DNA of 64,000 bases from Desulfuromusa kysingii (GTDB lineage Bacteria; Desulfobacterota; Desulfuromonadia; Desulfuromonadales; Geopsychrobacteraceae), in NCBI RefSeq assembly GCF_900107645.1, contig NZ_FNQN01000006.1, positions 186,001-250,000 of the forward strand. The letters are read 5' to 3'. A program made the position numbers and the translations under genes. The notes beneath the pieces were generated by a model that was given only the letters and a program-made list of their open reading frames with translations, was not told where the DNA came from and did no database searches. Positions 1 to 64,000 of the stretch are shown piece after piece; the stretch's first letter is position 1, and each line of letters starts with the position of its first letter.

Positions 1-592
1 TGATTACCTCGCTCAACGGTTGCACTGTTCAGTGATTAACGCCGGAGATGGAACTCACGAACACCCTAGCCAGGCTCTTCTTGATGCCTTCACCATCCGT
101 CAGCATAAAGGTCACCTGAAGGGATTGACCGTTACCATCGCTGGCGATGTCGCCCATAGCCGCGTTGTTCGATCTAATATCTATTGCCTGAATAAACTCG
201 GGGCGAAGGTCCGTGTCACCGGTCCGCGGACGATGTTGCCTGTGGGGATTGAAAAGCTGGGTTGTGAAGTCTACTATAACCTCGATGAGGCGATAACCGA
301 CGCTGACTGTATCATGATGCTGCGGATTCAACATGAACGCCAAGGAAAGACGTTGATTCCTTCGTTACGTGAATATTCCCGTTTCTTTGCCCTTAACGAA
401 GACAACCTGAAGTTAGCCAAGAAAGATGCCATTGTCATGCATCCAGGGCCTGTAAACCGTGGGGTAGAACTTTCTTCTTCCGTTGCTGACGGTCCCCAAA
501 ATGTTATTCTTGATCAGGTTGAGAATGGCGTTGCGATACGGATGGCACTCCTTTATCTGGTTGCTGGTGGTGAAAAACTGCAGGTGAATTAA
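1..592 (+). CDS. pyrB: Aspartate carbamoyltransferase catalytic chain, C-terminal part (5' cut by window edge)
   Basis: Catalyses carbamoyl phosphate + L-aspartate to N-carbamoyl-L-aspartate, the committed step of cytosolic pyrimidine synthesis. The reading frame is already open at base 2 (D-Y-L-A-Q-R), so the gene starts outside the window and the TTG at 20 is an internal codon. Visible family signatures are [17 protein letters not shown] (the Asp-domain hinge and His loop) and the C-terminal [11 protein letters not shown], which carries the HPGP substrate loop. The stop lies 23 bases before pyrC on the same strand, so the two are very probably cotranscribed. Regulation cannot be judged because the upstream leader is missing. 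Confidence 0.97.
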
Positions 593-615
593 CAACTTAA
601 CGAAAGGTTGAAAGA

Positions 616-1887
616 ATGAAGACGTTAATTAAAAATGGTCGTGTCATTGACCCTGCAAACAAAATTGACGCTGCCTGTGATGTTTTGATTGAGGATGGCG
701 TTATCCAAGAGGTCGCTACTAACATCAGCGTGACTGCTGATGAAATTATTGATGCCACAGGGCTATTAGTTGCCCCAGGATTGGTTGATATTCATACTCA
801 CATGCGTGATCCAGGCTTTGAGTATAAAGAAGATATTATTTCTGGAACCCGTGCGGCAGCTGCCGGTGGTGTCACTTCATTGACCTGTATGCCTAATACT
901 AACCCCGTCAATGATTCATGTGCTGTGACCCAATATATTATTAATAAAGCCAAACAGCAGGGGAGCGCCAATATCTATCCTATCGCTTCCATCAGCAAGG
1001 GGATGAAAGGGGAGATCCTTGCAGAAATGGGCGACTTGAAGGAGGCAGGCTGTGTTGGTTTTTCTGATGACGGTATCCCCGTAACCCATGGTGAACTGCT
1101 CCGTCGGGCATTTGAGTATGCAGACACCTTTTCTATGCCAATCGTTACCCATTCAGAGGATCTCTCTATCACTGGTTCAGGTTGTATGCATGAAGGGGAT
1201 GTGGCGACTGAATTGGGTTTGCAGGGGATTCCTTGGGTCGCAGAAGATGCCGGGACAGCTCGAGAAATTATGTTGGCAGAGTTTACCGGCGGACGTCTCC
1301 ATGTCTGTCATGTTTCGACCAAAGGGAGTGTTGATTTGATCCGTCATGCCAAAGCGCGTGGCGTTCGGGTCAGCTGTGAAGCCACGCCGCATCATTTTAC
1401 TCTGACAGATGAAGCCGTTCGTGGTTATAATACCAACGCCAAGATGAGTCCACCTTTGCGAAGTCAGGATCATGTCGATGCCGTCCGTGCTGGTCTGGCT
1501 GATGGGACTATTGATGCCATCGCCACTGATCATGCTCCTCACCACTACGATGAAAAGAATGTTGAGTTTCCAGTGGCTATGAATGGTATTGTTGGACTGG
1601 AGTCGTTGCTGCCTCTTAGTTTAAGATTGGTTGCTGATGGTCTCCTTGGCTTGAACTCTTTAATTTCATTATTGACGGTTCAACCCGCCACAATTATGGG
1701 AATCGATCGTGGAACGTTATCTGTTGGTGCCGTTGCTGACATTGTCTTGATTGACTTAGAGCGTGAATGGACGTATACCGCAGAGTCTCTCCACTCAAAG
1801 AGTAAAAACTCTCCATTTCTGGGTTGGGAAATGAAGGGTGCTGCAGTAAAAACCTTGCTCGCTGGGAAAGTGGTATTTGAAAGATAA
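616..1887 (+). CDS. pyrC: Dihydroorotase (class I)
   Basis: Zinc amidohydrolase of the third pyrimidine step, interconverting N-carbamoyl-aspartate and dihydroorotate. The protein has 423 residues, usual for class I enzymes. The metal motif [10 protein letters not shown] is at residues 58-67 (His60, His62), followed by the DDGIP loop, HHF and the C-terminal DHAPHH with the catalytic Asp. ATG 616 follows a purine-rich GAAAGG and AAAG stretch. It sits between pyrB and carA with the same orientation, giving three consecutive steps that feed or use carbamoyl phosphate in one block. Nothing in the sequence suggests a non-catalytic homologue. Confidence 0.97.
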
Positions 1888-1950
1888 ACCTTTACTTTCA
1901 GGCTCTTAAAAACAGAAACTTAATGTATATAATTAAAAATAGAGGTCTCA

Positions 1951-3090
1951 ATGAAAGCAGTTTTGGCTCTTGCTGATGGCAAGTTTTTTTATGGGAAGGC
2001 GCTCGGCGCAATTGGTGAAGTTACCGGTGAAGTGGTCTTTAATACCAGTATGACCGGTTATCAGGAAATCCTGACGGATCCTTCTTACCATGGTGAAATT
2101 GTCACCATGACCTATCCTCAGATTGGCAACTATGGCATTAATCCAGAGGATGTTGAGTCAGACAGGCCCTTTTTATCAGGCTTTGTGGTCAAGGAATCCT
2201 GTTCTTTTCCCAGTAATTTCCGTTCGCAGATGAGCCTTGATGCCTACCTTAAAGATCATAATATTGTCAGCATCGAAGGTATTGATACCCGAGCATTGGT
2301 TCGCCACATTCGTACTGTTGGTGCTCAAACCGGGATCATCTCGTCAGTCGATACTGATCCTGAAAGTCTGGTTAAGAAAGCACAGCAAGCACCGGCCTTA
2401 GTCGGACGTGACCTGGTTCAGGAAGTGACTTGCAAACAGCCCTATCAGGCTGAGGAAGGTTTATGGACGTTAGGCAGCGGATATGCCCGGGCTAATACTC
2501 AAGATGCCGTTTATAAAGTTGTTGCTTATGATTTTGGGATCAAGCGTAATATTTTACGCAATCTTACCGCCTTAGGGTGTGACGTGACTGTGGTTCCGGC
2601 AACGACAACAGCTGAAGAGGTTCAGGCGCTCAAGCCGGACGGAGTTTTCTTGAGTAACGGCCCTGGTGATCCAGAACCACTTCTGTATGCTCAGGAAAAT
2701 ATTCGTAAGTTATTGGGTAAAGTCCCGGTCTTTGGGATATGCCTTGGTCATCAATTGCTGGCAATCGCTTCGGGAGGGAGCACTTATAAACTCAAATTCG
2801 GTCATCGAGGTGGTAACCAACCGGTCCTTGACTATCAGCGTCAGCAAGTTGAAATCACCTCTCAGAATCATGGTTTCGCTGTCGATGAAAAAAGTTTGCA
2901 TGACCAAGTAAAGGTGACCCATATCAATTTGAATGATAACACTGTGGAAGGAATTGAACTGCTGTCCTCACCGGCTTTTTCGGTTCAGTATCATCCAGAA
3001 GCCTCACCTGGGCCCCATGATGCTCATTATTTGTTTGAACGCTTTATTGATATGATGAATCAACATAAAAGAGAGAATAACCATGCCTAA
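1951..3090 (+). CDS. carA: Carbamoyl-phosphate synthase small subunit
   Basis: Glutamine amidotransferase subunit that releases ammonia for the CarB subunit. It has 379 residues: an N-terminal CPSase small-chain domain (about 1-150), then a class I GATase domain with the nucleophile in GICLGHQ (Cys264) and the catalytic pair His348/Glu350 in QYHPEAS. GAGGT lies 8 bases before ATG 1951. The 63-base gap after pyrC contains a TATAAT at 1928-1933 but no convincing -35, so it may be only AT-rich. The 3' end overlaps carB by 8 bases, giving translational coupling of the two subunits. Confidence 0.97.
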
Positions 3091-6000
3091 GCGTGATGAT
3101 ATTAAAAAAATACTGATTGTTGGAGCCGGACCGATTGTTATTGGGCAGGCGTGCGAATTTGATTATTCTGGAACTCAGGCATGTAAAGCGCTAAAGGAGG
3201 AAGGTTACGAGGTTGTTTTGTTAAACTCCAACCCCGCGACGATCATGACCGATCCCGATTTTGCAGATCGTACTTATATTGAACCGGTGACTGCAGATGT
3301 TTTGACTCAGATTATTATTAAAGAACGTCCAGATGCGTTGTTACCGACCTTAGGTGGTCAGACCGCTTTGAACACAGCCGTTGCTGTCGCAGAGGCTGGA
3401 GTTCTGGATCAGTACAACGTTGAGTTAATTGGCGCAAAACTTGAGTCAATTAAAAAAGCTGAGGATCGGACGCTGTTTAAGCAGGCCATGCAGAAGATTG
3501 GTATTGATGTTCCGCTTTCTGGTTTAGCCCATACCTATGTTGAAGCAACTGAGATCATTGAAGAAATCGGCTTTCCAGCAATCATCAGACCGTCATTCAC
3601 TCTCGGTGGTTCTGGTGGTGGCATTGCTTATAATCGGGAAGATTATAACCGCATGGCTATCGCTGGAATGGACGCTTCTCCGACCAATGAAATCCTGATT
3701 GAAGAGTCGATTATCGGTTGGAAAGAATATGAACTGGAAGTGATGCGTGATATTGCCGATAACGTTGTCATCATCTGTTCTATCGAAAATGTTGATGCTA
3801 TGGGCGTGCATACGGGTGATTCAATTACCGTTGCTCCGGCACAGACTTTGACCGATAAAGAGTACCAAATTCTGCGCGATGCTTCGTTGAAGATTATCCG
3901 TGAAATCGGTGTTGAAACCGGGGGCTCAAATATCCAGTTCGGGATCAATCCCAAAGATGGTCGTCTCGTTGTTATCGAGATGAACCCACGGGTTTCCCGC
4001 TCTTCTGCTTTGGCATCAAAAGCGACAGGCTTTCCTATTGCCAAGATAGCAGCAAAGCTATCGGTGGGTTACCGTCTTGATGAGATCCAGAACGACATCA
4101 CACGTGAAACTTTAGCTTCTTTTGAACCGACGATTGACTACGTCGTCACCAAGATTCCTCGATTTACTTTTGAAAAGTTCCCTCAGTCGGATGCAACGTT
4201 AACCACACAGATGAAGTCTGTCGGTGAGGTCATGGCCATTGGCCGGACCTTTAAAGAGAGCTTGCAAAAAGCATTACGGTCACTGGAAATTGATTCTTAT
4301 GGATTTGAAAGCCGTATTTTTAAAAATCCAGCCGATTATGTCCGTAATTTAACTTCCGCTGAGCAAGACAAACTGGTGACCCAACTACAAGTTCCCAGCT
4401 GGGAGAGAATATGGTATCTGGCTGATGCGATCCGGGCTGGATTCAGTATTGATAAAATATATCAACTGAGCGGTATTGATCCGTGGTTTTTGGCAAATAT
4501 CGCTCAGATTATCGAGATGGAGTCGGTTCTCCTCACCCATAAAGATCAATTGAATACCGACAATCATGATTTTATTGACCTCTTGCGTGAAGCAAAACAA
4601 TACGGTTTCTCTGATCGCCGCTTAGCTTTTTTATGGGGAATAACCGAAGAGGATGTGCGCAATATGCGCCACAAACTCGTCGTACTACCTGTCTACAAAC
4701 GGGTCGATACTTGCGGGGCTGAGTTCGAAGCGTTTACCCCCTATCTCTACTCAACTTATGAGTCAGAATGTGAAGCTGCGCCAACGGATAAACGTAAGAT
4801 CATGATTTTAGGTGGCGGTCCCAACCGGATAGGTCAAGGGATAGAGTTTGATTATTGCTGTGTCCATGGAGCCTTTTCTCTGTCAGAAGCTGGATTTGAG
4901 ACGATCATGGTCAACTGCAATCCTGAAACAGTCTCAACCGATTACGACACTTCTGATCGTCTTTATTTTGAACCTCTGACTCAGGAAGATGTGCTTGCTA
5001 TCGTTGAAATAGAAAAGCCAGAAGGGGTGATCGTCCAATTTGGCGGACAGACACCTTTGAAGCTTGCTGTGGCGCTTGAAAAATCAGGGGTACCGATCAT
5101 TGGCACCTCACCAGATGCAATCGATAGGGCAGAGGACCGAGAACGCTTTCAGGCTCTGGTCAATAAGCTCAACCTGCTACAGCCACAAAATGGTATTGCC
5201 CGCGCATACGAAGAAGCTGAAATCATCGCTGAAAAGATCGGCTATCCGGTTGTTGTCAGGCCATCATATGTTTTAGGCGGCCGCGCGATGGAGATTGTTT
5301 ATAGTGTTGAACGTCTGCGGGACTATATGAAAAATGCTGTCAATGCATCACCAGAACACCCCGTTCTGGTCGATAAGTTTCTACAACATGCTATAGAGGT
5401 CGATGTCGACGCTTTAGCCGATGGGACAGAGGTTGTTATCGGCGGAATTATGCAACATATCGAGGAGGCGGGCATCCATTCTGGGGATTCCGCATGCACC
5501 TTACCAACTTTCTCATTGCCAGAACCCATCCTTGCTGAGATCCGCCGCCAAACCATAGCGCTCGCACTCGAAATACAAGTCAAAGGGTTGATGAATATTC
5601 AGTTTGCCGTCAAAGATGGTGATGTTTATTTAATTGAGGTTAATCCGCGTGCAAGTCGTACTGTTCCCTTTGTATCCAAGGCAACGGGGCGACCTTTGGC
5701 GCAGATTGCTGCAAAAGTTATGGCAGGTCAAAGTTTGGCAGAATTGGGGATTTCAGGAGAGATTATCCCTGATTATATTTCAGTCAAAGAAGCGGTGTTC
5801 CCCTTTGTTAAGTTTCCGGGGGTTGACACCTTGCTCGGCCCAGAGATGAAATCAACGGGTGAAGTTATGGGCATCGACAATGATTTTGGAAATGCCTATG
5901 CAAAATCACAACTGGGAGCCGGGGTCAAATTGCCCCGCACTGGAAAGATTTTTATTAGCGTCAAAGATGCCGATAAAGAACATATTCTCGAACCAACCCG

Positions 6001-6340
6001 GAAACTGATTGCCGCTGGATTCTCTATCGTTGCAACCAGTGGAACAGCGGACTATCTGAACCAAAAAGGAATTGCGGCACAGCAGATCAATAAAGTTAAA
6101 GAAGGTCGCCCACATTGTGTTGATGCCATCAAGAGCGGTGAAATCTGTCTCGTCTTTAATACCACTATGGGGGCTCAGTCTGTTTCCGATTCCTATTCGA
6201 TTCGGCGTTCAGTCATTATTTATGAAATTGCGTATTTTACCACGTTGGAAGGGATCAAAGCCGGAACTGACGGTATTCTAGCCATGTTACGAGAAAATCT
6301 TGACGTCAAACCGCTACAAGAGTATTATCCAGTGCATTGA
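3083..6340 (+). CDS. carB: Carbamoyl-phosphate synthase large subunit
   Basis: Makes carbamoyl phosphate from bicarbonate, ammonia and two ATP for pyrimidines and arginine. The 1,085-residue length matches the full two-fold repeated enzyme. The first half opens with [22 protein letters not shown] and the second with [21 protein letters not shown], the paired ATP-grasp entry motifs. The duplicated metal-site motifs [20 protein letters not shown] and [20 protein letters not shown] are intact. The C-terminal ~150 residues form the MGS-like allosteric domain. It starts inside the end of carA and is followed by a strong intrinsic terminator, closing the pyr/car unit. Confidence 0.98.
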
Positions 6341-6366
6341 TAACGAAGACATAACAGAGTTCTAAC

Positions 6367-6400
6367 CAGTGGGCGGTTTATTCCGTCCACTGTTTTTTTT
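6367..6400 (+). terminator. Intrinsic terminator after carB
   Basis: A 10-bp stem (CAGTGGGCGG with CCGTCCACTG, one G-T pair) is followed by eight T. It ends the pyrB-pyrC-carA-carB unit and sits directly before the greA ribosome binding site, so greA must tolerate or use read-through, or have a promoter within the end of carB. Confidence 0.9.
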
Positions 6401-6416
6401 GAGGAGTAGCAAAAAT

Positions 6417-6893
6417 ATGGATGAATCAGTTCCGATGACCATTGAAGGACACCAACGGTTGCAAGAGGAATTAAAGCAGTTGGTCAGGTTTGAACGTCCG
6501 AAAGTTGTTCAAGACATTGCTGAAGCACGAAGCCATGGTGATCTTTCTGAAAATGCAGAATATGATGCCGCTAAAGATAAGCAGGGCTTTGTCGAGGGGC
6601 GGATCAAAGAGCTGAACCATAAAATAGCCATGGCACAGGTTATTGATCCTGCAAAGATAAAAACTGACAAGATCGTATTTGGCGCTAAAGTCACTTTGAT
6701 TGATGTCGATACCGATAAAGAAGTAACCTATCAGATTGTTGGTGTTGATGAAGCAGACATTAAAGTGGGTAAGATTTCCATCAGTTCTCCCGTCGGTAGG
6801 GCTCTGGTCGGCCACCGGGTCGATGAGGAAGTGAATATCAATGTCCCGTCAGGCGTCAAAGTTTACGAAGTTACGAATATTGAATATAGTTGA
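6417..6893 (+). CDS. greA: Transcription elongation factor GreA
   Basis: Cleavage factor that rescues backtracked RNA polymerase by stimulating transcript cleavage in the secondary channel. I place the start at ATG 6417 (MDESVPMTIEG), because GAGGAG lies 11 bases upstream and the longer open frame begins inside the carB terminator. This gives 158 residues, the normal GreA size. The N-terminal coiled coil carries the family motif RSHGDLSENAEYDAAKDKQ with the acidic tip residues, and the C-terminal FKBP-like globule ends in GVKVYEVTNIEY. It stands alone between the car unit and the DUF1858 gene. Confidence 0.96.
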   Translation: MDESVPMTIEGHQRLQEELKQLVRFERPKVVQDIAEARSHGDLSENAEYDAAKDKQGFVEGRIKELNHKIAMAQVIDPAKIKTDKIVFGAKVTLIDVDTDKEVTYQIVGVDEADIKVGKISISSPVGRALVGHRVDEEVNINVPSGVKVYEVTNIEYS

Positions 6894-6899
6894 TTGTCG

Positions 6900-6916
6900 C
6901 GGCACCGAAAGTGCCG
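6900..6916 (+). terminator. Short hairpin after greA
   Basis: A 6-bp GC stem (CGGCAC/GTGCCG, 5-base loop) lies 6 bases after the greA stop. The following tract is only moderately T-rich, so it is a weak terminator or mRNA-end stabiliser at best. Confidence 0.4.
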
Positions 6917-6989
6917 TTGCATTTCAAGGGAGATTCTGAGAAAATCCAGCTAACTCGAAAGATCGTCCCCCTCGTTTCTGGAGGTTGCA

Positions 6990-7193
6990 ATGGCTCAAAA
7001 AATCACTAAAGATATGACTTTTAACCAAGTGTTACAGATGAACCCCGCTGTTTCCAAGGTTTTTGACAAGTTTAATCTGGATTGTGGGGAATGTCTCGGT
7101 GCTTCGACTGAATCTCTGGCTCAGGGAGCTAAGGCTCACGGGCTCAATATTGATGAGATTCTTGTTGAGCTGAATGCTATCTTTAAAAACTGA
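6990..7193 (+). CDS. DUF1858 redox-disulfide domain protein
   Basis: A 67-residue cytosolic protein made of one DUF1858 domain, the small helical fold also annotated as a hybrid-cluster-protein-associated redox disulfide domain. The key feature is the Cys-Gly-Glu-Cys pair at residues 32-35 (NLDCGECLG), which can form a reversible disulfide or bind a cofactor. ATG 6990 is preceded by a strong GGAGG. It lies 9 bases before recG, so the two are probably cotranscribed, but I see no functional link. The exact biochemical role of stand-alone DUF1858 proteins is not established. Confidence 0.85.
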   Translation: MAQKITKDMTFNQVLQMNPAVSKVFDKFNLDCGECLGASTESLAQGAKAHGLNIDEILVELNAIFKN

Positions 7194-7202
7194 GTATGGA
7201 GC

Positions 7203-9356
7203 ATGACTCCAGATATTGCATCAACGACTCATCATCAAATACTCAACCAGAGGTTGGATATCCTCCACGGTGTTGGGCCAAGAATGCTCCCCAAGTTGCA
7301 AAAACTTGGCCTGGAGACAATTGAAGATGCCTTTTACCACCTTCCAGTCCGCTATGAAGATCGTCGCCAGCTTAAAAAAATCAATCAGTTAAATGATAAC
7401 CAACAAGAAGTTTTTGTTGCAACTGTCCTTGCTTCGGGTGAGTCTACCACCACCCGAAGTCGGCGACGTATTTATGAAGTTATTGTTGGTGATGAGAGTG
7501 GCAAGATCTCTCTGAAGTGGTTTCGGTACCGCAAACCCTGGCTACAGAAACGTTTTCCCGTTGGGCAGCAGGCCATATTTATCGGTGAAGTCAAACGCTT
7601 TGCTGCCAACCGTGAGATTCATCACCCCGACGCTGAACTCATTAGCTCTGGGCAGAGCATTGAACAGTTACTGACCTCAGATCCATTGAACTTTGGCAGG
7701 ATTCTCCCCGTTTATGCTCTAACTGACGGATTGACCCAAAAACAGGCCAGGAAAATCTGGTATCGACTAATTGACGAGTATGCAGCAAGCGCCTTGACTT
7801 TTATCCCTCCTGAAGTGCAGCAGAAATATTGCTTATTATCTAATGCTGAAGCCTTGAACCAAGTCCATTGGCCTGACAATCGTGTTGATTTAATGACTTT
7901 GGAAAAAGGGCAGGATCAAGCGCGGCAGTCATTGGTGTTTGATGAATTTTTCTTTCTGGAACTCGGTTTGGCACTGAAAAGGGCAGGGGTGCAGCTTGAA
8001 GAGGGGGTCGCGTTTAAGTTTGCACATAAATTTACGATACCGCTCAACAAAATGTTGCCATTTAAGCTCACAGACGCACAACGTCGGGTTTTAGGCGAAA
8101 TCAAGCGTGATATGATGGCACCGGAACCGATGCACCGCTTGCTTCAGGGGGATGTTGGCAGTGGGAAAACCCTCGTTGCTCTGATGTCAGCATTGATCGC
8201 GATTGAAAACAATGCGCAGGTCGCTGTTGTTGCGCCGACAGAAATTCTCGCTGAGCAACACTATCATACATTTAAACATTGGTTTGATAAGCTCGGTTTA
8301 ACCACGTGTTTGTTGCAAGGAAATATGCCTGTTGCTGCAAAACGTGAGTTGCTAAACCAGATTGCAAATGGCGCAGTTGATCTGGTTGTCGGTACCCATG
8401 CCGTTTTGCAAGAAGGGGTTGAGTTTCACTTTCTTGGCTTGGGGGTTGTTGACGAACAGCATCGTTTTGGCGTTCGCCAACGCAGTTTATTAAAACATAA
8501 GGGTGCAAATCCTGATATGTTGGTGATGACGGCAACCCCGATTCCACGAACCTTGTCCATGACCCTCTATGGCGATCTCTCTGTATCTGTTATTGACCAG
8601 TTGCCGCCCGGTCGAAAACCGGTTACGACAGAGTTATTCCGTGCGTCACAACGACATCAAGCTTACCAACGTATACACCATGAACTCGAACAGGGGAGAC
8701 AGGCTTATGTCGTCTACCCACTGGTTGAAGAGTCTGAAAAAAGCGACCTGCAGGCCGCATGTGTCGCCGCTGAAACTTTGGCAGAAGAAGTTTTCCCTGA
8801 TTTTAAAATCGGTTTACTCCACGGACAGATGAAAACGGCAGAAAAAGAACAGGTGATGAATCAATTCCGCCAAGGTGAGATTCAACTTCTGGTCGCAACA
8901 ACGGTCATTGAAGTCGGTGTCGATGTCCCAAATGCGACAGTCATGATGATTGAACATGCTGATTGTTTTGGCCTATCACAATTGCATCAATTACGTGGCC
9001 GTGTTGGCAGGGGGGCTGACAAAAGTTACTGCTTACTTATCCCTTCAGAACATTACAGTGAAGATGCTCGACGGCGGTTACGGGTTATGGTTGAGACAGA
9101 AGATGGTTTTCGTGTCGCTGAAGCAGATCTGGAAATACGTGGTCCTGGTGACTTTCTTGGCACCCGGCAAGCAGGGTTACCGGATCTTCGCGTAGCTAAT
9201 TTGTTAAAAGATGTTCGTATCCTTGAGAGAGCTCGGCAAGAAGCCTTTGACTATGTCAACAAAACAAATCAGCTTACGACTCCTGAAGCTGAACCCGTCA
9301 AACAAGAACTGATTCGGCGCTGGGGGGGAAGACTAGAATTAGCGGCGATTGGGTGA
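7203..9356 (+). CDS. recG: ATP-dependent DNA helicase RecG
   Basis: Branch-migrating helicase that regresses stalled forks and processes Holliday junctions. It has 717 residues. The N-terminal wedge/OB region (GVGPRMLPKLQKLGLETIEDAFYHLP in two parts) is followed by two RecA-like lobes with Walker A GDVGSGKT, the Walker B form DEQH, motif III TATPIPRT, and the C-terminal motif VI QLRGRVGRG. The TRG-like C-terminal part (GPGDFLGTRQAGLPD) is intact. ATG 7203 follows TATGGAGC, a short Shine-Dalgarno. Length and motif order are standard for RecG rather than PriA or Mfd. Confidence 0.97.
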   Translation: MTPDIASTTHHQILNQRLDILHGVGPRMLPKLQKLGLETIEDAFYHLPVRYEDRRQLKKINQLNDNQQEVFVATVLASGESTTTRSRRRIYEVIVGDESGKISLKWFRYRKPWLQKRFPVGQQAIFIGEVKRFAANREIHHPDAELISSGQSIEQLLTSDPLNFGRILPVYALTDGLTQKQARKIWYRLIDEYAASALTFIPPEVQQKYCLLSNAEALNQVHWPDNRVDLMTLEKGQDQARQSLVFDEFFFLELGLALKRAGVQLEEGVAFKFAHKFTIPLNKMLPFKLTDAQRRVLGEIKRDMMAPEPMHRLLQGDVGSGKTLVALMSALIAIENNAQVAVVAPTEILAEQHYHTFKHWFDKLGLTTCLLQGNMPVAAKRELLNQIANGAVDLVVGTHAVLQEGVEFHFLGLGVVDEQHRFGVRQRSLLKHKGANPDMLVMTATPIPRTLSMTLYGDLSVSVIDQLPPGRKPVTTELFRASQRHQAYQRIHHELEQGRQAYVVYPLVEESEKSDLQAACVAAETLAEEVFPDFKIGLLHGQMKTAEKEQVMNQFRQGEIQLLVATTVIEVGVDVPNATVMMIEHADCFGLSQLHQLRGRVGRGADKSYCLLIPSEHYSEDARRRLRVMVETEDGFRVAEADLEIRGPGDFLGTRQAGLPDLRVANLLKDVRILERARQEAFDYVNKTNQLTTPEAEPVKQELIRRWGGRLELAAIG

Positions 9357-9448
9357 TCATCATTTCTAAAAGTTAAAGCATCAAACCTTGATAAAATAGG
9401 AACTCAACTGTTAATCTATATCCAACAACTCAACGATGGGAGATAGCT

Positions 9449-10411
9449 ATGCAAGCAATACAAGTTCATAAGTTTGGTGCTCCAGAAGTCATGCAACTTG
9501 AAGAGGTTCCTGATCTTGTTCCTGCAGAAAATCAACTACTGATAGAAGTCAAGGCGGTCGGTGTGAACCCCGTAGACACTTATATTCGGGCTGGTGTTTA
9601 TCCTCTTAAGCCGGAGTTACCTTATACACCAGGAAAAGATGCTGCCGGCATAGTGACCGCGGTGGGATCTGCTGTCGTCCATAGAAAAGTTGGAGACCGC
9701 ATCTACGTCTGCGGGTGTCCAACTGGTAGCTATGCACAACAACTTCTTTGTGATGAAGATCAGGCGTTTACATTGCCAGATAATATTACTTTTACCTCCG
9801 GTGCCGCACTCGGAGTGCCATATAGCACTGCGTCATTTGCACTTAATTTTCGCGCTCATGCATTGCCGGGAGAAACGCTTCTTATCCATGGCGCCAGCGG
9901 TTCAGTCGGAATAGCTGCGATTCAAATTGCAAAGGCCAATGGCTTACGCGTTATCGGGACGGCTGGCACCCAAGCCGGTTTAGACTTGATAAAGTCCCAA
10001 GGAGTTATCGCTGCTCTGAATCATAAATCCGACAACTATCTTGATGCCCTCAATGACTTAACATGCAACCAAGGAGTTGATGTCATCTTGGAAATGCTCG
10101 CTAATGTCAATCTTGACAAGGATCTCAAACTGCTTGCTAAATTTGGTAGAATTGTTGTCATTGGTAATCGTGGCCGGATTGAAATTGATCCACGCGACAC
10201 GATGGGGAAAAATGCTTCTATCCATGGGATGTCATTATTTAATGCTGACACTAAAGTCATGCACCAGATCCATGCCTCAATCAAGCCAGGTCTGATTGAT
10301 GGACGCTATAAACCGATCATTCATTCAGAGCTTCCTTTAGCAGAAGCAGCAAAAGCTCACGATCTGGTTATGCAAGAAGGGGTTTACGGTAAGGTTGTCC
10401 TTATTCCATAA
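9449..10411 (+). CDS. NADPH:quinone reductase-like MDR oxidoreductase
   Basis: Medium-chain dehydrogenase/reductase of the zeta-crystallin/quinone oxidoreductase branch, 320 residues. It has an N-terminal GroES-like domain (VKAVGVNPVDTYIRAGVYP) and a Rossmann domain with the nucleotide motif HGASGSVGIAAIQIAKANG at about residues 147-165. It lacks the Cys cluster of the structural zinc site, which fits NADPH-dependent reduction of quinones or enals rather than alcohol oxidation. GGGAG precedes ATG 9449. It is a single gene, followed by a strong hairpin. The natural substrate cannot be told from sequence. Confidence 0.9.
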   Translation: MQAIQVHKFGAPEVMQLEEVPDLVPAENQLLIEVKAVGVNPVDTYIRAGVYPLKPELPYTPGKDAAGIVTAVGSAVVHRKVGDRIYVCGCPTGSYAQQLLCDEDQAFTLPDNITFTSGAALGVPYSTASFALNFRAHALPGETLLIHGASGSVGIAAIQIAKANGLRVIGTAGTQAGLDLIKSQGVIAALNHKSDNYLDALNDLTCNQGVDVILEMLANVNLDKDLKLLAKFGRIVVIGNRGRIEIDPRDTMGKNASIHGMSLFNADTKVMHQIHASIKPGLIDGRYKPIIHSELPLAEAAKAHDLVMQEGVYGKVVLIP

Positions 10412-10456
10412 ACAGTGCGGCAAGTGGCATCGATACCTCACTAGCATTCAAGAACT

Positions 10457-10491
10457 AACTGTTTAGGGAGGGAACCCCTCCCTAAACAGTT
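10457..10491. terminator. Perfect 16-bp inverted repeat between convergent genes
   Basis: Two 16-base arms (beginning AACTGTTTAGGGAGGG) pair perfectly around a 3-base loop. It lies between the convergent MDR gene and the small membrane-protein gene, so a bidirectional terminator is the simplest reading. The T-tract is short on both strands. Confidence 0.75.
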
Positions 10492-10497
10492 CTAGTA

Positions 10498-10674
10498 TCA
10501 AAAAATTAAATCCAATAGCCAGATTGTGAATCCTAGAAAACCGGTTGCAGCAACAAATTTCACTCCCATAAGAACTTGTTCACTCAAAGAGTATGCCTTT
10601 GGTGAATAGTCTATGTTCTGCTCAGGAGTCGGTTGTCTTTCGGTTTCTGGCAACACGAAATCACTCTTTCGCAT
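10498..10674 (-). CDS. Small single-pass membrane protein (58 aa)
   Basis: I start this gene at ATG 10674 because GGAGG lies 7 bases upstream and the longer frame has no signal before it. The 58-residue product has a polar, Pro/Glu-rich N-terminal half (PETERQPTPEQNIDYSP) and one C-terminal hydrophobic segment of about 20 residues (VKFVAATGFLGFTIWLLDLIF), ending at the membrane. No family is recognised. It lies just downstream of another small secreted-protein candidate on the same strand, and converges on the MDR gene. Confidence 0.65.
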   Translation of the reverse strand: MRKSDFVLPETERQPTPEQNIDYSPKAYSLSEQVLMGVKFVAATGFLGFTIWLLDLIF

Positions 10675-10735
10675 AAAACCTCCATTGCTCGCGTTACATC
10701 TTAAGTTGATGGTAATAATACTCAAAAAATTATAT

Positions 10736-11095
10736 TTAGATGTTGGAGCAAGGAGGGGCACGAATTGGTAACGATTGACGTTCTGCACACCGTGCGGGAC
10801 GTTCAATATAATTGGGAAAGTGAGGTGTAGACACTCTGCATAAATAGAATGAATTCTGAACTAAAATTAGAGCGTCTTCAAAAAAGCTTTTGGAGGGATT
10901 ATTTTTAATTGGTCGAGTGTCATTGCTGATACTAATAAAATTATCTGCTGAGACCTTAGAGAGATCAATAGCTATTAAACTATCCAGACAATATTCTTCA
11001 ACAGGGGGAGGATAACCAGAAACTACAGGTAGAAGGCAAATTACGAATAGTAAAGCAATAGCATTACGATATATTTTTCTTACACTTAAAACCAC
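10736..11095 (-). CDS. Possible small secreted protein
   Basis: A 119-codon frame starting at GTG 11095, with GAGGG about 5 bases upstream. The first ~25 residues look like a signal peptide (positive N-terminus, then AIALLFVICLLPVVSG), followed by a polar region with four Cys. There is no recognisable domain, and the last third (Arg/Pro-rich) looks less protein-like. It lies about 100 bases outside the first dif-like site. It is either a small exported protein or a chance frame; I lean slightly towards chance. Confidence 0.35.
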   Translation of the reverse strand: MVLSVRKIYRNAIALLFVICLLPVVSGYPPPVEEYCLDSLIAIDLSKVSADNFISISNDTRPIKNNPSKSFFEDALILVQNSFYLCRVSTPHFPNYIERPARCAERQSLPIRAPPCSNI

Positions 11096-11190
11096 TCAGC
11101 CCTCTAAAAATATTGTTCGATACTCATATTTCTTTCGCTATATATCGTATCTTGGCAGAGAATTAAAGTAAAATTGAAAAAACATCTTTT

Positions 11191-11218
11191 GGTTTACATA
11201 ATATATATTATGCGACGT
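11191..11218 (-). other. dif: dif-like XerC/XerD recombination site 1 (better match)
   Basis: Read on the minus strand: XerC-type arm ACGTCGCATAA, central TATATA, XerD-type arm TTATGTAAACC. By eye it matches 20 of 28 positions of the E. coli dif site, with CGCATAA and TTATGT conserved. The core 11199-11220 is repeated exactly at 12649-12670. The XerD arm is also present inverted at 11222-11231, so GTTTACATAA/TTATGTAAAC could form a hairpin in single strands, reminiscent of filamentous-phage attP. Confidence 0.6.
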
Positions 11219-11257
11219 TACTTATGTAAACTAGGTTTTGGAAGTATCCATAGTGAA

Positions 11258-11397
11258 AAGCCCTTCTTGGGCTTAGCGATCAACAGCACCAGGACAAGCG
11301 CTCCGAAGGATTGCGCACGTTGTCTAGGTGCTGTTGTTTTAGATCGCGTTTCGCTGTGGGTACTTTTGCCTTTTCTGACAGCAAACCTTCTCCCACA
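11258..11397 (+). other. Highly structured leader region (nested stem-loops)
   Basis: Three stems are visible by eye: AAGCCC/GGGCTT at 11258-11274; a long imperfect stem at 11276-11347, built from GCGATC/GATCGC, AACAGCACC/GGTGCTGTT, GACAA/TTGTC and GCGC/GCGC; and TGTGGG/CCCACA at 11355-11397. It lies inside the dif-bounded segment, directly upstream of its first gene. It could be a structured RNA leader, a folded single-strand DNA recombination substrate, or a replication-origin hairpin. It does not fit an attC consensus (no RYYYAAC/GTTRRRY boxes at its ends). Confidence 0.6.
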
Positions 11398-11432
11398 CAA
11401 GGTCATGCTCCGTCCCCAAGGAGTGATTGACT

Positions 11433-11672
11433 ATGACTGAATCATCTTATCTCGATGACAATTTACGAATTCAAGAAGCTATGGAAGTTGTCCACCAGCT
11501 GCTTGAGAAAGATCTTCTTTATGAAGCTAGCTTTGTTCAGGTCTTGATCGAGGATCACGGCTTTGATGCAGAAACTGTGGTGAAATTTCTGACTGAATAC
11601 GTGAATTCTCAAAAACAGCGTAATGAAAGCTCTGAGGTTGGCGCAGCCAGCCCCGAGATTTTAGGACGCTGA
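11433..11672 (+). CDS. Hypothetical protein of the dif-bounded element (79 aa)
   Basis: ATG 11433 is preceded by AAGGAG with 9-base spacing, better than the upstream TTG. The 79-residue product is mostly helical and acidic (IQEAMEVVHQLLEKDLLYEASFVQVLIEDHGFDAETVVKFLTEY, quoted in parts: IQEAMEVVHQLLEKDL, VKFLTEYV). No family is recognised and there is no membrane segment or Cys. It is the first gene after the structured leader and before the ribbon-helix-helix gene, all on the same strand. A short helical regulator or adaptor is possible but unproven. Confidence 0.7.
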   Translation: MTESSYLDDNLRIQEAMEVVHQLLEKDLLYEASFVQVLIEDHGFDAETVVKFLTEYVNSQKQRNESSEVGAASPEILGR

Positions 11673-11680
11673 TTTGAATC

Positions 11681-11777
11681 GAGTGCGTGTAAGTAATTAC
11701 CGCACTCTAGTCTCAATATGAGACACCAAAAAGACCTAAAATAGCCATCAAACCCTTACTGGTACTGGATTTGATGG
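11681..11777 (+). other. Three consecutive hairpins before the RHH gene
   Basis: GAGTGCG/CGCACTC (11681-11707), GTCTC/GAGAC (11710-11724) and CCATCAAA/TTTGATGG (11745-11777) lie in the 130 bases between two genes of the dif-bounded segment. The first may end the upstream transcript, but no T-tract follows. The third could be an operator for the ribbon-helix-helix protein encoded next. Confidence 0.5.
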
Positions 11778-11802
11778 TTGTCGGACATTTTGAGAGGTAA
11801 AT

Positions 11803-12015
11803 ATGGCTAATTTGAAGAGCAAAAAGGATCGTTTAGAGAGAAAAATCACGTTCAGGATTGATGACGATCGAATGAAGCAGTTAGAACAATGCGCCTCATT
11901 TGAAGGCATGCCCGTTTCCTTTATCGTCCGTCATTTGGTGATCAGGTTTCTTGAAAGTCGTCGGACAGAACACATTTTGCTCAAGGGCATGGCTGGATTG
12001 GACGAGAGCTTATGA
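11803..12015 (+). CDS. Ribbon-helix-helix (CopG/Arc-like) DNA-binding protein
   Basis: A 70-residue protein with a basic N-terminal arm, a beta-strand KITFRID (residues 13-19) and two helices (DRMKQLEQCASFEGM and SFIVRHLVIRFLESRR), the layout of the ribbon-helix-helix fold. Such proteins dimerise and insert the strand pair in the major groove, usually as autoregulators of plasmid, phage or toxin-antitoxin operons. GAGAGGT precedes ATG 11803. Its stop overlaps the next start (ATGA), so the two products are translated together. It is the best candidate regulator of this small element. Confidence 0.7.
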   Translation: MANLKSKKDRLERKITFRIDDDRMKQLEQCASFEGMPVSFIVRHLVIRFLESRRTEHILLKGMAGLDESL

Positions 12016-12500
12016 CGCGCCCTTCTCTATCAGCGCCTTTTGAAGTTGATCTAGATCGAATGCTCTTGGACGAACGGCACTCGTTTAATCCGCTGTATCG
12101 CCCAGATATTGACATTCAGGTGGTCGCTGCCCGAGATGGTTACGCGCAATTGTCCGTTGTTTTGCCCGTAGAAATGGCTCGATATTTCGCTAACTTGCTG
12201 CAATCGACAGCAGGCTTGTTTCGATCCGCAGGTCATAAAGCGAAGATCAAACAGGCTTCAAGTAAACCTGTTGATCCGGTCGAACTGGAACAACAGGCAA
12301 AATATCGTCAAGATTTTTCAAATCAGGTCTGCATCCTGTTCGATGGCTTCATTGAGGAAGGGTTGACACGAAATGAAGCCATAAGCAGGACAAATTCGAC
12401 GTTGAAGGAACAAAAGCACCCATGGGCAAGCTATGACCTTGTTCACCAAACTTTAAGAGAAAACCTCCGATTTCGGAAAGGGAGAAAAACCGTCAAATGA
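12012..12500 (+). CDS. Hypothetical protein, paralogue of the 12702 gene (162 aa)
   Basis: Translationally coupled to the RHH gene by an ATGA overlap. No family is recognised. The 162-residue product has an N-terminal part with alternating hydrophobics (DGYAQLSVVLPVEMARYFANLL), a basic linker, and a C-terminal part with KHPWASYDLV. The whole length aligns by eye with the protein encoded at 12702-13151: shared D-G-x-x-Q...V.L, LFD..., G L.R..AI and KHPW.S.DLV. Two diverged copies of one gene, one inside and one outside the dif-bounded segment, suggest repeated insertion of related elements. Confidence 0.65.
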   Translation: MTRPSLSAPFEVDLDRMLLDERHSFNPLYRPDIDIQVVAARDGYAQLSVVLPVEMARYFANLLQSTAGLFRSAGHKAKIKQASSKPVDPVELEQQAKYRQDFSNQVCILFDGFIEEGLTRNEAISRTNSTLKEQKHPWASYDLVHQTLRENLRFRKGRKTVK

Positions 12501-12555
12501 TGTTTTTGTAACTACAAAAATCCATCAAAGGGATTGACGCTCCCAGCAACTAAAA

Positions 12556-12598
12556 TTGACAGGCATTGTCCAAGGATGTAAGACATAAGGGGTCTTAC
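12556..12598 (+). promoter_or_regulatory. Promoter-like TTGACA with overlapping hairpin
   Basis: TTGACA at 12556-12561 is followed after 17 bases by TAAGAC (weak -10). That -10 lies in the 5' arm of a 7-bp hairpin GTAAGAC/GTCTTAC at 12578-12598. It could drive the 12702 gene, with the hairpin as operator. Confidence 0.3.
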
Positions 12599-12640
12599 GT
12601 TGTGGGTTTGGGCACCGTCTAATCTTTAACTGATTGATAT

Positions 12641-12668
12641 CATTAGAGTAATATATATTATGCGACGT
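12641..12668 (-). other. dif-like site 2 (degenerate XerD arm)
   Basis: On the minus strand: the same XerC-type arm ACGTCGCATAA and centre TATATA as site 1, but the other arm is TTACTCTAATG, which barely resembles a XerD site. XerC-first integration leaves exactly this asymmetry: both junctions keep a XerC arm, one retains the chromosomal XerD arm and the other the element's own. Sites 1 and 2 are in direct orientation, 1,450 bp apart. Confidence 0.55.
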
Positions 12669-12701
12669 TAGATATTTAACAATCTGTAGCGGGGTCTCTC
12701 T

Positions 12702-13151
12702 ATGACCTCGCTATTTTCTTACCTGCACCGATCCCTCAAAGTCACCCCTCTCGAAGATGGTCAAGTTCAAGTCACGGTCAATCTCCACGCTGATGACTTC
12801 ATTCATTTTATCCGAATACTTGATTCCCTTATCGGCTTCGTTCGTCTCGTCAAGAACAAAGATCGAATGGCAAGGAATATCGCTGCCTATGAATCAGAGG
12901 AATCAATCAATGAACGGAAACAATATAAAGAACGCTACCACTCACGAATCGTTGAGTTGTTTGATCGCTATACTCACCAAGGCTTAGATCGCACATCAGC
13001 TATTAAGAAGATTTCTGCTGACCTACGTAAAGACAAACACCCGTGGAGTTCTCCTGATCTTGTGAGGCCTTCCCTTGTTGAAGTTGGTCGCGGTGGTCGC
13101 CCAGGTAGAGCTAAGAAAATAATGGTTCAAGACTCCCCTCGGTCAAATTAA
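12702..13151 (+). CDS. Hypothetical protein, paralogue of the 12012 gene (149 aa)
   Basis: Starts 31 bases after the conserved core of dif-like site 2. The 149 residues include an N-terminal beta-like stretch (DGQVQVTVNLHADDFIHFIRIL), a charged middle, and a C-terminal part with KHPWSSPDLVRPSLVEVG and a basic tail (GRGGRPGRAKK) that could bind nucleic acid. The match to the 12012 product runs along the whole chain, but identity is moderate. It is probably cargo or remnant of a second related element whose other boundary is not visible. No function can be assigned. Confidence 0.65.
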   Translation: MTSLFSYLHRSLKVTPLEDGQVQVTVNLHADDFIHFIRILDSLIGFVRLVKNKDRMARNIAAYESEESINERKQYKERYHSRIVELFDRYTHQGLDRTSAIKKISADLRKDKHPWSSPDLVRPSLVEVGRGGRPGRAKKIMVQDSPRSN

Positions 13152-13159
13152 AGGGAAAA

Positions 13160-13191
13160 TGGCCCAACCATTTGCATCCGTGGTTGAGCCA
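13160..13191. terminator. Bidirectional terminator-like hairpin
   Basis: An 11-base stem (TGGCCCAACCA with TGGTTGAGCCA, one mismatch), loop of about 10 bases. On the minus strand it is followed by ATTTTCCCTTT, so it probably ends the dsb/ccd operon; it also lies just after the plus-strand gene at 12702. Confidence 0.65.
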
Positions 13192-13229
13192 CTCATTCAT
13201 CTATAATTTAGTTATTTAGGCGTTTAAAG

Positions 13230-13883
13230 TTAACGCGGATACTTAATGTCTAGCTCCGTTTTAATGAGTTGATATAATTGATTGTAGCCAAAATCTTGAA
13301 GTGGTTTTCCGTTGACAAAGTAACCTGGTGTTTTTTGGACATTGAGGGCTTTAACATCGGCCATGTCTTGTTCAATAATTTTTACAATTTTAGGATCATG
13401 CATATCTTTTTTGATTCGCTCGATGTTCACTCCTGCTTTGGGTAGAATGCTCCATAACCTTTCTGGTTGCCAATTGCTGTGGTTAGCCCAGATATTTTGA
13501 GACTTAAGCATCAGTTCCAAAGTTTCCCAATATTTTCCCTGCATTCGTGCGGCTTCAAGAATTTTAACAAAATTATCAGCGCCTTCATGAAATGGAGCAT
13601 ATCGAATTACAAGATTGATCTTCCCGGGATTGTCAGCCATGACTTTTTTAATGAACGGAGCAAAAGCCGCACATGTTTCACAAGCAGGATCCATAAACTC
13701 AACCAGAAATACTTTGGCATCATCACTGCCAAGAATCTGAGAATGATCTCTGACAAAAAGTTCAGAATTTTCTTCTGCCATGAAACCATATTTTTCAGAT
13801 TGCCGGTCTTTGTAATAACTGCCAGCGACGATAAAAGTAAAAGCCAGGATGACACATGATATTCCTATCAGTCCGTACTTCAT
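13230..13883 (-). CDS. DsbA/BdbD-family periplasmic thiol:disulfide oxidoreductase
   Basis: A 217-residue protein with an N-terminal membrane anchor or signal (residues 4-22) and a DsbA-like thioredoxin domain. The active site is Cys-Glu-Thr-Cys (Cys68, Cys71) in EFMDPACETCAAF, and the cis-proline loop is VQKTPGYFVNG. It probably oxidises Cys pairs in exported proteins. Its start overlaps the dsbB-like stop by 4 bases (ATGA), pairing it with its likely re-oxidase. It is the last gene of the redox cluster. Oxidase rather than isomerase function is inferred from the BdbC partner. Confidence 0.9.
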   Translation of the reverse strand: MKYGLIGISCVILAFTFIVAGSYYKDRQSEKYGFMAEENSELFVRDHSQILGSDDAKVFLVEFMDPACETCAAFAPFIKKVMADNPGKINLVIRYAPFHEGADNFVKILEAARMQGKYWETLELMLKSQNIWANHSNWQPERLWSILPKAGVNIERIKKDMHDPKIVKIIEQDMADVKALNVQKTPGYFVNGKPLQDFGYNQLYQLIKTELDIKYPR

Positions 13884-14320
13884 TTATTTGATCTCCTTTT
13901 CAGGATAATTAAAAAAGTGGTTAATATTGAAAATGCAAAGAATGAAAGCATCGGAATCGATACGAATCCGAACAATTCAATGTATGTTTCGGTGCAGGAA
14001 ACGCCCTTTGAACAAGGCTGGATATTTTCCGGAATCATACCGGCATAGAGCAAGGTGTGGTACAAAGCGATTATTCCGCCAATAGTGCTTAAAGGTAGAG
14101 CATATTTAATAACGTTTTTATCAAAAGTTGGTAAAAGACCTACAGCGAGAATGATAACTAACGGGAACAAACAGATCCGTTGGTACCAACATAAGACACA
14201 GGGCTGATATTCTAATACATAGCTAAAAAAGATACTTATTGTGACTGAGACACTGGCCAATAACCAACATAAAAACAGTAGCAACCAGTTATTACTGGTG
14301 TTTTTTTCAGTTTGTGTCAT
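13880..14320 (-). CDS. DsbB/BdbC-family disulfide bond formation protein
   Basis: A 146-residue inner-membrane protein with four hydrophobic segments. It has both redox Cys pairs of the family: CVLC (Cys41, Cys44) directly before WYQRICLFP, and a second pair in PCSKGVSC (Cys103, Cys109). It passes electrons from the periplasmic DsbA partner to quinone. The short length and CxxC-WYQR motif are closer to BdbC than to E. coli DsbB. AGAGGAT precedes ATG 14320. It is coupled to the following dsbA-like gene. Confidence 0.92.
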   Translation of the reverse strand: MTQTEKNTSNNWLLLFLCWLLASVSVTISIFFSYVLEYQPCVLCWYQRICLFPLVIILAVGLLPTFDKNVIKYALPLSTIGGIIALYHTLLYAGMIPENIQPCSKGVSCTETYIELFGFVSIPMLSFFAFSILTTFLIILKRRSNK

Positions 14321-14356
14321 AGAGATAATCCTCTAAAAATAGAAACATCATTAAAC

Positions 14357-15106
14357 CTATCCTCGGACAGGTATCCACTGGTAGAAATACATCGTAATTG
14401 GACCCAAAAGACTGAACATGAGCATGATTCCGACAGCGATCAACATGATGCCGGTACCGATTTCTACAATCCTTATATATTTTTTAAAGCGATTGAAGGT
14501 GGAAAGAAATTGGTGAAAGAGTAAACCCGATAGTATAAAAGGCACTCCTAATCCCAAAGAGTAGAGTGCCAGTAAACTGATACCCTCCCCGACCTGTCCA
14601 GAAGAAGCTGCTACCATTAAAATTGATGCCAGGATGGGACCTATACATGGAGTCCAACCTGCAGCAAAGGTTATCCCAACAACAAATGTGCCGAGGAATC
14701 CGCCTGGTTTTTTATGCAACTGGACTCTTTTGTCTCCGAGTAATGAACGAAATGAGAGCAATCCAGTGATATGAACACCAAAGAGGAGAACAATGAACCC
14801 TCCGACTTTTGCGACCCAATCCAACCCTTCACGCAAATAAGCTTCGATTTGGTGTGAGGCAATTCCCGTGATAGCGCCAAGCAAAATAAAAATGAATGAA
14901 AATCCCAGTACAAAGCAGAGAGAATGAAGAAAAACCATCAGACGGACATTTCCATCGGGATGTTCATGATCGAGTTGTTTGAAAGATAGTCCAGTAATGT
15001 AAGTTAAGTAAGATGGAATCAGCGGTAACACGCAGGGAGAGGCAAATGATAAAATCCCCGCAGAAAACGCAATCCAGTAAGTAATATCCGCTGTTTGTTG
15101 TAACAA
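14357..15106 (-). CDS. ccdA: Cytochrome c biogenesis protein CcdA
   Basis: A 249-residue polytopic protein with six to seven hydrophobic helices. It has the two reductant-transfer Cys motifs: FASPCVLPLIPSY near residue 26 and GWTPCIGPILAS in the second half. CcdA moves electrons from cytosolic thioredoxin to periplasmic thioredoxin-like proteins that keep apocytochrome c Cys reduced. The start is TTG 15106 with AAGGA 8 bases upstream, overlapping the end region of the tlpA-like gene. It lies between the ResA/TlpA-like and BdbC genes. Confidence 0.93.
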   Translation of the reverse strand: MLQQTADITYWIAFSAGILSFASPCVLPLIPSYLTYITGLSFKQLDHEHPDGNVRLMVFLHSLCFVLGFSFIFILLGAITGIASHQIEAYLREGLDWVAKVGGFIVLLFGVHITGLLSFRSLLGDKRVQLHKKPGGFLGTFVVGITFAAGWTPCIGPILASILMVAASSGQVGEGISLLALYSLGLGVPFILSGLLFHQFLSTFNRFKKYIRIVEIGTGIMLIAVGIMLMFSLLGPITMYFYQWIPVRG

Positions 15107-15111
15107 GTCAG

Positions 15112-15630
15112 TTATCCTTTGCTCAGGTCCTTGAGGTACGCTATAGCTTTAGAACTGGACCAGTCGAGAGAGCCAATAATTCTTTGTGCAATAGTGCCAT
15201 CTTTGTTGATAATGAATGTCTCTGGAAACTTGTAGACCCCATACTTTTTTTGAACCTCCCCTTGATCATCATAAAGAACAGGAAAGGTGTAGGAGGTTTT
15301 ATTTAGAAATTCAGGAACAACTGATCGACCATTTTCCTCTGTGTTAATCGCAAGCATGACAAAATCATCACCCTGCATGGCGTCATAGAGTCGCTGCATT
15401 GAGGGCATCTCTTCTATACATGGAGGACACCAGGTTGCCCAAAAGTTGATCATGACAATTTTTCCCTGTAAATCAGACAAAGAGATTTTTTGCCCTTTTG
15501 TATTTTCCAGCGTCAAGGCTGGAGCTGTATCACCGGGTGCAACGGATGTGGCGTGTGGTAGATTGGTCATGACATAACCAACAAAACCCACCAACAAGAG
15601 TAAAAAAATAGTGATAGCAAATCGCCGCAT
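15112..15630 (-). CDS. TlpA/ResA-like membrane-anchored thioredoxin
   Basis: A 172-residue protein with an N-terminal anchor (residues 5-21) and a periplasmic AhpC/TSA-Redoxin-type thioredoxin fold. The active site is Cys68-Pro-Pro-Cys71 in FWATWCPPCIEEMPS, as in ResA and TlpA. It most likely reduces the CxxCH heme motifs of apocytochromes c, receiving electrons from the neighbouring CcdA. The stop is 5 bases before the ccdA start. Its TTG-started partner and tight spacing indicate one transcript. Confidence 0.93.
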   Translation of the reverse strand: MRRFAITIFLLLLVGFVGYVMTNLPHATSVAPGDTAPALTLENTKGQKISLSDLQGKIVMINFWATWCPPCIEEMPSMQRLYDAMQGDDFVMLAINTEENGRSVVPEFLNKTSYTFPVLYDDQGEVQKKYGVYKFPETFIINKDGTIAQRIIGSLDWSSSKAIAYLKDLSKG

Positions 15631-15658
15631 ATTTGAGCCTTTCTACCTGTTTCAATAG

Positions 15659-16207
15659 CTAATGTCCGTTTTCCATATGATCAATCATGTTTCTGACTCG
15701 ATCTGCCTCATTGCCGATAGGAGAGATTTCGAGGTATGTTGTCCATACTTCTTTCGCTTTATCCCGATCGCCCAAATCATCACGATAAACAATCCCAAGG
15801 TTAAATAACGATTGCACATGGCGTGGATCTAATGTGTTGGCTTGTTTAAAATTCTCGATAGCTTTATCAAACCATCCTAACCGGCGATACATGATCCCCT
15901 GATCCGTTAAAACATTCGCATCATGGCTATCTATTTCGAGGGCTTTGTCATAGGCCTCAATCGCTTTCATCGGCTGGTTCGAATCAAAGTAATTGTGACC
16001 AAGTTGCACCCAAGCATTACGGTTTGTCGGTTCCTTGGTTAGAAAGGCTTGAAGGTTATTTATTTTCTGTTGATAATCGATAACAGGAACGGGAGCGAAT
16101 TGCTGGTTTTCAGTTCCTGTATGTTTTTTGGCATTAGTAAAAATAACTCCACTCAATATGCCAATTGCCATTGTTATGACGACCAATAAGATGGTTTCTT
16201 TTTTCAT
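15659..16207 (-). CDS. Membrane-anchored TPR protein (CcmI/NrfG-like)
   Basis: A 182-residue protein with one N-terminal transmembrane helix (residues 7-25) and about three tetratricopeptide repeats, seen in NRNAWVQLGHNYFDSNQPMKAIEAYDKAL and the following two ~34-residue units (NVLTDQGIMYRRLGWFDKAI, HVQSLFNLGIVYRDDLGDRD). TPR proteins of this type present apocytochrome c to the heme lyase. It is the first gene of the redox cluster, 28 bases before the ResA/TlpA-like gene, supporting a cytochrome-maturation role. The assignment to CcmI is by context. Confidence 0.82.
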   Translation of the reverse strand: MKKETILLVVITMAIGILSGVIFTNAKKHTGTENQQFAPVPVIDYQQKINNLQAFLTKEPTNRNAWVQLGHNYFDSNQPMKAIEAYDKALEIDSHDANVLTDQGIMYRRLGWFDKAIENFKQANTLDPRHVQSLFNLGIVYRDDLGDRDKAKEVWTTYLEISPIGNEADRVRNMIDHMENGH

Positions 16208-16346
16208 AATGGAGACACCTATTATGTTGAAATACCATTCAGATTAGAGCTAAACGACTGAATAGGTATGCATTTAAAAGCTGAATTGATCCGTTTTTAC
16301 CGGATTGTAGCGTTATGGTTTTAGTGGGTGGAGAAGTCGCGCGAGG

Positions 16347-16802
16347 TTAATGACGAAGAATAACAGTGCGCAGGGCTGTCAAAGCCTGGGGATGAGGCAA
16401 CCGTGAAGCGAGGGGTAAATGAGAAAAACTGACAATCCCTGACGCGGTCGGATTGTTGAATCTTGTCGCTATTAGGGCAATATCGCTTGTCGTAATTTTA
16501 CTTAGCGGACTGGTTCGATTTGAGGAAGTAAGGACGGAAGAGCACACCGGAGAATCAATACAATCATCCTCGTCGGTACTAAAGAAGACGCTTGTCTCTG
16601 TAATTTTGTCAGCACACCGAAGCTCACTTTCTGCATGGGAAGATGCAGCCCAACATTCACCAACGGGATTTGACATCAGATGTGCAGTGCGACCTGGCTC
16701 GTGACACCAAAAAGATGCATGTGTGGTGCTGGCGCTGATCAGTAAAAAGATCAGCATAAAGGACCGAGCAATCCAAGTCGCCTGTAAGATATTTATCAAC
16801 AT
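16347..16802 (-). CDS. Secreted Cys-containing protein of unknown function
   Basis: I choose ATG 16802 (AAGG 8 bases upstream) over the TTG further up. The 151-residue product starts with a signal peptide (ARSFMLIFLLISASTTHA) and a mature region with five Cys (WCHEPG, GECWAAS, LRCAD, DDCIDSPVCSS). The C-terminus ends in HPQALTALRTVILRH; a similar LRTxxL tail recurs, as I recall, in small proteins near metal-efflux genes of related bacteria, but I cannot confirm this. No catalytic motif is seen. It stands alone between the redox cluster and the BioD-like gene. Confidence 0.6.
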   Translation of the reverse strand: MLINILQATWIARSFMLIFLLISASTTHASFWCHEPGRTAHLMSNPVGECWAASSHAESELRCADKITETSVFFSTDEDDCIDSPVCSSVLTSSNRTSPLSKITTSDIALIATRFNNPTASGIVSFSHLPLASRLPHPQALTALRTVILRH

Positions 16803-16931
16803 GACTGGTGCCTTATGATAGAAACCATATCCCAAAAGATATCACAGCAACTATATATCAGCCATTATCCATGGAAGCGAGGGTCTTAGACCCTTTTCCT
16901 ACTTGCGTATCTGCACAGTTTGTAGCGTAAT

Positions 16932-18038
16932 TTATGTTGAGATCAGATCATCGATCATATCAAAGTCAAAACGTTTTTCTGCGAGAGATTTAATCAAGTC
17001 AATTTTTTCCCTATCTTCAGCAACAATCTTAGAAACGTCCTTGTTGATGGTTTGGTACAATTCTGCTGTGATCATTTTGTCCGCTCGAATATAGGGGATG
17101 TTGCTATCATCGAGAATTTGTTGACTCATCGGACTGATTGCGGTTGCTCCCGATATGACCAAGCCGACGATCAAGTCTTTATAGTGAGGCATTTTGTAAA
17201 GGTGTGACAGGGTGACAATCAGTTCGTCCCGGCTGCTAGTGAGGATGATTAAGGATGGTTCCTGGATCAGCTCTGCAACCCGTTGAGTTGATGCTGCACC
17301 GACCTGAACCTGATAGATAATTCTGTGCAATTCACGTTTATTGCCATGAAGAGGCAGACCCAATACCGATGAAATACGTCTGAGGGTTGGATTGGCAAGG
17401 ATTGGCTGATAATCAAAACCTCCAATGACTTTAAACGGCTCATCTTTTAACGCCCGTGATAAGTAGTCAAGATTCCTCTCCCGTTTTTCCGGAACCAGCA
17501 TATTAACGAGGATGGCTTTAACATCAACGTTTTCCTTCTCAAAAAGCAGTTGCGTCATAGCTAATCGATCGACCACGTTTCCTAAGCCGCCACCTGTAAC
17601 CATGACCACCGGAGCCTGCAATAAGTTGGCTATCCGGGCATTTGAAATTTGGATAACTGAACCAACCCCTGGGTGACCAGAGCCTTCGATAAGAATAAAA
17701 TCACACTTCTTTTCTAGCTCTGCACAAGCCTGAACGATCTGGTCCTGAAGGTCCTGTGGTGAAATCAAGCCATCAACAACCTTATGGGTCGTATCAGAAG
17801 AGAGGACCACTGGAGACATATATTTTAAATTTTTATTCAAACCAAATACTTGTGCCATCAGAGCGACATCTTTGTCGACAACACGCCCCTTATAGTTAAC
17901 CGTCTGCCCCCCAAAGGGCTTGATATAGCCAACCCGTTCATATTTTTTGAGGGCAAGCGCCATCAAAGCAATGCTTGTGGTCGTTTTACCAGTATCTTTA
18001 TCGACCGCTGCAATAAATAATTTTCTAGCCTTACTCAT
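16932..18038 (-). CDS. BioD-like P-loop and DRTGG-domain protein (Pta N-terminal-like)
   Basis: A 368-residue cytosolic protein. The N-terminal ~230 residues form a dethiobiotin-synthetase-like P-loop domain (AAVDKDTGKTTTSIALMALAL, residues 10-30). The C-terminal ~110 residues match a DRTGG domain (VQVGAASTQRVAELI, LIVTLSHL..., GLVISGATAI). This is the regulatory half of long phosphotransacetylases, here without the acetyltransferase domain. Such stand-alone proteins may sense nucleotides or acyl-CoA metabolites, but no reaction is known. GAGGAG lies 9 bases before ATG 18038. Confidence 0.82.
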   Translation of the reverse strand: MSKARKLFIAAVDKDTGKTTTSIALMALALKKYERVGYIKPFGGQTVNYKGRVVDKDVALMAQVFGLNKNLKYMSPVVLSSDTTHKVVDGLISPQDLQDQIVQACAELEKKCDFILIEGSGHPGVGSVIQISNARIANLLQAPVVMVTGGGLGNVVDRLAMTQLLFEKENVDVKAILVNMLVPEKRERNLDYLSRALKDEPFKVIGGFDYQPILANPTLRRISSVLGLPLHGNKRELHRIIYQVQVGAASTQRVAELIQEPSLIILTSSRDELIVTLSHLYKMPHYKDLIVGLVISGATAISPMSQQILDDSNIPYIRADKMITAELYQTINKDVSKIVAEDREKIDLIKSLAEKRFDFDMIDDLIST

Positions 18039-18264
18039 CCCTGTAAGCTCCTCGAGAAGATGTGCTGTTATTATGATTCACTGTTTATAGCTTTATTAGG
18101 AGGTCAAAGGCAACACCGCTGCCAATTATCGTCGCCAGTGACGAGGAACGCCATTAACCCGCGCATAAAGCTCCAAATGATCATATAGCTCATCTGCCTT
18201 CGATTTCTGCTGTCAAATAAATATGGTCTGTATGCGGAATTAAGTCACAACAAAATAATCGCTG

Positions 18265-18519
18265 TTAACCCCGCTTATAAAAATTTATATTGCACTTTAC
18301 ACATTGCCAAGCAGGCGCATCAGTTGCAAATGTACAACCTCCGAGAACAATACGACCGGCAACTAACTGCTCTTCTAATTTCATTGTAAGTGCGGGGTTG
18401 CCATAAAGAACTGTGGCAATTAACGACGAGCCACATGCAGGACATTTGCGCGGCTTTTTTCGGTACCGTTTCATGTGTATATCAGTTTGCTTGATTCTTA
18501 AATTCTTGGTTCTCTTCAT
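18265..18519 (-). CDS. Zinc-ribbon protein (84 aa)
   Basis: A small basic protein with two metal-ligand pairs: CPACGSS near residue 23 and WQCVKCNINF near the C-terminus, forming a zinc ribbon. Between them lies GNPALTMKLEEQLVAGRIVLGGC, typical of small proteins predicted to handle nucleic acids or act as redox adaptors. The start could be ATG 18519, which overlaps the upstream gene, or ATG 18474 (69 aa); neither has a strong Shine-Dalgarno. It is cotranscribed with the SseB-like gene. Confidence 0.7.
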   Translation of the reverse strand: MKRTKNLRIKQTDIHMKRYRKKPRKCPACGSSLIATVLYGNPALTMKLEEQLVAGRIVLGGCTFATDAPAWQCVKCNINFYKRG

Positions 18520-18925
18520 TTTCTGCGTTCGTTTTTATCGGCTCTTTTTCTTTGGCTTCTTTGACAACCATTTTTAGCCATTTAATCTCTGCGGGTTCAA
18601 AGAATTTTTGTAGTTCTGTCCCATAATTCAATGCCCAGTAAATATTAGGTGAAGACATTTCGACGATCCCATGACCGGAAACTGCAAGGTATTTGGCGTC
18701 TTCATTGGCCCAATCGGTCAGCCGGCTAATGGTGTCAAATAACATCAGGTAGGTTTTATCGTTAGCCTCAACCAAAAGGGGTGGCGCCCCCTCCTCCTGT
18801 ACCGAACTCCCCTCCTCTGCTAGGATTGGAATATAGAATAGAGAGTTAAGAAACAACTCGTAAAACACCGCCTGTTTTTTTGCATCTTGGTTACAAAGCT
18901 GGATAGCGTCATCAATTTTCGTCAT
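18482..18925 (-). CDS. SseB-like N-terminal domain protein
   Basis: ATG 18925 is preferred over 18961 because AAGGAAC lies 7 bases upstream. The 147-residue product resembles the N-terminal domain of SseB (enhanced serine sensitivity): FYELFLNSLFYIPIL..., YLMLFDTISRLTDWANED and an AVSGHGIVEM strand. The C-terminal ~25 residues are a highly charged Glu/Lys/Asn tail, probably disordered. SseB-like proteins are poorly characterised; the assignment is by pattern, not by catalytic residues. It overlaps the zinc-ribbon gene downstream. Confidence 0.55.
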   Translation of the reverse strand: MTKIDDAIQLCNQDAKKQAVFYELFLNSLFYIPILAEEGSSVQEEGAPPLLVEANDKTYLMLFDTISRLTDWANEDAKYLAVSGHGIVEMSSPNIYWALNYGTELQKFFEPAEIKWLKMVVKEAKEKEPIKTNAENEENQEFKNQAN

Positions 18926-19193
18926 GAATTGTTCCTTGGGGAATGTTGATGAATTCTTCATAACGTGACCAACTTGGGCACTAACCCTTAATACATTGCA
19001 GAAATGAAGTTCATCAATTCACTAAATGGTTAAGTCGTCCTCAGCGGTTTTGAACGATGGTACAATCTTAGGTCATGATTCGTCCAGACGAAAAGAACAG
19101 CAATATGCAAACCGCTCTAAGAGAGCAAAACGGACTCTTTACTTCGAGGGATGATGTGTTGGCACTAAATCCACCGGGGCTGAGCAAATTCTA

Positions 19194-19370
19194 TTACGTG
19201 ATCTTTCGCTGGATTTTTTTGTCGCAACGGCTTACGGAACCGCTACAGTGGCACATACCGGTGAGTTGATGTTTGCCGTTTTTGGGCCTGGATTTGCAAA
19301 AATTTATAACCAGAACGGCTGAGGCAAAAATGATGAAAGTCAGTGTCAGGGTTGCTAGATAAGTCGTCAT
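19194..19370 (-). CDS. nqrM: NqrM-like small Cys-rich membrane protein (Na+-NQR maturation), divergent
   Basis: A 58-residue gene that starts 7 bases after the nqrF stop, with GGAG inside the end of nqrF. The product has one N-terminal transmembrane helix (residues 3-23) followed by a basic segment with four Cys: Cys25, then Cys40, Cys42 and Cys49 in GMCHCSGSVSRC. NqrM proteins have the same plan (one helix, then a four-Cys cluster) and sit directly after nqrF, where they are needed to install the Fe centre between NqrD and NqrE. Cys spacing differs from the Vibrio protein, so the call is from position and layout. Confidence 0.75.
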   Translation of the reverse strand: MTTYLATLTLTFIIFASAVLVINFCKSRPKNGKHQLTGMCHCSGSVSRCDKKIQRKIT

Positions 19371-19376
19371 AATTTC

Positions 19377-20600
19377 TCATGCTCCAAAATCGTCAAAGAG
19401 GATATTTTCTTTTTCCACACCGAGGTTATCCAGCATCTCTAAAACGGCCTGAGCCATCATTGGGGGACCGCAGAGATAATAGACAATATCTTCAGGTGCC
19501 GGATGGTCTTTAAGATAGTTGTCATAGAGAACTTGGTGAACAAAGCCTGTAGCGCCGCTCCAGTTTCCCTCTGGATCAGGATCTGAAAGCGCCACATGAA
19601 ATGAGAAGTTTTCGTGTTCTCTGGCTAACTGTTCAAAATCTTCAGTATAGAATAGCTCTTTTTTGCTTCTTCCGCCGTACCAGAAGCTGACCAAACGTTC
19701 GGTTTTGAGGGTTTTGAAAAGTTCAAAAATATGACTGCGTAGGGGAGCCATTCCAGCGCCACCACCAATGAAGACCATCTCGGCATCGCTCTGTTCCAGA
19801 TAAAATTCGCCGTATGGTCCTGAAATGGTGACTTCATCACCTTCTTTCAGGTTGAAGATATATGACGATACCTGTCCAGGTGGTGGTGAAGTTTTGTCAC
19901 CAGGTGGTGGCGAAGCGATGCGGACATTAAGCATGATAATGCCCTTTTCACCGGGATAATTGGCCATGGAATAGGCCCGTGTCACCGGAGTGTGAACGTG
20001 AGATTTATATTGGAACATCCTGAACTTTGTCCAATCGGCGAGAAAGCGCTCGTCTATATCAAAATTAGCATAAGACACGGTGTGCGACGGCACTTCGATC
20101 TGGATGTAACCCCCCGATTTAAAATCTATATTCTCCCCTTCTGGAACCTCTAGGACCAACTCTTTGATAAACGTGGCCACATTTCGATTTGACTTGACAT
20201 GGCACAGCCACTTTTTCGTTTCCAGAACTTCTGGATTAACTTTGATTTTAAGGTTGCGCTTGACAGGAACTTGACAGGCCAGACGGACGCCGTTTCTAGC
20301 ATCACGATTGTTGATTCTGGATTTTTCAGTAGGTAGAATAGCACCACCGCCAGATTCGACCGTGACTAGACATTGGGCGCAACTTCCACCACCGCCACAG
20401 GCCGAAGGCAGATATATGTGCTGATCGGCCAGAGCCGTTAACAACTTGCCACCGGGAACAGTGGTCAGTTCCTGGCTGTCATTGATGCTGATTGTTATGT
20501 CGCCTTCGGGCAGGAGCTTTTTCTTGGTAACAGTAATAAGTACTACCAGAATAAATTGAATAACAAGGAAGCATCCGGTACCGAATATTATTTCATTCAT
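19377..20600 (-). CDS. nqrF: Na+-translocating NADH:quinone reductase subunit F
   Basis: Electron entry subunit, 407 residues. It has an N-terminal transmembrane helix (3-25), a plant-type 2Fe-2S ferredoxin domain with Cys68, Cys74, Cys77 and Cys109 ([11 protein letters not shown] and RLACQ), then a ferredoxin reductase module with the FAD motif RAYSMANYP and the NAD(H)-binding [15 protein letters not shown], ending in CGPPMM and the C-terminal DDFGA. It oxidises NADH and passes electrons to the other subunits. It is 19 bases downstream of nqrE. All cofactor ligands are present. Confidence 0.97.
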
Positions 20601-20619
20601 CCCGTCTCTCCATCAGCCA

Positions 20620-21225
20620 TTATAGACCCGCGAGTCCCATAAATGCTATGGCCATCAGCCCAGCAGATACAAAGGTCAGTCCAAGGCCCCGTAAACCGGG
20701 GGGCGGATTGGCGTATTCCAACTTTTCCCGAATTCCAGCCAGCGCAACGACGGCCAGGAAAAACCCCCCACCGGCACCGATGCCGTAAGCCACACTTTCA
20801 GTAAAAGTATAATTACGTTCAACCATAAATAAAGAAGCACCGAGGATGGCGCAGTTGACCGTTAATAGCGGCAGGAATATCCCTAGCGTGTTGTAGAGGG
20901 TTGGGATAAAACGGTCAAGAACCATTTCCAGAATCTGAACAGTGGCAGCGATGATGGCGATATAAGTGAGCAGACCCAGGAACGTCAGATCAATATCGCC
21001 AAAGCCCGCCCAGGCAAAGGCACCCGGCTTGAGTAGATAATTCAGAATGAGGTTGTTGAGCGGGACGGTGATAATCTGCAGCACCAGTACGGCGCTGCCC
21101 AGACCCACGGCAGCTTTAACCTGCTTTGAAATGGCGAGAAAGGTACACATGCCCAGAAAAAAACTCAAAGGCAGATTTTCCATAAATATGGAGCGAATAA
21201 TTATGTCGAAATGATGTCCCATCAC
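20620..21225 (-). CDS. nqrE: Na+-translocating NADH:quinone reductase subunit E
   Basis: A 201-residue integral membrane subunit with six predicted helices. NqrE and NqrD form a symmetric pair that coordinates an Fe centre at the membrane mid-plane. The family features [20 protein letters not shown] and [13 protein letters not shown] carry the conserved Cys that ligate this centre. The start overlaps the nqrD stop by 4 bases. It is related to RnfA, but the surrounding A-F gene order with an NqrF reductase identifies it as Nqr. Confidence 0.96.
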
Positions 21226-21845
21226 TGTTTTTCCTGCTGTTGGGGATCAAGCGTTCGAATGATCCAGATAATCGTAGCGATGATGAAAAACCCACTGGCT
21301 GGAAGCACCAGCATGCCGTTTCTGATATACCAACCACCATTGGTAGTAAGTTGCAGGATCTCAACGCCGAATAGCGTTCCAGATCCGAAAAGCTCGCGAA
21401 TGAAAGCGACCAGCATCAGGATCAAGCTGTAGCCTAAACCATTGCCAATACCGTCCATGAAGCTGGCTACGGGCGGGTTGCTCATAGCGAACCCTTCGGC
21501 CCGACCCATGACGATACAATTGGTGATAATCAGCCCTACAAAAATAGAGAGTTGTTTCGAGAGTTCAAAGAAAAAGGCTTTAAGAATCTCATCCACAAGA
21601 ATAACCAAAGTGGCAATAATGGTGATCTGGATGCCAATGCGTACACTGTTGGGGATCTGAAAGCGGACGATACTGATGGTCAGACTGGAAAAAGCCGTCA
21701 CCAGTGTCAAGCAAATAGACATAACCAACGCCGTCGACAGTTGCCCCGTGACTGCCAAGGCCGAGCAAATGCCGAGGACCAATAAAGCGATAGGGTTCCG
21801 TTTCAGTATTGAATTTGTCAGCAGTTCTCTATTTGTCTCAGCCAT
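21222..21845 (-). CDS. nqrD: Na+-translocating NADH:quinone reductase subunit D
   Basis: A 207-residue polytopic subunit, partner of NqrE in binding the intramembrane Fe centre. The conserved blocks [20 protein letters not shown] and [18 protein letters not shown] each hold the ligand Cys. Homologous to RnfE but embedded in a six-gene nqr order. It overlaps nqrC by 8 bases upstream and nqrE by 4 downstream, so subunit synthesis is tightly coupled. Confidence 0.96.
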
Positions 21846-22617
21846 CGATCCTTCCTCCCTTGTCTCTTAGCCGGGTCAGAAATGGTTTAAAACCGAGCTC
21901 GCCAAACCAGAAGGAGATGATATTATCAACGCCTTGGGTAGTGAGGGTCGCTCCCGACAAGCCGTCCACATGATAGATCATTTCAACCTGATCTTTTTTC
22001 TGATTGACGTGGAGGGCTTCTTCATTGGATTGATTGTAGATTTTTTTACCTTGCCAGCCCGATTGCCAGCGGCGGTTTTCTATTTCTCCGCCAAGCCCTG
22101 GCGTTTCACCGTGTTCGTAAAAGGAAATCCCGCTGACAGTGCTCATATCGCCCTCAATGGCTATATAGCCGTAGAGAGTGGACCAAAGGCCCTTCCCCCT
22201 TACAGGCAGGATGACTTGCCGCACAGTGTTATCATCCATGACGAGATAGACACGGGAGTATCTCTCCAGCCGCCGAATTCCGACAATATCTTCTGCCTTT
22301 GAAAGCGACTGGCCTAACTCCTCACTCATGGCAGCCTTGAGCTGATCAAATCCTTCTGGGGAAACGGTTGTAGCAGAAACGAAATCGCCGCTTTTTAGAT
22401 CAATAATCCTCGTCTCTATATTGCCGAAGAGATCTTCTACGCTTTTGGTGCTGTCGTAGAGCCCTGCAGCGACCAGAATATTCATTCTTCGATCCTGTAA
22501 CTTGTTTTTTTCCTGTAATGGGCGTAAGCCCACTGCCGCTCCACCGACGAGAATTGAGCAGAAAAAGGCCAAAACCAGGACCGAATAAAAAGGCTTATAA
22601 GCAGTTATGTCAGCCAT
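21838..22617 (-). CDS. nqrC: Na+-translocating NADH:quinone reductase subunit C
   Basis: A 259-residue subunit when started at ATG 22617 ([10 protein letters not shown]), which overlaps nqrB by 8 bases; the longer frame reaching 22689 lies inside nqrB and adds no homology. It has one N-terminal helix and a periplasmic FMN-binding domain. The flavinylation motif DGLSGATLT is intact, with Thr226 the expected covalent FMN site. Attachment needs an ApbE flavin transferase, which is not encoded in this window. Confidence 0.96.
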
Positions 22618-23824
22618 GACGCAGCTTTCTCCTCTTGACGTTGGCCTGGATGACAAAATAGTCAAACAGCGGAGCGAAGACGTTTCCAAGTAGAATTGCC
22701 AGCATCACGCCCTCTGGATATGCTGGATTCGCAACTCGGATAAGAATGGCGAGCACACCGATGAGAAGGCCGTACATCCACTGCCCCTGCGGTGTGTGAG
22801 CCGCGGAAACCGGGTCGGTAGCCATAAAGACCAGACCGAAGGCAAAGCCGCCAAGGACCAGGTGATAATGGACTGGTATGCCGTTAAATGGATTTGCCGG
22901 ATCAGCCAGAAAAAAGAACAGCAGACTGGAGATCACGCCGCCGATCAGCATGGAGGTCATTATCCGCCAGGAAGCGATGCCAGTAACAAGCAGAAGTAGC
23001 GCGCCAAAGAGACAGGCGAGCACCGAAGTTTCTCCCATTGATCCGGGGATAGTGCCAATAAATGCCTGAGCCCAGGTGAAATCGACATTTTGCATGGCTT
23101 GACTCGCTGAAACGGCTTCACTGATCTGAGCCAGAGGAGTCGCAGAGGTAAAACCGTCAACGGCAACCCATACCTCATTCCCTGACATCTGGGCGGGGTA
23201 CGCGAAATAGATAAAGGCCCGAGCGACGAGTGCGGGGTTCATGAAATTTAAGCCGACGCCACCAAACGCTTCCTTGGCAAAGACAACGCCAAAGCTGATC
23301 CCCACCGCGGCCTGCCATAGCGGTATCGTCGGTGGCAAGGTCAAAGTAAAAAGCAAGCTGGTGACGAGAAAAGCCTCTGATATTTCATGACCCCGGATAA
23401 GGTTGAACAGGCCCTCCCAAATGCTGCCAACGACCAAAACGACAAGATAGATAGGGAGAAAGTAGAGAGCGCCGTGGACAAAGTTGGCAATAAAGCTCTC
23501 AGGTGAACAGCCGATAATGCTCATAATTTCCCCCCTCCATCCGGATGGAGAGGTGATGTTCAGAGACTGGAGGGCGAGGTTCGTCTGATAGCCGGTGTTC
23601 CACATGGCCATAAAAGTACAGGGGATAAGAGCAATGATCACGATGATCATAATGCGCTTGAAATCAATGGCGTCACGGACATGAGGTGCCGTGTCTGTTG
23701 TTCCGCTCGCCCCGAACAAAAATGAGTCGGTAGCTTCAAAGAGCGGGTAAAGCTTTTCCAGTTTGCCATCTTTGCGGAATAACGGTTCTATTTTTTGAAA
23801 GAAACGATCGAGTATTTTCATCAT
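22610..23824 (-). CDS. nqrB: Na+-translocating NADH:quinone reductase subunit B
   Basis: The largest membrane subunit, 404 residues with about ten helices. It forms part of the Na+ path and binds riboflavin and a covalent FMN. The flavinylation motif is DGFTSATPLAQ with Thr229 as the acceptor; Ser-Ala-Thr replaces the commoner Ser-Gly-Ala-Thr but keeps the acceptor. The start and the nqrA stop share one base (TAATG). NqrA follows the NQR pattern of binding quinone on the cytosolic face of this subunit. Confidence 0.96.
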   Translation of the reverse strand: MMKILDRFFQKIEPLFRKDGKLEKLYPLFEATDSFLFGASGTTDTAPHVRDAIDFKRIMIIVIIALIPCTFMAMWNTGYQTNLALQSLNITSPSGWRGEIMSIIGCSPESFIANFVHGALYFLPIYLVVLVVGSIWEGLFNLIRGHEISEAFLVTSLLFTLTLPPTIPLWQAAVGISFGVVFAKEAFGGVGLNFMNPALVARAFIYFAYPAQMSGNEVWVAVDGFTSATPLAQISEAVSASQAMQNVDFTWAQAFIGTIPGSMGETSVLACLFGALLLLVTGIASWRIMTSMLIGGVISSLLFFFLADPANPFNGIPVHYHLVLGGFAFGLVFMATDPVSAAHTPQGQWMYGLLIGVLAILIRVANPAYPEGVMLAILLGNVFAPLFDYFVIQANVKRRKLRHG

Positions 23825-25173
23825 TAGCCCTCCAGCTCTATTTCTGTGAGGACCCGACGTAACATGGGGCCGAATTCGCTTTTCCCTGGGCAGACAAAGG
23901 AAAGCAAGGCTAAATCTTCTTCGATCAGTTCCAAGGCACCAAGATTGCGCGCCTTTTCAGTGTCACCCACGGCTATGCTTTTCAAAATGGCGAGTGGAAT
24001 AATGTCAAGCGGCATGACTTTGTCATAACTGTCCACAGGAAAAATGACTCGTTTGCCACCCCAGAGGGCCGTGTTCATGGCAAATTTACGTGCTTTATGT
24101 AGTGCTGAACTGAAAACTGGAAGCATGGAAAATCGGCGTCCTCCAAGGCTTACCCAGCTGAAAAGGCCACGACTACTGCCTTCATGGAGTACCGCTATCT
24201 GGTGATGGTACCTGCCGAGATAACGGTGATAACCGTCAACCTCACGACCGTCAAGGATTGAGCCGGAGATGATTCTGACGGGTGTGGTGACAAGTTCGTC
24301 ACGGCATATCTCATCGATGTTGGCGCCAATGCGTGTTTTGATGAGTCGAGGATTTTTTACCGCCGGGCCACCAAGGGCAATAATTTTCTCTGTTAGCAGA
24401 TGGCCGGTTTGAAACAGATGGCCGATAGCGATGACATCCTGATAGTCTAAATGCCAGACGACACGGGTCTCTGAGGCTTGATCGATCATGTGAATGTGGG
24501 TGGATGGTAACCCTGCCGGGTGTGGTCCGGAAAACTGCGCAACCTCGATCCCCGGAGGTAATTGAAGATCAACACTCGAACCGGCTCTGAGACACAGATA
24601 TGTCGGCTGATCATGCATTTGGTCAAGAATAGTGAGGCCGGTGGAAAATTCCTTTTTGTAACAAGCGATGATGACATCTGGGTCAGGACTAAGGGGGCGG
24701 CTCTCCATGGCGGTGATAAATAGAGAAGCCGGTGATGATGCAAGGTCGGGCACCTTGCCGAAGGGCCGTGTCCTGAATGCGTTCCATACTCCTGACTCCT
24801 GGAGTATAGAGCGGATTTCTCCGCTTGCGTAATTTTCAGTGGATTTTTCCTGGGGGTTAAGGAAGGAGATGTAATCATCTTCTTCAATTTCAATGACCAC
24901 GGATTCAAATTTTCTTTTAGCACCGCGGTTAATTGAAAGGACTGTTCCCGTTGCCGGGGATGTATATCTGATCCCTTTGGTTTTCTTGTCGACAAAAAGA
25001 AGCTGCCCGGTCTTGACTCTCTCCCCTTCAGCGACTTCCATCGTCGGTTTCATACCGATATAGTCATCACCGCTCAACGCGACCCTGTCCACGGGTCTGG
25101 TCTCTTCTACGACCTGCCGTGGTTCGCCCGTCACCGGGACGTCAAGTCCCTTTTTGAAAGCAAATGTTTTCAT
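23824..25173 (-). CDS. nqrA: Na+-translocating NADH:quinone reductase subunit A
   Basis: First gene of the nqr operon, 449 residues, the family's usual length. A soluble subunit that binds ubiquinone or menaquinone next to NqrB. Recognisable blocks are the N-terminal barrel-sandwich (GMKPTMEVAEGERVKTGQLLF, then RYTSPATGTVLSINRGAKR) and the C-terminal SLGGRRFSMLPVFSSALH and CPGKSEFGPMLRRVL. All six subunit genes plus the nqrM-like gene follow on one strand with overlaps or gaps of 19 bases at most, so this is one transcription unit. It implies Na+-based respiration, fitting a marine habitat. Confidence 0.97.
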   Translation of the reverse strand: MKTFAFKKGLDVPVTGEPRQVVEETRPVDRVALSGDDYIGMKPTMEVAEGERVKTGQLLFVDKKTKGIRYTSPATGTVLSINRGAKRKFESVVIEIEEDDYISFLNPQEKSTENYASGEIRSILQESGVWNAFRTRPFGKVPDLASSPASLFITAMESRPLSPDPDVIIACYKKEFSTGLTILDQMHDQPTYLCLRAGSSVDLQLPPGIEVAQFSGPHPAGLPSTHIHMIDQASETRVVWHLDYQDVIAIGHLFQTGHLLTEKIIALGGPAVKNPRLIKTRIGANIDEICRDELVTTPVRIISGSILDGREVDGYHRYLGRYHHQIAVLHEGSSRGLFSWVSLGGRRFSMLPVFSSALHKARKFAMNTALWGGKRVIFPVDSYDKVMPLDIIPLAILKSIAVGDTEKARNLGALELIEEDLALLSFVCPGKSEFGPMLRRVLTEIELEG

Positions 25174-25612
25174 CGTCTATGAAAAATCCTTCGCTGAATA
25201 AGTTGAGTTAGTTATTTCTGTTTAGAACTCCTCACTGGCTGATAATGATCCCCTAATCGACGAGGACTAGAGATGAATCTTTTAGGCTTATGTCACGAGT
25301 CAAAAAAACACTAAAATCAAATATTGTTATGATTATTGTGTAAATGGTCGGTAGAAGGCAAGAACAAATCTGTATCCTGTGGGGCAAAAGTGATAGGACG
25401 CAAAGTTGCGAATGGATAACCAGGGGCATCATAGGTCCTAGCCAAGTCGATTAACATCGAGGTGATTAGTCATAAATTGATCCTTAAAGTGCGATCTGCA
25501 ATGCTGTCATCCTTGTCATGAAAATTTAATTTTCAAATCTGTGAAACCAAAGTTTAATAAATTTTTGTCAACAGGTTCATTTGAATCAAATCCCGCAGAG
25601 AGGGTCTTAAGG
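25174..25612. other. nqr upstream intergenic region
   Basis: A 439-base gap between nqrA and the PF04020 membrane-protein gene, both on the minus strand. The nqr promoter should lie here but I cannot pick a confident -35/-10 pair. On the plus strand, 25386-25475 holds GGGGCAAA, GGACGCAAAG and CCTAGCCAAG in the order seen in GEMM-I (cyclic dinucleotide) riboswitches, but the hairpin expected between the first two blocks is missing (7 bases only). Confidence 0.4.
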
Positions 25613-26014
25613 TTATTCCCAGCGATCCCCCTGTTTTCGATGTAATTCGATGTCCATAGACTCCACCCGCCCGCGATCACTGATAAAAGAACTAAGCCCC
25701 CAACTGACCAAGCTGATAATCAGTGAACCAAGAAGTGCCGCACCAAAACCATCCACATGCAGACCACCAATAACACCAGACGTCATCATCAGCAGAAAAG
25801 CATTGATCACAAAAGTGAAGAGGCCAAGGCTTAGGATGTTGATCGGTAAGGTAAGAATGATCAAAATCGGTCGGAAAAACGCATTAAGAATGCCCAAAAC
25901 CAGAGCAGCAAACAGTGCAGACCCGAAACCATTCACTTCAATTCCGGGAAACAGGTAGGCGGACACCATAATTGCCGCTGAAAGAATAAACCATCTGAGA
26001 AACAGACCGGACAT
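25613..26014 (-). CDS. PF04020 (phage holin superfamily IV-like) membrane protein
   Basis: A 133-residue protein with four hydrophobic segments and the family signature GILNAFFRPILIILTLPINI followed by LGLFTFVINAFLLMMTS. These small proteins (MMPL-like YvlD/holin 4 superfamily) are common single genes in bacterial chromosomes, and most are not phage holins. The C-terminal tail (DRGRVESMDIELHRKQGDRWE) is charged and cytosolic. It is isolated by long intergenic regions on both sides, and its cellular role is unknown. Confidence 0.8.
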   Translation of the reverse strand: MSGLFLRWFILSAAIMVSAYLFPGIEVNGFGSALFAALVLGILNAFFRPILIILTLPINILSLGLFTFVINAFLLMMTSGVIGGLHVDGFGAALLGSLIISLVSWGLSSFISDRGRVESMDIELHRKQGDRWE

Positions 26015-26280
26015 GAAAACTCCTTATTAAGGATTAAATGGAATTTAAAAAATTCTATCAGATTGGCTTCCATTTTGCTGCTCTTTTAAAAAAATGTTGA
26101 GAAAATATCTCAATAATATGAAATCTTAATTTTTTGAAATGGTCGAAAGGGATTATCTTTAGGATAGACTACTATCTGCTTGAAAGTACAAATCAGTGCT
26201 CAGATTCATGGGCTGAGATCTTGTCGATCAATAGTGTTTTGCGAGTGAGTGAGAGGCTTCAAATATCATGCGGATACCTG
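26015..26280. other. Intergenic region without gene
   Basis: AT-rich gap between the first lipoprotein gene and the PF04020 gene; I see no gene or RNA here. It is the downstream flank of the four-lipoprotein array. Confidence 0.5.
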
Positions 26281-26315
26281 AAGTGAGCCCCGCCCGTTCG
26301 GGGAGAGGCTCACTT
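26281..26315 (-). terminator. Hairpin after lipoprotein gene 1
   Basis: A 9-bp outer stem (AAGTGAGCC/GGCTCACTT) with an inner GC stem. It ends the minus-strand lipoprotein array; no T-tract follows. A GAGCCC-type hairpin follows each of the first three lipoprotein genes. Confidence 0.7.
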
Positions 26316-26345
26316 GTCTGTAATGAGTTAAAAGTGATAATTCCC

Positions 26346-28076
26346 CTACTTTATGTGACTTTCAACTCTATTATAGATAAACTCTAACATTTTAGGAACT
26401 TTAAGAATCTTCAGATAGGTTTTATCATTGTCGTCTGCCACATACGAAGCACTATAATATTCATCAATCTCTGGTGCATTTGGGTATTCGACGATAGTAG
26501 GCGAATCGAATGTAACATCAGCTGTCCCTGTCGGAATCCCTTCGCTGGTAAAATCAACGATCATTGGCATTTCATCCTCTTCAGACAAAAGTGTCACCGT
26601 TTGATCATCGTTGTAAGTCAAAGAGGTTGTTTGATTGTCCGTGTCATCCTCATCAGTTTCTACGGATACAAGTTGCCCACTATCGTCATAGGTAAAGGTA
26701 TTGCTCTGTCTGAAAGTCTCACTGCCATCTTCGAAGTTAACTTCTACTGTTTTTGTTAAAATTCCGTCCGAGTAGGTCACTATATTTGTTTCCGTACGTG
26801 TCGATGAAAGCTCTCCCCCAGGATAATCCTTTTCTTCATGGGTGTAGACCGTCAGGTAGCCGGCGTCATTGTATGAATATTCGTCACTCCAATATTGAGA
26901 GGTTCCTTCAAAAACACCGTCGTTGTCAGCATCCAAGAGATTTTCGTAGCTGTGCATAGCGAGATTGCCACTATCTGCATATGTATAGCTGTTGATGTCT
27001 CCATAATGTGAGGACAGTGTTTCGTTAATAGGATCTGGATAGGAGTATTGCTCTGTGGATGACATGGTCAATAAACCCTGTTCATTGTATTCCCAAGCCT
27101 GGTAATAGTGCCTCAAATAGTCAATTGTTTCGTCATTATCGTTGCTATAAGAATATGTTTCTGAGTCAGTGAGCAGACGACCAGCACTGTCATAGATATA
27201 GGTATGGAGACTAAATGTGTCGTACCCTTCAACGTTGTCATAAACATCAGTTGATGTCTTTTTAGAGATGAGTTGTTTTTTATCATTGTAGGTGAAATCA
27301 ATCTGATAGATATCTTCGTCACTTTTATCAACAATAGTCTGCATTTTTAAGCCATCAGCGTAACTATGGGTGTAGCTGTCTTCCTTTGTTACATCTCCAT
27401 CAGCAGTCACGATGTGAGAGATCAGGTTTCCATAGCTGTCATACTCGAAGGTGTGGACTGTGGTAGAACTGGTGTCGTCAATTTCGGTATGAATAAAACT
27501 GGTGATATCTTCGGCACTATTGTAGGTGAAGGTGTAAGTATCGGTTGTAATCCCATCGTTCACCTCGGTCTGCTTCAAAGGCAGGCCGGAAGGAGTATAA
27601 CTGTAATGGGATTCTTCTTGAATACTGGGTGTTGTGTCCATGACACCCGTTTCTTCGTCGGAATAATACCACTCTTGAATTAAGGAGGTGATTGCGCCAA
27701 AATTGCTGCTTAAAGCTGACTCTTGAGCAACCGGTGCCAAGTTGTTGTCATACAATATGGATGTTCCCGTAATTGCTGGATCGTATGTGTAGCTTTGGAC
27801 GAAGCGTGTATCAGGAACAGGGTCGCCATCGTTATCAGCATAGCTGGTTTCTTCGATTACTTGACCAATAACCTGCATCGCCGAATTGTATTCAAAGCTC
27901 TGAATGTATGTGTCCCCTTTTGTTGTTGTGGTTGCTATGCTATCGGCCCCATAAGGATATTGTGATGCTGTTATTTCGTGGTTTGAACTACTCCCACCAC
28001 ACCCTGATAAGACCAGTGGTAGCAGAATAAGCATTACCAGAAAATAGCTGTAGTGGCTGTAACATCGTTGTTTCAT
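26346..28076 (-). CDS. YD-repeat-like surface lipoprotein, paralogue 1 (576 aa)
   Basis: A lipoprotein: signal peptide with lipobox LSGC (Cys26), then GGSSSNHE and YPYGADSI shared with three paralogues downstream of it in the array. Much of the chain is a run of ~20-25-residue units built on Y-x-Y-(D/N)-x2-G-x-L, such as YIYDSAGRLLTDSETY and YNEQGLLTMSS, resembling the YD repeats of Rhs proteins. Acidic loops such as DADNDGVFE look like Ca2+-binding loops. The C-terminus (LTYNDDQTVTLL, DFTSEGIPTGTAD) is conserved. AAGGAG precedes ATG 28076. No toxin or enzyme domain is seen; a surface beta structure is likely. Confidence 0.85.
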   Translation of the reverse strand: MKQRCYSHYSYFLVMLILLPLVLSGCGGSSSNHEITASQYPYGADSIATTTTKGDTYIQSFEYNSAMQVIGQVIEETSYADNDGDPVPDTRFVQSYTYDPAITGTSILYDNNLAPVAQESALSSNFGAITSLIQEWYYSDEETGVMDTTPSIQEESHYSYTPSGLPLKQTEVNDGITTDTYTFTYNSAEDITSFIHTEIDDTSSTTVHTFEYDSYGNLISHIVTADGDVTKEDSYTHSYADGLKMQTIVDKSDEDIYQIDFTYNDKKQLISKKTSTDVYDNVEGYDTFSLHTYIYDSAGRLLTDSETYSYSNDNDETIDYLRHYYQAWEYNEQGLLTMSSTEQYSYPDPINETLSSHYGDINSYTYADSGNLAMHSYENLLDADNDGVFEGTSQYWSDEYSYNDAGYLTVYTHEEKDYPGGELSSTRTETNIVTYSDGILTKTVEVNFEDGSETFRQSNTFTYDDSGQLVSVETDEDDTDNQTTSLTYNDDQTVTLLSEEDEMPMIVDFTSEGIPTGTADVTFDSPTIVEYPNAPEIDEYYSASYVADDNDKTYLKILKVPKMLEFIYNRVESHIK

Positions 28077-28440
28077 TAGACGTTCTCCTTATGATTCGTG
28101 TGGTTGAATGAATGGTCATATTTGCGTACGATTCTGATGGGATATAATTTCGAAGCATGACCTTATTCTTGTAGCAACAAGCCAACAAGATTTGCGGCAT
28201 CCTAGGCTTAAGGAGAATTAATGTCAATATATTTATGTGATTTTTATGAATTAAAACAGTTGGTTAACTAGAGCTTTAGAAATTTGTCTACGAGGTTCAT
28301 CTATGAAAGTCTTTTAAAATCTGTCATCTGAAGGAAAAATCGTTGGTGAATGTTGATGTTAAGATTCAAACTTACGATCCTATTACTATATAAGTGCTCT
28401 GGATGAGTGAAAGACTTGAGGTATTCGCAGATACCAAAAG
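28077..28440. other. Intergenic region between lipoprotein genes 1 and 2
   Basis: About 360 AT-rich bases with no gene I can support. Its length and the hairpin at the end of the upstream gene suggest that each lipoprotein gene has its own promoter, but I cannot place one. Confidence 0.5.
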
Positions 28441-28470
28441 TGAGCCCCCCCCTTTCAGGGAGGGATTCCC
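28441..28470 (-). terminator. Imperfect hairpin after lipoprotein gene 2
   Basis: A C8 run pairs imperfectly with GGGAGGG just after the stop codon. It is equivalent in position to the hairpins after paralogues 1 and 3. Confidence 0.45.
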
Positions 28471-28472
28471 TT

Positions 28473-30221
28473 CTAGATTCGATATCTTGGTATGTTAAAT
28501 ATCGCTTTATCGACAATCTCTAACATTTTGGGAGATTTAATACCCCACAGGTAGCTTTTATCGTTGTCATCGGTTTTATCTTCAAATTCAGACTCAGCTC
28601 CATCAATCTCAGGTGAATTGGGGTATTTAACTAAAATAGCTTCATCATCATCAAATGCCAGATCTACGGTTCCTATTGGAAACCCTGCACTAGTAAAATC
28701 AACGGTTATTTTTATTCCTAATGCTTCGTTATTAATCGTTACAGTTTGATCATCGTTGTACGTTAAAACGGATTCCTCCTCACCCTCCGTATCAGCCCCA
28801 TATGTATATTCCGTTGCGAGTTTGATGATCTGTCCATGATCGTCATAAGTAAATAATGCAGTAGTTCTGCTGTCCTCAGCTTCATAATCAGAACCGATTG
28901 TTGACAGTTCAAAATTAACAGTTGATAGTTCTGTAAGAACACCATCAGTATAAGTGATAAAATTTGTTTTACGTTCCGTATCTAAAAGAACGTTCTCTTC
29001 ATATTCGTTTTTATTATAGTCTGAGATTGTTAGGTAGCCGTCGTCATTATAATAGTTATCATCTCTCTCAATTGTCTGTGGACTATTTTCATCAAAATCT
29101 TCAAAATCCTCAAATTCGTACTTTTGATAGAGATGCATGCTGATATTGCCACTGTCGGCATATGCATAAGTGTTGATGTATTTATGATAAGTAAATTGGT
29201 AGCGATTGTCCCAAGATTCTTTAACATAACCAACGATTAAACCGTCCAGATCGTATTCCCAGGTTTTTTCAATTTTCACTTCAATGTCGTTTTCGGCTGT
29301 TTTTTCATAGAAATCAGTGAGCATCTCACCTGTAGAGTCGTCATAGGTATAGGTATGAGTTTTAAAGGTGTCATACGCACCATCATTATCAGTGTCTATT
29401 GATGTTGTTTTGGCAATTATTTGTTCTTGATCATTGTAGGTGAAATCAATCTGATAGAGATCTTCGTCACTTTCATCAACAATAGTCTGTATTTTTAAGC
29501 CATTAATGTAACTATGGGTGTAGTTGTCTACCACCGTTACCTCTCCATCAACGGTGATGGTGTGAGAGATCAGGTTTTCGTAGCTGTCATACTCGTAGGT
29601 TTCGATTGTGGTAGAGCTGGTGCCGTCAGATGCTGTTTCGATATGAGTATAACTGGTGACATCCTCGGCGCTATTGTAAGTGTAAGCATCGATTGTAACT
29701 CCATCGTTCACTTCGGTCCGCTTCAAAGGTAGACCTGAATCGGTGTAACTGTAATAGTATTCGCGTTGATAACTCGGGGTTGTAGCGAGGACACCTGTTT
29801 CTTCGTCAAATTCATCATACTCCTCATAAATCGATGAGGTGATAGCGCCAAAATCACTGCTTGAATCTGATACTTGAGCAATCTCATCGGACAAGGAAGT
29901 TTCTGATATTGATGGATCGTATGTGTTCCTTGTGATGGTGCGTGATCTCATGATAGGGTCGCCATCGTTATCATCATATTCGGTTTCTTCAATGGTCTCA
30001 CCAACAACCTGCATCGCCGAATTGTATTCAAAACTTTGATCGTATCTGTATGTGAAGCCGTCTTCAGTTTTCACGGTTGATATACTATCGGCTCCATAGG
30101 GATATTGTGTGGCTGTCACTTCATGGTTTGAACTACTCCCACCACAGGCTGACAAGATCAGAGGTAGCAGAATGAGGATGGTAAGAAAATAGCAGTAGTG
30201 GCTGTAGCTTCTTTGTTTCAT
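28473..30221 (-). CDS. YD-repeat-like surface lipoprotein, paralogue 2 (582 aa)
   Basis: Signal peptide and lipobox LSAC (Cys26) are nearly identical to paralogues 1 and 3. The repeat region holds YDSYENLISHTITVDGEVT, YTYDDSTGEMLTDFYEK and Ca2+-loop-like DTDNDGAYD. The C-terminal module (YNDDQTVTI, DFTSAGFPIGTVDLAF, YPNSPEID) is shared by all four. The middle differs from its neighbours in sequence and repeat number while the ends are conserved, as expected from duplication followed by exchange or diversifying selection. AAGGAG lies 8 bases before ATG 30221. Function unknown. Confidence 0.85.
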   Translation of the reverse strand: MKQRSYSHYCYFLTILILLPLILSACGGSSSNHEVTATQYPYGADSISTVKTEDGFTYRYDQSFEYNSAMQVVGETIEETEYDDNDGDPIMRSRTITRNTYDPSISETSLSDEIAQVSDSSSDFGAITSSIYEEYDEFDEETGVLATTPSYQREYYYSYTDSGLPLKRTEVNDGVTIDAYTYNSAEDVTSYTHIETASDGTSSTTIETYEYDSYENLISHTITVDGEVTVVDNYTHSYINGLKIQTIVDESDEDLYQIDFTYNDQEQIIAKTTSIDTDNDGAYDTFKTHTYTYDDSTGEMLTDFYEKTAENDIEVKIEKTWEYDLDGLIVGYVKESWDNRYQFTYHKYINTYAYADSGNISMHLYQKYEFEDFEDFDENSPQTIERDDNYYNDDGYLTISDYNKNEYEENVLLDTERKTNFITYTDGVLTELSTVNFELSTIGSDYEAEDSRTTALFTYDDHGQIIKLATEYTYGADTEGEEESVLTYNDDQTVTINNEALGIKITVDFTSAGFPIGTVDLAFDDDEAILVKYPNSPEIDGAESEFEDKTDDNDKSYLWGIKSPKMLEIVDKAIFNIPRYRI

Positions 30222-30314
30222 AGAATATTCTCCTTGTGTTGAAGTGGTTGGGTAAGTGGTCAGCTTATATCATTAATAAATGTTAAAAACAGAGAATAGT
30301 CCACTGCAATTGCT

Positions 30315-30346
30315 AAAGAGCCCCACCCTTCAAGGCAGGGCTCAAT
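30315..30346 (-). terminator. Terminator-like hairpin after lipoprotein gene 3
   Basis: GAGCCC/GGGCTC outer stem with a partly paired GC-rich interior; three T follow on the minus strand. Corresponds to the GAGCCC hairpins of the two other array members. Confidence 0.6.
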
Positions 30347-30356
30347 TTAAATAGCA

Positions 30357-31997
30357 TTATGGCTCTTTAATTATCTTGAGATTTCTGTTGCGGGCAATAA
30401 ATTCATATAATTTAGGGGATTGAACCCTCATTGAATAGGTTTTATCATTGATATCTGCTTCAGGCATATCTTCATTTATATCAGTTAAATTAGGGTATTT
30501 AATGACTAATGCATCATATAACCAGTCTGCTGTACCCGTCGGAATACCTTCACTGGTAAAATCAATAATCGTTGTTTGATACTCTTCTTCATTTCTTTGA
30601 AACAAGATTGTGACTGTTTGATTATCGTTGTAGGTCAATGATGATACCTCATAGAATTCGACATCATCAAATGCCACTTCCGAAGCTATTTGAACAAGAC
30701 GCCCATCATCGTCATAGGCATAAAAAAAGCTATAAACGTTATACTCTTTGATTGCGGAAATACTCATTACATTTTCAGTAAGAATGCCATCCGTATAGGT
30801 CAAAGTATGATTTATTGACTCCAAAGACTCCAAATTGCCATCTGAATTCATTTCGGACGTCAATTTTGTAAGGTACCCCGCATCATTGTAGAGAAAGTCA
30901 GTGCTCTCAGCGAAACGGAGTTCTTCAAAAATGTCCCCATCAAGATCTGTATCAACACGCTCTTCATAGTTGTACATGGCGATATTGCCATTATCTGCAT
31001 AGGCATAGTTGTAAATTTTTTCATCATGAGAAGTTAGAGTGCCAGTTTCTAGATCTAAGGAGAATGTTTCTGTGGTAAAGGTAATCATCAAACCCTGGTC
31101 GTTGTACACCCATTCTTGCTCCTCAACACCCAGAAAACCTTGGACGGTATGATCATCGGAATAATAAGCATCTGTAGATTTTGTTTTTAGAATTAATTGT
31201 TTTTTATCATTGTATCTGTACCCAAACTGTTCTATTTCTTCATTATTATTGTTAACTATGGTGGTAACGATCGTCTCTGTTACTAAGCCATTGTCGTCGT
31301 AAGTATGAGCATAGTTAATAGTCTTTCGATCCACTGTAGAGTCTCCCTCGAGCTTGGTATAACTGTATGATATTAAATTCCCATGGCTGTCATAACTGTA
31401 GGTTTTGGTTTTTGTATAATCATCAACCTTAGTCTCAGTATCACTGGTGATATTGTTGTCATCATCATAGGTGTAAGCATACATCTCAGTTGTTACACCG
31501 TTTTGAACAATGGTTTTATCCAACAATAAACCGAAATCCGCATAGTTATAATAGATTTCTTCTTTATCTGTCGGTGATGTTTTTAGCTCTCCAGTTGATT
31601 CGTCGAGGTCATATTGTTCACGAATATATGAGGTGACGGCACCGAAATCATTTGGTCCAGGAAATTCTCCTTCCGATATTGCTACTGCAATCGTTGGATC
31701 GTGTGTGTAGCTTTCGACGATTCGTGAATAAATAACGGGGACACTATCGGGGTTGTTATCGTAGTGGATTATTTCAAAAATTTGACCAACAACCTGCATC
31801 GCCGAATTGTATTCAAAGCTCTGCGTGTATGTGTCCCCATCCGCTGTTGTGGTGGAGATACTATCGGCCCCATAAGGATATTGTGAGGCTGTCACTTCAT
31901 GGTTTGAACTACTCCCTCCACAGGCTGACAAGACCAGAGGTAGCAGAATGAGGATGGTAAGAAAATAGCAGTAGTGGCTGTAAACTTTTTGTTTCAT
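30357..31997 (-). CDS. YD-repeat-like surface lipoprotein, paralogue 3 (546 aa)
   Basis: I start at ATG 31997 (MKQKVYSHYCYF) with AAGGGG upstream; the longer frame adds a non-signal extension. Lipobox LSAC puts lipid on Cys26. Repeat units include YTYDDDNNITSDTETKV, YSYDSHGNLISYSYTKL and YAYDDDGRLVQIASEV, with the acidic loop DTDLDGDIFEE. It has the shared C-terminal module DFTSEGIPTGTADW. It follows the omptin 3' fragment on the same strand, mirroring the order of the intact omptin and paralogue 4, so [omptin-lipoprotein] appears to be the duplicated unit. Confidence 0.85.
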   Translation of the reverse strand: MKQKVYSHYCYFLTILILLPLVLSACGGSSSNHEVTASQYPYGADSISTTTADGDTYTQSFEYNSAMQVVGQIFEIIHYDNNPDSVPVIYSRIVESYTHDPTIAVAISEGEFPGPNDFGAVTSYIREQYDLDESTGELKTSPTDKEEIYYNYADFGLLLDKTIVQNGVTTEMYAYTYDDDNNITSDTETKVDDYTKTKTYSYDSHGNLISYSYTKLEGDSTVDRKTINYAHTYDDNGLVTETIVTTIVNNNNEEIEQFGYRYNDKKQLILKTKSTDAYYSDDHTVQGFLGVEEQEWVYNDQGLMITFTTETFSLDLETGTLTSHDEKIYNYAYADNGNIAMYNYEERVDTDLDGDIFEELRFAESTDFLYNDAGYLTKLTSEMNSDGNLESLESINHTLTYTDGILTENVMSISAIKEYNVYSFFYAYDDDGRLVQIASEVAFDDVEFYEVSSLTYNDNQTVTILFQRNEEEYQTTIIDFTSEGIPTGTADWLYDALVIKYPNLTDINEDMPEADINDKTYSMRVQSPKLYEFIARNRNLKIIKEP

Positions 31998-32258
31998 TGA
32001 ATATTCCCCTTGTGTTGAAGTGTTTGAGGGGGGGGGCATGTTTGTCTATAAACCGCAAGCGGTATAGGTTGAAAGCATGGCCTTGATGTTGTGACAATAC
32101 CCCCTCAATGTTAGCAACAATTTATGATTTGGTAAGATTAATGTCAATAAATTTATATCGTTATTATGAATTGATGCTATTGATTTAGATAAACACTTTG
32201 ATTGCAACGATAAAGTTTGTTTGGGGATAGATGTATTGAATAAGAGAAAGATCAGCAG

Positions 32259-32284
32259 CCCTAGATGAAAAACATCAAGGGCAT
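32259..32284 (-). terminator. Hairpin after the omptin fragment
   Basis: GCCCT-A-GATG pairs with CATC-A-AGGGC around a five-A loop, just downstream of the truncated omptin copy. Confidence 0.4.
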
Positions 32285-32291
32285 ATGGCTA

Positions 32292-32517
32292 TCAGCAAGA
32301 GAAACCTAGCATCAGGTATGAACGCAATTGGTGGCTGAGGACTTCATGGTCAATAGTGTGAGCATAGACACCGGAGAAATAGGCTTTAGATTCCCCTTTT
32401 GATTCGATTCTTATGGATTCAATCTCTGCTTGTAAATACCAATGATGATAAAATGAATAACGCAGGTTCAGGCGGGCCATCAGTGCATTACCGTTCCAGC
32501 CATGATCGGCATTGTCC
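32292..32517 (-). pseudogene. 3' fragment of an omptin-like gene (second copy)
   Basis: The last ~72 codons of an omptin homologue. From WNGNALMARLNLRYSFYHHW to the stop it is almost identical to residues 257-324 of the intact gene at 35453, over about 220 bases. It lacks both catalytic pairs and the signal peptide. The last residues changed from GYSF to GFSC, losing the C-terminal aromatic residue that outer-membrane assembly needs. Its upstream end stops abruptly at 32511, where an IS256-type sequence begins; the bases GCCGATC are shared by both partners at the junction, pointing to a microhomology deletion. Confidence 0.88.
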
Positions 32518-33088
32518 ATTTCTTTGAGATATTCTGCAATGCCAAGTACAGCAGCTGGATCATTGATTCATCATTGGGGAACGAGCCCCGATTCTTCGTC
32601 ACCTTTCGCAGCGATATATTGACCGACTCAATAGCGTTGGTGGTGTAGATCGCTTTGCGAATATCTGGTGGATAGGAAAACAGTGGCGTTATCCGTTCCC
32701 AGTTGTTCCGCCAAGACTTACTGATGGTCGGTTGACTTCCGTTCCACTTTTCCTCAAACACTTCGGGATTATATACACAAGCGACAAAAATATCTTTCAC
32801 ACCACGGTTCTTCAGCTCAGTCACAACCTGATGCCAGAACTTGGCTCCTTCGGTCTCAGCGGTCCATATCCCGAGAACTTCTTTAAGCCCGTCCATGTTG
32901 ACACCAACCGCCTTATTGTTCGAGGGAGCGTTCTTCTCATAGCCAAGATGATCGGTTATCTCGGCCTGCATGGCTCGCTCCAGCAGTTGCTTGGTCAGTT
33001 GTTTCAGCAGCCCGGTTTCCCCGATGAGATCTTCAGGATTCTTGTAATCCTTCATCAGGGTATCGAGCAAATCTTTGGGTATGGTCAT
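32505..33088 (-). pseudogene. IS256-family transposase with two in-frame internal deletions
   Basis: The N-terminus (MTIPKDLLDTLMKDYKNPED, LTKQLLERAMQAEITDHLGYEKN) and the C-terminal blocks (PTISKSWRNNWERITPLFSYPPDIRKAIYTTNAIES in parts) are clear IS256/mutator transposase. From memory of the family, about 85 residues are missing after NNKA and about 50 after FVACV, which removes the first DDE Asp and the DGLKGF region with the second. Both losses keep the frame. The C-terminus after KKWTMPI is replaced by omptin-fragment sequence. The protein cannot be catalytic. Confidence 0.88.
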
Positions 33089-33153
33089 CAGTGCCTCCAG
33101 TGGTTACAGTTTGTAACCGACTGAGACCATTTACACAAAGTTTTTTACACCCT
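32505..33153 (-). mobile_element. IS256-family remnant
   Basis: The 5' half of the element is present up to a probable terminal repeat near 33120-33153 (on the minus strand GAGGGTGTAAAAAACTTTG). The 3' end and its inverted repeat are gone, replaced by the omptin 3' fragment. I cannot see target-site duplications. The insertion plus deletion explains loss of the second omptin copy. Confidence 0.75.
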
Positions 33154-33282
33154 CTCGGACGAAAGTTTACCAGAACTGTTCATCTTTTACAGAACTTTTT
33201 AAAAGAACCTTTTAAGCATCAAAAAGAGGGAGGTTGGATGTCAAGATTTACAAAGCTATTTGAATGTCTCGTTATTGCAAAC

Positions 33283-33314
33283 AAAAAACCCCTCCAATAC
33301 TGGAGGGGTTTTTT
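33283..33314. terminator. Bidirectional intrinsic terminator
   Basis: AAAAAACCCCTCC and GGAGGGGTTTTTT pair perfectly over 13 bp with a 6-base loop. It ends the minus-strand lipoprotein gene 4 and also works on the plus strand. Confidence 0.9.
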
Positions 33315-33339
33315 ACCGCATTCGTTTTAAAATCGCTAC

Positions 33340-35136
33340 TTAATCATCCATCATTTCCGTATAAATGAAACTAAACATTTTTGGGATTTTAAAAGTTAAT
33401 GGATAGCTCTTATCATTTGAGTCAGCACTGCTAACCCCATTATAATAAGAATCAAGTTCTGGGGAATTTGGATAACGGATGACAAATGTATCAATTATTA
33501 AGTCTGTGGTCCCTGTAGGCATCCCTTCCGTTGTGAAATCAACAATCTTTGTCTGTTGTGAGTCTTCATCATTCTCAGATAAAAGGGTAACCGTCTGGTC
33601 ATCGTTGTAAGTTAAGGTGATCGTTTCAGTAGCTGTATAATCTCCATCGACGACATTGTTTTCATAGAGGCTAAGTTGTCCATCATCGTTAAGGGTTAAA
33701 TTGGTGTTAGAGTTATAATTTGGGCTCCCATCTTCAGAACGAACTGTTTCTATCTGTGTTAATATTCCATCTGTATAGGTGAGCGTTTTTGTAGACGTAT
33801 CGGTGTTAGTAATTACGCCATCGTCATAATACACTGTTGTTTCGATGAGGGATACCAGGTACCCATCTGTATTATAATAGTACTCATGAGTCCTTCCCGA
33901 ATTAATACCCTCAAAATCACCATCGAGATTAGAATCTAATAGATTTGAATAGCTATTCATGGCGATATTGCCATTTTCTGTATATTGATAGCTGTAGCTG
34001 TCTTTATTATGTCCAGACATTATTTTTTCGACAGGATCTAAATAGTAAATTTCTTCTTCAGAAGAAGCGGTCATCACCCCCTGCTCATTGTATTCCCAGA
34101 CATCGTTGAGGTGACGCAGATAGTTAATGACATGATTACCACTGCTGTCGTACGAAAATTCTTCTGAATCCGTGAGGAGACGACCAGCACTGTCATAGGT
34201 ATAGGTATTGGTTCTGAATGTATCATACTCATCATCGTCAGAATAATTGTTCCATGATTCTGTTTTTGAAGTTAACTGTTCTTGGGTATTGTAAGTGTAA
34301 TTGAATTGATAAGTGTGTTCATTACTTTCACCCACGTTCTCAGTAACGATCGTCTGCATCAGAAGGTCACCGGTGTAGCTGTTTTCGTAGCTGGTGATGT
34401 GTTCCTCTGCGGCTTCATCGGTACCATCTCCATCGGAATCGCCTTCTCTTGTATAAGTTGATAAAATAAGATTGCCATGACTGTCATATTCATTTGTTGT
34501 AATGCCGGAAAAAGTGGTACCGGCCGATGCAGGGTTAATCAGAGTATAGCTATTGCGGGTGAGCTTTTCGTCATTATTGTAAGTGTAGGTGTAGGTTCGG
34601 CTGGTAATCTCATCGCCATTATGTACAACTTCGGTCCGTTCTAACAACACACCAGAAGCTGTATAGCTGTAATAATTTTCTGTTTGATCTGATGGGGTTG
34701 TCTCGAGAACACCTGTATCTGCATCGATTTCATAATAAGAATAAATATCTGAGGTAATTGCGCCAAAAATAGAGTTAGTGAGGGCAACTTGAGCAACCGG
34801 CATCAGATTAGTTTGTATACTCGATGCTGTAATGGATGGATCATAGGTGTAACTTTGAACGTAGCGCTGATCAATGACAGGATCGCCATCATTGTCATCA
34901 TAGTAAGTATTTTCTTTTGTATAAGCAACAACTTGCATTGCTTCATTGTACCCGAAGGATTCATTGACCGTGTCATTAGTATCTGAGTGCGTAGTTGAAA
35001 TTCCATCAGCACCATAAGGGTATGCTAATGCTGTCACTTCATGGTTTGAACTACTGTCACTGCAGGCTGATAAACCCATGGTGAGTGCTGTTAATATGAG
35101 TATTACCAGAAAATCTCGAGCGCGAATGTATTTCAT
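33340..35136 (-). CDS. YD-repeat-like surface lipoprotein, paralogue 4 (598 aa)
   Basis: Started at ATG 35136 (MKYIRARDFLVILIL), with a strong GGGAGGG 7 bases upstream. The lipobox is LSAC (Cys25) and the mature N-terminus SDSSSNHEVTALAYPYGAD aligns with the other three, although the signal sequence differs. Repeat units include YTYDSAGRLLTDSEEF and YDSHGNLILSTYTREG. The loop DSDGDGTDEAAE fits the DxDxDGxxxxxE Ca2+-loop pattern exactly. It is the most divergent copy and the one directly downstream of the intact omptin gene, so it may be the founder of the array. Confidence 0.85.
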   Translation of the reverse strand: MKYIRARDFLVILILTALTMGLSACSDSSSNHEVTALAYPYGADGISTTHSDTNDTVNESFGYNEAMQVVAYTKENTYYDDNDGDPVIDQRYVQSYTYDPSITASSIQTNLMPVAQVALTNSIFGAITSDIYSYYEIDADTGVLETTPSDQTENYYSYTASGVLLERTEVVHNGDEITSRTYTYTYNNDEKLTRNSYTLINPASAGTTFSGITTNEYDSHGNLILSTYTREGDSDGDGTDEAAEEHITSYENSYTGDLLMQTIVTENVGESNEHTYQFNYTYNTQEQLTSKTESWNNYSDDDEYDTFRTNTYTYDSAGRLLTDSEEFSYDSSGNHVINYLRHLNDVWEYNEQGVMTASSEEEIYYLDPVEKIMSGHNKDSYSYQYTENGNIAMNSYSNLLDSNLDGDFEGINSGRTHEYYYNTDGYLVSLIETTVYYDDGVITNTDTSTKTLTYTDGILTQIETVRSEDGSPNYNSNTNLTLNDDGQLSLYENNVVDGDYTATETITLTYNDDQTVTLLSENDEDSQQTKIVDFTTEGMPTGTTDLIIDTFVIRYPNSPELDSYYNGVSSADSNDKSYPLTFKIPKMFSFIYTEMMDD

Positions 35137-35452
35137 TGAAAACCCTCCCTGTAACTTACGTTGTTTATGTGGACAGTCATTTTTTTCAATGACCTGCAAA
35201 ATAAAAACAATTAATTGTAAATATTCAAATATAACCCACTAAGTTTCCTGAGATTATTCTCATGATTAGCCTGTGTCAATATATTTATTGTTTTTGTGGT
35301 ATTTTTCTAGAAATATTATATTTAAATATGTGGATATAAGATTATTGATGACAGTCACTAAAGAATAAAAACAGGTATGACTTTAAGTCGTTATTCGAAA
35401 GATATATGACTTCGACAGGACGCCTCTGGAGAAATCCAGAAGCGCAAACAAA
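35137..35452. other. Intergenic region between omptin and lipoprotein 4
   Basis: About 315 very AT-rich bases. A weak hairpin CTGGA/TCCAG lies at 35421-35445, just after the omptin stop. No gene is supported. The AT-rich stretch probably holds the promoter of lipoprotein 4. Confidence 0.5.
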
Positions 35453-36427
35453 TCAGAAAGAGTAACCCAACATCAGGTATGAACGCAATTGGTGGCTGAG
35501 GACTTCATGGTCAATAGTGTGATCATAGACACCGGAAAAATAGGCTTTAGATTCCCCTTTTGATTCGATTCTTATGGATTCAATCTCTGCTTGTAAATAC
35601 CAATGATGATAAAATGAATAACGCAGGTTCAGACGGGCCATCAGTGCATTACCGTTCCAGCCATGATCGGCAATATTTACTTTACTTCTCAATAGGTGTT
35701 GGTCTTCATCCTGAAATGCCATATAGGGTGCATAAGCAACGTTCAATTCCAGTGCGAATTTATCTTGCACTGCTAACTCCATCCCCAACTCCAAATAAGG
35801 GATCTGATATTCAGCCTCATAAGTCATGACCAGGCCATCAACGTAAGAATGTGGCTTTGCTGGTGAAGAAGGATATGATTGCTCAAGGTCATAAACATCA
35901 AAATCATATTTCTGGTATTTATAACCGATGCCAACATGGTACAAAAATTTAAGTCCAGGGTTCAATTTCTCCACAGATAAAGCAGTCTGTCCATAGTAAC
36001 CCTGATAGAATTGGTAAGTTAATTTCCCCTCCACGGCGACCATACTCATGTCGCTGTTACTCTCGGAATAGATATCCAGGGAGTTGCTCGGAGAATAATC
36101 CCATACGCCCCAGTCTGAATCTTCCATCTGACCGTCCCCATCAGTCAGGTTGGTTTCAACATGAAACATTGCCCCCCATTTTTCAAACAAATTCAGACCA
36201 AGCTGCCCTTTGATAACATAGGCATCAAGTGGAAAACGGAGTTCACTGACGGGAAAATGGAGCTCATCGGTACTACCATCGGCACCAATGTAATCACCAC
36301 CGATTTGATATTGCGTGGTTCCTGACAAATAGCCACCGCCGAGTGAGACATCCACCGCCGCCCAAACGGAAGCTGCACCAAAAACAACCAAACTACAGAC
36401 AACAACAAATAGATATATCGGGCGCAT
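35453..36427 (-). CDS. Omptin-like outer-membrane aspartate/histidine protease
   Basis: Start ATG 36427 (MRPIYLFVVV) with AAGGGGAG upstream; 324 residues with a signal peptide ending near ASVWA. The mature part alternates amphipathic beta-strands and ends in LGYSF, typical of a barrel. By eye it follows the omptin plan: SELRFPLDAYVIKG aligns with the OmpT N-terminal strand, DSDW (Asp103, Asp105) matches OmpT Asp83/Asp85, and DQH (Asp242, His244) matches Asp210/His212. Both catalytic pairs are therefore present. Omptins cleave between basic residues and need LPS. Neighbouring lipoproteins are possible partners or substrates, which is inference. Confidence 0.75.
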   Translation of the reverse strand: MRPIYLFVVVCSLVVFGAASVWAAVDVSLGGGYLSGTTQYQIGGDYIGADGSTDELHFPVSELRFPLDAYVIKGQLGLNLFEKWGAMFHVETNLTDGDGQMEDSDWGVWDYSPSNSLDIYSESNSDMSMVAVEGKLTYQFYQGYYGQTALSVEKLNPGLKFLYHVGIGYKYQKYDFDVYDLEQSYPSSPAKPHSYVDGLVMTYEAEYQIPYLELGMELAVQDKFALELNVAYAPYMAFQDEDQHLLRSKVNIADHGWNGNALMARLNLRYSFYHHWYLQAEIESIRIESKGESKAYFSGVYDHTIDHEVLSHQLRSYLMLGYSF

Positions 36428-36593
36428 GACTCTCCCCTTGCTGGGATAACGAATATTTTGAAAGACATAAATTGATAGCAAACGTAAAGAAAATTCTTTA
36501 CCTAAACTAGAATCGCTATGGTTACAATAAGAGGATACGTTAATGCAACATGAAACTTCACTCAAGTTTCAGTTTAATCGGAAAAATCCAGAG

Positions 36594-37166
36594 TTAGTGT
36601 TTTTGTCCAATAATGAGGAAATGTTTTTTCATCTCGTCGAAGATTTTAATGTCGAGAAAGCCAGCTGTCGTGAGCTGTTGTTCAATATCTTGAGGATGAC
36701 ATCTGATCGTGACCGGTGGGCCATGTGGCATCTCTTCCTTTTTCCAGTCGATGATAAATATCTCACCGCCTGGTTTTAAGAGTCGGTAAGCCTCCTTAAT
36801 AACCAAGCCTTGATCTTCCAACTCGTGGTGGAGGTTGATCATTAAGACCAGATGAGCGATTTCATCAGCCAAGGGCACAGCAGATTCATCACTTTGTACC
36901 GGAATGATATGTGGATGGTTTGGACTTATATTTTCTTTCATCCAGGCGATCATTGTTGCCGACACATCACACGCATAGGTCGTTGAGGCATGTAGCTGCT
37001 GATGAAAGGCAACGCTGAAAAAAGCGGTCCCCGCACCGATCTCTACCAACACCTCCGGTTGTTGTTGTGTGAGTTGACCGCAGACATATTCGGGAGGAAT
37101 ATCCAGTAAACGGAGGGGATCATTGAGTTTCAGTAATTTTTTTGGGTTAAATTTTTTATTATCCAT
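36594..37166 (-). CDS. Class I SAM-dependent methyltransferase
   Basis: A 190-residue Rossmann-type methyltransferase: motif I VEIGAGTAFFSVAF (near residue 41), an acidic residue after beta-2 (TYACDVS), the motif II/III region LVLMINLHHEL, and LLKPGGEIFIIDWKKEE. These match small-molecule UbiE/Methyltransf_11-type enzymes. AGGA lies 7 bases before ATG 37166. It is a single gene upstream of the omptin/lipoprotein array and downstream of the DUF945 gene on the same strand; substrate unknown. Confidence 0.85.
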   Translation of the reverse strand: MDNKKFNPKKLLKLNDPLRLLDIPPEYVCGQLTQQQPEVLVEIGAGTAFFSVAFHQQLHASTTYACDVSATMIAWMKENISPNHPHIIPVQSDESAVPLADEIAHLVLMINLHHELEDQGLVIKEAYRLLKPGGEIFIIDWKKEEMPHGPPVTIRCHPQDIEQQLTTAGFLDIKIFDEMKKHFLIIGQKH

Positions 37167-37287
37167 GTTTTGATCCTAACGATAAGCGACAGGTTGCGCA
37201 ATAACTATGGGTCGATGTGGTGACCCGCTCCCGATTTTGTGCTGCGAGGTCTGTGAAGCAGGGTCAATGCCTATGCACTATCTGCCG

Positions 37288-38613
37288 TTAACGCAGCTGA
37301 AATTCTTTGCCATTGAGCAAAAGCTGGTGATCCGTTATTTCAGCTTTATGTACCAACTTCCCGCCAACCTCTTCGAATAATCCCGTTTGCATTCCAGGAA
37401 AGATTGGCGACAGCAGGTTATCCTGATTGGGGATTAAGCCAACGGGCAGCGACATATTCGAGGCGAAAGAAAACACTTCAACCAGTTTTTTCGGCTGTTG
37501 CGATAGAGAAATAAAACTGACCATTGTCATGTCTTGCTTCAGGCCGATGGATAGATCCCCGACAACGACACCTTGTGGTAAGACCAGATGTAAATTGCTG
37601 ATCTCAATCTGCAAATCTTTTTTCAGCAATTTTTCAGCTTCAGCAACTAAGCGTATCCCGGCCAAAGCCATCTCTTTCTCCATCATCTCTTTGGCCCGCT
37701 CAGGATCATTTTGAGTTGTTGCAACGTTTGCCAGTAGATCATTGATTAAGTTGGTATAGACAGCGTAGACAGCTTCAAATCCTGCAACGTCAAGTTGATT
37801 AATTCCGAAGCTGATGCGGACGTCATCAACCTTGTTATCATCGGCAACAATTTGCGCAACGCTGTACTTTGCTTGCATGGAGAGTTTATTGTTGGCCTCG
37901 TCAAAGTCGAAGGTTGATTCTCCTTTGAGTGATGAGATCGCCACCGCATCGCGATCTTCGATATTGATCTGCTCAATGGAGACAGATGAGGTGCCATCAA
38001 CAATAAGACGAGAGATCAACTTGATATTCGAATGCAACTCAATTCCCTTGATTTCAAATGCTCCCGGGACAGAGATCCCTGCAAAGGTCGCATCGGTCCG
38101 GATGTTTGCAAGGGATCGATCCGCTCTGATCACCAGTTCCCCAGGGTTGACAATCATAGAGTTGTTTTCATCGTCATGTAATTCAAGCTGTTCTAGAGCA
38201 ATAGTGGTCGTTAATCCTCTGAAAAGGCCATAACGACTCGAAATAGACAATGGATCCTCGCCATTGAGATTTTCGCGAATAAAATCGCTGTAACCGCTAT
38301 TCCGGTTCAAGTGGGTTGTGGACGTGATCCCAAAGACGCCATGTTGTGCTTTTTCGACGAGAACAATCGGGCCGACATCATCAAGGGTTTGCAAATAAGG
38401 GACGGTCATCGTCCACTCAATTTCCGAAGAGCCATAACTGCGATGATAATTTGTGATTTCGATATCGGGATAAAAAGAGTGCTCGGCATAGAGTTCATTG
38501 TATTTTTCGACCTGACTACGCAAGATATTTTCCAAGATCAGGCCGTTAACAAAAGGTGCTGAGATCGCGCAAATCACAATAATAATGAATAGTCCCAGTA
38601 GAGCTTTTTTCAT
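37288..38613 (-). CDS. DUF945 (YdgA-like) family protein
   Basis: A 441-residue protein with an N-terminal membrane anchor or signal (residues 3-26) and a long extracytoplasmic domain. The start NGLILENILRSQVEKYNELY and the YPDIEITNYHRSYGSSEIEW block are characteristic of the DUF945/YdgA family of periplasmic, inner-membrane-anchored proteins. Family function is poorly defined; links to the cell envelope have been proposed. GGGAG precedes ATG 38613. It lies just downstream of the ABC exporter operon, separated by about 110 bases. Confidence 0.8.
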   Translation of the reverse strand: MKKALLGLFIIIVICAISAPFVNGLILENILRSQVEKYNELYAEHSFYPDIEITNYHRSYGSSEIEWTMTVPYLQTLDDVGPIVLVEKAQHGVFGITSTTHLNRNSGYSDFIRENLNGEDPLSISSRYGLFRGLTTTIALEQLELHDDENNSMIVNPGELVIRADRSLANIRTDATFAGISVPGAFEIKGIELHSNIKLISRLIVDGTSSVSIEQINIEDRDAVAISSLKGESTFDFDEANNKLSMQAKYSVAQIVADDNKVDDVRISFGINQLDVAGFEAVYAVYTNLINDLLANVATTQNDPERAKEMMEKEMALAGIRLVAEAEKLLKKDLQIEISNLHLVLPQGVVVGDLSIGLKQDMTMVSFISLSQQPKKLVEVFSFASNMSLPVGLIPNQDNLLSPIFPGMQTGLFEEVGGKLVHKAEITDHQLLLNGKEFQLR

Positions 38614-38723
38614 CGTTCTCCCGTTCGCAGTATAGGATTGAAATTAATGTTGAAAATAGCGGCCTAATTTAGCATAGATATTTGCAGATGACTGATTATA
38701 TTCCGCCATGAATATTCAGCAAC

Positions 38724-39845
38724 TCAAATAGACCTGGCCCGAAACAGCCACGCAGCAAGTGGCAGGGTGATTGCTGCCATCAGCAGTAGCGGCCAGAGAT
38801 GTGGCCAGACCATGGCTAGATCTGCCCCTTGAAGGAAAATGGAACGCAGGGCGATGATGATATAGCGAACCGGATTGAGCATGTTGGCTTGCTGTAGCCA
38901 ATGAGGCATGTTTTCAATCGGAGTGGCAAAGCCTGAAAGAATAACGGCGGGCATAATAAAGATAAAGGCTCCGAGCAACCCCTGCTGCATGGTCATTGAC
39001 AGAGATGAAATCAACAAACCAATGCCGACCTGGGTCATGATAAAGCAGAGTAACGCAACAACCAGAGCAACGACCGTTCCCCGAAAAGGGACATGAAACC
39101 ATAAAACCGCAGCTGCTGAAAAAATCAGCGCGTTTAGGAGGCCAAAGGTCATCCCCGGCAACGACTTGCCGAGTAAAATTTCAGCGGGAGTAAAAGGAGC
39201 CACCAGCAGTTGATCAAAAGTCCCGAATTCTCGTTCACGGGCGACAGACAAGCTGGTCAGGATCATGACCACCACCATGCTGATAATTCCTCCCAGAGCA
39301 GAAACGATAAACCAGCGGCTCTGTAGATTACCGTTAAACCAGGCTCTGTCGACCAACTGTAATTTGGGACTGCCGCTTGTTGCAAGTCCCTGTTGCACCA
39401 GGTCCTGATTGAACTGTTGAACGATTGTATTGACATAACCCAGCGCGATCAAAGCCACATTGGGATTACGCCCGTCCGCAATCACCTGAATTGATGTCGT
39501 TTCTGCTTGACGCAAACGCTCCTCAAAGTCAGCACCTATATGAATCACCAGACGTGCCTTTTCACTGTCAATAAACGCGGCGATCTGATCCTGACTGACG
39601 AGATCACCCGTTAAACGAAATATCCCGGTTCCATCAATTCCGTTCAGCAATTGTCGGGACAGAGTCGATCGCGATTCATCGAGAATTGCATAGCGAACAT
39701 TCTCAAGGTCATAGGTCGCAGCATAGCCGAAGACAATAAATTGAATCAGCGGCGGACCGATAACAATAAAACGGCTCTTCTTATCTTTTAAAATAAGGAG
39801 AAATTCTTTGACCACCAGAGCTAATATACGCCTTAGTATCAACAT
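38724..39845 (-). CDS. ybhR: ABC-2 type transporter permease (YbhR-like)
   Basis: A 373-residue ABC-2 permease with one N-terminal helix (about 21-46), a large extracytoplasmic domain and five to six C-terminal helices. The family signature REREFGTFDQLLVAPFTPAEILLGKSLP is present. Its start and the upstream permease stop share one base. Gene order TetR, HlyD, double ATPase, permease, permease equals that of E. coli cecR-ybhG-ybhF-ybhS-ybhR, which exports drugs and possibly Na+/H+. Symbol by synteny. Confidence 0.85.
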   Translation of the reverse strand: MLILRRILALVVKEFLLILKDKKSRFIVIGPPLIQFIVFGYAATYDLENVRYAILDESRSTLSRQLLNGIDGTGIFRLTGDLVSQDQIAAFIDSEKARLVIHIGADFEERLRQAETTSIQVIADGRNPNVALIALGYVNTIVQQFNQDLVQQGLATSGSPKLQLVDRAWFNGNLQSRWFIVSALGGIISMVVVMILTSLSVAREREFGTFDQLLVAPFTPAEILLGKSLPGMTFGLLNALIFSAAAVLWFHVPFRGTVVALVVALLCFIMTQVGIGLLISSLSMTMQQGLLGAFIFIMPAVILSGFATPIENMPHWLQQANMLNPVRYIIIALRSIFLQGADLAMVWPHLWPLLLMAAITLPLAAWLFRARSI

Positions 39846-40978
39846 TAGCCCTCCAGTCGTTTGGTGATTTTTTTATAGGCCACAGCGATAAAAATGAGAG
39901 ACATGGCAGCGAGAACCAAGCCGTTAGGCAATAAGACCGACCAGATATCACCGGCCATGAACAGGGTGTGACTAATAGAAATAAAATAGTGTGCGGGAAC
40001 CAGAAGACTGATGATTTGAATGGCTTGCGGCGTGGATTCCAGATCAAAAATCAGACCTGTGAGAAAGACAGCTGGGAGAAAACCGGTGATGATAGAGATT
40101 TGTGCTGCGACAAACTGATTCCTTATGGTCGCTGAGAGGAGCAGACCAAATCCTAACGACGCCAGCATAAAAAGAGAGCTGAGCAGAAACAGAACGGTTA
40201 TCGACCCGCGAAAAGGGACCTTAAAAACCACAATTGCAAACCCCACAGAAAGACCCATACCGCCCATTCCGAGGATATAATATGGGATGATTTTTCCCAA
40301 AAGGATATCGATCCTCCGCAGAGGCGTCACCAGCATCGCCTCCATCGTCCCCCTTTCCCATTCTCTGGCGATGACCAGAGAGGTGAGCAGAATCCCGGTA
40401 AGCGTCATAATCAGAGTGATGAGCCCCGGAACCATGAAATTCCGACTCTCCACCGCCTCATTAAACCAGACTCTTTGGTTAATCGTGACGGCTGAACTGG
40501 CGGTGTCATCACCTCGGCTAATGCGGATTGAAGACCATTCACCCAAGATCGCTTGAGCATAGCCTTGGATCACTCTGGTGCGATTGGCATCGACGCCATT
40601 AATAATCAGCTGTACTGGAGCCGTGTTGCCACTTTGTAATTTTTCAGTAAAATTATCTTGAATATGGATGATTCCATCTACTTTGCTCTCAGCTAACAAC
40701 TGTTCTCCCTGTGCGGTTGTTAAGACCGGGACAACCGTAAAGTTTTCAGATAATTCGAAGCGTTTTATCAAATCGGTCGACTGGGTTGAATGATCGTCAG
40801 CCACAACGGCAATAGGGACGTCATTGGCATCAAGTGTCACCCCGTATCCAAAGATAAACAGCAGGACAATCGGCATAACCAGCGCCAGAGCGATACTGCT
40901 GGGATCACGCAAGATCTGAAATGATTCTTTAAGTAGAATTCCGCGCATACGCAGGATAAAGAGGCCGAATTTCATCAT
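39845..40978 (-). CDS. ybhS: ABC-2 type transporter permease (YbhS-like)
   Basis: A 377-residue ABC-2 permease similar in plan to its downstream partner: N-terminal helix (about 23-45), extracytoplasmic domain with NGVDANRTRVIQGYAQAIL, then five or six helices. The motif REWERGTMEAMLVTPLRRIDILLGKI marks the ABC-2 family. Two different permeases plus one double ATPase form the probable complete transporter. It overlaps the ATPase gene by 4 bases. Confidence 0.85.
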   Translation of the reverse strand: MMKFGLFILRMRGILLKESFQILRDPSSIALALVMPIVLLFIFGYGVTLDANDVPIAVVADDHSTQSTDLIKRFELSENFTVVPVLTTAQGEQLLAESKVDGIIHIQDNFTEKLQSGNTAPVQLIINGVDANRTRVIQGYAQAILGEWSSIRISRGDDTASSAVTINQRVWFNEAVESRNFMVPGLITLIMTLTGILLTSLVIAREWERGTMEAMLVTPLRRIDILLGKIIPYYILGMGGMGLSVGFAIVVFKVPFRGSITVLFLLSSLFMLASLGFGLLLSATIRNQFVAAQISIITGFLPAVFLTGLIFDLESTPQAIQIISLLVPAHYFISISHTLFMAGDIWSVLLPNGLVLAAMSLIFIAVAYKKITKRLEG

Positions 40979-42795
40979 CGTGCACCTCCGAACTGGCGTT
41001 GGTTTTGCGCCATTGAACTCGTGCTAATAGTTCCTTCAGCAAGGGCGATAAAGGCATCATCCATGGTCGGTTGCGGGTTCTCTGCTGTGCAAGCCAAAGT
41101 TCTGATATCCGTCGGTGTGCCGATGGCCAGGGTTTCCCCTTGGCTCATGATCAACATCCGATCACAATATTCAGCCTCCTCCATAAAATGGGTGGTGACG
41201 ACGACCGTGACTCCCTGTTCGGCAAAGCTGTTAATCCTTAACCAGAATTCCCGGCGGGCAAACAGATCAACCCCGGAGGTAGGTTCATCAAGGAAGAGGA
41301 TCTCCGGTTCATGCAGCAAGGCGGCAGCCATAGCCAACCGCTGTTTATAGCCACCAGGAAGCATTCCAGCCGCTTTATTCTGCCATTCTTCCAATCCAAA
41401 CTCAGCATAAGCCCACTCGATGCGCTGGTGCAGATGTTTTGCTGATAAACCATAGGCCTTACCGAAAAACCTCAGGTTCTCACGCACACTCAGTTGACCG
41501 TAAAGGGAGAATTGCTGGGCCATATACCCAAGCCTAGAGCGAGCGCGCGCACGCGAACGGTGAAGATTGTAACCGGCAACACTAATATCACCGGAACTTG
41601 CTGGCAACAGGCCGCAAAGCATCCGGAAGGTGGTACTCTTCCCTGCCCCGTTCGGGCCGAGCAGACCAAATATTTCACCACGGCGAACCGAAAAGTTGAG
41701 ATTATTGACGGCGGCGAAATGACCAAAGTTTTTTTGGAGTTTGCGGATGTCAATCACCACTTCACTTTCAGTCCCACTGGCTTGACGGTTTTCCGGTTTT
41801 ATTCCATCGGGCTGAAAATCATGAGCCGCCGCGGGGATCATGGCGGTGAAAGCATCTTCAAAGCTAGGCTCAACCGGTTGAACTTGCAAACGATCGTCCT
41901 CAAACAAAACAGCAGCATTCTGGTTGGAAGTCTTGAGCACGATCCTGACTTTTCCGGCACGAATGGTCGTATCGACGACATTTTGGTGAGTCGCAAGTCG
42001 GGTGTATATTTGTCGTACTTTATCGTCAGCTGTTGGGGACACCGTATAGACACGGTCATGCATGCGCTTGATAAAATCCTGAGGCGTTCCCTCAGCCAGA
42101 ATTTCTCCTTGGTGCAGAGCGATGACATGATCGCAACGCTCCGCTTCATCCATATAAGCGGTTGAGACAATAACGCCAATACCCTCTTTTTTTACCAGCT
42201 CATAGACAATCTTCCATAATTCTCTGCGCGAAACCGGGTCAACACCTACAGTTGGCTCATCAAGTAACAACAGCGCTGGTGACTTGATCAAAGCGCACGC
42301 CAATCCCAGTTTTTGTTTCATCCCCCCGGACAATGCTCCCGCCCTGCGTTTGGTATATTTTTGCAGGTCTGTCATCGTCAGCAAACGTGCGTATTTTTCC
42401 GCCCTCTCCTTCGGAGGAACGCCTTGCAGATCTGCGTAAAGCGCCATGTTTTCAACAACTGTCAGGTCCTGATAGAGGCCAAATTTTTGCGGCATATAGC
42501 CGATAAGGCTTTGAATTTCAAGGGTGTCGGCTACGGAATCGAGACCGAGGACCTTTACTGAACCGGAACTTGGAAGCAGCAGTCCAGTTGCAATCCGAAT
42601 CAATGTAGTCTTGCCCGCACCATCAACGCCGACGAGACCGGTCACCTGACCTCTGAGCGCCTGAAGGGATATCCCATGTAAGGCATGGGTGGTAGTTTTA
42701 TCTTTGCCGACGAAATATTTGTGTAGGTCACATATGTCCAATATCACATTTTGAGGAGGAGAATATTCCTCAGTGGAATGCTTGGAATTTATCAT
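40975..42795 (-). CDS. ybhF: ABC transporter ATPase with two fused nucleotide-binding domains (YbhF-like)
   Basis: A 606-residue tandem ATPase. Domain 1 has Walker A GVDGAGKTTLIRI, signature LSGGMKQKLGLA and Walker B LLLLDEPTVGVDP. Domain 2 has GPNGAGKSTTFRM, signature LPGGYKQRLAMA (Pro in place of Ser) and ILFLDEPTSGVDL. The linker around residue 320 is low complexity. Note GVDGAGKT, where Asp replaces the usual Asn in both-sided GxNGAGKT; this is also seen in YbhF-like proteins as I recall. It is 8 bases downstream of the HlyD-type gene and overlaps the first permease. Confidence 0.88.
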   Translation of the reverse strand: MINSKHSTEEYSPPQNVILDICDLHKYFVGKDKTTTHALHGISLQALRGQVTGLVGVDGAGKTTLIRIATGLLLPSSGSVKVLGLDSVADTLEIQSLIGYMPQKFGLYQDLTVVENMALYADLQGVPPKERAEKYARLLTMTDLQKYTKRRAGALSGGMKQKLGLACALIKSPALLLLDEPTVGVDPVSRRELWKIVYELVKKEGIGVIVSTAYMDEAERCDHVIALHQGEILAEGTPQDFIKRMHDRVYTVSPTADDKVRQIYTRLATHQNVVDTTIRAGKVRIVLKTSNQNAAVLFEDDRLQVQPVEPSFEDAFTAMIPAAAHDFQPDGIKPENRQASGTESEVVIDIRKLQKNFGHFAAVNNLNFSVRRGEIFGLLGPNGAGKSTTFRMLCGLLPASSGDISVAGYNLHRSRARARSRLGYMAQQFSLYGQLSVRENLRFFGKAYGLSAKHLHQRIEWAYAEFGLEEWQNKAAGMLPGGYKQRLAMAAALLHEPEILFLDEPTSGVDLFARREFWLRINSFAEQGVTVVVTTHFMEEAEYCDRMLIMSQGETLAIGTPTDIRTLACTAENPQPTMDDAFIALAEGTISTSSMAQNQRQFGGAR

Positions 42796-42803
42796 AATAA
42801 ACC

Positions 42804-43838
42804 TTAAGCACCCTGCTTTACGGCTGGGTGTTCTGTCTCTCTCTCTTCAGTGTCGATAATCACTGACACTGGCATTCCAAGACGCAGTCGATCTTCTGGA
42901 TCTGCGACAAAAACTCTGACCGCGTAAACCAGCTTGGTTCTAAGCTCCTCAGTTTGCACGGTTCGTGGGGTGAACTCTGCAACCGGTGAAATAAATCCGA
43001 CCCAACCATCAACAGGTTGTCCGGCTAAAGAATCACTCAACACCTGTGCTTTCAATCCCAATCGGATACGACCCAAATCCTGTTCGGTCACATAGGCACG
43101 AACCCACTTTGGATCGGTCAGAGCCATAACCATGACCGGTCTTTGCGGACCTGCAATTTCTCCTGGTTCTAAGATTCGACTTTGGATAATCCCCTTTGTC
43201 GGAGCCGTCAGGGTCATATCGGTGAGACGAATATTGAGTTGATCCAGTTTGGCCTGTAAAGCTTCGAGTTGCCGCTCTGCCATTGTAATCTCTTCTTTTC
43301 GTGGCCCTTCGATCATCAAGCTTAAAGCCTGCTGTTTTATTTTCAACTGTGCCTTTTCCACCTGCAGAAGCGATTGTGCATCGTCACTGGTCTGCACCGA
43401 GGTCGCACCGCTCTCGACTGTCTGGTCAAGCCTGCTTAACAGTCGTTCTCGATTAGCAACCTGTGTCTGTGCCGCTTCAACTTCAGCGCGAGCCTGATCA
43501 ATTTCTTGAGGACGACTGCCAGCCTGTAGACGTTTGACCCGTTCAGTTTGAGCGCCGATATTGGCTGTGACTTCAGCAATTGTCGCTTTCAGTTTGTCAG
43601 AGTTTAAACGCGCAAGGACCTGTCCCTGCGATACCCGCGCACCTTCTTCGACCAACACTTCGGTAATCCGCTCTTGCTCGTTAAAAGCAAGGCTGAGATC
43701 ACGGATATCGATTGTTCCGTAGATCTTAAAAACACTGTTGGCATTATGGTTTTCCCGCTGTTGGTACCAACCGTTAGCATAGATTCCAACGCTGACGAGT
43801 ACGACCAAAATCAGCACCGTAATCATTGGTTTTTTCAT
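42804..43838 (-). CDS. ybhG: HlyD/YbhG-family periplasmic adaptor
   Basis: Started at ATG 43838 (MKKPMITVLILVVLVSVGI) because AAGGGG lies 9 bases upstream; 344 residues. An N-terminal membrane anchor is followed by a barrel-sandwich/lipoyl half-motif (VLVEEGARVSQGQVLARLNS), a long coiled-coil hairpin (about residues 80-190), the second lipoyl half (MTLTAPTKGIIQSRILEPGE) and a beta-barrel. It connects the ABC exporter to an outer-membrane channel, which is not encoded nearby. Part of the ybhGFSR-like operon. Confidence 0.88.
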   Translation of the reverse strand: MKKPMITVLILVVLVSVGIYANGWYQQRENHNANSVFKIYGTIDIRDLSLAFNEQERITEVLVEEGARVSQGQVLARLNSDKLKATIAEVTANIGAQTERVKRLQAGSRPQEIDQARAEVEAAQTQVANRERLLSRLDQTVESGATSVQTSDDAQSLLQVEKAQLKIKQQALSLMIEGPRKEEITMAERQLEALQAKLDQLNIRLTDMTLTAPTKGIIQSRILEPGEIAGPQRPVMVMALTDPKWVRAYVTEQDLGRIRLGLKAQVLSDSLAGQPVDGWVGFISPVAEFTPRTVQTEELRTKLVYAVRVFVADPEDRLRLGMPVSVIIDTEERETEHPAVKQGA

Positions 43839-43871
43839 TGCTGCGTGCCCCTTCATTCTATGTGGAGATTC

Positions 43872-43994
43872 CTATTTTTCATCATTCTCTTTTGCCTCTG
43901 TCAGCGTCGATGGTGCATGTTCCCAACCACTGTCAAAAGCCCAATAGAGAGCGACCATCTGATAATCAGCGCAATTATAATCAACTCTGATCAT
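43872..43994 (-). CDS. Possible 40-aa leader or gene remnant between TetR and ybhG
   Basis: An open frame from ATG 43994 to TAG 43872, starting 7 bases after the TetR stop and ending 33 bases before ybhG. The product (ADYQMVALYWAFDSGW...EAKENDEK) resembles in feel the C-terminal end of an outer-membrane efflux protein (ADYQ.AL..L) but is too short to prove it. The ribosome binding site is weak. It could be the decayed end of a lost TolC-like gene, a short coupling peptide, or chance. Confidence 0.3.
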   Translation of the reverse strand: MIRVDYNCADYQMVALYWAFDSGWEHAPSTLTEAKENDEK

Positions 43995-44001
43995 ATTTAT
44001 T

Positions 44002-44670
44002 TCAAAGGGTCGCTATTATTGCCCGAGTATGATCAAGAATCATACTCCTGACCTCTTCAACCTCTTCCGAACTATAGCCTTCAAAGTCCAGGGTGCGGAC
44101 GACAGTTTCTCTGGCAAAACGAAACACAATCACCTGCCCCAAAATCGCAACAGCTTTGATTTTTGCCGATTTCTCCGTTTGCCTTGTCGAGATAACCATA
44201 ATCAACGCTGTTATTGAATCAATCACACCACCCATGAAACCTTTAAAAATCAATTCATAGGCTGAGGATGGATCAAGTTGTTCACGCAAAATAATTCTGC
44301 CGATCCGTAGCCCCTGACCAGAACCGATCATAAAATTAATGAGTTCATTGAGCAATTTTTCAAGCATTTGGGCTGCCTTGAACCGGGCATCATCACTATT
44401 GAAATCAATGCCGCCCATTTCCTTTTCCACCCCGGATGTATGCGAAACAATAATACTGACAACATGTGAAATCATTGCCCTGTACAACCCTTCCTTCCCG
44501 TTAAAATAGTAGGGAATTGAAGAGATATTCACTCCGGCCTCTTTGGCAATCATTCGAGTTGTAGACGCTTCATAGCCATGTTTGCCAAAAACATCTATGG
44601 CTGTTTCCAATAGCCGCTCTTTAGCTGATGTCTTTGTATGATCGGTTATTACTTCATTCTTGCTAGTCAT
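44002..44670 (-). CDS. cecR: TetR-family regulator, CecR/YbiH type
   Basis: A 222-residue repressor: N-terminal HTH (RLLETAIDVFGKHGYEASTTRMIAKEAGVNISSIPYYF in parts) and a C-terminal ligand domain of the DUF1956 kind (LRIGRIILREQLDPSSAYELIF). It is first in the operon with the YbhGFSR-like exporter, as in E. coli cecR, and probably represses it. AAGGAG lies 7 bases before ATG 44670. Palindromes in the 130 bases upstream are candidate operators. Confidence 0.85.
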   Translation of the reverse strand: MTSKNEVITDHTKTSAKERLLETAIDVFGKHGYEASTTRMIAKEAGVNISSIPYYFNGKEGLYRAMISHVVSIIVSHTSGVEKEMGGIDFNSDDARFKAAQMLEKLLNELINFMIGSGQGLRIGRIILREQLDPSSAYELIFKGFMGGVIDSITALIMVISTRQTEKSAKIKAVAILGQVIVFRFARETVVRTLDFEGYSSEEVEEVRSMILDHTRAIIATL

Positions 44671-44705
44671 AGATAAACTCCTTTAAGACGATATAAAAAA
44701 TCTAG

Positions 44706-44735
44706 TTCAATCGTTCGAATAAGTCAATCGATTGA
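44706..44735. promoter_or_regulatory. Candidate TetR/CecR operator
   Basis: TTCAATCG at 44706-44713 is inverted as CGATTGAA at the other end, and the right half contains the perfect 12-bp palindrome TCAATCGATTGA (44724-44735). It lies 36 bases upstream of the regulator gene, in the divergent space with metY. Confidence 0.4.
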
Positions 44736-44809
44736 AACAGGCTTATCTTTTTTTACTCGTCATGGGTGTTTATTTTCTATCACCCTGAAATAGAACCGAA
44801 ATGTCTTTC

Positions 44810-44838
44810 TTGACTTTTTTACTCGTGATAGGTATAAA
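44810..44838 (+). promoter_or_regulatory. sigma70-type promoter of metY
   Basis: TTGACT (44810-44815) and TATAAA (44833-44838) with exactly 17 bases between them, 31 bases before the metY start. No SAM or other riboswitch fits in the short leader. Confidence 0.7.
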
Positions 44839-44869
44839 TTATTCATCTAAACAAAAGGAGACAAATAGA

Positions 44870-46153
44870 ATGTCTGATGAAATCAAATACCAAGATGGAA
44901 CCCTTGCCCTACATGCCGGGCAAGTTCCCGATCCGACAACAAATTCTCGAGCCGTGCCGATTTACCAAACATCGTCATATACGTTCGATTCAGCTGAACA
45001 TGCAGCCAATCTCTTTTCACTCAAAGAAATGGGCAACATTTATACCCGCCTGATGAACCCGACGACCGATGTGCTGGAAAAACGACTTGCTGAACTTGAT
45101 GGCGGTGTCGGCGCTTTGGCCTTGGCTTCGGGGTCAGCGGCAGTCACTCTAGCGATCATGAACATCGCCCAATGTGGTGACAATATTATCACCAGTAGCT
45201 GTCTTTATGGCGGCACATTCAATCTGTTTCACCATACTTTTAAGCGGATGGGAATCGGTGTCAAATTTGTCGATACCTCAAACCCAGCCAATGTGGCAGC
45301 CGCCATCGACGACAACACCAAAGCGCTCTATACTGAAACCATCGGCAATCCGAAAAACAACGTTGACGATTTTGAGGCTCTGGCCAAGGTTGCCCATGAC
45401 AACGGCATCCCCTTCATCGTCGATAATACCGTTGCCACCCCGCTGCTCTTCAAACCTATCGAACATGGTGCCGATATCGTCTGCTATTCCTTAACCAAGT
45501 TTATTGGTGGACACGGTACCAGTATTGGTGGTGCAGTGGTTGACAGCGGGAACTTTGACTGGACAAGTGGTCGTTTTACAGAGTTCACCACTCCGGACCC
45601 AAGTTATCACGGTCTGGTTTATCATGAGGCCCTTGGCAACCTCGCCTATATTCTCAAGATGCGCCTCACCCTGCTGCGCGACATGGGCCCTTGCCTCTCT
45701 CCAACTAACGCCTTCAATTTTTTGCAGGGGCTAGAAACCCTGCATGTCCGCATGCCACGTCATTGTGAAAACGCCCTTAAAGTGGCGCAGTTTCTGGAGC
45801 AGCATCCTCAGGTGACCTGGATCAATTATCCAGGACTTGAAAGTCACAAAGATTATCAGAATGGGCAACGCTACCTTCCCAAGGGGCAAGGGGCAATTAT
45901 CGGTTTCGGCATCAAAGGTGGCGCTGAAAGCAGTGCTAAATTTATCGATAAGGTTAAGCTGGCAAGCCATCTGGCAAACATCGGCGATGCCAAGACTCTG
46001 GTCGTTCATCCTGCCTCGACGACCCACCAGCAATTGAATGCAGAAGAACAATTAACCGCAGGCGTCACGCCCGACTATATCCGTATTTCGGTTGGCATTG
46101 AAGATATTGAAGATATTATTGCTGATCTGGATCAGGCGCTGAACGCCAGTTGA
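44870..46153 (+). CDS. metY: O-acetylhomoserine aminocarboxypropyltransferase
   Basis: PLP enzyme of the Cys/Met metabolism family that makes homocysteine (or methionine) from O-acetylhomoserine and sulfide (or methanethiol). I use ATG 44870 ([18 protein letters not shown]) with AAAAGGAGA just upstream; the longer frame begins inside the promoter. It has 427 residues, typical for MetY rather than the shorter MetB/MetZ. The PLP lysine is in [19 protein letters not shown]. It is a single gene with its own promoter and terminator, a sulfide-assimilating route that suits an anaerobe. Confidence 0.95.
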
Positions 46154-46178
46154 TCAGGAATGTGAAGAGAAACAGCAG

Positions 46179-46212
46179 CGGGCGACGGAAATATTTTCGT
46201 CGCCCGTTTTTT
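46179..46212 (+). terminator. Intrinsic terminator of metY
   Basis: CGGGCGACG pairs perfectly with CGTCGCCCG (loop about 10 bases) followed by six T, 25 bases after the metY stop. Confidence 0.93.
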
Positions 46213-46226
46213 GTTGTGTAACCTCC

Positions 46227-46439
46227 CCGTGTGACGCAGCCGGAATGAAACAGCTGATTTGAGAAATAGAGAGGCAAATGTTTGAGGGCATCAGCCCGAG
46301 TTTTTGCCGCTCCTCAAAGCAGCTGTGAAATGGAGAGAACCCGCAGGGCAAGGAGTTCGGGTGCCCTTTTTTGCTGGCTTTTTTGTGGCACGACAAAAAA
46401 GCCAGGCGTCGAGCGGGGACGCAACCCCGCGACCTGATA
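46227..46439 (+). repeat. ~215-bp dispersed repeat, copy A
   Basis: Runs from GTGTGACGCAGCCG to the end ACCCCGCGACCTGAT. Internal marks are AAATGTTTGAGGG, a stem-loop GGG-C...GCCCGAG, GGGTGCCCTTTTTTGCTG, and CTTTTTTGTGGCACGACAAAAAAG, a hairpin. Nearly the same sequence recurs as copies B and C, and in inverted, more diverged form as D1 and D2. Confidence 0.85.
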
Positions 46440-46447
46440 AGTAATCT

Positions 46448-46492
46448 GGGGACATAATGCTTATTCCCAAAATTGGCATTATGTCCCCAGTT
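46448..46492. repeat. REP-like perfect hairpin
   Basis: CTGGGGACATAATGC and GCATTATGTCCCCAG pair perfectly over 15 bp with a 15-base loop. The sequence CTGGGGACATAATG recalls repeats associated with REP-type tyrosine transposases in other bacteria; no such transposase is in the window. Confidence 0.7.
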
Positions 46493-46704
46493 TCGCGAGC
46501 CGGGCACTAACTATGTCCAGTGCTTACAACTGGATCACGCTTTTTTGAATGGGGCGGCACAAGGGTACGCAAGCGTTTCCAGGTGACGAAGACAGTTCGG
46601 TCATAAATGACTGACCCTTCGCATTAAGAGCCTCGATAAGTGTTTGGAGCAGAATTCGAAATCTGCAGCCAGATCAGAAGTCCAAGTCAGAAACCGGATG
46701 ATTC

Positions 46705-46800
46705 GTGGTTTATCAGTCGCTTGTCAAAGAACGAAAAGTCATCTTTTGCGTTAATGGTTATCTTTACTCTTGACGGCCGGGGGCCTGATAAGTGTTAGGT
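46705..46800 (-). other. Decayed attC site of cassette 2
   Basis: The R'' box ACCTAAC (46794-46800, minus strand) is the exact complement of the GTTAGGT at the start of the same cassette and includes the methyltransferase stop codon. The inner arms TTATCAG/CTGATAA and GTCAA/TTGAC can still pair, but the distal GTTRRRY box is lost, so the site is probably inactive. Confidence 0.6.
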
Positions 46801-47424
46801 TGCCTTCTGTGCAAAGACGAAAAGGTCTTTTGTTGTTTCGCCAGAATCTTCTTTGTAATTCTGTTCCGATATTTCCTTTATTTCGAAACCAGCTTTTTCG
46901 AGCAGCTTGATTATGACAGCTCGTTTAAAATAGTTGAAATAGATTTCTTTTTCTGAAAAGCATGTTGCTTCGTACTGGGTTTTATTTCCTTCCATGAAGG
47001 AAAGGTAGAGGTAGCCATTGTGATTTATGATTTTGCTTATGTTTTGAATAAATTTTTCGGTCTCTTTGTTTGATAGGTGCACAATGCAAAATGAAGCAAT
47101 GGCGATGTCGTATGTTTCTTGTAGGTCAATGCTCCTCAGGTCGCCAACATAAAATTGCCCGTTTGGGACATTCTGCTTTGCTTGATTCACCATTTCTTCG
47201 GAGAGATCAAAGCCTGTAATCTCGTAGCTAGGATTTTGGTCGAAGAAAATTTTGGAAACATTTCCAGGACCGCAGCCCAAATCAATTAATGATTTTGCGT
47301 GAGAAGCGTAGTTTTCTTGGAAATGCAGAATCTTGTTTTTGTACGGAGCAAAATCCATGAATTTCGCTGCGAAACATTCCGCTGATTCATTGTACGAATT
47401 AATTGTGATGGCAGTTTTATCCAT
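46795..47424 (-). CDS. Class I SAM-dependent methyltransferase (integron cassette gene)
   Basis: A 209-residue methyltransferase with motif I IDLGCGPGNVSKIFF (near residue 47), the acidic residue of ITGFDLSEEMVNQAK and YLYLSFMEG. The closest general type is Methyltransf_25/UbiE-like, substrate unknown. The gene is markedly AT-rich compared with the surrounding repeats and starts 16 bases after a cassette boundary (GTTAGGT). Its TAA stop lies within the attC R'' box ACCTAAC, the usual compact packaging of integron cassettes. Confidence 0.88.
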   Translation of the reverse strand: MDKTAITINSYNESAECFAAKFMDFAPYKNKILHFQENYASHAKSLIDLGCGPGNVSKIFFDQNPSYEITGFDLSEEMVNQAKQNVPNGQFYVGDLRSIDLQETYDIAIASFCIVHLSNKETEKFIQNISKIINHNGYLYLSFMEGNKTQYEATCFSEKEIYFNYFKRAVIIKLLEKAGFEIKEISEQNYKEDSGETTKDLFVFAQKAT

Positions 47425-47439
47425 TTTTAAATTTCTACA

Positions 47440-47545
47440 ACCTAACGGTTTGGATAACCGGTGGCGACGCGACCTATGCGAACCACTGAGTTATTCGGAT
47501 TGAAAAACAGAAGTATCGCCCATCCGGTTAATTTTATTGTTAGAT
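47440..47545 (-). other. attC recombination site (106 nt) of cassette 1
   Basis: Bounded by R'' ATCTAAC (47539-47545) and R' GTTAGGT (47440-47446), read on the minus strand. The inner arms pair as TAACCGG-A-TGG-G-CGA with TCGCCACCGGTTA, leaving two bases unpaired on one arm, the extrahelical-base signature that orients IntI. R'' is the exact complement of GTTAGAT at the start of cassette 1. Confidence 0.85.
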
Positions 47546-48128
47546 TCGATTTTGATCTATTGCTTGAATATGTCCACAAAATATTCCGTTTCCCCCGGTG
47601 CTACTGAAGACATGCCAATTGCTCCGTCTTCCTTTTCTTGCGTAAGCCAACCAATATATTTAGGGATTTCAACCCACGATGGTGGTTCATGGTGGCCGTC
47701 TGCGGATCTTGTTTCGTAAGATGTTTTTCCGTCAGCGACCCTGACAAGCGCAATACCGTGCTGACGAGCATATTGAATTGCTCCTTTTTGGAAACCAACG
47801 GTAGCGAATATCATTCCTTTTTGCGCGCCGAGAACCGACACCTTGTCGCGTAATGCTTGAACGATTTCTCTTTTAATTGGGTTTTTATGGTGCTTGCATT
47901 CAATTAGGAGGAGGTAGTCACCACCAAATGCTTTGAATCGTGCGGTGACGTCAATTTGGAAAGTACCGTCACGGTTTTCAATTTTTTCGTCATGCAAAAA
48001 TTGTAAGTCTTTGAGCTGCTCGCCTGAACTTTCAAGTAGAGACTTCACCCAAAGTTCGAATTCCGTAGGATTCATTTTAGTGACATTTGCGTCCCATGGG
48101 GGAATCATTTTATTCCTTAAGAATCTAA
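47446..48128 (-). mobile_element. Integron gene cassette 1 (restriction endonuclease-like)
   Basis: A 683-bp cassette: starts TTAGAT (boundary G at 48129), one gene beginning 15 bases later, and a full attC. With cassette 2 it forms a CALIN (attC cluster lacking an integrase): no IntI or attI is seen in the window. Confidence 0.8.
47557..48108 (-). CDS. Mrr-type restriction endonuclease-like protein (integron cassette gene)
   Basis: Start ATG 48108 (AAGGA 6 bases upstream); 183 residues. It has a PD-(D/E)xK nuclease core of the Mrr_cat kind: TEFELWVKSLLES helix, QIDVTARF (metal Asp), LLLIECKHH (the E-x-K), KREIVQALRD, then FATVGFQKGAIQYARQHGIALVRV. All catalytic residues of the fold are visible. 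Mrr-like enzymes cut modified DNA; a defence role is plausible, and integron cassettes often carry such genes. No cognate modification gene is required; the neighbouring methyltransferase is of the small-molecule type, so I do not pair them. Confidence 0.85.
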   Translation of the reverse strand: MIPPWDANVTKMNPTEFELWVKSLLESSGEQLKDLQFLHDEKIENRDGTFQIDVTARFKAFGGDYLLLIECKHHKNPIKREIVQALRDKVSVLGAQKGMIFATVGFQKGAIQYARQHGIALVRVADGKTSYETRSADGHHEPPSWVEIPKYIGWLTQEKEDGAIGMSSVAPGETEYFVDIFKQ

Positions 48129-48161
48129 CATTGTTAATAAGTGGAAATAATTCCACTTATT
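48123..48161. other. Cassette 1 boundary box and adjacent palindrome
   Basis: GTTAGAT (minus strand, 48129-48123) marks the cassette start. Just upstream is a perfect 11-bp inverted repeat AATAAGTGGAA/TTCCACTTATT with a 4-base loop (48136-48161). A full attC or attI is not seen on this side. Confidence 0.6.
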
Positions 48162-48418
48162 GGTATATAGAGAAGCAAATACGGCTATTTCTGTCCGTAA
48201 ATGATATTTTAATATTTTCTTCTTATTGCGGTATTAAGGACAAAACATGGAAAAGCCCCCTCGCTTTTGCCTACCCCCTGACCTTAAGTTGATGGGTCAA
48301 GACTGGGAAATTCTGCGGTAGTGTAACTATGTTTTAAAAGCTGAACAAGTTTATTTTCATTGAATTTAACGTTAGATCCGTTTTGATGGAGGCAATACCG
48401 CAGCTTGCGATCAAACAA

Positions 48419-48636
48419 AACCGGCGGGTTTCGTCCCGCCAGACGAGTGGCTTTTCTATCACGACATAGAAAAGTCACCAAAAGAGGTCGCCCCAATACC
48501 AGCGCCCGCTAAAGCAGGTTCCTTCCGCACCACAAACCAGCGATGCGCTCGCAAAACTCGGGGCTCGTAGCCCCTCAAACATTCCTCGCTTATCTCATCG
48601 CCGTTTTGCTTCGCTCCAGCGCGGGCATAAGGGGAA
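48419..48636 (-). repeat. ~215-bp dispersed repeat, inverted type, copy D1
   Basis: On the minus strand it has the same plan as copies A-C: GAATGTTTGAGGGGCT...AGCCCCGAGTTTTG, then TTGGTGACTTTTCTATGTCG with its hairpin partner, and a GGCGGGACGAAACCCGCC stem. It is almost identical to D2. Frames inside it are not genes. Confidence 0.8.
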
Positions 48637-48676
48637 GGATAATTACTTCCAGTTAGATTACAGATTGAGCCCCCTA

Positions 48677-48890
48677 CCCGTGTGACGCAGCCGAAATGGA
48701 ACAGCTGATTTGAGAAACAGAGCGGCAAATGTTTGAGGGCTTGAGCCCGAGTTTTTGCCGCTCCTCAAAGCAGTTGTGGAATGGAGGGAACCCGTAGGGC
48801 AAGGAGTTCGGGTGCCCTTTTTTGCTGACTTTTTTGTGGCACGACAAAAAAGCCTGGCGTCGGGCGGGGCCGCAACCCCGCGACCTTATA
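48677..48890 (+). repeat. ~215-bp dispersed repeat, copy B
   Basis: Near-identical to copies A and C, from GTGTGACGCAGCCG to ACCCCGCGACCTTAT. It lies 40 bases from D1 in the opposite orientation. Confidence 0.85.
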
Positions 48891-48915
48891 GTTTACTATT
48901 TTGACAATAAAAAAA

Positions 48916-49133
48916 AACCGGCGGGTCTCGTCCCGCCAGACGAGAGTCTTTTCTATCACGACATAGAAAAGTCACCAAAAGAGGTCGCCCCAATACCAGC
49001 GCCCGCTAAAGCAGGTTCCTTCCGCACCGCAACCCAGCGATGCGCTCGCAAAACTCGGGGCTTGTAGCCCCTCAAACATTCCTCGCTTATCTCATCGCCG
49101 TTTTGCTCCGCTCCAGCGCAGGCATAAGGGGGA
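48916..49133 (-). repeat. ~215-bp dispersed repeat, inverted type, copy D2
   Basis: Matches D1 along its whole length. D1-B and D2-C form a tandem duplication of a ~490-bp composite unit. Confidence 0.85.
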
Positions 49134-49156
49134 AGAAAAGCTCTTTTTTGTCAATT

Positions 49157-49370
49157 CCCGTGTTACGCAGCCGAAATGGAACAGCTGATTTGAGAAATAG
49201 ATCGGCAAATGTTTGAGGGCGTCAGCCCGAGTTTTTACCGCTCCTCAAAGCAGTTGTGGAATGGAGGGAACCCGCAGGGCAAGGAGTTCGGGTGCCCTTT
49301 TTTGCTGACTTTTTTGTGGCACGACAAAAAAGCCAGGCGTCGAGCGGGGCCGCAACCCCGCGACCTGATG
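49157..49370 (+). repeat. ~215-bp dispersed repeat, copy C
   Basis: Third copy in the A/B orientation, ending just before the stop of the TM2/pilin-like gene. Confidence 0.85.
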
Positions 49371-49387
49371 GTTAATTGTTTTATCGA

Positions 49388-50341
49388 TTATTCCACAAAA
49401 TGAAATCCGGGCGTCAGCACTTCTTCCCCAACTCTTGCAGCAAGTTCTTCCTCAATTATCGATTTCTCGAATTCATCAACTTCAGTCTGATTCTGATTGC
49501 TCAGAAACGCCTTGCTTCCAGAATCAGAAAGGCTGATCAATTGATACCCTTCAGAGCCATAAACCAGATAGAAAAGGGAAACATCATCAGGTGTTTGACA
49601 TTGAAGTTGACTGGTATCTAGCGGATAGGTTCCATGATCGACAAAATAGATCTCAATCTGTGTTTGACAGGTGGTCAGAGCAGAGCGTGCTATCGTATCG
49701 TTAGCTTTTTGCTGATAAGCGGTAAACTGTGGTATGGCAATAGCTGCCAGGATGCCAACGATCACGATAACCACGGGAATGATTAACAAAAACAATAAAG
49801 CCCCGGAACTGGTCTCGGGGAATTTTTCCTGCAATTTCTCTTCACTCTTAAAGGCGTAAATAAAAAATTCAATTAGCGCGAACAGAGAAGGAATATACGT
49901 CCAGCAAAACAGAAGGTACAGCACCCCTTGCAGATACTTCTTGACATAAAACTTATGTCCACCAATGCCGCCAAGAAAAAAAGTAATCAATAGCAAAGCG
50001 GCCTTGTTGATGGCATTACGGGGCGGAGTTACGCGGACAAAACATTTGGGACAAATTTCAGCTTTAACATTGATTTGGTTGCCACAGCTGGTACAAAATT
50101 TACGCGGCGAAGAATCTTTGCTAGCACGTGGCTTTATTGGACTGGAATTTGAGGTACGGGGCAATTGCTGTTGTCGTGCTGGTGGTGTCGATGGAGATGG
50201 AGAATCGAGGTCTGACTGAACAAAAGGGAACGTTTTCCGACATTTTGGACAGGTCACTGTTTTTCCATGCAATATAGCTGGATCCTGGTGAACGTCTTGA
50301 CTAAAACCACAGTGAGGGCAGTTGATATGGCACTGAAACAT
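49388..50341 (-). CDS. Zinc-finger / zinc-ribbon / TM2 / type IV pilin-like fusion protein
   Basis: Start ATG 50341 with AGGAG 6 bases upstream; 317 residues. In order: an MJ0042-type zinc finger (CPHCGFSQ...CPKCRKTFPF), a Pro/Ser-rich linker, a second zinc ribbon (FCTSCGNQ...CPKC), a TM2 domain of two helices (FFLGGIGGHKFYVKKYLQG is its hallmark), then a prepilin-like hydrophobic helix VIVIVGILAAIAIPQFTAYQ with a pilin-like globular tail (ARSALTTCQTQIEIYFVDHGTYP). The pilin segment is internal, not at a cleaved N-terminus, so it is probably a membrane helix in a fused sensor or assembly protein. Function unknown. Confidence 0.8.
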   Translation of the reverse strand: MFQCHINCPHCGFSQDVHQDPAILHGKTVTCPKCRKTFPFVQSDLDSPSPSTPPARQQQLPRTSNSSPIKPRASKDSSPRKFCTSCGNQINVKAEICPKCFVRVTPPRNAINKAALLLITFFLGGIGGHKFYVKKYLQGVLYLLFCWTYIPSLFALIEFFIYAFKSEEKLQEKFPETSSGALLFLLIIPVVIVIVGILAAIAIPQFTAYQQKANDTIARSALTTCQTQIEIYFVDHGTYPLDTSQLQCQTPDDVSLFYLVYGSEGYQLISLSDSGSKAFLSNQNQTEVDEFEKSIIEEELAARVGEEVLTPGFHFVE

Positions 50342-50687
50342 AACGACTCCTGAAACAGATACGTTTAAAATTGACAATATAAAAAATCATCATCGCACTA
50401 AATGCCATAGTCCTAAACCACATCTAATTCGTCAATGTAAATTATATGAAAGAACTAATAATGTAGAGTATTTCTTTCGGGATGTAAAAATAAACTTTAA
50501 GTCCCTTATTCCCTTGGAAAGGTACGCAAGGCGGATAAGAGGAAGAAGTATCGATGCTGGCCTCTCACTTTGCCCTTCACCTCGATGATGAGGGCATTAA
50601 GAATTGACACCGTAGCCAAGGGTGACAGATAGTGACTATCAATCTGAATAAATATAATTATATTGCATTATCTACTCACTTGGACTC
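50342..50687. other. Divergent intergenic region upstream of hrpB
   Basis: About 345 bases between two divergent genes. TTGACA at about 50606-50611 is a possible -35 for hrpB, but a matching -10 is weak. I see no other feature. Confidence 0.4.
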
Positions 50688-53147
50688 ATGACCCCACCGA
50701 TTAACGACATTCTTCCCGAGCTAAAGACCGCCCTTGCAGCTCACCAGACGGTGATTCTACAAGCGCCTCCCGGTGCAGGGAAGACCACCCAGGTTCCTCT
50801 GGCGCTGCTTGATGCCGATTGGCTCCAAGGGAAAAAAATTCTGATGCTGGAACCAAGACGGCTAGCAGCGACGAATGCGGCCCGTTATATGTCAAAATTA
50901 CGGAGCGAGTCTGTTGGTGGCACCATTGGCTACACGATCCGCTATCAACGACAGGTTTCGAAACAGACCCGCATAGAAGTGGTGACGGAAGGGATTCTGA
51001 CACGGCGATTGCAGTCCAACCCTGAGCTGGAGGGGGTCGGTCTGATTATCTTTGATGAGTTCCACGAACGGAACCTGAACAGTGATCTGGCTTTGGCGCT
51101 TTGTTATGACGCTCAGCAGGGATTGCGCGATGACCTGAAAATCCTCATCATGTCAGCGACATTGGACGCCGAACCGCTGGCGAAATTATTGAATGCGCCC
51201 CTCCTCAGCAGTGCCGGACGGAGCTATCCGGTCACGATACACTATGCCGCGCAAGAGACCGATAACCTGATTGCAGGGACAACCGCAGCCGTCCATCGTG
51301 CATTGGCTGAGACCGAAGGTGATATTCTGGTCTTTCTTCCGGGAGCTGGTGAAATTAACCGTTGCCGGCAATTGCTTATGGGATTGAACGAAGTCGACAT
51401 CTGCCCACTATACGGAGCACTCCCCTACCCTGATCAAGAGAAAGCAATCAAATCCGGCATCCGCAGAAAAGTTGTGCTGGCAACCAATATTGCCGAAACC
51501 AGTCTGACGATTGCAGGGATTCGTGTCGTTATCGATAGCGGTTACGCCCGGCAACCCCGTTTCGACCCTGCTAGTGGATTGACCCGACTGGAATTGGTCC
51601 GTATTTCTCAAGCCAGCGCAGCACAGCGGACAGGCCGCGCTGGACGGCTCTCTGCCGGAGTCTGCTACCGGCTTTGGAGTCAGGGAGCCCATGGCAGCCT
51701 GCTCCCTTTCACGCCGCCGGAAATCCGCAATGCCGATCTGGCTCCATTGGTGCTTGAGCTGGCCAACTGGGGCTGTCCCAATCCGTTGGAGCTGACTTGG
51801 CTCGATCCACCACCAACGGGTGGCTTACAGGCCGGACGACGTTTATTGCAGTTACTTAATGCCCTGAGCTCTTCTCATCAGCTGACAACGATCGGAAGAG
51901 CTCTAGCAAAGCTCCCGACCCATCCGCGGTTGGGACGTCTGTTACTGGCGGCAGAGAAACTTGACTGCTTATCTCTGGGGTGTGATCTGGTAGCTCTTCT
52001 GTCAGAGCCATCCCCCGATCGTTATCAGCAATTGCAAACCCAGCTAGAAACCCTGTGGAGATGTCGCAAGCAAGGACAACTGGAAGCATACCGCAACATT
52101 GAGCGTGCGGCGGCCTATTGGCGCAAGCGCTACCAGCTAAAACCTGTAAACGGGCTTCCGAACAACAATCGAAGATTACTTGGGAAACTTTTGGCCAGCG
52201 CCTTTCCTGATCGGATTGGGCGTCTGCGTCACGGTGAAAACGACCGTTATCTTTTTGCTTCAGGCCGTGGAGGACAACTACAAAAGAATTCCCCACTCCA
52301 CAAACAAAAGTTTCTCGTGGCGACGGAACTCACAGGTAAGCGGGGACAAGAGGGACAAATTATTCAGGCCACAGGCTTGGAACTTACCGATATTCTCACC
52401 CTCTATCCCGACTGCCCCTGGACCAAAGAAGTTTTCTGGGATGACCAGACCGGTCGCATTGTTGCTCGAAATGTACAACAGTTTGGCAAATTGAATCTGG
52501 CCGAGAAACCCGCTTCCAGTTCCATGGAAGAATCATCCACCGTGCTTTTGGAGATGCTACGAACTAAGGGCCTTGAAGTGTTGAATTGGACACCCGAAGT
52601 CGAAACGTTTCGTGCCCGAGTTGCCCTGATTCGCGGAGCCTATCCAGATGAGAATTGGCTTGAACTAAGCAATGCTAAGCTACTTATAAATATAGAAGAT
52701 TGGTTGTTACCATTTATCGCAGATGTGAAAAATACCAACGGTTTGCAAAAGATCAATCTGCTTGCAGCCCTGCAGTCGTTGTTTACCTGGCAGCAACTGC
52801 GGAAGATCGATAAATTGACGCCCGAACGACTGAAGGTGGCGAGTGGTTCCAGCATCAAAATACAATATTATTTGAACAGTCAACCGATCCTTGCCGTCAA
52901 ATTGCAGGAGATGTTTGGAGAATCCGATACCCCGCATATTGGCGCTGGAAGAATCCCCGTTCAACTCCACTTGCTTTCCCCTGCTGGTCGACCATTACAG
53001 GTGACCCAAGACTTACGAACTTTCTGGGATGACGTTTATCCAGAGGTCAAAAAAGAGATGCGAGGACGTTACCCGAAACATCCCTGGCCGGACGATCCGT
53101 GGAATGCGCTGCCGACCCGATATACTAAGCAACGTAGAGGAAGATAA
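50688..53147 (+). CDS. hrpB: ATP-dependent helicase HrpB (DEAH/RHA family)
   Basis: An 819-residue DExH helicase. Walker A APPGAGKTTQ (Lys32), DEFHERN as motif II, SATLD as motif III, and motif VI QRTGRAGR are all present, followed by helicase-associated (HA2) and HrpB C-terminal domains; the end PWPDDPWNALPT is a family hallmark. HrpB is a bacterial RNA/DNA helicase homologue of eukaryotic DEAH enzymes with unclear physiological target. It is a single gene, divergent from the TM2 fusion and convergent with the WG-like gene. Confidence 0.95.
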   Translation: MTPPINDILPELKTALAAHQTVILQAPPGAGKTTQVPLALLDADWLQGKKILMLEPRRLAATNAARYMSKLRSESVGGTIGYTIRYQRQVSKQTRIEVVTEGILTRRLQSNPELEGVGLIIFDEFHERNLNSDLALALCYDAQQGLRDDLKILIMSATLDAEPLAKLLNAPLLSSAGRSYPVTIHYAAQETDNLIAGTTAAVHRALAETEGDILVFLPGAGEINRCRQLLMGLNEVDICPLYGALPYPDQEKAIKSGIRRKVVLATNIAETSLTIAGIRVVIDSGYARQPRFDPASGLTRLELVRISQASAAQRTGRAGRLSAGVCYRLWSQGAHGSLLPFTPPEIRNADLAPLVLELANWGCPNPLELTWLDPPPTGGLQAGRRLLQLLNALSSSHQLTTIGRALAKLPTHPRLGRLLLAAEKLDCLSLGCDLVALLSEPSPDRYQQLQTQLETLWRCRKQGQLEAYRNIERAAAYWRKRYQLKPVNGLPNNNRRLLGKLLASAFPDRIGRLRHGENDRYLFASGRGGQLQKNSPLHKQKFLVATELTGKRGQEGQIIQATGLELTDILTLYPDCPWTKEVFWDDQTGRIVARNVQQFGKLNLAEKPASSSMEESSTVLLEMLRTKGLEVLNWTPEVETFRARVALIRGAYPDENWLELSNAKLLINIEDWLLPFIADVKNTNGLQKINLLAALQSLFTWQQLRKIDKLTPERLKVASGSSIKIQYYLNSQPILAVKLQEMFGESDTPHIGAGRIPVQLHLLSPAGRPLQVTQDLRTFWDDVYPEVKKEMRGRYPKHPWPDDPWNALPTRYTKQRRGR

Positions 53148-53171
53148 ATTTTAAGGTTGGTGACTAGTTAC

Positions 53172-53197
53172 GGGTGCCATGTAGAAGCATGGCACCC
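53172..53197. terminator. Hairpin between convergent genes
   Basis: GGGTGCCATG/CATGGCACCC, perfect 10-bp stem, 6-base loop, between hrpB and the WG-like gene. There is no T-tract on either side, so its terminator strength is uncertain. Confidence 0.6.
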
Positions 53198-53208
53198 CAA
53201 TAACAGGT

Positions 53209-53763
53209 TTAATCGGCTGAAACCATCTCGCCATTGAGCATAACTTTGAGATGTCCTTGTTTATCGACATAATAATCCTTGCATTTTAAATTTTTAGGCA
53301 TAACTTTCAGTTTGACACAAGCGTAACCGGGGACATCTGAGCTAAATCGACCAATGTGAGCATAATTATCATTGGCAATAGCGTAGAGACTCATGTCATT
53401 GAACAAGACCTTTTCAAATTCGTGGTTATCTTCAGGGGCAACAAATTTTTTCCGTTTAAAATCAGGTGTAATGGCAACATGAGCACGCCGATAAAGCTTA
53501 CGGCCACTTGGCTCAAACTTGCAGTCAGCATATCGACAACCAATGATTGCACTTGCCATTCCGTCGTAAAAATGACCAGCCCAGGAAAATTGTGGATCAA
53601 TGATCCAATCTACAGGTTTTTCGCCCATGGGTTTTTCCATAGCATAACCCCACAATGACGTGTCTTGGTCATAGACTGGGATCAGATCCTGAGCAGCAGC
53701 ACCAATGACAGAGACCAGTAAGCAAACAAGTGAAGTTAATACAATAATTTTGATTCTGTTCAT
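53209..53763 (-). CDS. Secreted WG-repeat-like protein
   Basis: Start ATG 53763 (GGAG 7 bases upstream), 184 residues, signal peptide ending near GAAAQ. The mature part opens with LIPVYDQDTSLWGYAMEKP and WIIDPQFSWAGHFYDGMASA, the rhythm of WG-containing repeats, followed by a region with four Cys that may form two disulfides (GCRYADC, YACVKLK, LKCKDYY). WG-repeat proteins are exported and of unknown function. Single gene. Confidence 0.65.
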   Translation of the reverse strand: MNRIKIIVLTSLVCLLVSVIGAAAQDLIPVYDQDTSLWGYAMEKPMGEKPVDWIIDPQFSWAGHFYDGMASAIIGCRYADCKFEPSGRKLYRRAHVAITPDFKRKKFVAPEDNHEFEKVLFNDMSLYAIANDNYAHIGRFSSDVPGYACVKLKVMPKNLKCKDYYVDKQGHLKVMLNGEMVSAD

Positions 53764-54290
53764 TTTTTTCTCCACATTTCAAAGGGTTAAAATCTCACCG
53801 GTTACCAGTAATGATTGTGAATGAGAGGTGCTAATAAAAAGTCAGAACACACGCCTTAATGTGCTTTGTTCCTCCAGACAAAATCCGGGCCGCCGATTGA
53901 AAACCAGTTTTTCTCACTTGGCGTGATTATGACGTTAATTCGTTCATTCTAATGCTCTCATACGACCAGCTATGCACTTGAAGTCCACTTAGCACTTTAA
54001 GTTTTATATGCACCGCTAGGTGCATATCACTCCTTTTCAAGATGAAAGTCAAGCAAATTTACATCTTTTTTTTGCATCTAAGGTGCAGACCATAAGCTTC
54101 CGATCTCAAAGTTTTTTCACAGGATTAAAGTGATGAATTATGAATTCAAACTGAGGTTAAAATGGGGTCGCGATGAATCCTGAAAATATTAAATAATGTT
54201 GACTAATTAATATGAGAGATATAAAAAGATCTATGTGCAACCAAAATCGCAAAAGCAACAAATGTTGCAGATACTGAAACTGGAGGAATA
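53764..54290. other. Intergenic region with a symmetric operator-like site
   Basis: About 525 bases without a supported gene. A perfect inverted repeat ATATGCACC-GCTA-GGTGCATAT lies at 54006-54027, and GCATCTAAGGTGCA follows at about 54074-54087 as a weaker half-site. Together these could be an operator for the downstream TetR protein. Confidence 0.4.
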
Positions 54291-54878
54291 ATGGCTGAAG
54301 AAATCGACAGAAGAGTCAGAAAAACCAGAGCAGCCCTATTAAAAGCGCTATTAGAGCTACTAGATGAATACCCATATAAAGAAATTAGCGTCAAAATGTT
54401 AACGGATAAGGCCGACATTGCAAAACCAACTTTTTATAGGAACTTCACAAGTATTGAAGAGATGCTACAGAAAGAATTGGACAATAAGGCAAATATAATT
54501 TTTGAAAAAGAATACAACGAACTGCATGAGTGTACATACCTAGATGAGGTGACGGTTGGGTTAGTGCAAAATTGGGCAGACAACGAAACTCTTCTCATCG
54601 CATTATATAAAGCAGAAATGGATAGTAAAGTTTGTGAATCCTTTGCCCGATACTCAGCTAGATATATAAATATACTCAACAAAGGGGGGACTATTGACAT
54701 CAACTCACTGAAACTTCGATATTTTTCAGGTGGAATTTATTGCGCTGTCAGGACATGGTTATTATCAGGACGGAAAAGTCCAATCAAAGAGTTGTCTGAT
54801 ATTATGGCTCTTGGCCTCTTTCCCATGATAACAAATAAAGCCATTCATCTCTCTCGCGCAGAAAAAAGAGATCAGTGA
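54291..54878 (+). CDS. TetR-family transcriptional regulator
   Basis: A 195-residue regulator with a TetR N-terminal HTH (RRVRKTRAALLKALLELLDEYPYKEISVKMLTDKADIAKPTFYRNF in parts: AALLKALLELLDEYPYKEIS, IAKPTFYRNF). The C-terminal domain resembles the dihydroxyacetone-kinase regulator subgroup, but I cannot fix a ligand. GGAGG precedes ATG 54291. No adjacent target gene is on the same strand, and the next gene is convergent. Confidence 0.85.
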   Translation: MAEEIDRRVRKTRAALLKALLELLDEYPYKEISVKMLTDKADIAKPTFYRNFTSIEEMLQKELDNKANIIFEKEYNELHECTYLDEVTVGLVQNWADNETLLIALYKAEMDSKVCESFARYSARYINILNKGGTIDINSLKLRYFSGGIYCAVRTWLLSGRKSPIKELSDIMALGLFPMITNKAIHLSRAEKRDQ

Positions 54879-55014
54879 AAAGTGCGTGGAAGCTCTGTAC
54901 CCCATGTGAGGACGTCCATTCCTTATTAAGGCGGCAGAAACTCGTTCCATGGGCGCCGTAGCGGGATTCTATTCCGACACAACATGCAAGCAATCATCAA
55001 TTAAGACGAGAGAC

Positions 55015-56181
55015 TTAGTGGATAACCACTCGATCGCGCCCCTGTTCTTTGGCTTCATAGAGGGCTTTATCTGCAGTTTCCATTAGCTGTTCAATGCTTT
55101 CAACGCCGGAGTAACCTGTCACCCCAATGCTAACGGTAAGCTTTTCACCATGCGGAAAAGACCAGCCAGAAACCACCGTCCTAAGCTCATTAAGAAGCCG
55201 CCCGGCAACGCTAACCGATGTTTCAGGCAGAACTATAGCAAACTCTTCGCCTCCTATACGGGCTAAGAGATCAGTCTTTCTTGCCTTATGAGCAACCAAT
55301 TGAGAAAGCTCTTTCAAGACTTCATCGCCGATTCCATGGCCATAAGTATCATTAACGTTTTTAAAATAATCAATATCAAAAATTGCAATAGATAACTGGT
55401 GATTATAGCGGCTGCTTAAATTTAAAAGTATTTTTAGTTCTGTATAAAATTCACGCCTATTGGGCAGTCCTGTTAGGTCGTCGGTAACAGCCATCTCTTT
55501 CATGGCATTGAAGTTTTCATTAAGTTTGCTGCGCATAGCTTCCAGGGTCTGGCCAAGGATGGTCAGTTCGTCTCTGCCTTGCCACTCACAGACAATACTA
55601 AGATCGCCTGAGGACAGCACCTCTGCCTGTTTTTTCAACCGCTGCAGTGGTCTTAGTATCTTGAAATGAATACTTGGAATAACAAGCAACAAGGCACAAA
55701 AAAACATGGCGGCAAACAAAATGATAATAATATTATGCTCTTGTTTAAGCTTGGGAACTATCCAGCCATTATCTACTGTAATCTGGACAAAGCCCAAATT
55801 TTCTCGGTCTTTTGAAACAATTTGACGCAATGTCGATGAATCAATTTCATGCTCAGGAATTTCTTTGGAAACCTTCATCAGATAGAGATCAAAAATATCA
55901 GAAAATACTTCAATACTGACTATCCGTTCATCTCTTAACAGAAAACGGACCGTATTGCTAACCCCATCTGGGGAAAAGGAAAGCATTGCATCCTCAGTAC
56001 TTTCCACAAGGGTCTTGAGGGTTTCGTGATGAAAAACTGAGAGTTCATTCTTAAGCTTTGTTCGCTCCAGATCAAGGGTTATGATCATACCGACAGTGAT
56101 AGGAACAAGCAGTCCTATAAGCAAAACCCAGAAGAGAAACAGGGCCACGCTATGAAATTTTATATTTTTAATGACTTGCAT
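55015..56181 (-). CDS. Membrane diguanylate cyclase with extracytoplasmic sensor and HAMP
   Basis: A 388-residue protein: TM1 (about 11-36), a periplasmic sensor domain (40-148), TM2 (150-170), a HAMP linker (171-223), then a GGDEF domain. The active site is GGEEF (310-314) and the inhibitory site RKTD (301-304) lies five residues before it, so the enzyme should be active and product-inhibited. It makes c-di-GMP. The start overlaps the upstream binding-protein gene by 14 bases, suggesting that the binding protein delivers the signal to the sensor domain. Confidence 0.92.
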   Translation of the reverse strand: MQVIKNIKFHSVALFLFWVLLIGLLVPITVGMIITLDLERTKLKNELSVFHHETLKTLVESTEDAMLSFSPDGVSNTVRFLLRDERIVSIEVFSDIFDLYLMKVSKEIPEHEIDSSTLRQIVSKDRENLGFVQITVDNGWIVPKLKQEHNIIIILFAAMFFCALLLVIPSIHFKILRPLQRLKKQAEVLSSGDLSIVCEWQGRDELTILGQTLEAMRSKLNENFNAMKEMAVTDDLTGLPNRREFYTELKILLNLSSRYNHQLSIAIFDIDYFKNVNDTYGHGIGDEVLKELSQLVAHKARKTDLLARIGGEEFAIVLPETSVSVAGRLLNELRTVVSGWSFPHGEKLTVSIGVTGYSGVESIEQLMETADKALYEAKEQGRDRVVIH

Positions 56182-57181
56182 GGGGAGGACACTTCAAATC
56201 ATCAGAGTAATCGTGGATAGAGATTAAACCTAGAATGATATCTTTCTTTATGACTTCAATTCGCGCGCGCATTTCAAGGGTAATTAAAGATTCATTATGC
56301 TCATCAAACGCTAACCCTACAACATCCTGTTCCAACCCTAGCCGCTTAAAGTTATCTCTCCAAATACCCCGTTTAGCGAGCATCAGAGCAGCATAGAGTG
56401 TTTTATCTGTCCGCTTGAGCAATGAGGTTAACACATGACCGGGGTAGAGACCATTCTGGTTTACGTCAACACCGATTCCTAGTTTTCCTCGTGCAGCTAC
56501 CGCTGCAAGCACAGCAGGCCCTGCCCCACCAGCGGCTTGAAAAATGACATCAGCGCCCTTGTCCATCATGTCATTAGCAATAGTGGCGGTAGCCTTCCCG
56601 TCAAACCATGCCCCGTCATAAATGCCAGTAAATCCTTCAAGAACTGTTATTTGCGGGTCAACATACTTTGCCCCTTGAACATAACCACACCAAAAGCGCC
56701 GCATATGAGGGATGTCGTTGACCGAGACAAAACCGATTATTTTACTTTTTGAAGCCATTGCTGCCAAAGCCCCAGCAAGAAATGACCCTTCATGTTCAGC
56801 AATTACAAAAGAGAACATATTCGGTTCATCATACACGGCATCGAGTAAAATGAACCGCGTTGCTGAATAGTTGCGCACAAATTGAACCAAGTTTGGAAAA
56901 TGACTGCCATAGAGAGCGATTATGGGTGAATAACCGTCATCCGCATACTTTTTTACTTGATTTAAATAGTTATCCATACCAAAGTCAGCAACGGTCTCAG
57001 TGCAATTCAATCCTGTTTTTTGGGTAAACAAGGCAACACCTTTGTGCGCAGACGCATTAAATGGATTGTCTTCGATGCTGCCCTGATAGATCACCACAGG
57101 GTTAAAATTGTCAGCACTAACACTAGGGGGCTGTACAAAGAACACAGTCCACAACGCAACTAGAACAACTAAATAACGCAT
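56168..57181 (-). CDS. BMP/PnrA-family periplasmic substrate-binding protein
   Basis: Start ATG 57181 (MRYLVVLVALW) after AAGGAAAGGG; 337 residues with signal peptide ending near VSADN. It is of the basic membrane protein family (Bmp/PnrA/Med), periplasmic-binding fold: VIYQGSIEDNPFN, AEHEGSFLAGALAAMASKS, GADVIFQAAGGAGPAVLAAVAARGKLGIGVDVNQ (in parts), VLTSLLKRTDKTLY. Known members bind nucleosides for ABC import. No ABC permease genes are adjacent; the only partner is the overlapping diguanylate cyclase gene, which points to sensing rather than transport. Confidence 0.88.
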   Translation of the reverse strand: MRYLVVLVALWTVFFVQPPSVSADNFNPVVIYQGSIEDNPFNASAHKGVALFTQKTGLNCTETVADFGMDNYLNQVKKYADDGYSPIIALYGSHFPNLVQFVRNYSATRFILLDAVYDEPNMFSFVIAEHEGSFLAGALAAMASKSKIIGFVSVNDIPHMRRFWCGYVQGAKYVDPQITVLEGFTGIYDGAWFDGKATATIANDMMDKGADVIFQAAGGAGPAVLAAVAARGKLGIGVDVNQNGLYPGHVLTSLLKRTDKTLYAALMLAKRGIWRDNFKRLGLEQDVVGLAFDEHNESLITLEMRARIEVIKKDIILGLISIHDYSDDLKCPPHASH

Positions 57182-57516
57182 CGACACCCTTTCCTTGTAG
57201 ATAGTGAGGGAAGAGATCAACAATCATTGAGATTCTCCCAAAAAACTTCTTCTATGCAAAAGTACAGAGATTTAATTTTTCTAAGCTTATCATAAGTCGT
57301 TTGGAAAGTCGCTTGATTGACAATATCAGATCACGACACGTTTTTCAGGATTTAAGCAGAGGCATAGGAGTGATAAACAAGGCATGTAGATACTAACAAG
57401 GGGAATCAGATAGGAATTGCAGGGCCTGACTGTATAGATTCAGTCAAACTCATTGCAAAAAACACGGAAAACAAGTGTTGCCAACGAAGCAAGAATCTCC
57501 ATACCGACGGAGCTAT

Positions 57517-59340
57517 TCATCGATACCCTTCGGCCTGTAAAGAGAACAGGTAGGCATACTGTCCGTTTTGGTTCATCAATTGTTCGTGACATCCACGTTC
57601 GACGATCCGTCCTTTTTCAATAACGATGATCTGGTCCGCCATTCGCACAGTGGAAAATCGATGCGAAATAAGGATGGTCATCTTGTCGCGACTCAGGTCG
57701 CGGAAGTGTTCAAAGATGGTTGCTTCGGCGGCAGCATCCATGGTTGCTGTTGGCTCGTCAAGAACCAGCAGGTCGGCTTCGCTGCGCATAAATGCACGAG
57801 ACAGAGCAATCTTCTGCCATTGTCCACCAGAAAGCTCTCGTCCTCCCTTGAACCACTTGCCTAGTTGGGTATCGTATTTTTCTGGGAGTTTCTCAATGAT
57901 CGAATCGGCCATGCCCTTTTCTGCGGCCTGTTGCCAATGTTGTCGATCCTCGAAATAATTAACGTCGCCGGCGCCAATATTTTCACCGACTTTAAATTGG
58001 TAGCGACCGAAATCTTGAAAGATGACGCCGATCCGACTGCGTAAAGCATCGGCCTGCCACTTCTGTAAATCTAACCCGTCAAGCAGAATGCGACCGCTGT
58101 CAGGTTGATAGAGACGCGTGAGAAGTTTGATTAAGGTGGTTTTGCCAGCGCCGTTTTCGCCGACCAAAGCCAAACTCTCTCCCGGTTGCAAATGGAAACT
58201 AACCTCCTGCAAAACAGGTTCTTCAGCTCCCGGATAAGTGAAGCTGACTTGTTCCAAACGCACGCCGTCCCCAGGTTGCGGACCACACTGCATGAGTCCC
58301 GCTTGCTGTGGCACCTCTTGTTCGAGATATTCATAAAGGTTAGAAAGGTAAAGGTTGTCCTCATACATGCCGCTGATCGCAGAAAGACTGGCTGATACTG
58401 CTGACTGTCCCTGCTTGAATAGCATCAGGTACATGGTCATTTGACCCAGGCTGATGACGCCTTTGATTGCCGACAGGGCAATCCAACTATAAGCACCATA
58501 AAAAGCAACAGTACCAATCAATCCAAGGAAAAAGCCCCAGGAGTCACGCCGCAGGGTCAGTTTGCGATCCTCGGCGAACAGTTTCTCGAAGATTGCACGA
58601 TAGCGTCGAAGCAACAGCGGACCGAGCCTGAATAGCTTGACCTCTTTGGCGTAATCCTCACGAGCTAAGACCGTTTCCAGATACATTTGCATGCGTGTCT
58701 CTGGCGAACGCCAACGGAACAGCCGAAACTTGTCACCGGAGAACTTCGCCTCAGCGAGAAATTCAGGAACGCCACCGGCGATCAGAATCAGCACTGTCCA
58801 GGGAGAGAATTGTACCAGCAGTATCGCATAGCTGACCAGTGAGATGCCATTCTGTACTAATCCGAAGGTTCTGGTCACCAAACTCAAAGGGCGGGTCGAA
58901 GCTTCGCGTCGAGCGCGGGTCAACTTATCGTAAAATTCAGAATCTTCGAAATGAGACAACTTTAGGGTTAACGCTTTTTCCAGTATCAGCGTGTTGATTC
59001 GCTGTCCCATCAGCGCCCTTAACAGCGCCTGACAGGTAGAGATGCCTCGCTGTGCTCCAGCAATCAGGGCAACAACTCCGGCTTCGGCGATGACAAACAA
59101 CAGCACAAAGGTCGTATCGGCGGTGCCAGTCTGTTGCTGCTGACCGATTGCTGTGACCACGCCGTCGACGATTAACTGGCCGATCCAGGCTACCGCCGCC
59201 GGTAAGATCCCAGCAATCAGGGTCAGGATGGCAAAGATCAGCGCCAGTTGTTTACTAGTCGTCCAGACCAGCTCCAGGGCGCGACGACTGTAACGGAAAA
59301 CATCGAGGTAGCGTTTGTGTGACGGATCACTCTCAGTCAT
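57517..59340 (-). CDS. ABC exporter (fused permease-ATPase)
   Basis: About 607 residues from ATG 59340; a TTG at 59358 with GAGG 4 bases upstream is an alternative start. It has six N-terminal helices of the ABC transporter type 1 exporter kind and one ATPase: Walker A GENGAGKTTLIKLL, signature LSGGQWQKIALSRAFMR, Walker B LLVLDEPTATMD, H-loop ISHRFST. Half-transporters of this kind dimerise and export peptides, lipids or drugs; substrate unknown. Single gene between the sensor pair and tRNA-Pro. Confidence 0.9.
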   Translation of the reverse strand: MTESDPSHKRYLDVFRYSRRALELVWTTSKQLALIFAILTLIAGILPAAVAWIGQLIVDGVVTAIGQQQQTGTADTTFVLLFVIAEAGVVALIAGAQRGISTCQALLRALMGQRINTLILEKALTLKLSHFEDSEFYDKLTRARREASTRPLSLVTRTFGLVQNGISLVSYAILLVQFSPWTVLILIAGGVPEFLAEAKFSGDKFRLFRWRSPETRMQMYLETVLAREDYAKEVKLFRLGPLLLRRYRAIFEKLFAEDRKLTLRRDSWGFFLGLIGTVAFYGAYSWIALSAIKGVISLGQMTMYLMLFKQGQSAVSASLSAISGMYEDNLYLSNLYEYLEQEVPQQAGLMQCGPQPGDGVRLEQVSFTYPGAEEPVLQEVSFHLQPGESLALVGENGAGKTTLIKLLTRLYQPDSGRILLDGLDLQKWQADALRSRIGVIFQDFGRYQFKVGENIGAGDVNYFEDRQHWQQAAEKGMADSIIEKLPEKYDTQLGKWFKGGRELSGGQWQKIALSRAFMRSEADLLVLDEPTATMDAAAEATIFEHFRDLSRDKMTILISHRFSTVRMADQIIVIEKGRIVERGCHEQLMNQNGQYAYLFSLQAEGYR

Positions 59341-59397
59341 ATATGTTGTGTGTTTCAAGGGACCTCAACCATGAAATTAATCGCAAAGCAGAATGAA

Positions 59398-59434
59398 AAC
59401 AAAAAAGCACCTAGCTCAACAAAGCTAAGTGCTT
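59398..59434 (-). terminator. Terminator of tRNA-Pro
   Basis: On the minus strand AAGCACTTAGCT and AGCTAGGTGCTT form a nearly perfect stem followed by TTTTTTG, just downstream of the tRNA 3' end. Confidence 0.85.
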
Positions 59435-59442
59435 AATATGAT

Positions 59443-59519
<77 letters not shown>

Positions 59520-59883
59520 ATATGCAGTCATATTTACAAGAGGCGCGAATTATCTTTTATTCGTTGCGACTTGTCAAGAAATTACCTGCTATTTTATCAA
59601 GGAAATCACACGGTAATAATCCATACTTATTAACCTAAGATAACCAGACTTGTTACTCCACGCTAATAACGTTTCAAAATCATGCACTTTAATCGATTGT
59701 ATCGACATAACTGAAGAATAACCATTTTAAATATTTTTCTATGTCGAATATGCGTACTTCTCTCACCACATATTTTATAGTCGTTCTATTGGAGCAACAT
59801 CTACACCAAAGAGATCGATAATGTTATGATCTCGGTAATTTTTACCTACGAATAACTCACTCAACAAGACCTAGGACTGATCC
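59520..59883. other. Intergenic region between tRNA-Pro and moxR
   Basis: About 360 AT-rich bases holding the promoters of two divergent units. I see no integrase-type gene, no direct repeat of the tRNA 3' end, and no gene. Confidence 0.5.
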
Positions 59884-60828
59884 ATGGTAAATCAACTGGC
59901 GAAACAACGTGAAATTCTCAGCGTCATCGACACCCTATCTGGACATTACCTGCAAGGCAAGGTCAGAGCGCTACGACTGGCAATGATTGCCCTCCTGGCA
60001 GATGGACACCTGCTGCTGGAAGATATCCCCGGTCTGGGTAAAACGACTCTGGCGTTGGCATTATCCAGAGCTCTCGGACTCTCTTTCGGACGGATCCAAT
60101 GTACTAGCGATCTGTTGCCATCAGATATCACCGGTTTATCGATTTTTGACCGCGAGCAGAATAATTTCCGTTTTATCAAAGGGCCGATTTTTAATCATAT
60201 TCTTCTGGTTGATGAAATAAATCGGGCGATGCCAAAAACCCAGAGTGCCATGCTCGAAGCGATGGAAGAACGTAAAGTGACCATTGAAGGGACCAGCTAT
60301 TCGCTGCCACATCCTTTTATCGTGATCGCCACTCAAAATCCACTCGAACAGATTGGGACTTACCCGTTACCAGAATCACAGCTTGATCGTTTTCTTATTA
60401 CCACTGATATTGGCTATCCCCCGTCGCAACTGGAAAAAGATATTATTCGTGACGGCGGTATCCGGAACAAGATGATTCAGATTCAACCTCTGTTAACACT
60501 CAATGATATTGAACTGGCAAAACAAGCCGTTGCTACGATCCAGCTCAACGACAAGCTGGTTGAATATATTCTGGCAATAGCACAAGCCAGCCGTGGCCAT
60601 AAATTCATTGCCGCAGGAATATCCACCCGTGGTGCCATCAGCATGGCTGCAGCAGCACGTGCAGCGGCCTACCTCGATGGCCGGAACTATGTGATTCCCG
60701 AAGATGTCAAATTGATCGCTGGACCTGTGGCTGCTCACCGTCTTATTCTGCGTCCAGAGCACCGATCCCTTAACCACCGTGAGGTCTTACTATCAATTTT
60801 CAACGACGTCCCCGTTCCTTTGGTCTAA
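59884..60828 (+). CDS. MoxR-family AAA+ ATPase
   Basis: A 314-residue MoxR ATPase: Walker A PGLGKTTLALAL (Lys53), Walker B LLVDEINRAMPKTQSAMLEAM, sensor 1 ATQNPLE, and arginine finger region LPESQLDRF. MoxR proteins act as chaperones assembling protein complexes or metal centres, typically with DUF58/VWA partners. AGGACT lies upstream of ATG 59884. Followed immediately by the DUF58 and TgpA-like genes, the classic MoxR-DUF58-transglutaminase trio. Confidence 0.93.
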   Translation: MVNQLAKQREILSVIDTLSGHYLQGKVRALRLAMIALLADGHLLLEDIPGLGKTTLALALSRALGLSFGRIQCTSDLLPSDITGLSIFDREQNNFRFIKGPIFNHILLVDEINRAMPKTQSAMLEAMEERKVTIEGTSYSLPHPFIVIATQNPLEQIGTYPLPESQLDRFLITTDIGYPPSQLEKDIIRDGGIRNKMIQIQPLLTLNDIELAKQAVATIQLNDKLVEYILAIAQASRGHKFIAAGISTRGAISMAAAARAAAYLDGRNYVIPEDVKLIAGPVAAHRLILRPEHRSLNHREVLLSIFNDVPVPLV

Positions 60829-60860
60829 AGCTAACCAAAGCGGGAGCGCTTTACATCATC

Positions 60861-61700
60861 ATGACTCTGTTATTGGGTTTTGGGGCGGTCAATACGGGTA
60901 ATAACCTGCTCTATTTGATGGTGTCAGCTCTCCTTGGTTTTATGTCGGTTTCTGGTTTTCTTGGTCACTGGAACCTGCAAAAATTAGACTTGACACTTGA
61001 GCCCCCAGAAGAAATTTATGCGGGATTGGAAACCTTGGTCAACGTCAAAGTTTTCAACCGCCGCCGCTGGCTTCCTGCCTTTCTCCTTGATATTTCGATT
61101 GATAATAATTATCGGCACCCTGGTCATCTGGCGCTATTGAAACGGCGAGAGCAGCAAGGAGTTGGAGTGGCCATGACTTTCCCTGACCGTGGAGACCATT
61201 GCCAGCATCGCGTCACTGTTAGCTCTGCTTTTCCCATTAATTTTTTTGTTCGTTATCGCCATGTTGAATTGCAGCAAGCTATTACAGTTTTTCCGCGTCC
61301 GATCCATTGTTACAATCAGGGAGTGACCGATGTTCAGCATGAATCTGGTGGAGAAAACGCTCTCCGGCGTGGTTTCGATGGTGACATTCATCAGATTAAA
61401 GACTATGTCGGCGGTGAGCCACTCAAAATGATCCACTGGAAGCTTAGCGCCCGTCATGACAGTTTGAAGCTTAAAGAGCTGTCAAGTCAGTATCAGCCTC
61501 CCATCGAAATTGATCCTCTCGCTTTGCCAGGACAGGAACTGGAACAACAGTTGTGTTGTGCTTCTTATCTGGTCAACGACCTCATTTGTTCCCATCAACC
61601 TGTCGGGTTGAAGTTGAAGTCACATGTTATCGCTCCAGGGCTCGGGAACGCCCACAAAATCTATTTACTCAAGGAGTTGGCCCGTTATGGTAAAGATTAA
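60861..61700 (+). CDS. DUF58 membrane protein
   Basis: From ATG 60861 the product has 279 residues: two N-terminal helices (LLLGFGAVNTGNNLLYLMVSALLG in parts) and a DUF58 domain with GDIHQIKDYVGGEPLKMIHWKLSARHDSLKLKEL (in parts), the family signature. The conserved N-terminal extension typical of DUF58 (RPRSFGLKLTKAGALYII) lies in frame upstream, but no ATG, GTG or TTG precedes it; ATC 60792 has GAGGT 7 bases upstream and may be the true start (302 residues). Partner of MoxR. It overlaps tgpA by 14 bases. Confidence 0.9.
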   Translation: MTLLLGFGAVNTGNNLLYLMVSALLGFMSVSGFLGHWNLQKLDLTLEPPEEIYAGLETLVNVKVFNRRRWLPAFLLDISIDNNYRHPGHLALLKRREQQGVGVAMTFPDRGDHCQHRVTVSSAFPINFFVRYRHVELQQAITVFPRPIHCYNQGVTDVQHESGGENALRRGFDGDIHQIKDYVGGEPLKMIHWKLSARHDSLKLKELSSQYQPPIEIDPLALPGQELEQQLCCASYLVNDLICSHQPVGLKLKSHVIAPGLGNAHKIYLLKELARYGKD

Positions 61701-63615
61701 GGTGCCACTCGATATTTTGACATATCTCGTCGTTGCGCTGGGGCTTGGGCCACTGTTTCTGTGGCTTGATGTTCCTGTGCAGGTGATCGTCTTTGGTGCA
61801 TTTATCGCCGGGATTCTCTGCGACAAACGCCAGCGGTACTGGTTTGGGTCACGGCTTGCGACTGCACTAACGTTGCTATTTTTTATCTTTTACAGTCTCC
61901 AGATCAATCTCAATAATGTGGTCCTTCCAGTCATTAATGTTTTAGCCTTGTTACTCAGTATCCGCTTACTCACTGAAAAACAAGGGCGTCATTATCTGCA
62001 AATGTTCGCTCTTTCGCTATTCTGTCTTGCTGCATCTTCTTTGCTGAGTTTAAATATTGCTTATCTTCCTGCTCTGATTCTCATGGTGGCAGGAGTCACC
62101 ATCGGCCTGGTGTTGCTGACTTTTTATCAACGTAGCCCTGGGTTACGGTTGCAGCGACAACAACTGTCTATCCTGTTAAAAACAGCGACGATCCTCCCCG
62201 TAGGCTCTCTGCTATTGATGCTGATTCTATTTGTTGTTCTGCCCCGGACACAGTATCCGCTTTGGAATTTCCTCAATCCAAAAAACTCTGCCAAAACTGG
62301 TTTCAGCGAACAAGTACAACCTGGAACCTTTGCTCGTAATGTTGCCGACAAGAGCGTCGCTTTTCGGGTTAAAATCAAGGAGTTGGCTCGAGAGGATCTG
62401 TACTGGCGTGGAACAGTTTTGACAACCATTACCGGAAAGGTCTGGACGCGCGAGAGCCCGCAAGGGCCAAGGAGAGCGATTGTTGGCGGACAAACCATTG
62501 ACTACACCCTCACCCTCCCCCCGACTAATGAACGTTTTTTGTTTACCTTGGATCTTCCTGAGGAGATTGAGGGGATAAGCCACCAGGTAGATAACGACCA
62601 AGTCTTTATGGCACGTCGGCAACTGGAAAAGAGCCATAGTTATAATGGGCAATCACGTCTCGGTGGACAGTTGCAACAACCGTCAAACTGGAACCGCGAC
62701 CTCTACTTGCAAGTCCCTTCAACCTTGTCCTCACGGATCAAGCTGATCGCAGATACAATTCGCCAACAAACAGACAGTCTTTCGCAGCGAGTGGTCTTGC
62801 TAGAAGATTTTTTTCGTGAACAAAAGTTAAGCTACGCAGATCATGACCTCCCGGTCTCCACAGCTCCGATTGATGAATTTCTATTCACGAAAAAGCGTGG
62901 CTATTGTGAGTTTTTTGCGTCTTCGTTTGCACAACTCTTGCGCCTCTGTGAGGTGCCAACGCGTTTAGTCGGCGGATACCACGGTGGCGAATACAATAAT
63001 ATTGGTGGTTATTATGTTGTCACTGAAGATCTGGCTCATGTGTGGGTCGAGGCGTTGATAGAAAATCGATGGCAGAGGATAGATCCGAGTCGTCTGGCGG
63101 TCAATGCCGATAGTGCCCTCTTGGCTCCACGACAACAGGGCTTATCGTTATTCAAACGGACCGTGGACGGTGCTGAATATTTGTGGACTCAGGTGATCAT
63201 CAATTATGATCTGCGACAGCAGATTAATTTGGTGAAATTCAGCGGTCAGAAACTGAAAAACATAGTCCCCGGAGTAGTCTCTATACGCACCCCGTTGTTG
63301 ATTCTGACCGTATTGGTTGCCTTGATTACCCTGTTGATCTGGCTGTGGCGCCGCCAACGTATAAGCCCGGAAGGTCGACTGTTAAAGCGTTATCAGAAGG
63401 CGATTATAAAAAAATATGGGTTGCAAGCCATTGACAAAAATTGTGGCTTACTTGAATTTGCGCAACAGCTGGATGACCCCCACGCGATCAAGTTCGCTCG
63501 TTATCTCAGTTCATTTCTTTACACCGATCAATCGCTGACCGATGATGATGTCCATGCCCTCAATGTTCTTATAGACACCATCATCGTCTCATCCAGAAAC
63601 AATCAGATCCCATGA
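61687..63615 (+). CDS. TgpA-like membrane transglutaminase
   Basis: Start ATG 61687 (MVKIKVPLDILTYLVV) with AAGGAG upstream; 642 residues. Five to six N-terminal helices, a large periplasmic region with a transglutaminase core, one more helix and a DUF4129-like tail. The catalytic triad is visible: Cys in KRGYCEFFASSFAQLLR, His in DLAHVWVEALI, Asp in QRIDPSRLA. TgpA-type enzymes are membrane transglutaminases or proteases of uncertain substrate. Its start overlaps the DUF58 gene, so the MoxR, DUF58 and TgpA products are made together. Confidence 0.92.
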   Translation: MVKIKVPLDILTYLVVALGLGPLFLWLDVPVQVIVFGAFIAGILCDKRQRYWFGSRLATALTLLFFIFYSLQINLNNVVLPVINVLALLLSIRLLTEKQGRHYLQMFALSLFCLAASSLLSLNIAYLPALILMVAGVTIGLVLLTFYQRSPGLRLQRQQLSILLKTATILPVGSLLLMLILFVVLPRTQYPLWNFLNPKNSAKTGFSEQVQPGTFARNVADKSVAFRVKIKELAREDLYWRGTVLTTITGKVWTRESPQGPRRAIVGGQTIDYTLTLPPTNERFLFTLDLPEEIEGISHQVDNDQVFMARRQLEKSHSYNGQSRLGGQLQQPSNWNRDLYLQVPSTLSSRIKLIADTIRQQTDSLSQRVVLLEDFFREQKLSYADHDLPVSTAPIDEFLFTKKRGYCEFFASSFAQLLRLCEVPTRLVGGYHGGEYNNIGGYYVVTEDLAHVWVEALIENRWQRIDPSRLAVNADSALLAPRQQGLSLFKRTVDGAEYLWTQVIINYDLRQQINLVKFSGQKLKNIVPGVVSIRTPLLILTVLVALITLLIWLWRRQRISPEGRLLKRYQKAIIKKYGLQAIDKNCGLLEFAQQLDDPHAIKFARYLSSFLYTDQSLTDDDVHALNVLIDTIIVSSRNNQIP

Positions 63616-63639
63616 AGCCGTTCTCTTCCGAGGTTGGCC

Positions 63640-63666
63640 AAAAGGGTAATAATCTTACGCCCTTTT
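63640..63666. terminator. Bidirectional terminator-like hairpin
   Basis: AAAAGGG pairs with CCCTTTT around a 13-base loop, between the convergent tgpA and MDR genes. The run of T in the 3' arm serves both directions. Confidence 0.65.
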
Positions 63667-63676
63667 ATTAAGAATA

Positions 63677-64000
63677 TCAGTGGGCAAATGGGGCTCCATA
63701 TTGCTCCCATTGGCTATCAGGAACCAAGGCAATTTTGCCAATATAATCGCCACCTCTGTTAGCAAAATAATTTTCTGCATTGTGGATATCTGAAAGACGG
63801 AAGGTTTGGTGCAGGACAGGCGTTAATTGACCGCTACGTATCCACTCGATCAATTGCTCTGCCTCTGCCCGGGTTCCGTGGGAAACACCGAAGACTTGAA
63901 CCTGATAGAGATAGATCTTACTCCAAAGGATTTGACTTGAACTACCGGAACTGGCTCCAGCGTTCGACAAACGTGGATAGGTTTTTCTTTCAGCCATACG
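63677..64000 (-). CDS. MDR oxidoreductase, C-terminal part (5' beyond window)
   Basis: The frame is open to the window edge, so the gene begins beyond base 64000. The last ~106 codons show a C-terminal MDR dehydrogenase/quinone reductase pattern: GTRAEAEQLIEWIRSGQLTPVLHQTFRLSDIHNAENYFANRGGDYIGKIALVP (in parts: LIEWIRSGQLTPVLHQTF, AENYFANRGGDYIGKIALV). It resembles, but is not a close copy of, the enzyme at 9449. It converges on the tgpA gene. Confidence 0.85.
   Translation of the reverse strand, partial: RMAERKTYPRLSNAGASSGSSSQILWSKIYLYQVQVFGVSHGTRAEAEQLIEWIRSGQLTPVLHQTFRLSDIHNAENYFANRGGDYIGKIALVPDSQWEQYGAPFAH

Follow-up and report, generated by a model that had tools for sequence, protein, structure and literature searches.

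In the 64,000-nucleotide stretch of Desulfuromusa kysingii DNA analyzed here (the window), four lipoprotein genes, lipA to lipD, and an omptin gene are all encoded on the minus strand, with the omptin gene upstream of the head-to-tail lipoprotein genes (Table 1). The initial annotation had described four adjacent genes for lipoproteins of 546 to 598 aa, and we indeed found an open reading frame and a lipobox in 4/4 cases (LSGC in LipA and LSAC in LipB, LipC, and LipD), followed by G or S at position +2, as judged by eye. Across the paralogs, identity to LipA is 50 to 54%. The conserved N terminus claimed for the family corresponds to its best-conserved part (the N-terminal 60 to 80 codons), but the C-terminal module is only moderately conserved. 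A run of nine C residues in the leader of lipC is a candidate slippage tract.

Promoter-like sites were assigned ahead of lipA, lipC, and lipD. Because the promoter scan was in total no richer than shuffled sequences (36 versus 38.2), these sites rest on the shared TATTGACA and not on the scan. Rfam gave nothing but Phe_leader matches below threshold, on either strand near the end of lipD, which were taken as chance.

Table 1. Features of the lipoprotein array and its surroundings (positions within the window)
Feature	Position	Strand	Basis
lipA, YD-repeat lipoprotein, 576 aa	26346..28076	-	ORF, lipobox LSGC, YD motifs, fold of residues 125-427
lipA promoter-like site, TTGACA-17-TAGGAT	28199..28227	-	scan and shared -35/spacing
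lipB, YD-repeat lipoprotein, 582 aa	28473..30221	-	ORF, lipobox LSAC, 54% identity to LipA
lipC, YD-repeat lipoprotein, 546 aa	30357..31997	-	ORF, lipobox LSAC
lipC promoter-like site, TTGACA-17-TAAATT	32119..32147	-	scan and shared -35/spacing
omptin2 remnant, 221 bp, 97% identical to omptin 3' end (last 72 codons and stop)	32291..32511	-	direct repeat, blastn, base-by-base comparison
IS256-family remnant, internal deletion, right end truncated	32504..33154	-	Pfam/NCBIfam; comparison with own-genome IS regions L118 and L119
lipD, YD-repeat lipoprotein, 598 aa, N terminus most divergent of the four	33340..35136	-	ORF, lipobox LSAC
lipD promoter-like site, TTGACA-17-TAATCT	35251..35279	-	shared -35 and spacing; unlisted by scan
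omptin-family outer-membrane protease, 324 aa, catalytic D103 D105 D242 H244	35453..36427	-	Pfam PF01278, alignment with K-12 OmpT
small SAM methyltransferase, upstream of omptin, neighbor without shown link	36594..37166	-	

The omptin product exceeds the cut-off of the Pfam Omptin family PF01278 (E 6.4e-12; 45.6 bits versus 22.6) as well as that of Pom, the Protochlamydia outer membrane protein family (26.6 versus 22.4 bits), and does not reach the narrower NCBIfam omptin model (12.5 versus 467). All four of the catalytic residues that had been claimed are present, D103 and D105 as the Asp-Asp pair and D242 and H244 as the Asp-His pair, and align with D83, D85, D210, and H212 of K-12 OmpT, which we take to be the catalytic residues in OmpT numbering. 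Its sequence is that of an intact protease of the cell surface.

Inside the array we found two elements absent from the earlier reading, the omptin2 remnant and the IS256 remnant. The former lies 294 bp upstream of lipC, compared to 316 bp for the intact omptin gene upstream of lipD, and the catalytic positions fall outside it. The two remnants have 8 bp in common at their joint (32504-32511), and in IS region L118 of the same genome, 13 bp that match the left end in inverted orientation lie about 75 to 90 bp past the joint. An omptin copy probably once stood upstream of lipC too, and this remnant supports, within this genome only, some evolutionary link between the lipoproteins and omptin. 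No clear omptin remnant was detected before lipA or lipB; the best match there, of 23 bp (E 5e-4), links the spacer upstream of lipD to the sequence preceding lipA and overlaps the promoter-like site.

The lipoproteins had been described as containing Rhs-like YD units. Using a strict motif pattern, drawn up after viewing the sequences, and 1,000 shuffles for the chance level, we counted 4, 1, 3, and 2 motifs in LipA to LipD, against 0.01 to 0.02 expected; 0, 24, 0, and 0 shuffles per 1,000 reached these counts, LipB being the weakest case. A looser motif occurred 9, 8, 7, and 10 times, against 2.7 to 3.2 expected (reached by 2, 9, 19, and 2 shuffles per 1,000), so that the counts exceed the shuffled expectation in all four proteins. 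The acidic DxDxDG loops were borne out in their strict form, with 2, 2, 2, and 3 occurrences versus about 0.1 expected (8, 7, 0, and 0 shuffles per 1,000), but the loose DxDxD count was clearly above chance only in LipC (418, 111, 22, and 291 shuffles per 1,000 for LipA to LipD). None of the lipoproteins reached the Pfam RHS_repeat cut-off, the best being LipC with 20.2 versus 22 bits. For NCBIfam YD_repeat_2x (TIGR01643; cut-off, 15.8 bits), LipA scored 15.8, LipB 12.2, and LipC 13.8, and LipD was not listed.

Structure prediction had been expected to give a beta-wrapped YD-type shell or solenoid. The model of full-length LipA was poor (pLDDT 62.8, pTM 0.43), and that of residues 125 to 427, of good confidence (pLDDT 86.1, pTM 0.68), consisted of 19 strands forming a meandering beta-sheet. 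With this central domain as the Foldseek query, chains of Rhs, teneurin, or Tc proteins filled rows 1 to 17, and 19 of the 20 top rows altogether (E 7.9e-9 to 2.6e-5), with OspA as the exception; the query TM-scores in the Rhs-type rows were low (0.11 to 0.35). YenC2 (4igl) aligned with a Z of 10.8 and an rmsd of 5.7 over 229 residues at 15% identity, and was equaled or surpassed in Z by mitochondrial porins/Tom40 (rmsd 10 to 13 Å) and by LptD (rmsd 5 to 11 Å; one entry 5.2 Å over 219 residues). Because of these rivals and the low TM-scores, the overall shape of LipA is uncertain, but the model and the Foldseek matches support a predicted YD-type beta fold for its central domain. A seven-row lipoprotein profile had no significant relative in the PDB (FlgG 0.0059, YenC2 0.091).

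We then compared the paralogs, since their diversification had been proposed. Pairwise dN/dS ranged from 0.18 to 0.47, so that no pair above 0.47 pointed to positive selection, and the single lipA-lipB segment with pN > pS (columns 241 to 300) contained few changes. Max-chi-square tests for mosaicism were positive at p <= 0.022 in 10 of 12 cases when all sites were used and below 0.05 in 7 of 12 at third positions, both uncorrected, with little mosaicism when lipD was the questioned row. The array is thus mosaic, and gene conversion within it is therefore likely. Of the two checks suggested for the paralogs, the one for recombination was positive and the one for elevated dN/dS was not; together with the paralog comparison, the mosaic tests uphold diversification by duplication and recombination. 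In an unrooted tree, the four window copies all fell to the same side of a 100/100 branch.

To find relatives of the lipoproteins, we searched 44 genomes of the family with LipA and 395 genomes of the phylum with a four-row profile, and both searches returned only the genome of origin. A LipD search of 136 genomes of the order yielded three with such lipoproteins, that is, two others (G461 and G465), which lie outside the genomes sampled in the previous searches. They belong to another family of the same order and encode homologous lipoproteins with a lipobox and a like C-terminal module, at 28 to 34% identity; the lipoprotein family may be wider than seen. Pattern scans of genome contigs based on either LipA or the four-row alignment detected no relative, and since relatives at 28 to 34% identity exist, these results speak only against close copies. 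Viral contigs contained no lipoprotein relative, plasmids no relative of LipA, and phages no relative of LipD, when these served as queries.

In the two other genomes, the first 4 bp of the lipoprotein gene are shared with the end of an ORF of 212 to 252 aa of secreted type (twice in G461, once in G465). G461 thus carries the pair as a duplicate, whose partners are nearly the same in sequence (dS 0.07) and whose lipoproteins have diverged (dS 1.0; lipC-lipD dS is 2.9). This arrangement would fit an envelope-assembly or signaling module, perhaps on the periplasmic face, in which the lipoprotein acts with a secreted partner encoded upstream, STN/secretin-N0-like in the other genus and omptin here. 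By eye the partner resembles an STN/N0 domain. However, the GspD chains retrieved by a search were not significant (E 0.84) and ranked below a multicystatin chain (E 0.00032, no stretch passing alone), Pfam gave only noise (E 0.12 and worse), and a partner profile found nothing among 114 window ORFs (best E 1.6). Furthermore, no such ORF of at least 130 aa stands directly upstream of the solitary relative in G461 (714 aa); the solitary relative in G465 lies at a contig end. We consider this module unlikely. We regard with similar reserve a cassette of constant partner and variable shell, in which the gene of an envelope partner and the YD-shell lipoprotein gene behind it would duplicate together. 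The near-identical partners, which would differ by lineage (omptin, 97% over 221 bp, here; the STN-like protein in G461), could then serve as recombination arms swapping lipoprotein variants. To our knowledge such a mechanism of surface diversity is undescribed; if true, the pattern would give a mechanism of envelope protein diversification that can be put to the test.

The omptin gene and an expanding lipoprotein family could also have come together by chance, without functional link, at an A+T-rich, variable, IS-visited spot. The GC content of the locus (38 to 42%, versus 45% for the window) and the IS256 remnant agree with this, as do a DUF945 neighbor without a match in 13/13 other genomes of the genus, several of them incomplete, and the different genes found upstream of rnfC in a close relative (RnfC 87%). 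Pure coincidence, however, is a weaker explanation for the omptin 3' copy before a second lipoprotein gene, and we find this account rather unlikely.

The initial annotation had favored a diversifying surface system, in which the four lipoproteins, or polypeptides from outside, are processed, shed, or remodeled by omptin. The genes are adjacent, the catalytic residues are intact, and the remnant before lipC lies at a like distance. However, profile searches of the surrounding regions found these lipoproteins at 0/38 omptin places in 37 other genomes, including a same-genus ortholog 59% identical to the window omptin, and an omptin match occurred in 0/2 of the other lipoprotein-bearing genomes, the outcome named beforehand as refuting such a system; a recurrent omptin-lipoprotein system is not supported. 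Dibasic sites are the usual omptin target. LipA to LipD contain 2, 2, 2, and 0 of them, against 0.8 to 1.9 after shuffling, and none is common to all four, so that processing is not supported at the level of its expected sites. Moreover, the position of OmpT Glu27, presumably an S1-pocket residue, is occupied by Tyr, and lipA, lipC, and lipD have promoter-like sites of their own. There is a precedent in IcsP, a Shigella omptin reported to cleave the surface protein IcsA (PMC3723647). Overall, we judge processing by omptin distinctly improbable here. Our literature search found nothing joining omptin with YD repeats or with Deltaproteobacteria, nor anything on tandem lipoprotein paralogs with gene conversion.

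The YD repeats and the best Foldseek matches to Rhs cores would also suit kinship with, or descent from, an Rhs/Tc polymorphic toxin system, but we consider this very improbable. The proteins are full-length and lipidated, and where a variable toxin tip would be expected their C terminus is conserved. Among 19 window proteins, the families that passed their Pfam cut-offs included those of an Mrr_cat nuclease, an HlyD-type fusion protein, and a membrane protein of the Phage_holin_4_2 family, but none for toxins, PAAR, VgrG, or T6SS. The only same-strand ORF of at least 100 aa between the lipoprotein genes is the IS256 remnant. This agrees with the earlier statement that no Rhs toxin core or immunity gene is present, the latter for ORFs of at least 100 aa.

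We thus lean, with some reservation, toward a family of YD-shell lipoproteins that occurs sparsely, probably resides at the outer membrane, and was amplified locally next to a dispensable neighbor, omptin. In the relatives examined, lipoprotein and omptin genes occurred separately, and omptin is probably not a fixed partner. The lipoproteins would be exported and lipidated at the lipobox cysteine, and G or S at position +2 would direct them to the outer membrane. The mature chain is predicted to form a long meandering YD-type beta-sheet, whose acidic loops may bind Ca2+ and whose variable binding surface would most likely be displayed outwards. Copies would arise by tandem duplication and then mix through gene conversion, as the mosaic tests suggest, with purifying selection keeping all four genes open. 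Omptin would be a local neighbor, neither an obligate partner nor a proven processor. The omptin2 remnant upstream of lipC counts against this reading, in that it speaks for a genuine connection of some kind with omptin. We know of no role assigned to lipidated YD sheets without a toxin, and the tandem mosaic array provides a natural set of variants with which to study their binding.

Compared to known systems, the window omptin shares with the omptin family (OmpT, Pla, and IcsP) the Pfam match, the four catalytic residues, and a C-terminal Phe, but it is only 24% identical to OmpT, with several loop insertions and deletions besides the Tyr at the S1-pocket position. LipA to LipD have the YxYD..G.L repeat, and LipA its best Foldseek matches, in common with Rhs/YD-repeat shells (T6SS Rhs cores, YenC2/TccC of Tc toxins, and teneurins), from which they differ by lipidation, by their size, and in that no toxin tip was seen. 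UPF0257, which we take to comprise YnfC-type lipoproteins, was weakly matched by LipB (E 0.0029; 17.8 bits versus a cut-off of 25) and not by the other three. DUF4595 (PF15283) was weakly matched by LipA (3e-6; 27.8 bits) and the G461 relatives (2.9e-7 and 6.9e-7; 31.1 and 29.8 bits), all below the cut-off of 34.2 bits, and not by LipB, LipC, or LipD. In the 395 phylum genomes, its profile had matches in 15, over the cut-off in 3, and the matching open frames apart from the window's own copy were 459 to 3,999 aa long, most of them more than 1,100 aa. The Bacteroides "porin-like" proteins BACUNI_01323 (4ghb) and BVU_2266 (3tzg), presumably DUF4595 members, also match the LipA domain in fold (4ghb, Foldseek E 8.6e-4; 3tzg, Z 9.8, rmsd 9.5 over 162); their solved chains comprise 235 to 257 residues, whereas LipA to LipD are about twice as long.

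The initial annotation had described a head-to-tail array of four lipoprotein genes with an omptin-family neighbor, and this was borne out by the coordinates (see the table), by a lipobox in all four products and by the 50-54% identity of LipB, LipC and LipD to LipA. Searching the own genome with LipA returned only the four array genes. The mature proteins are strongly acidic (97-123 D+E versus 21-33 K+R). The genes are open and carry YD motifs, and the neighbor has the omptin catalytic residues. Strict forms of the YD motif and the DxDxDG-like loop, two features noted in the initial annotation, exceeded shuffled sequence in all four proteins, the weakest case being the YD motifs of LipB (24/1000 shuffles). 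The lipC leader (31998-32040) harbors a run of nine C residues between a promoter-like site and the start codon, a possible slippage tract, which is absent from the aligned leaders of lipA, lipB and lipD.

Features of the array and of the regions around lipoprotein relatives (window positions unless a region is named)
Feature	Position	Strand	Remark
lipA	26346-28076	minus	lipoprotein gene, head-to-tail array
lipB	28473-30221	minus	lipoprotein gene, head-to-tail array
lipC	30357-31997	minus	lipoprotein gene, head-to-tail array
lipD	33340-35136	minus	lipoprotein gene, head-to-tail array
omptin-family gene	35453-36427	minus	upstream of lipD
duplicated pair, partner + YD lipoprotein	L130:10268-15388		4-bp gene overlap; partner dS 0.07, lipoprotein dS 1.0
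solitary 714-aa YD lipoprotein relative	L131:8621-10765		beside S1-type RNA-binding protein gene (by eye)
solitary 714-aa YD lipoprotein relative	L133:4973-7117		beside S1-type RNA-binding protein gene (by eye)

All four lipoprotein genes look selectively kept, since pairwise dN/dS is 0.18-0.47 with dS of 0.75 to 2.9; with a maximum of 0.47, these pairwise ratios are of the purifying type and demonstrate no positive selection. The recombination tests called for by the initial annotation revealed that the array is mosaic. Nucleotide identity between lipA and lipB is patchy (83-88% over columns 181-300, 53-62% beyond), and max-chi-square gave uncorrected P values of ≤0.022 at all sites in 10 of 12 triplets and below 0.05 at third positions in 7 of 12. 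This test used sites at which two rows agree against the third, with 999 shuffles (smallest possible P, 0.001), and its permutation ignores rate changes along the gene. In the strongest mosaic, lipA is closer to lipB than to lipD left of column 314 (0.79) but not right of it (0.44), a break also seen at third positions. With lipD as the questioned row, two of the three all-site tests were nonsignificant (0.585 and 0.198; the third, 0.022).

Omptin matches occurred in 3/44 genomes of the family and 36/395 of the phylum, own genome included in both. We compared the surroundings of omptin matches at 38 places, spread over 37 genomes other than the own, in stretches of 10.5 to 19.9 kb of which some were cut short by contig ends. 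There, the profile of the four lipoproteins reached at best an E value of 5.6, the wider seven-row profile had no match up to E 1, no ORF contained two strict YD motifs, and a simple lipobox pattern fitted seven ORFs. A same-genus omptin (59% identical) adjoins a fumarase-like gene, and that of genome G043 (45%) a uvrB-like gene, both named by eye. The proposed recurrent association was thus found at none of the 38 places, and neither of the two genomes with homologous lipoproteins, G461 and G465, had an omptin match (E. coli control positive). The linkage is not recurrent in the genomes searched; in all likelihood this omptin is a surface protease of the ordinary kind, linked to the array by local history. 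Processing of the lipoproteins by the omptin has little support because dibasic sites are few (two each in LipA, LipB and LipC), not common to all and absent from LipD.

A remnant upstream of lipC (32291-32511) is 97% identical over 221 bp to the omptin gene's 3' end. Of the seven base differences, four lie in the final 22 bp (binomial P = 0.0027), and the similarity stops just past the stop codon. At its opposite edge, this stretch adjoins and is fused with a truncated IS256 remnant, 8 bp being common to both (32504-32511). Another own-genome copy of the element (L118) carries, some 75-90 bp past the position of the joint, a 13-bp stretch that matches the left end in inverted orientation, so the IS256 remnant in the window lacks its right end. 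The omptin remnant lies 294 bp before lipC, versus 316 bp between the omptin gene and lipD. The simplest history is duplication of an omptin-lipoprotein unit, exchange between the two omptins, IS256 insertion and then deletion; the later exchange is proposed because the omptin copies are 97% identical versus a lipC-lipD dS of 2.9. Alternatively, the insertion sequence could have copied the omptin end directly. The IS256 remnant region had 29 own-genome matches, including itself and the omptin gene (one each); many IS256-like stretches lie in contigs C6-C9, C11, C16, C17, C21, C23 and C26.

The array locus is a variable spot. The DUF945 gene (37288-38613) had no match in the 13 other genomes of the genus searched, and the lipoprotein genes have a GC content of 38-42%, versus 45% in the window. 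The rnf genes lie at 21838-25173. RnfC copies at 87-89% identity occur in two same-genus genomes; in one relative, G005, RnfC is 87% identical and different genes lie upstream of rnfC. A second RnfC in the own genome (contig C20) is 44% identical.

Among 136 genomes of the order, a LipD search found relatives in G461 and G465, which both belong to a different family within that order (3/136 with the own genome). G461 has two tandem lipoprotein copies, and the start of each overlaps by 4 bp the end of an upstream ORF encoding a secreted-type partner of 212-223 aa; G465 has this arrangement once, its lipoprotein interrupted by one stop. At the protein level, the duplicated G461 partners are 91% identical and the lipoproteins 69%. 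The solitary relatives, one in each genome, are 91% identical over 675 codons. The likeness of the partner to an STN/N0 domain was seen by eye, with nonsignificant profile evidence, and the partner profile had no match in the window (best E, 1.6). A 100/100 branch separates the four window copies from the three G461 rows; because the tree is unrooted and carries a long-branch warning, it is only consistent with separate amplification.

The lipoproteins are predicted to adopt a beta fold. Structure prediction, suggested earlier for one lipoprotein, was run on LipA. The full-length model was poor (four rows; pLDDT 62.8, pTM 0.43), and its Foldseek list was headed by Rhs cores. Residues 125-427 modeled well (pLDDT 86.1, pTM 0.68, 19 beta strands); 19 of the first 20 Foldseek rows were Rhs cores, teneurins and Tc proteins (E 7.9e-9 to 2.6e-5), the remaining one being OspA, and Bacteroides porin-like 4ghb and 3tzg, among others, ranked after them. 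With VIA-align, this piece matched SAM/Tom40, VDAC and LptD barrels with Z scores of 10-12.6, mostly at 8-13 Å rmsd (one LptD entry, 5.2 Å over 219 residues), YenC2 at Z 10.8 (5.7 Å over 229 residues, 15% identity) and TcdB1-TccC2 at Z 10.2 (6.0 Å over 256). Sequence profiles weakly support a YD-type reading: DUF4595 (LipA, 3e-6) and RHS_repeat (LipC, 8e-4) were each under their cut-off, and the YD_repeat_2x score of LipA exactly equals that of its own model. We read the central domain as a predicted YD-type sheet, which may or may not close into a shell.

The lipoproteins would be anchored at the outer membrane and displayed outward, where they may bind a ligand and, possibly, Ca2+. Overall, the observations of the initial annotation were good and its interpretation half right: mosaic diversification and a predicted YD-type fold were supported, and the recurrent omptin link was not. 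The one unexpected pattern, in which nearly identical partner genes precede lipoproteins that have diverged, occurs in two lineages that use different partners; it rests on a single duplication in each and merits a broader survey. The parts of the array are of known kinds. The likeness of the predicted central fold to Rhs cores, teneurins and Tc proteins is that of the best Foldseek ranks, whereas the SAM/Tom40, VDAC and LptD barrels reach VIA-align Z scores like or above that of YenC2, mostly at larger rmsd.
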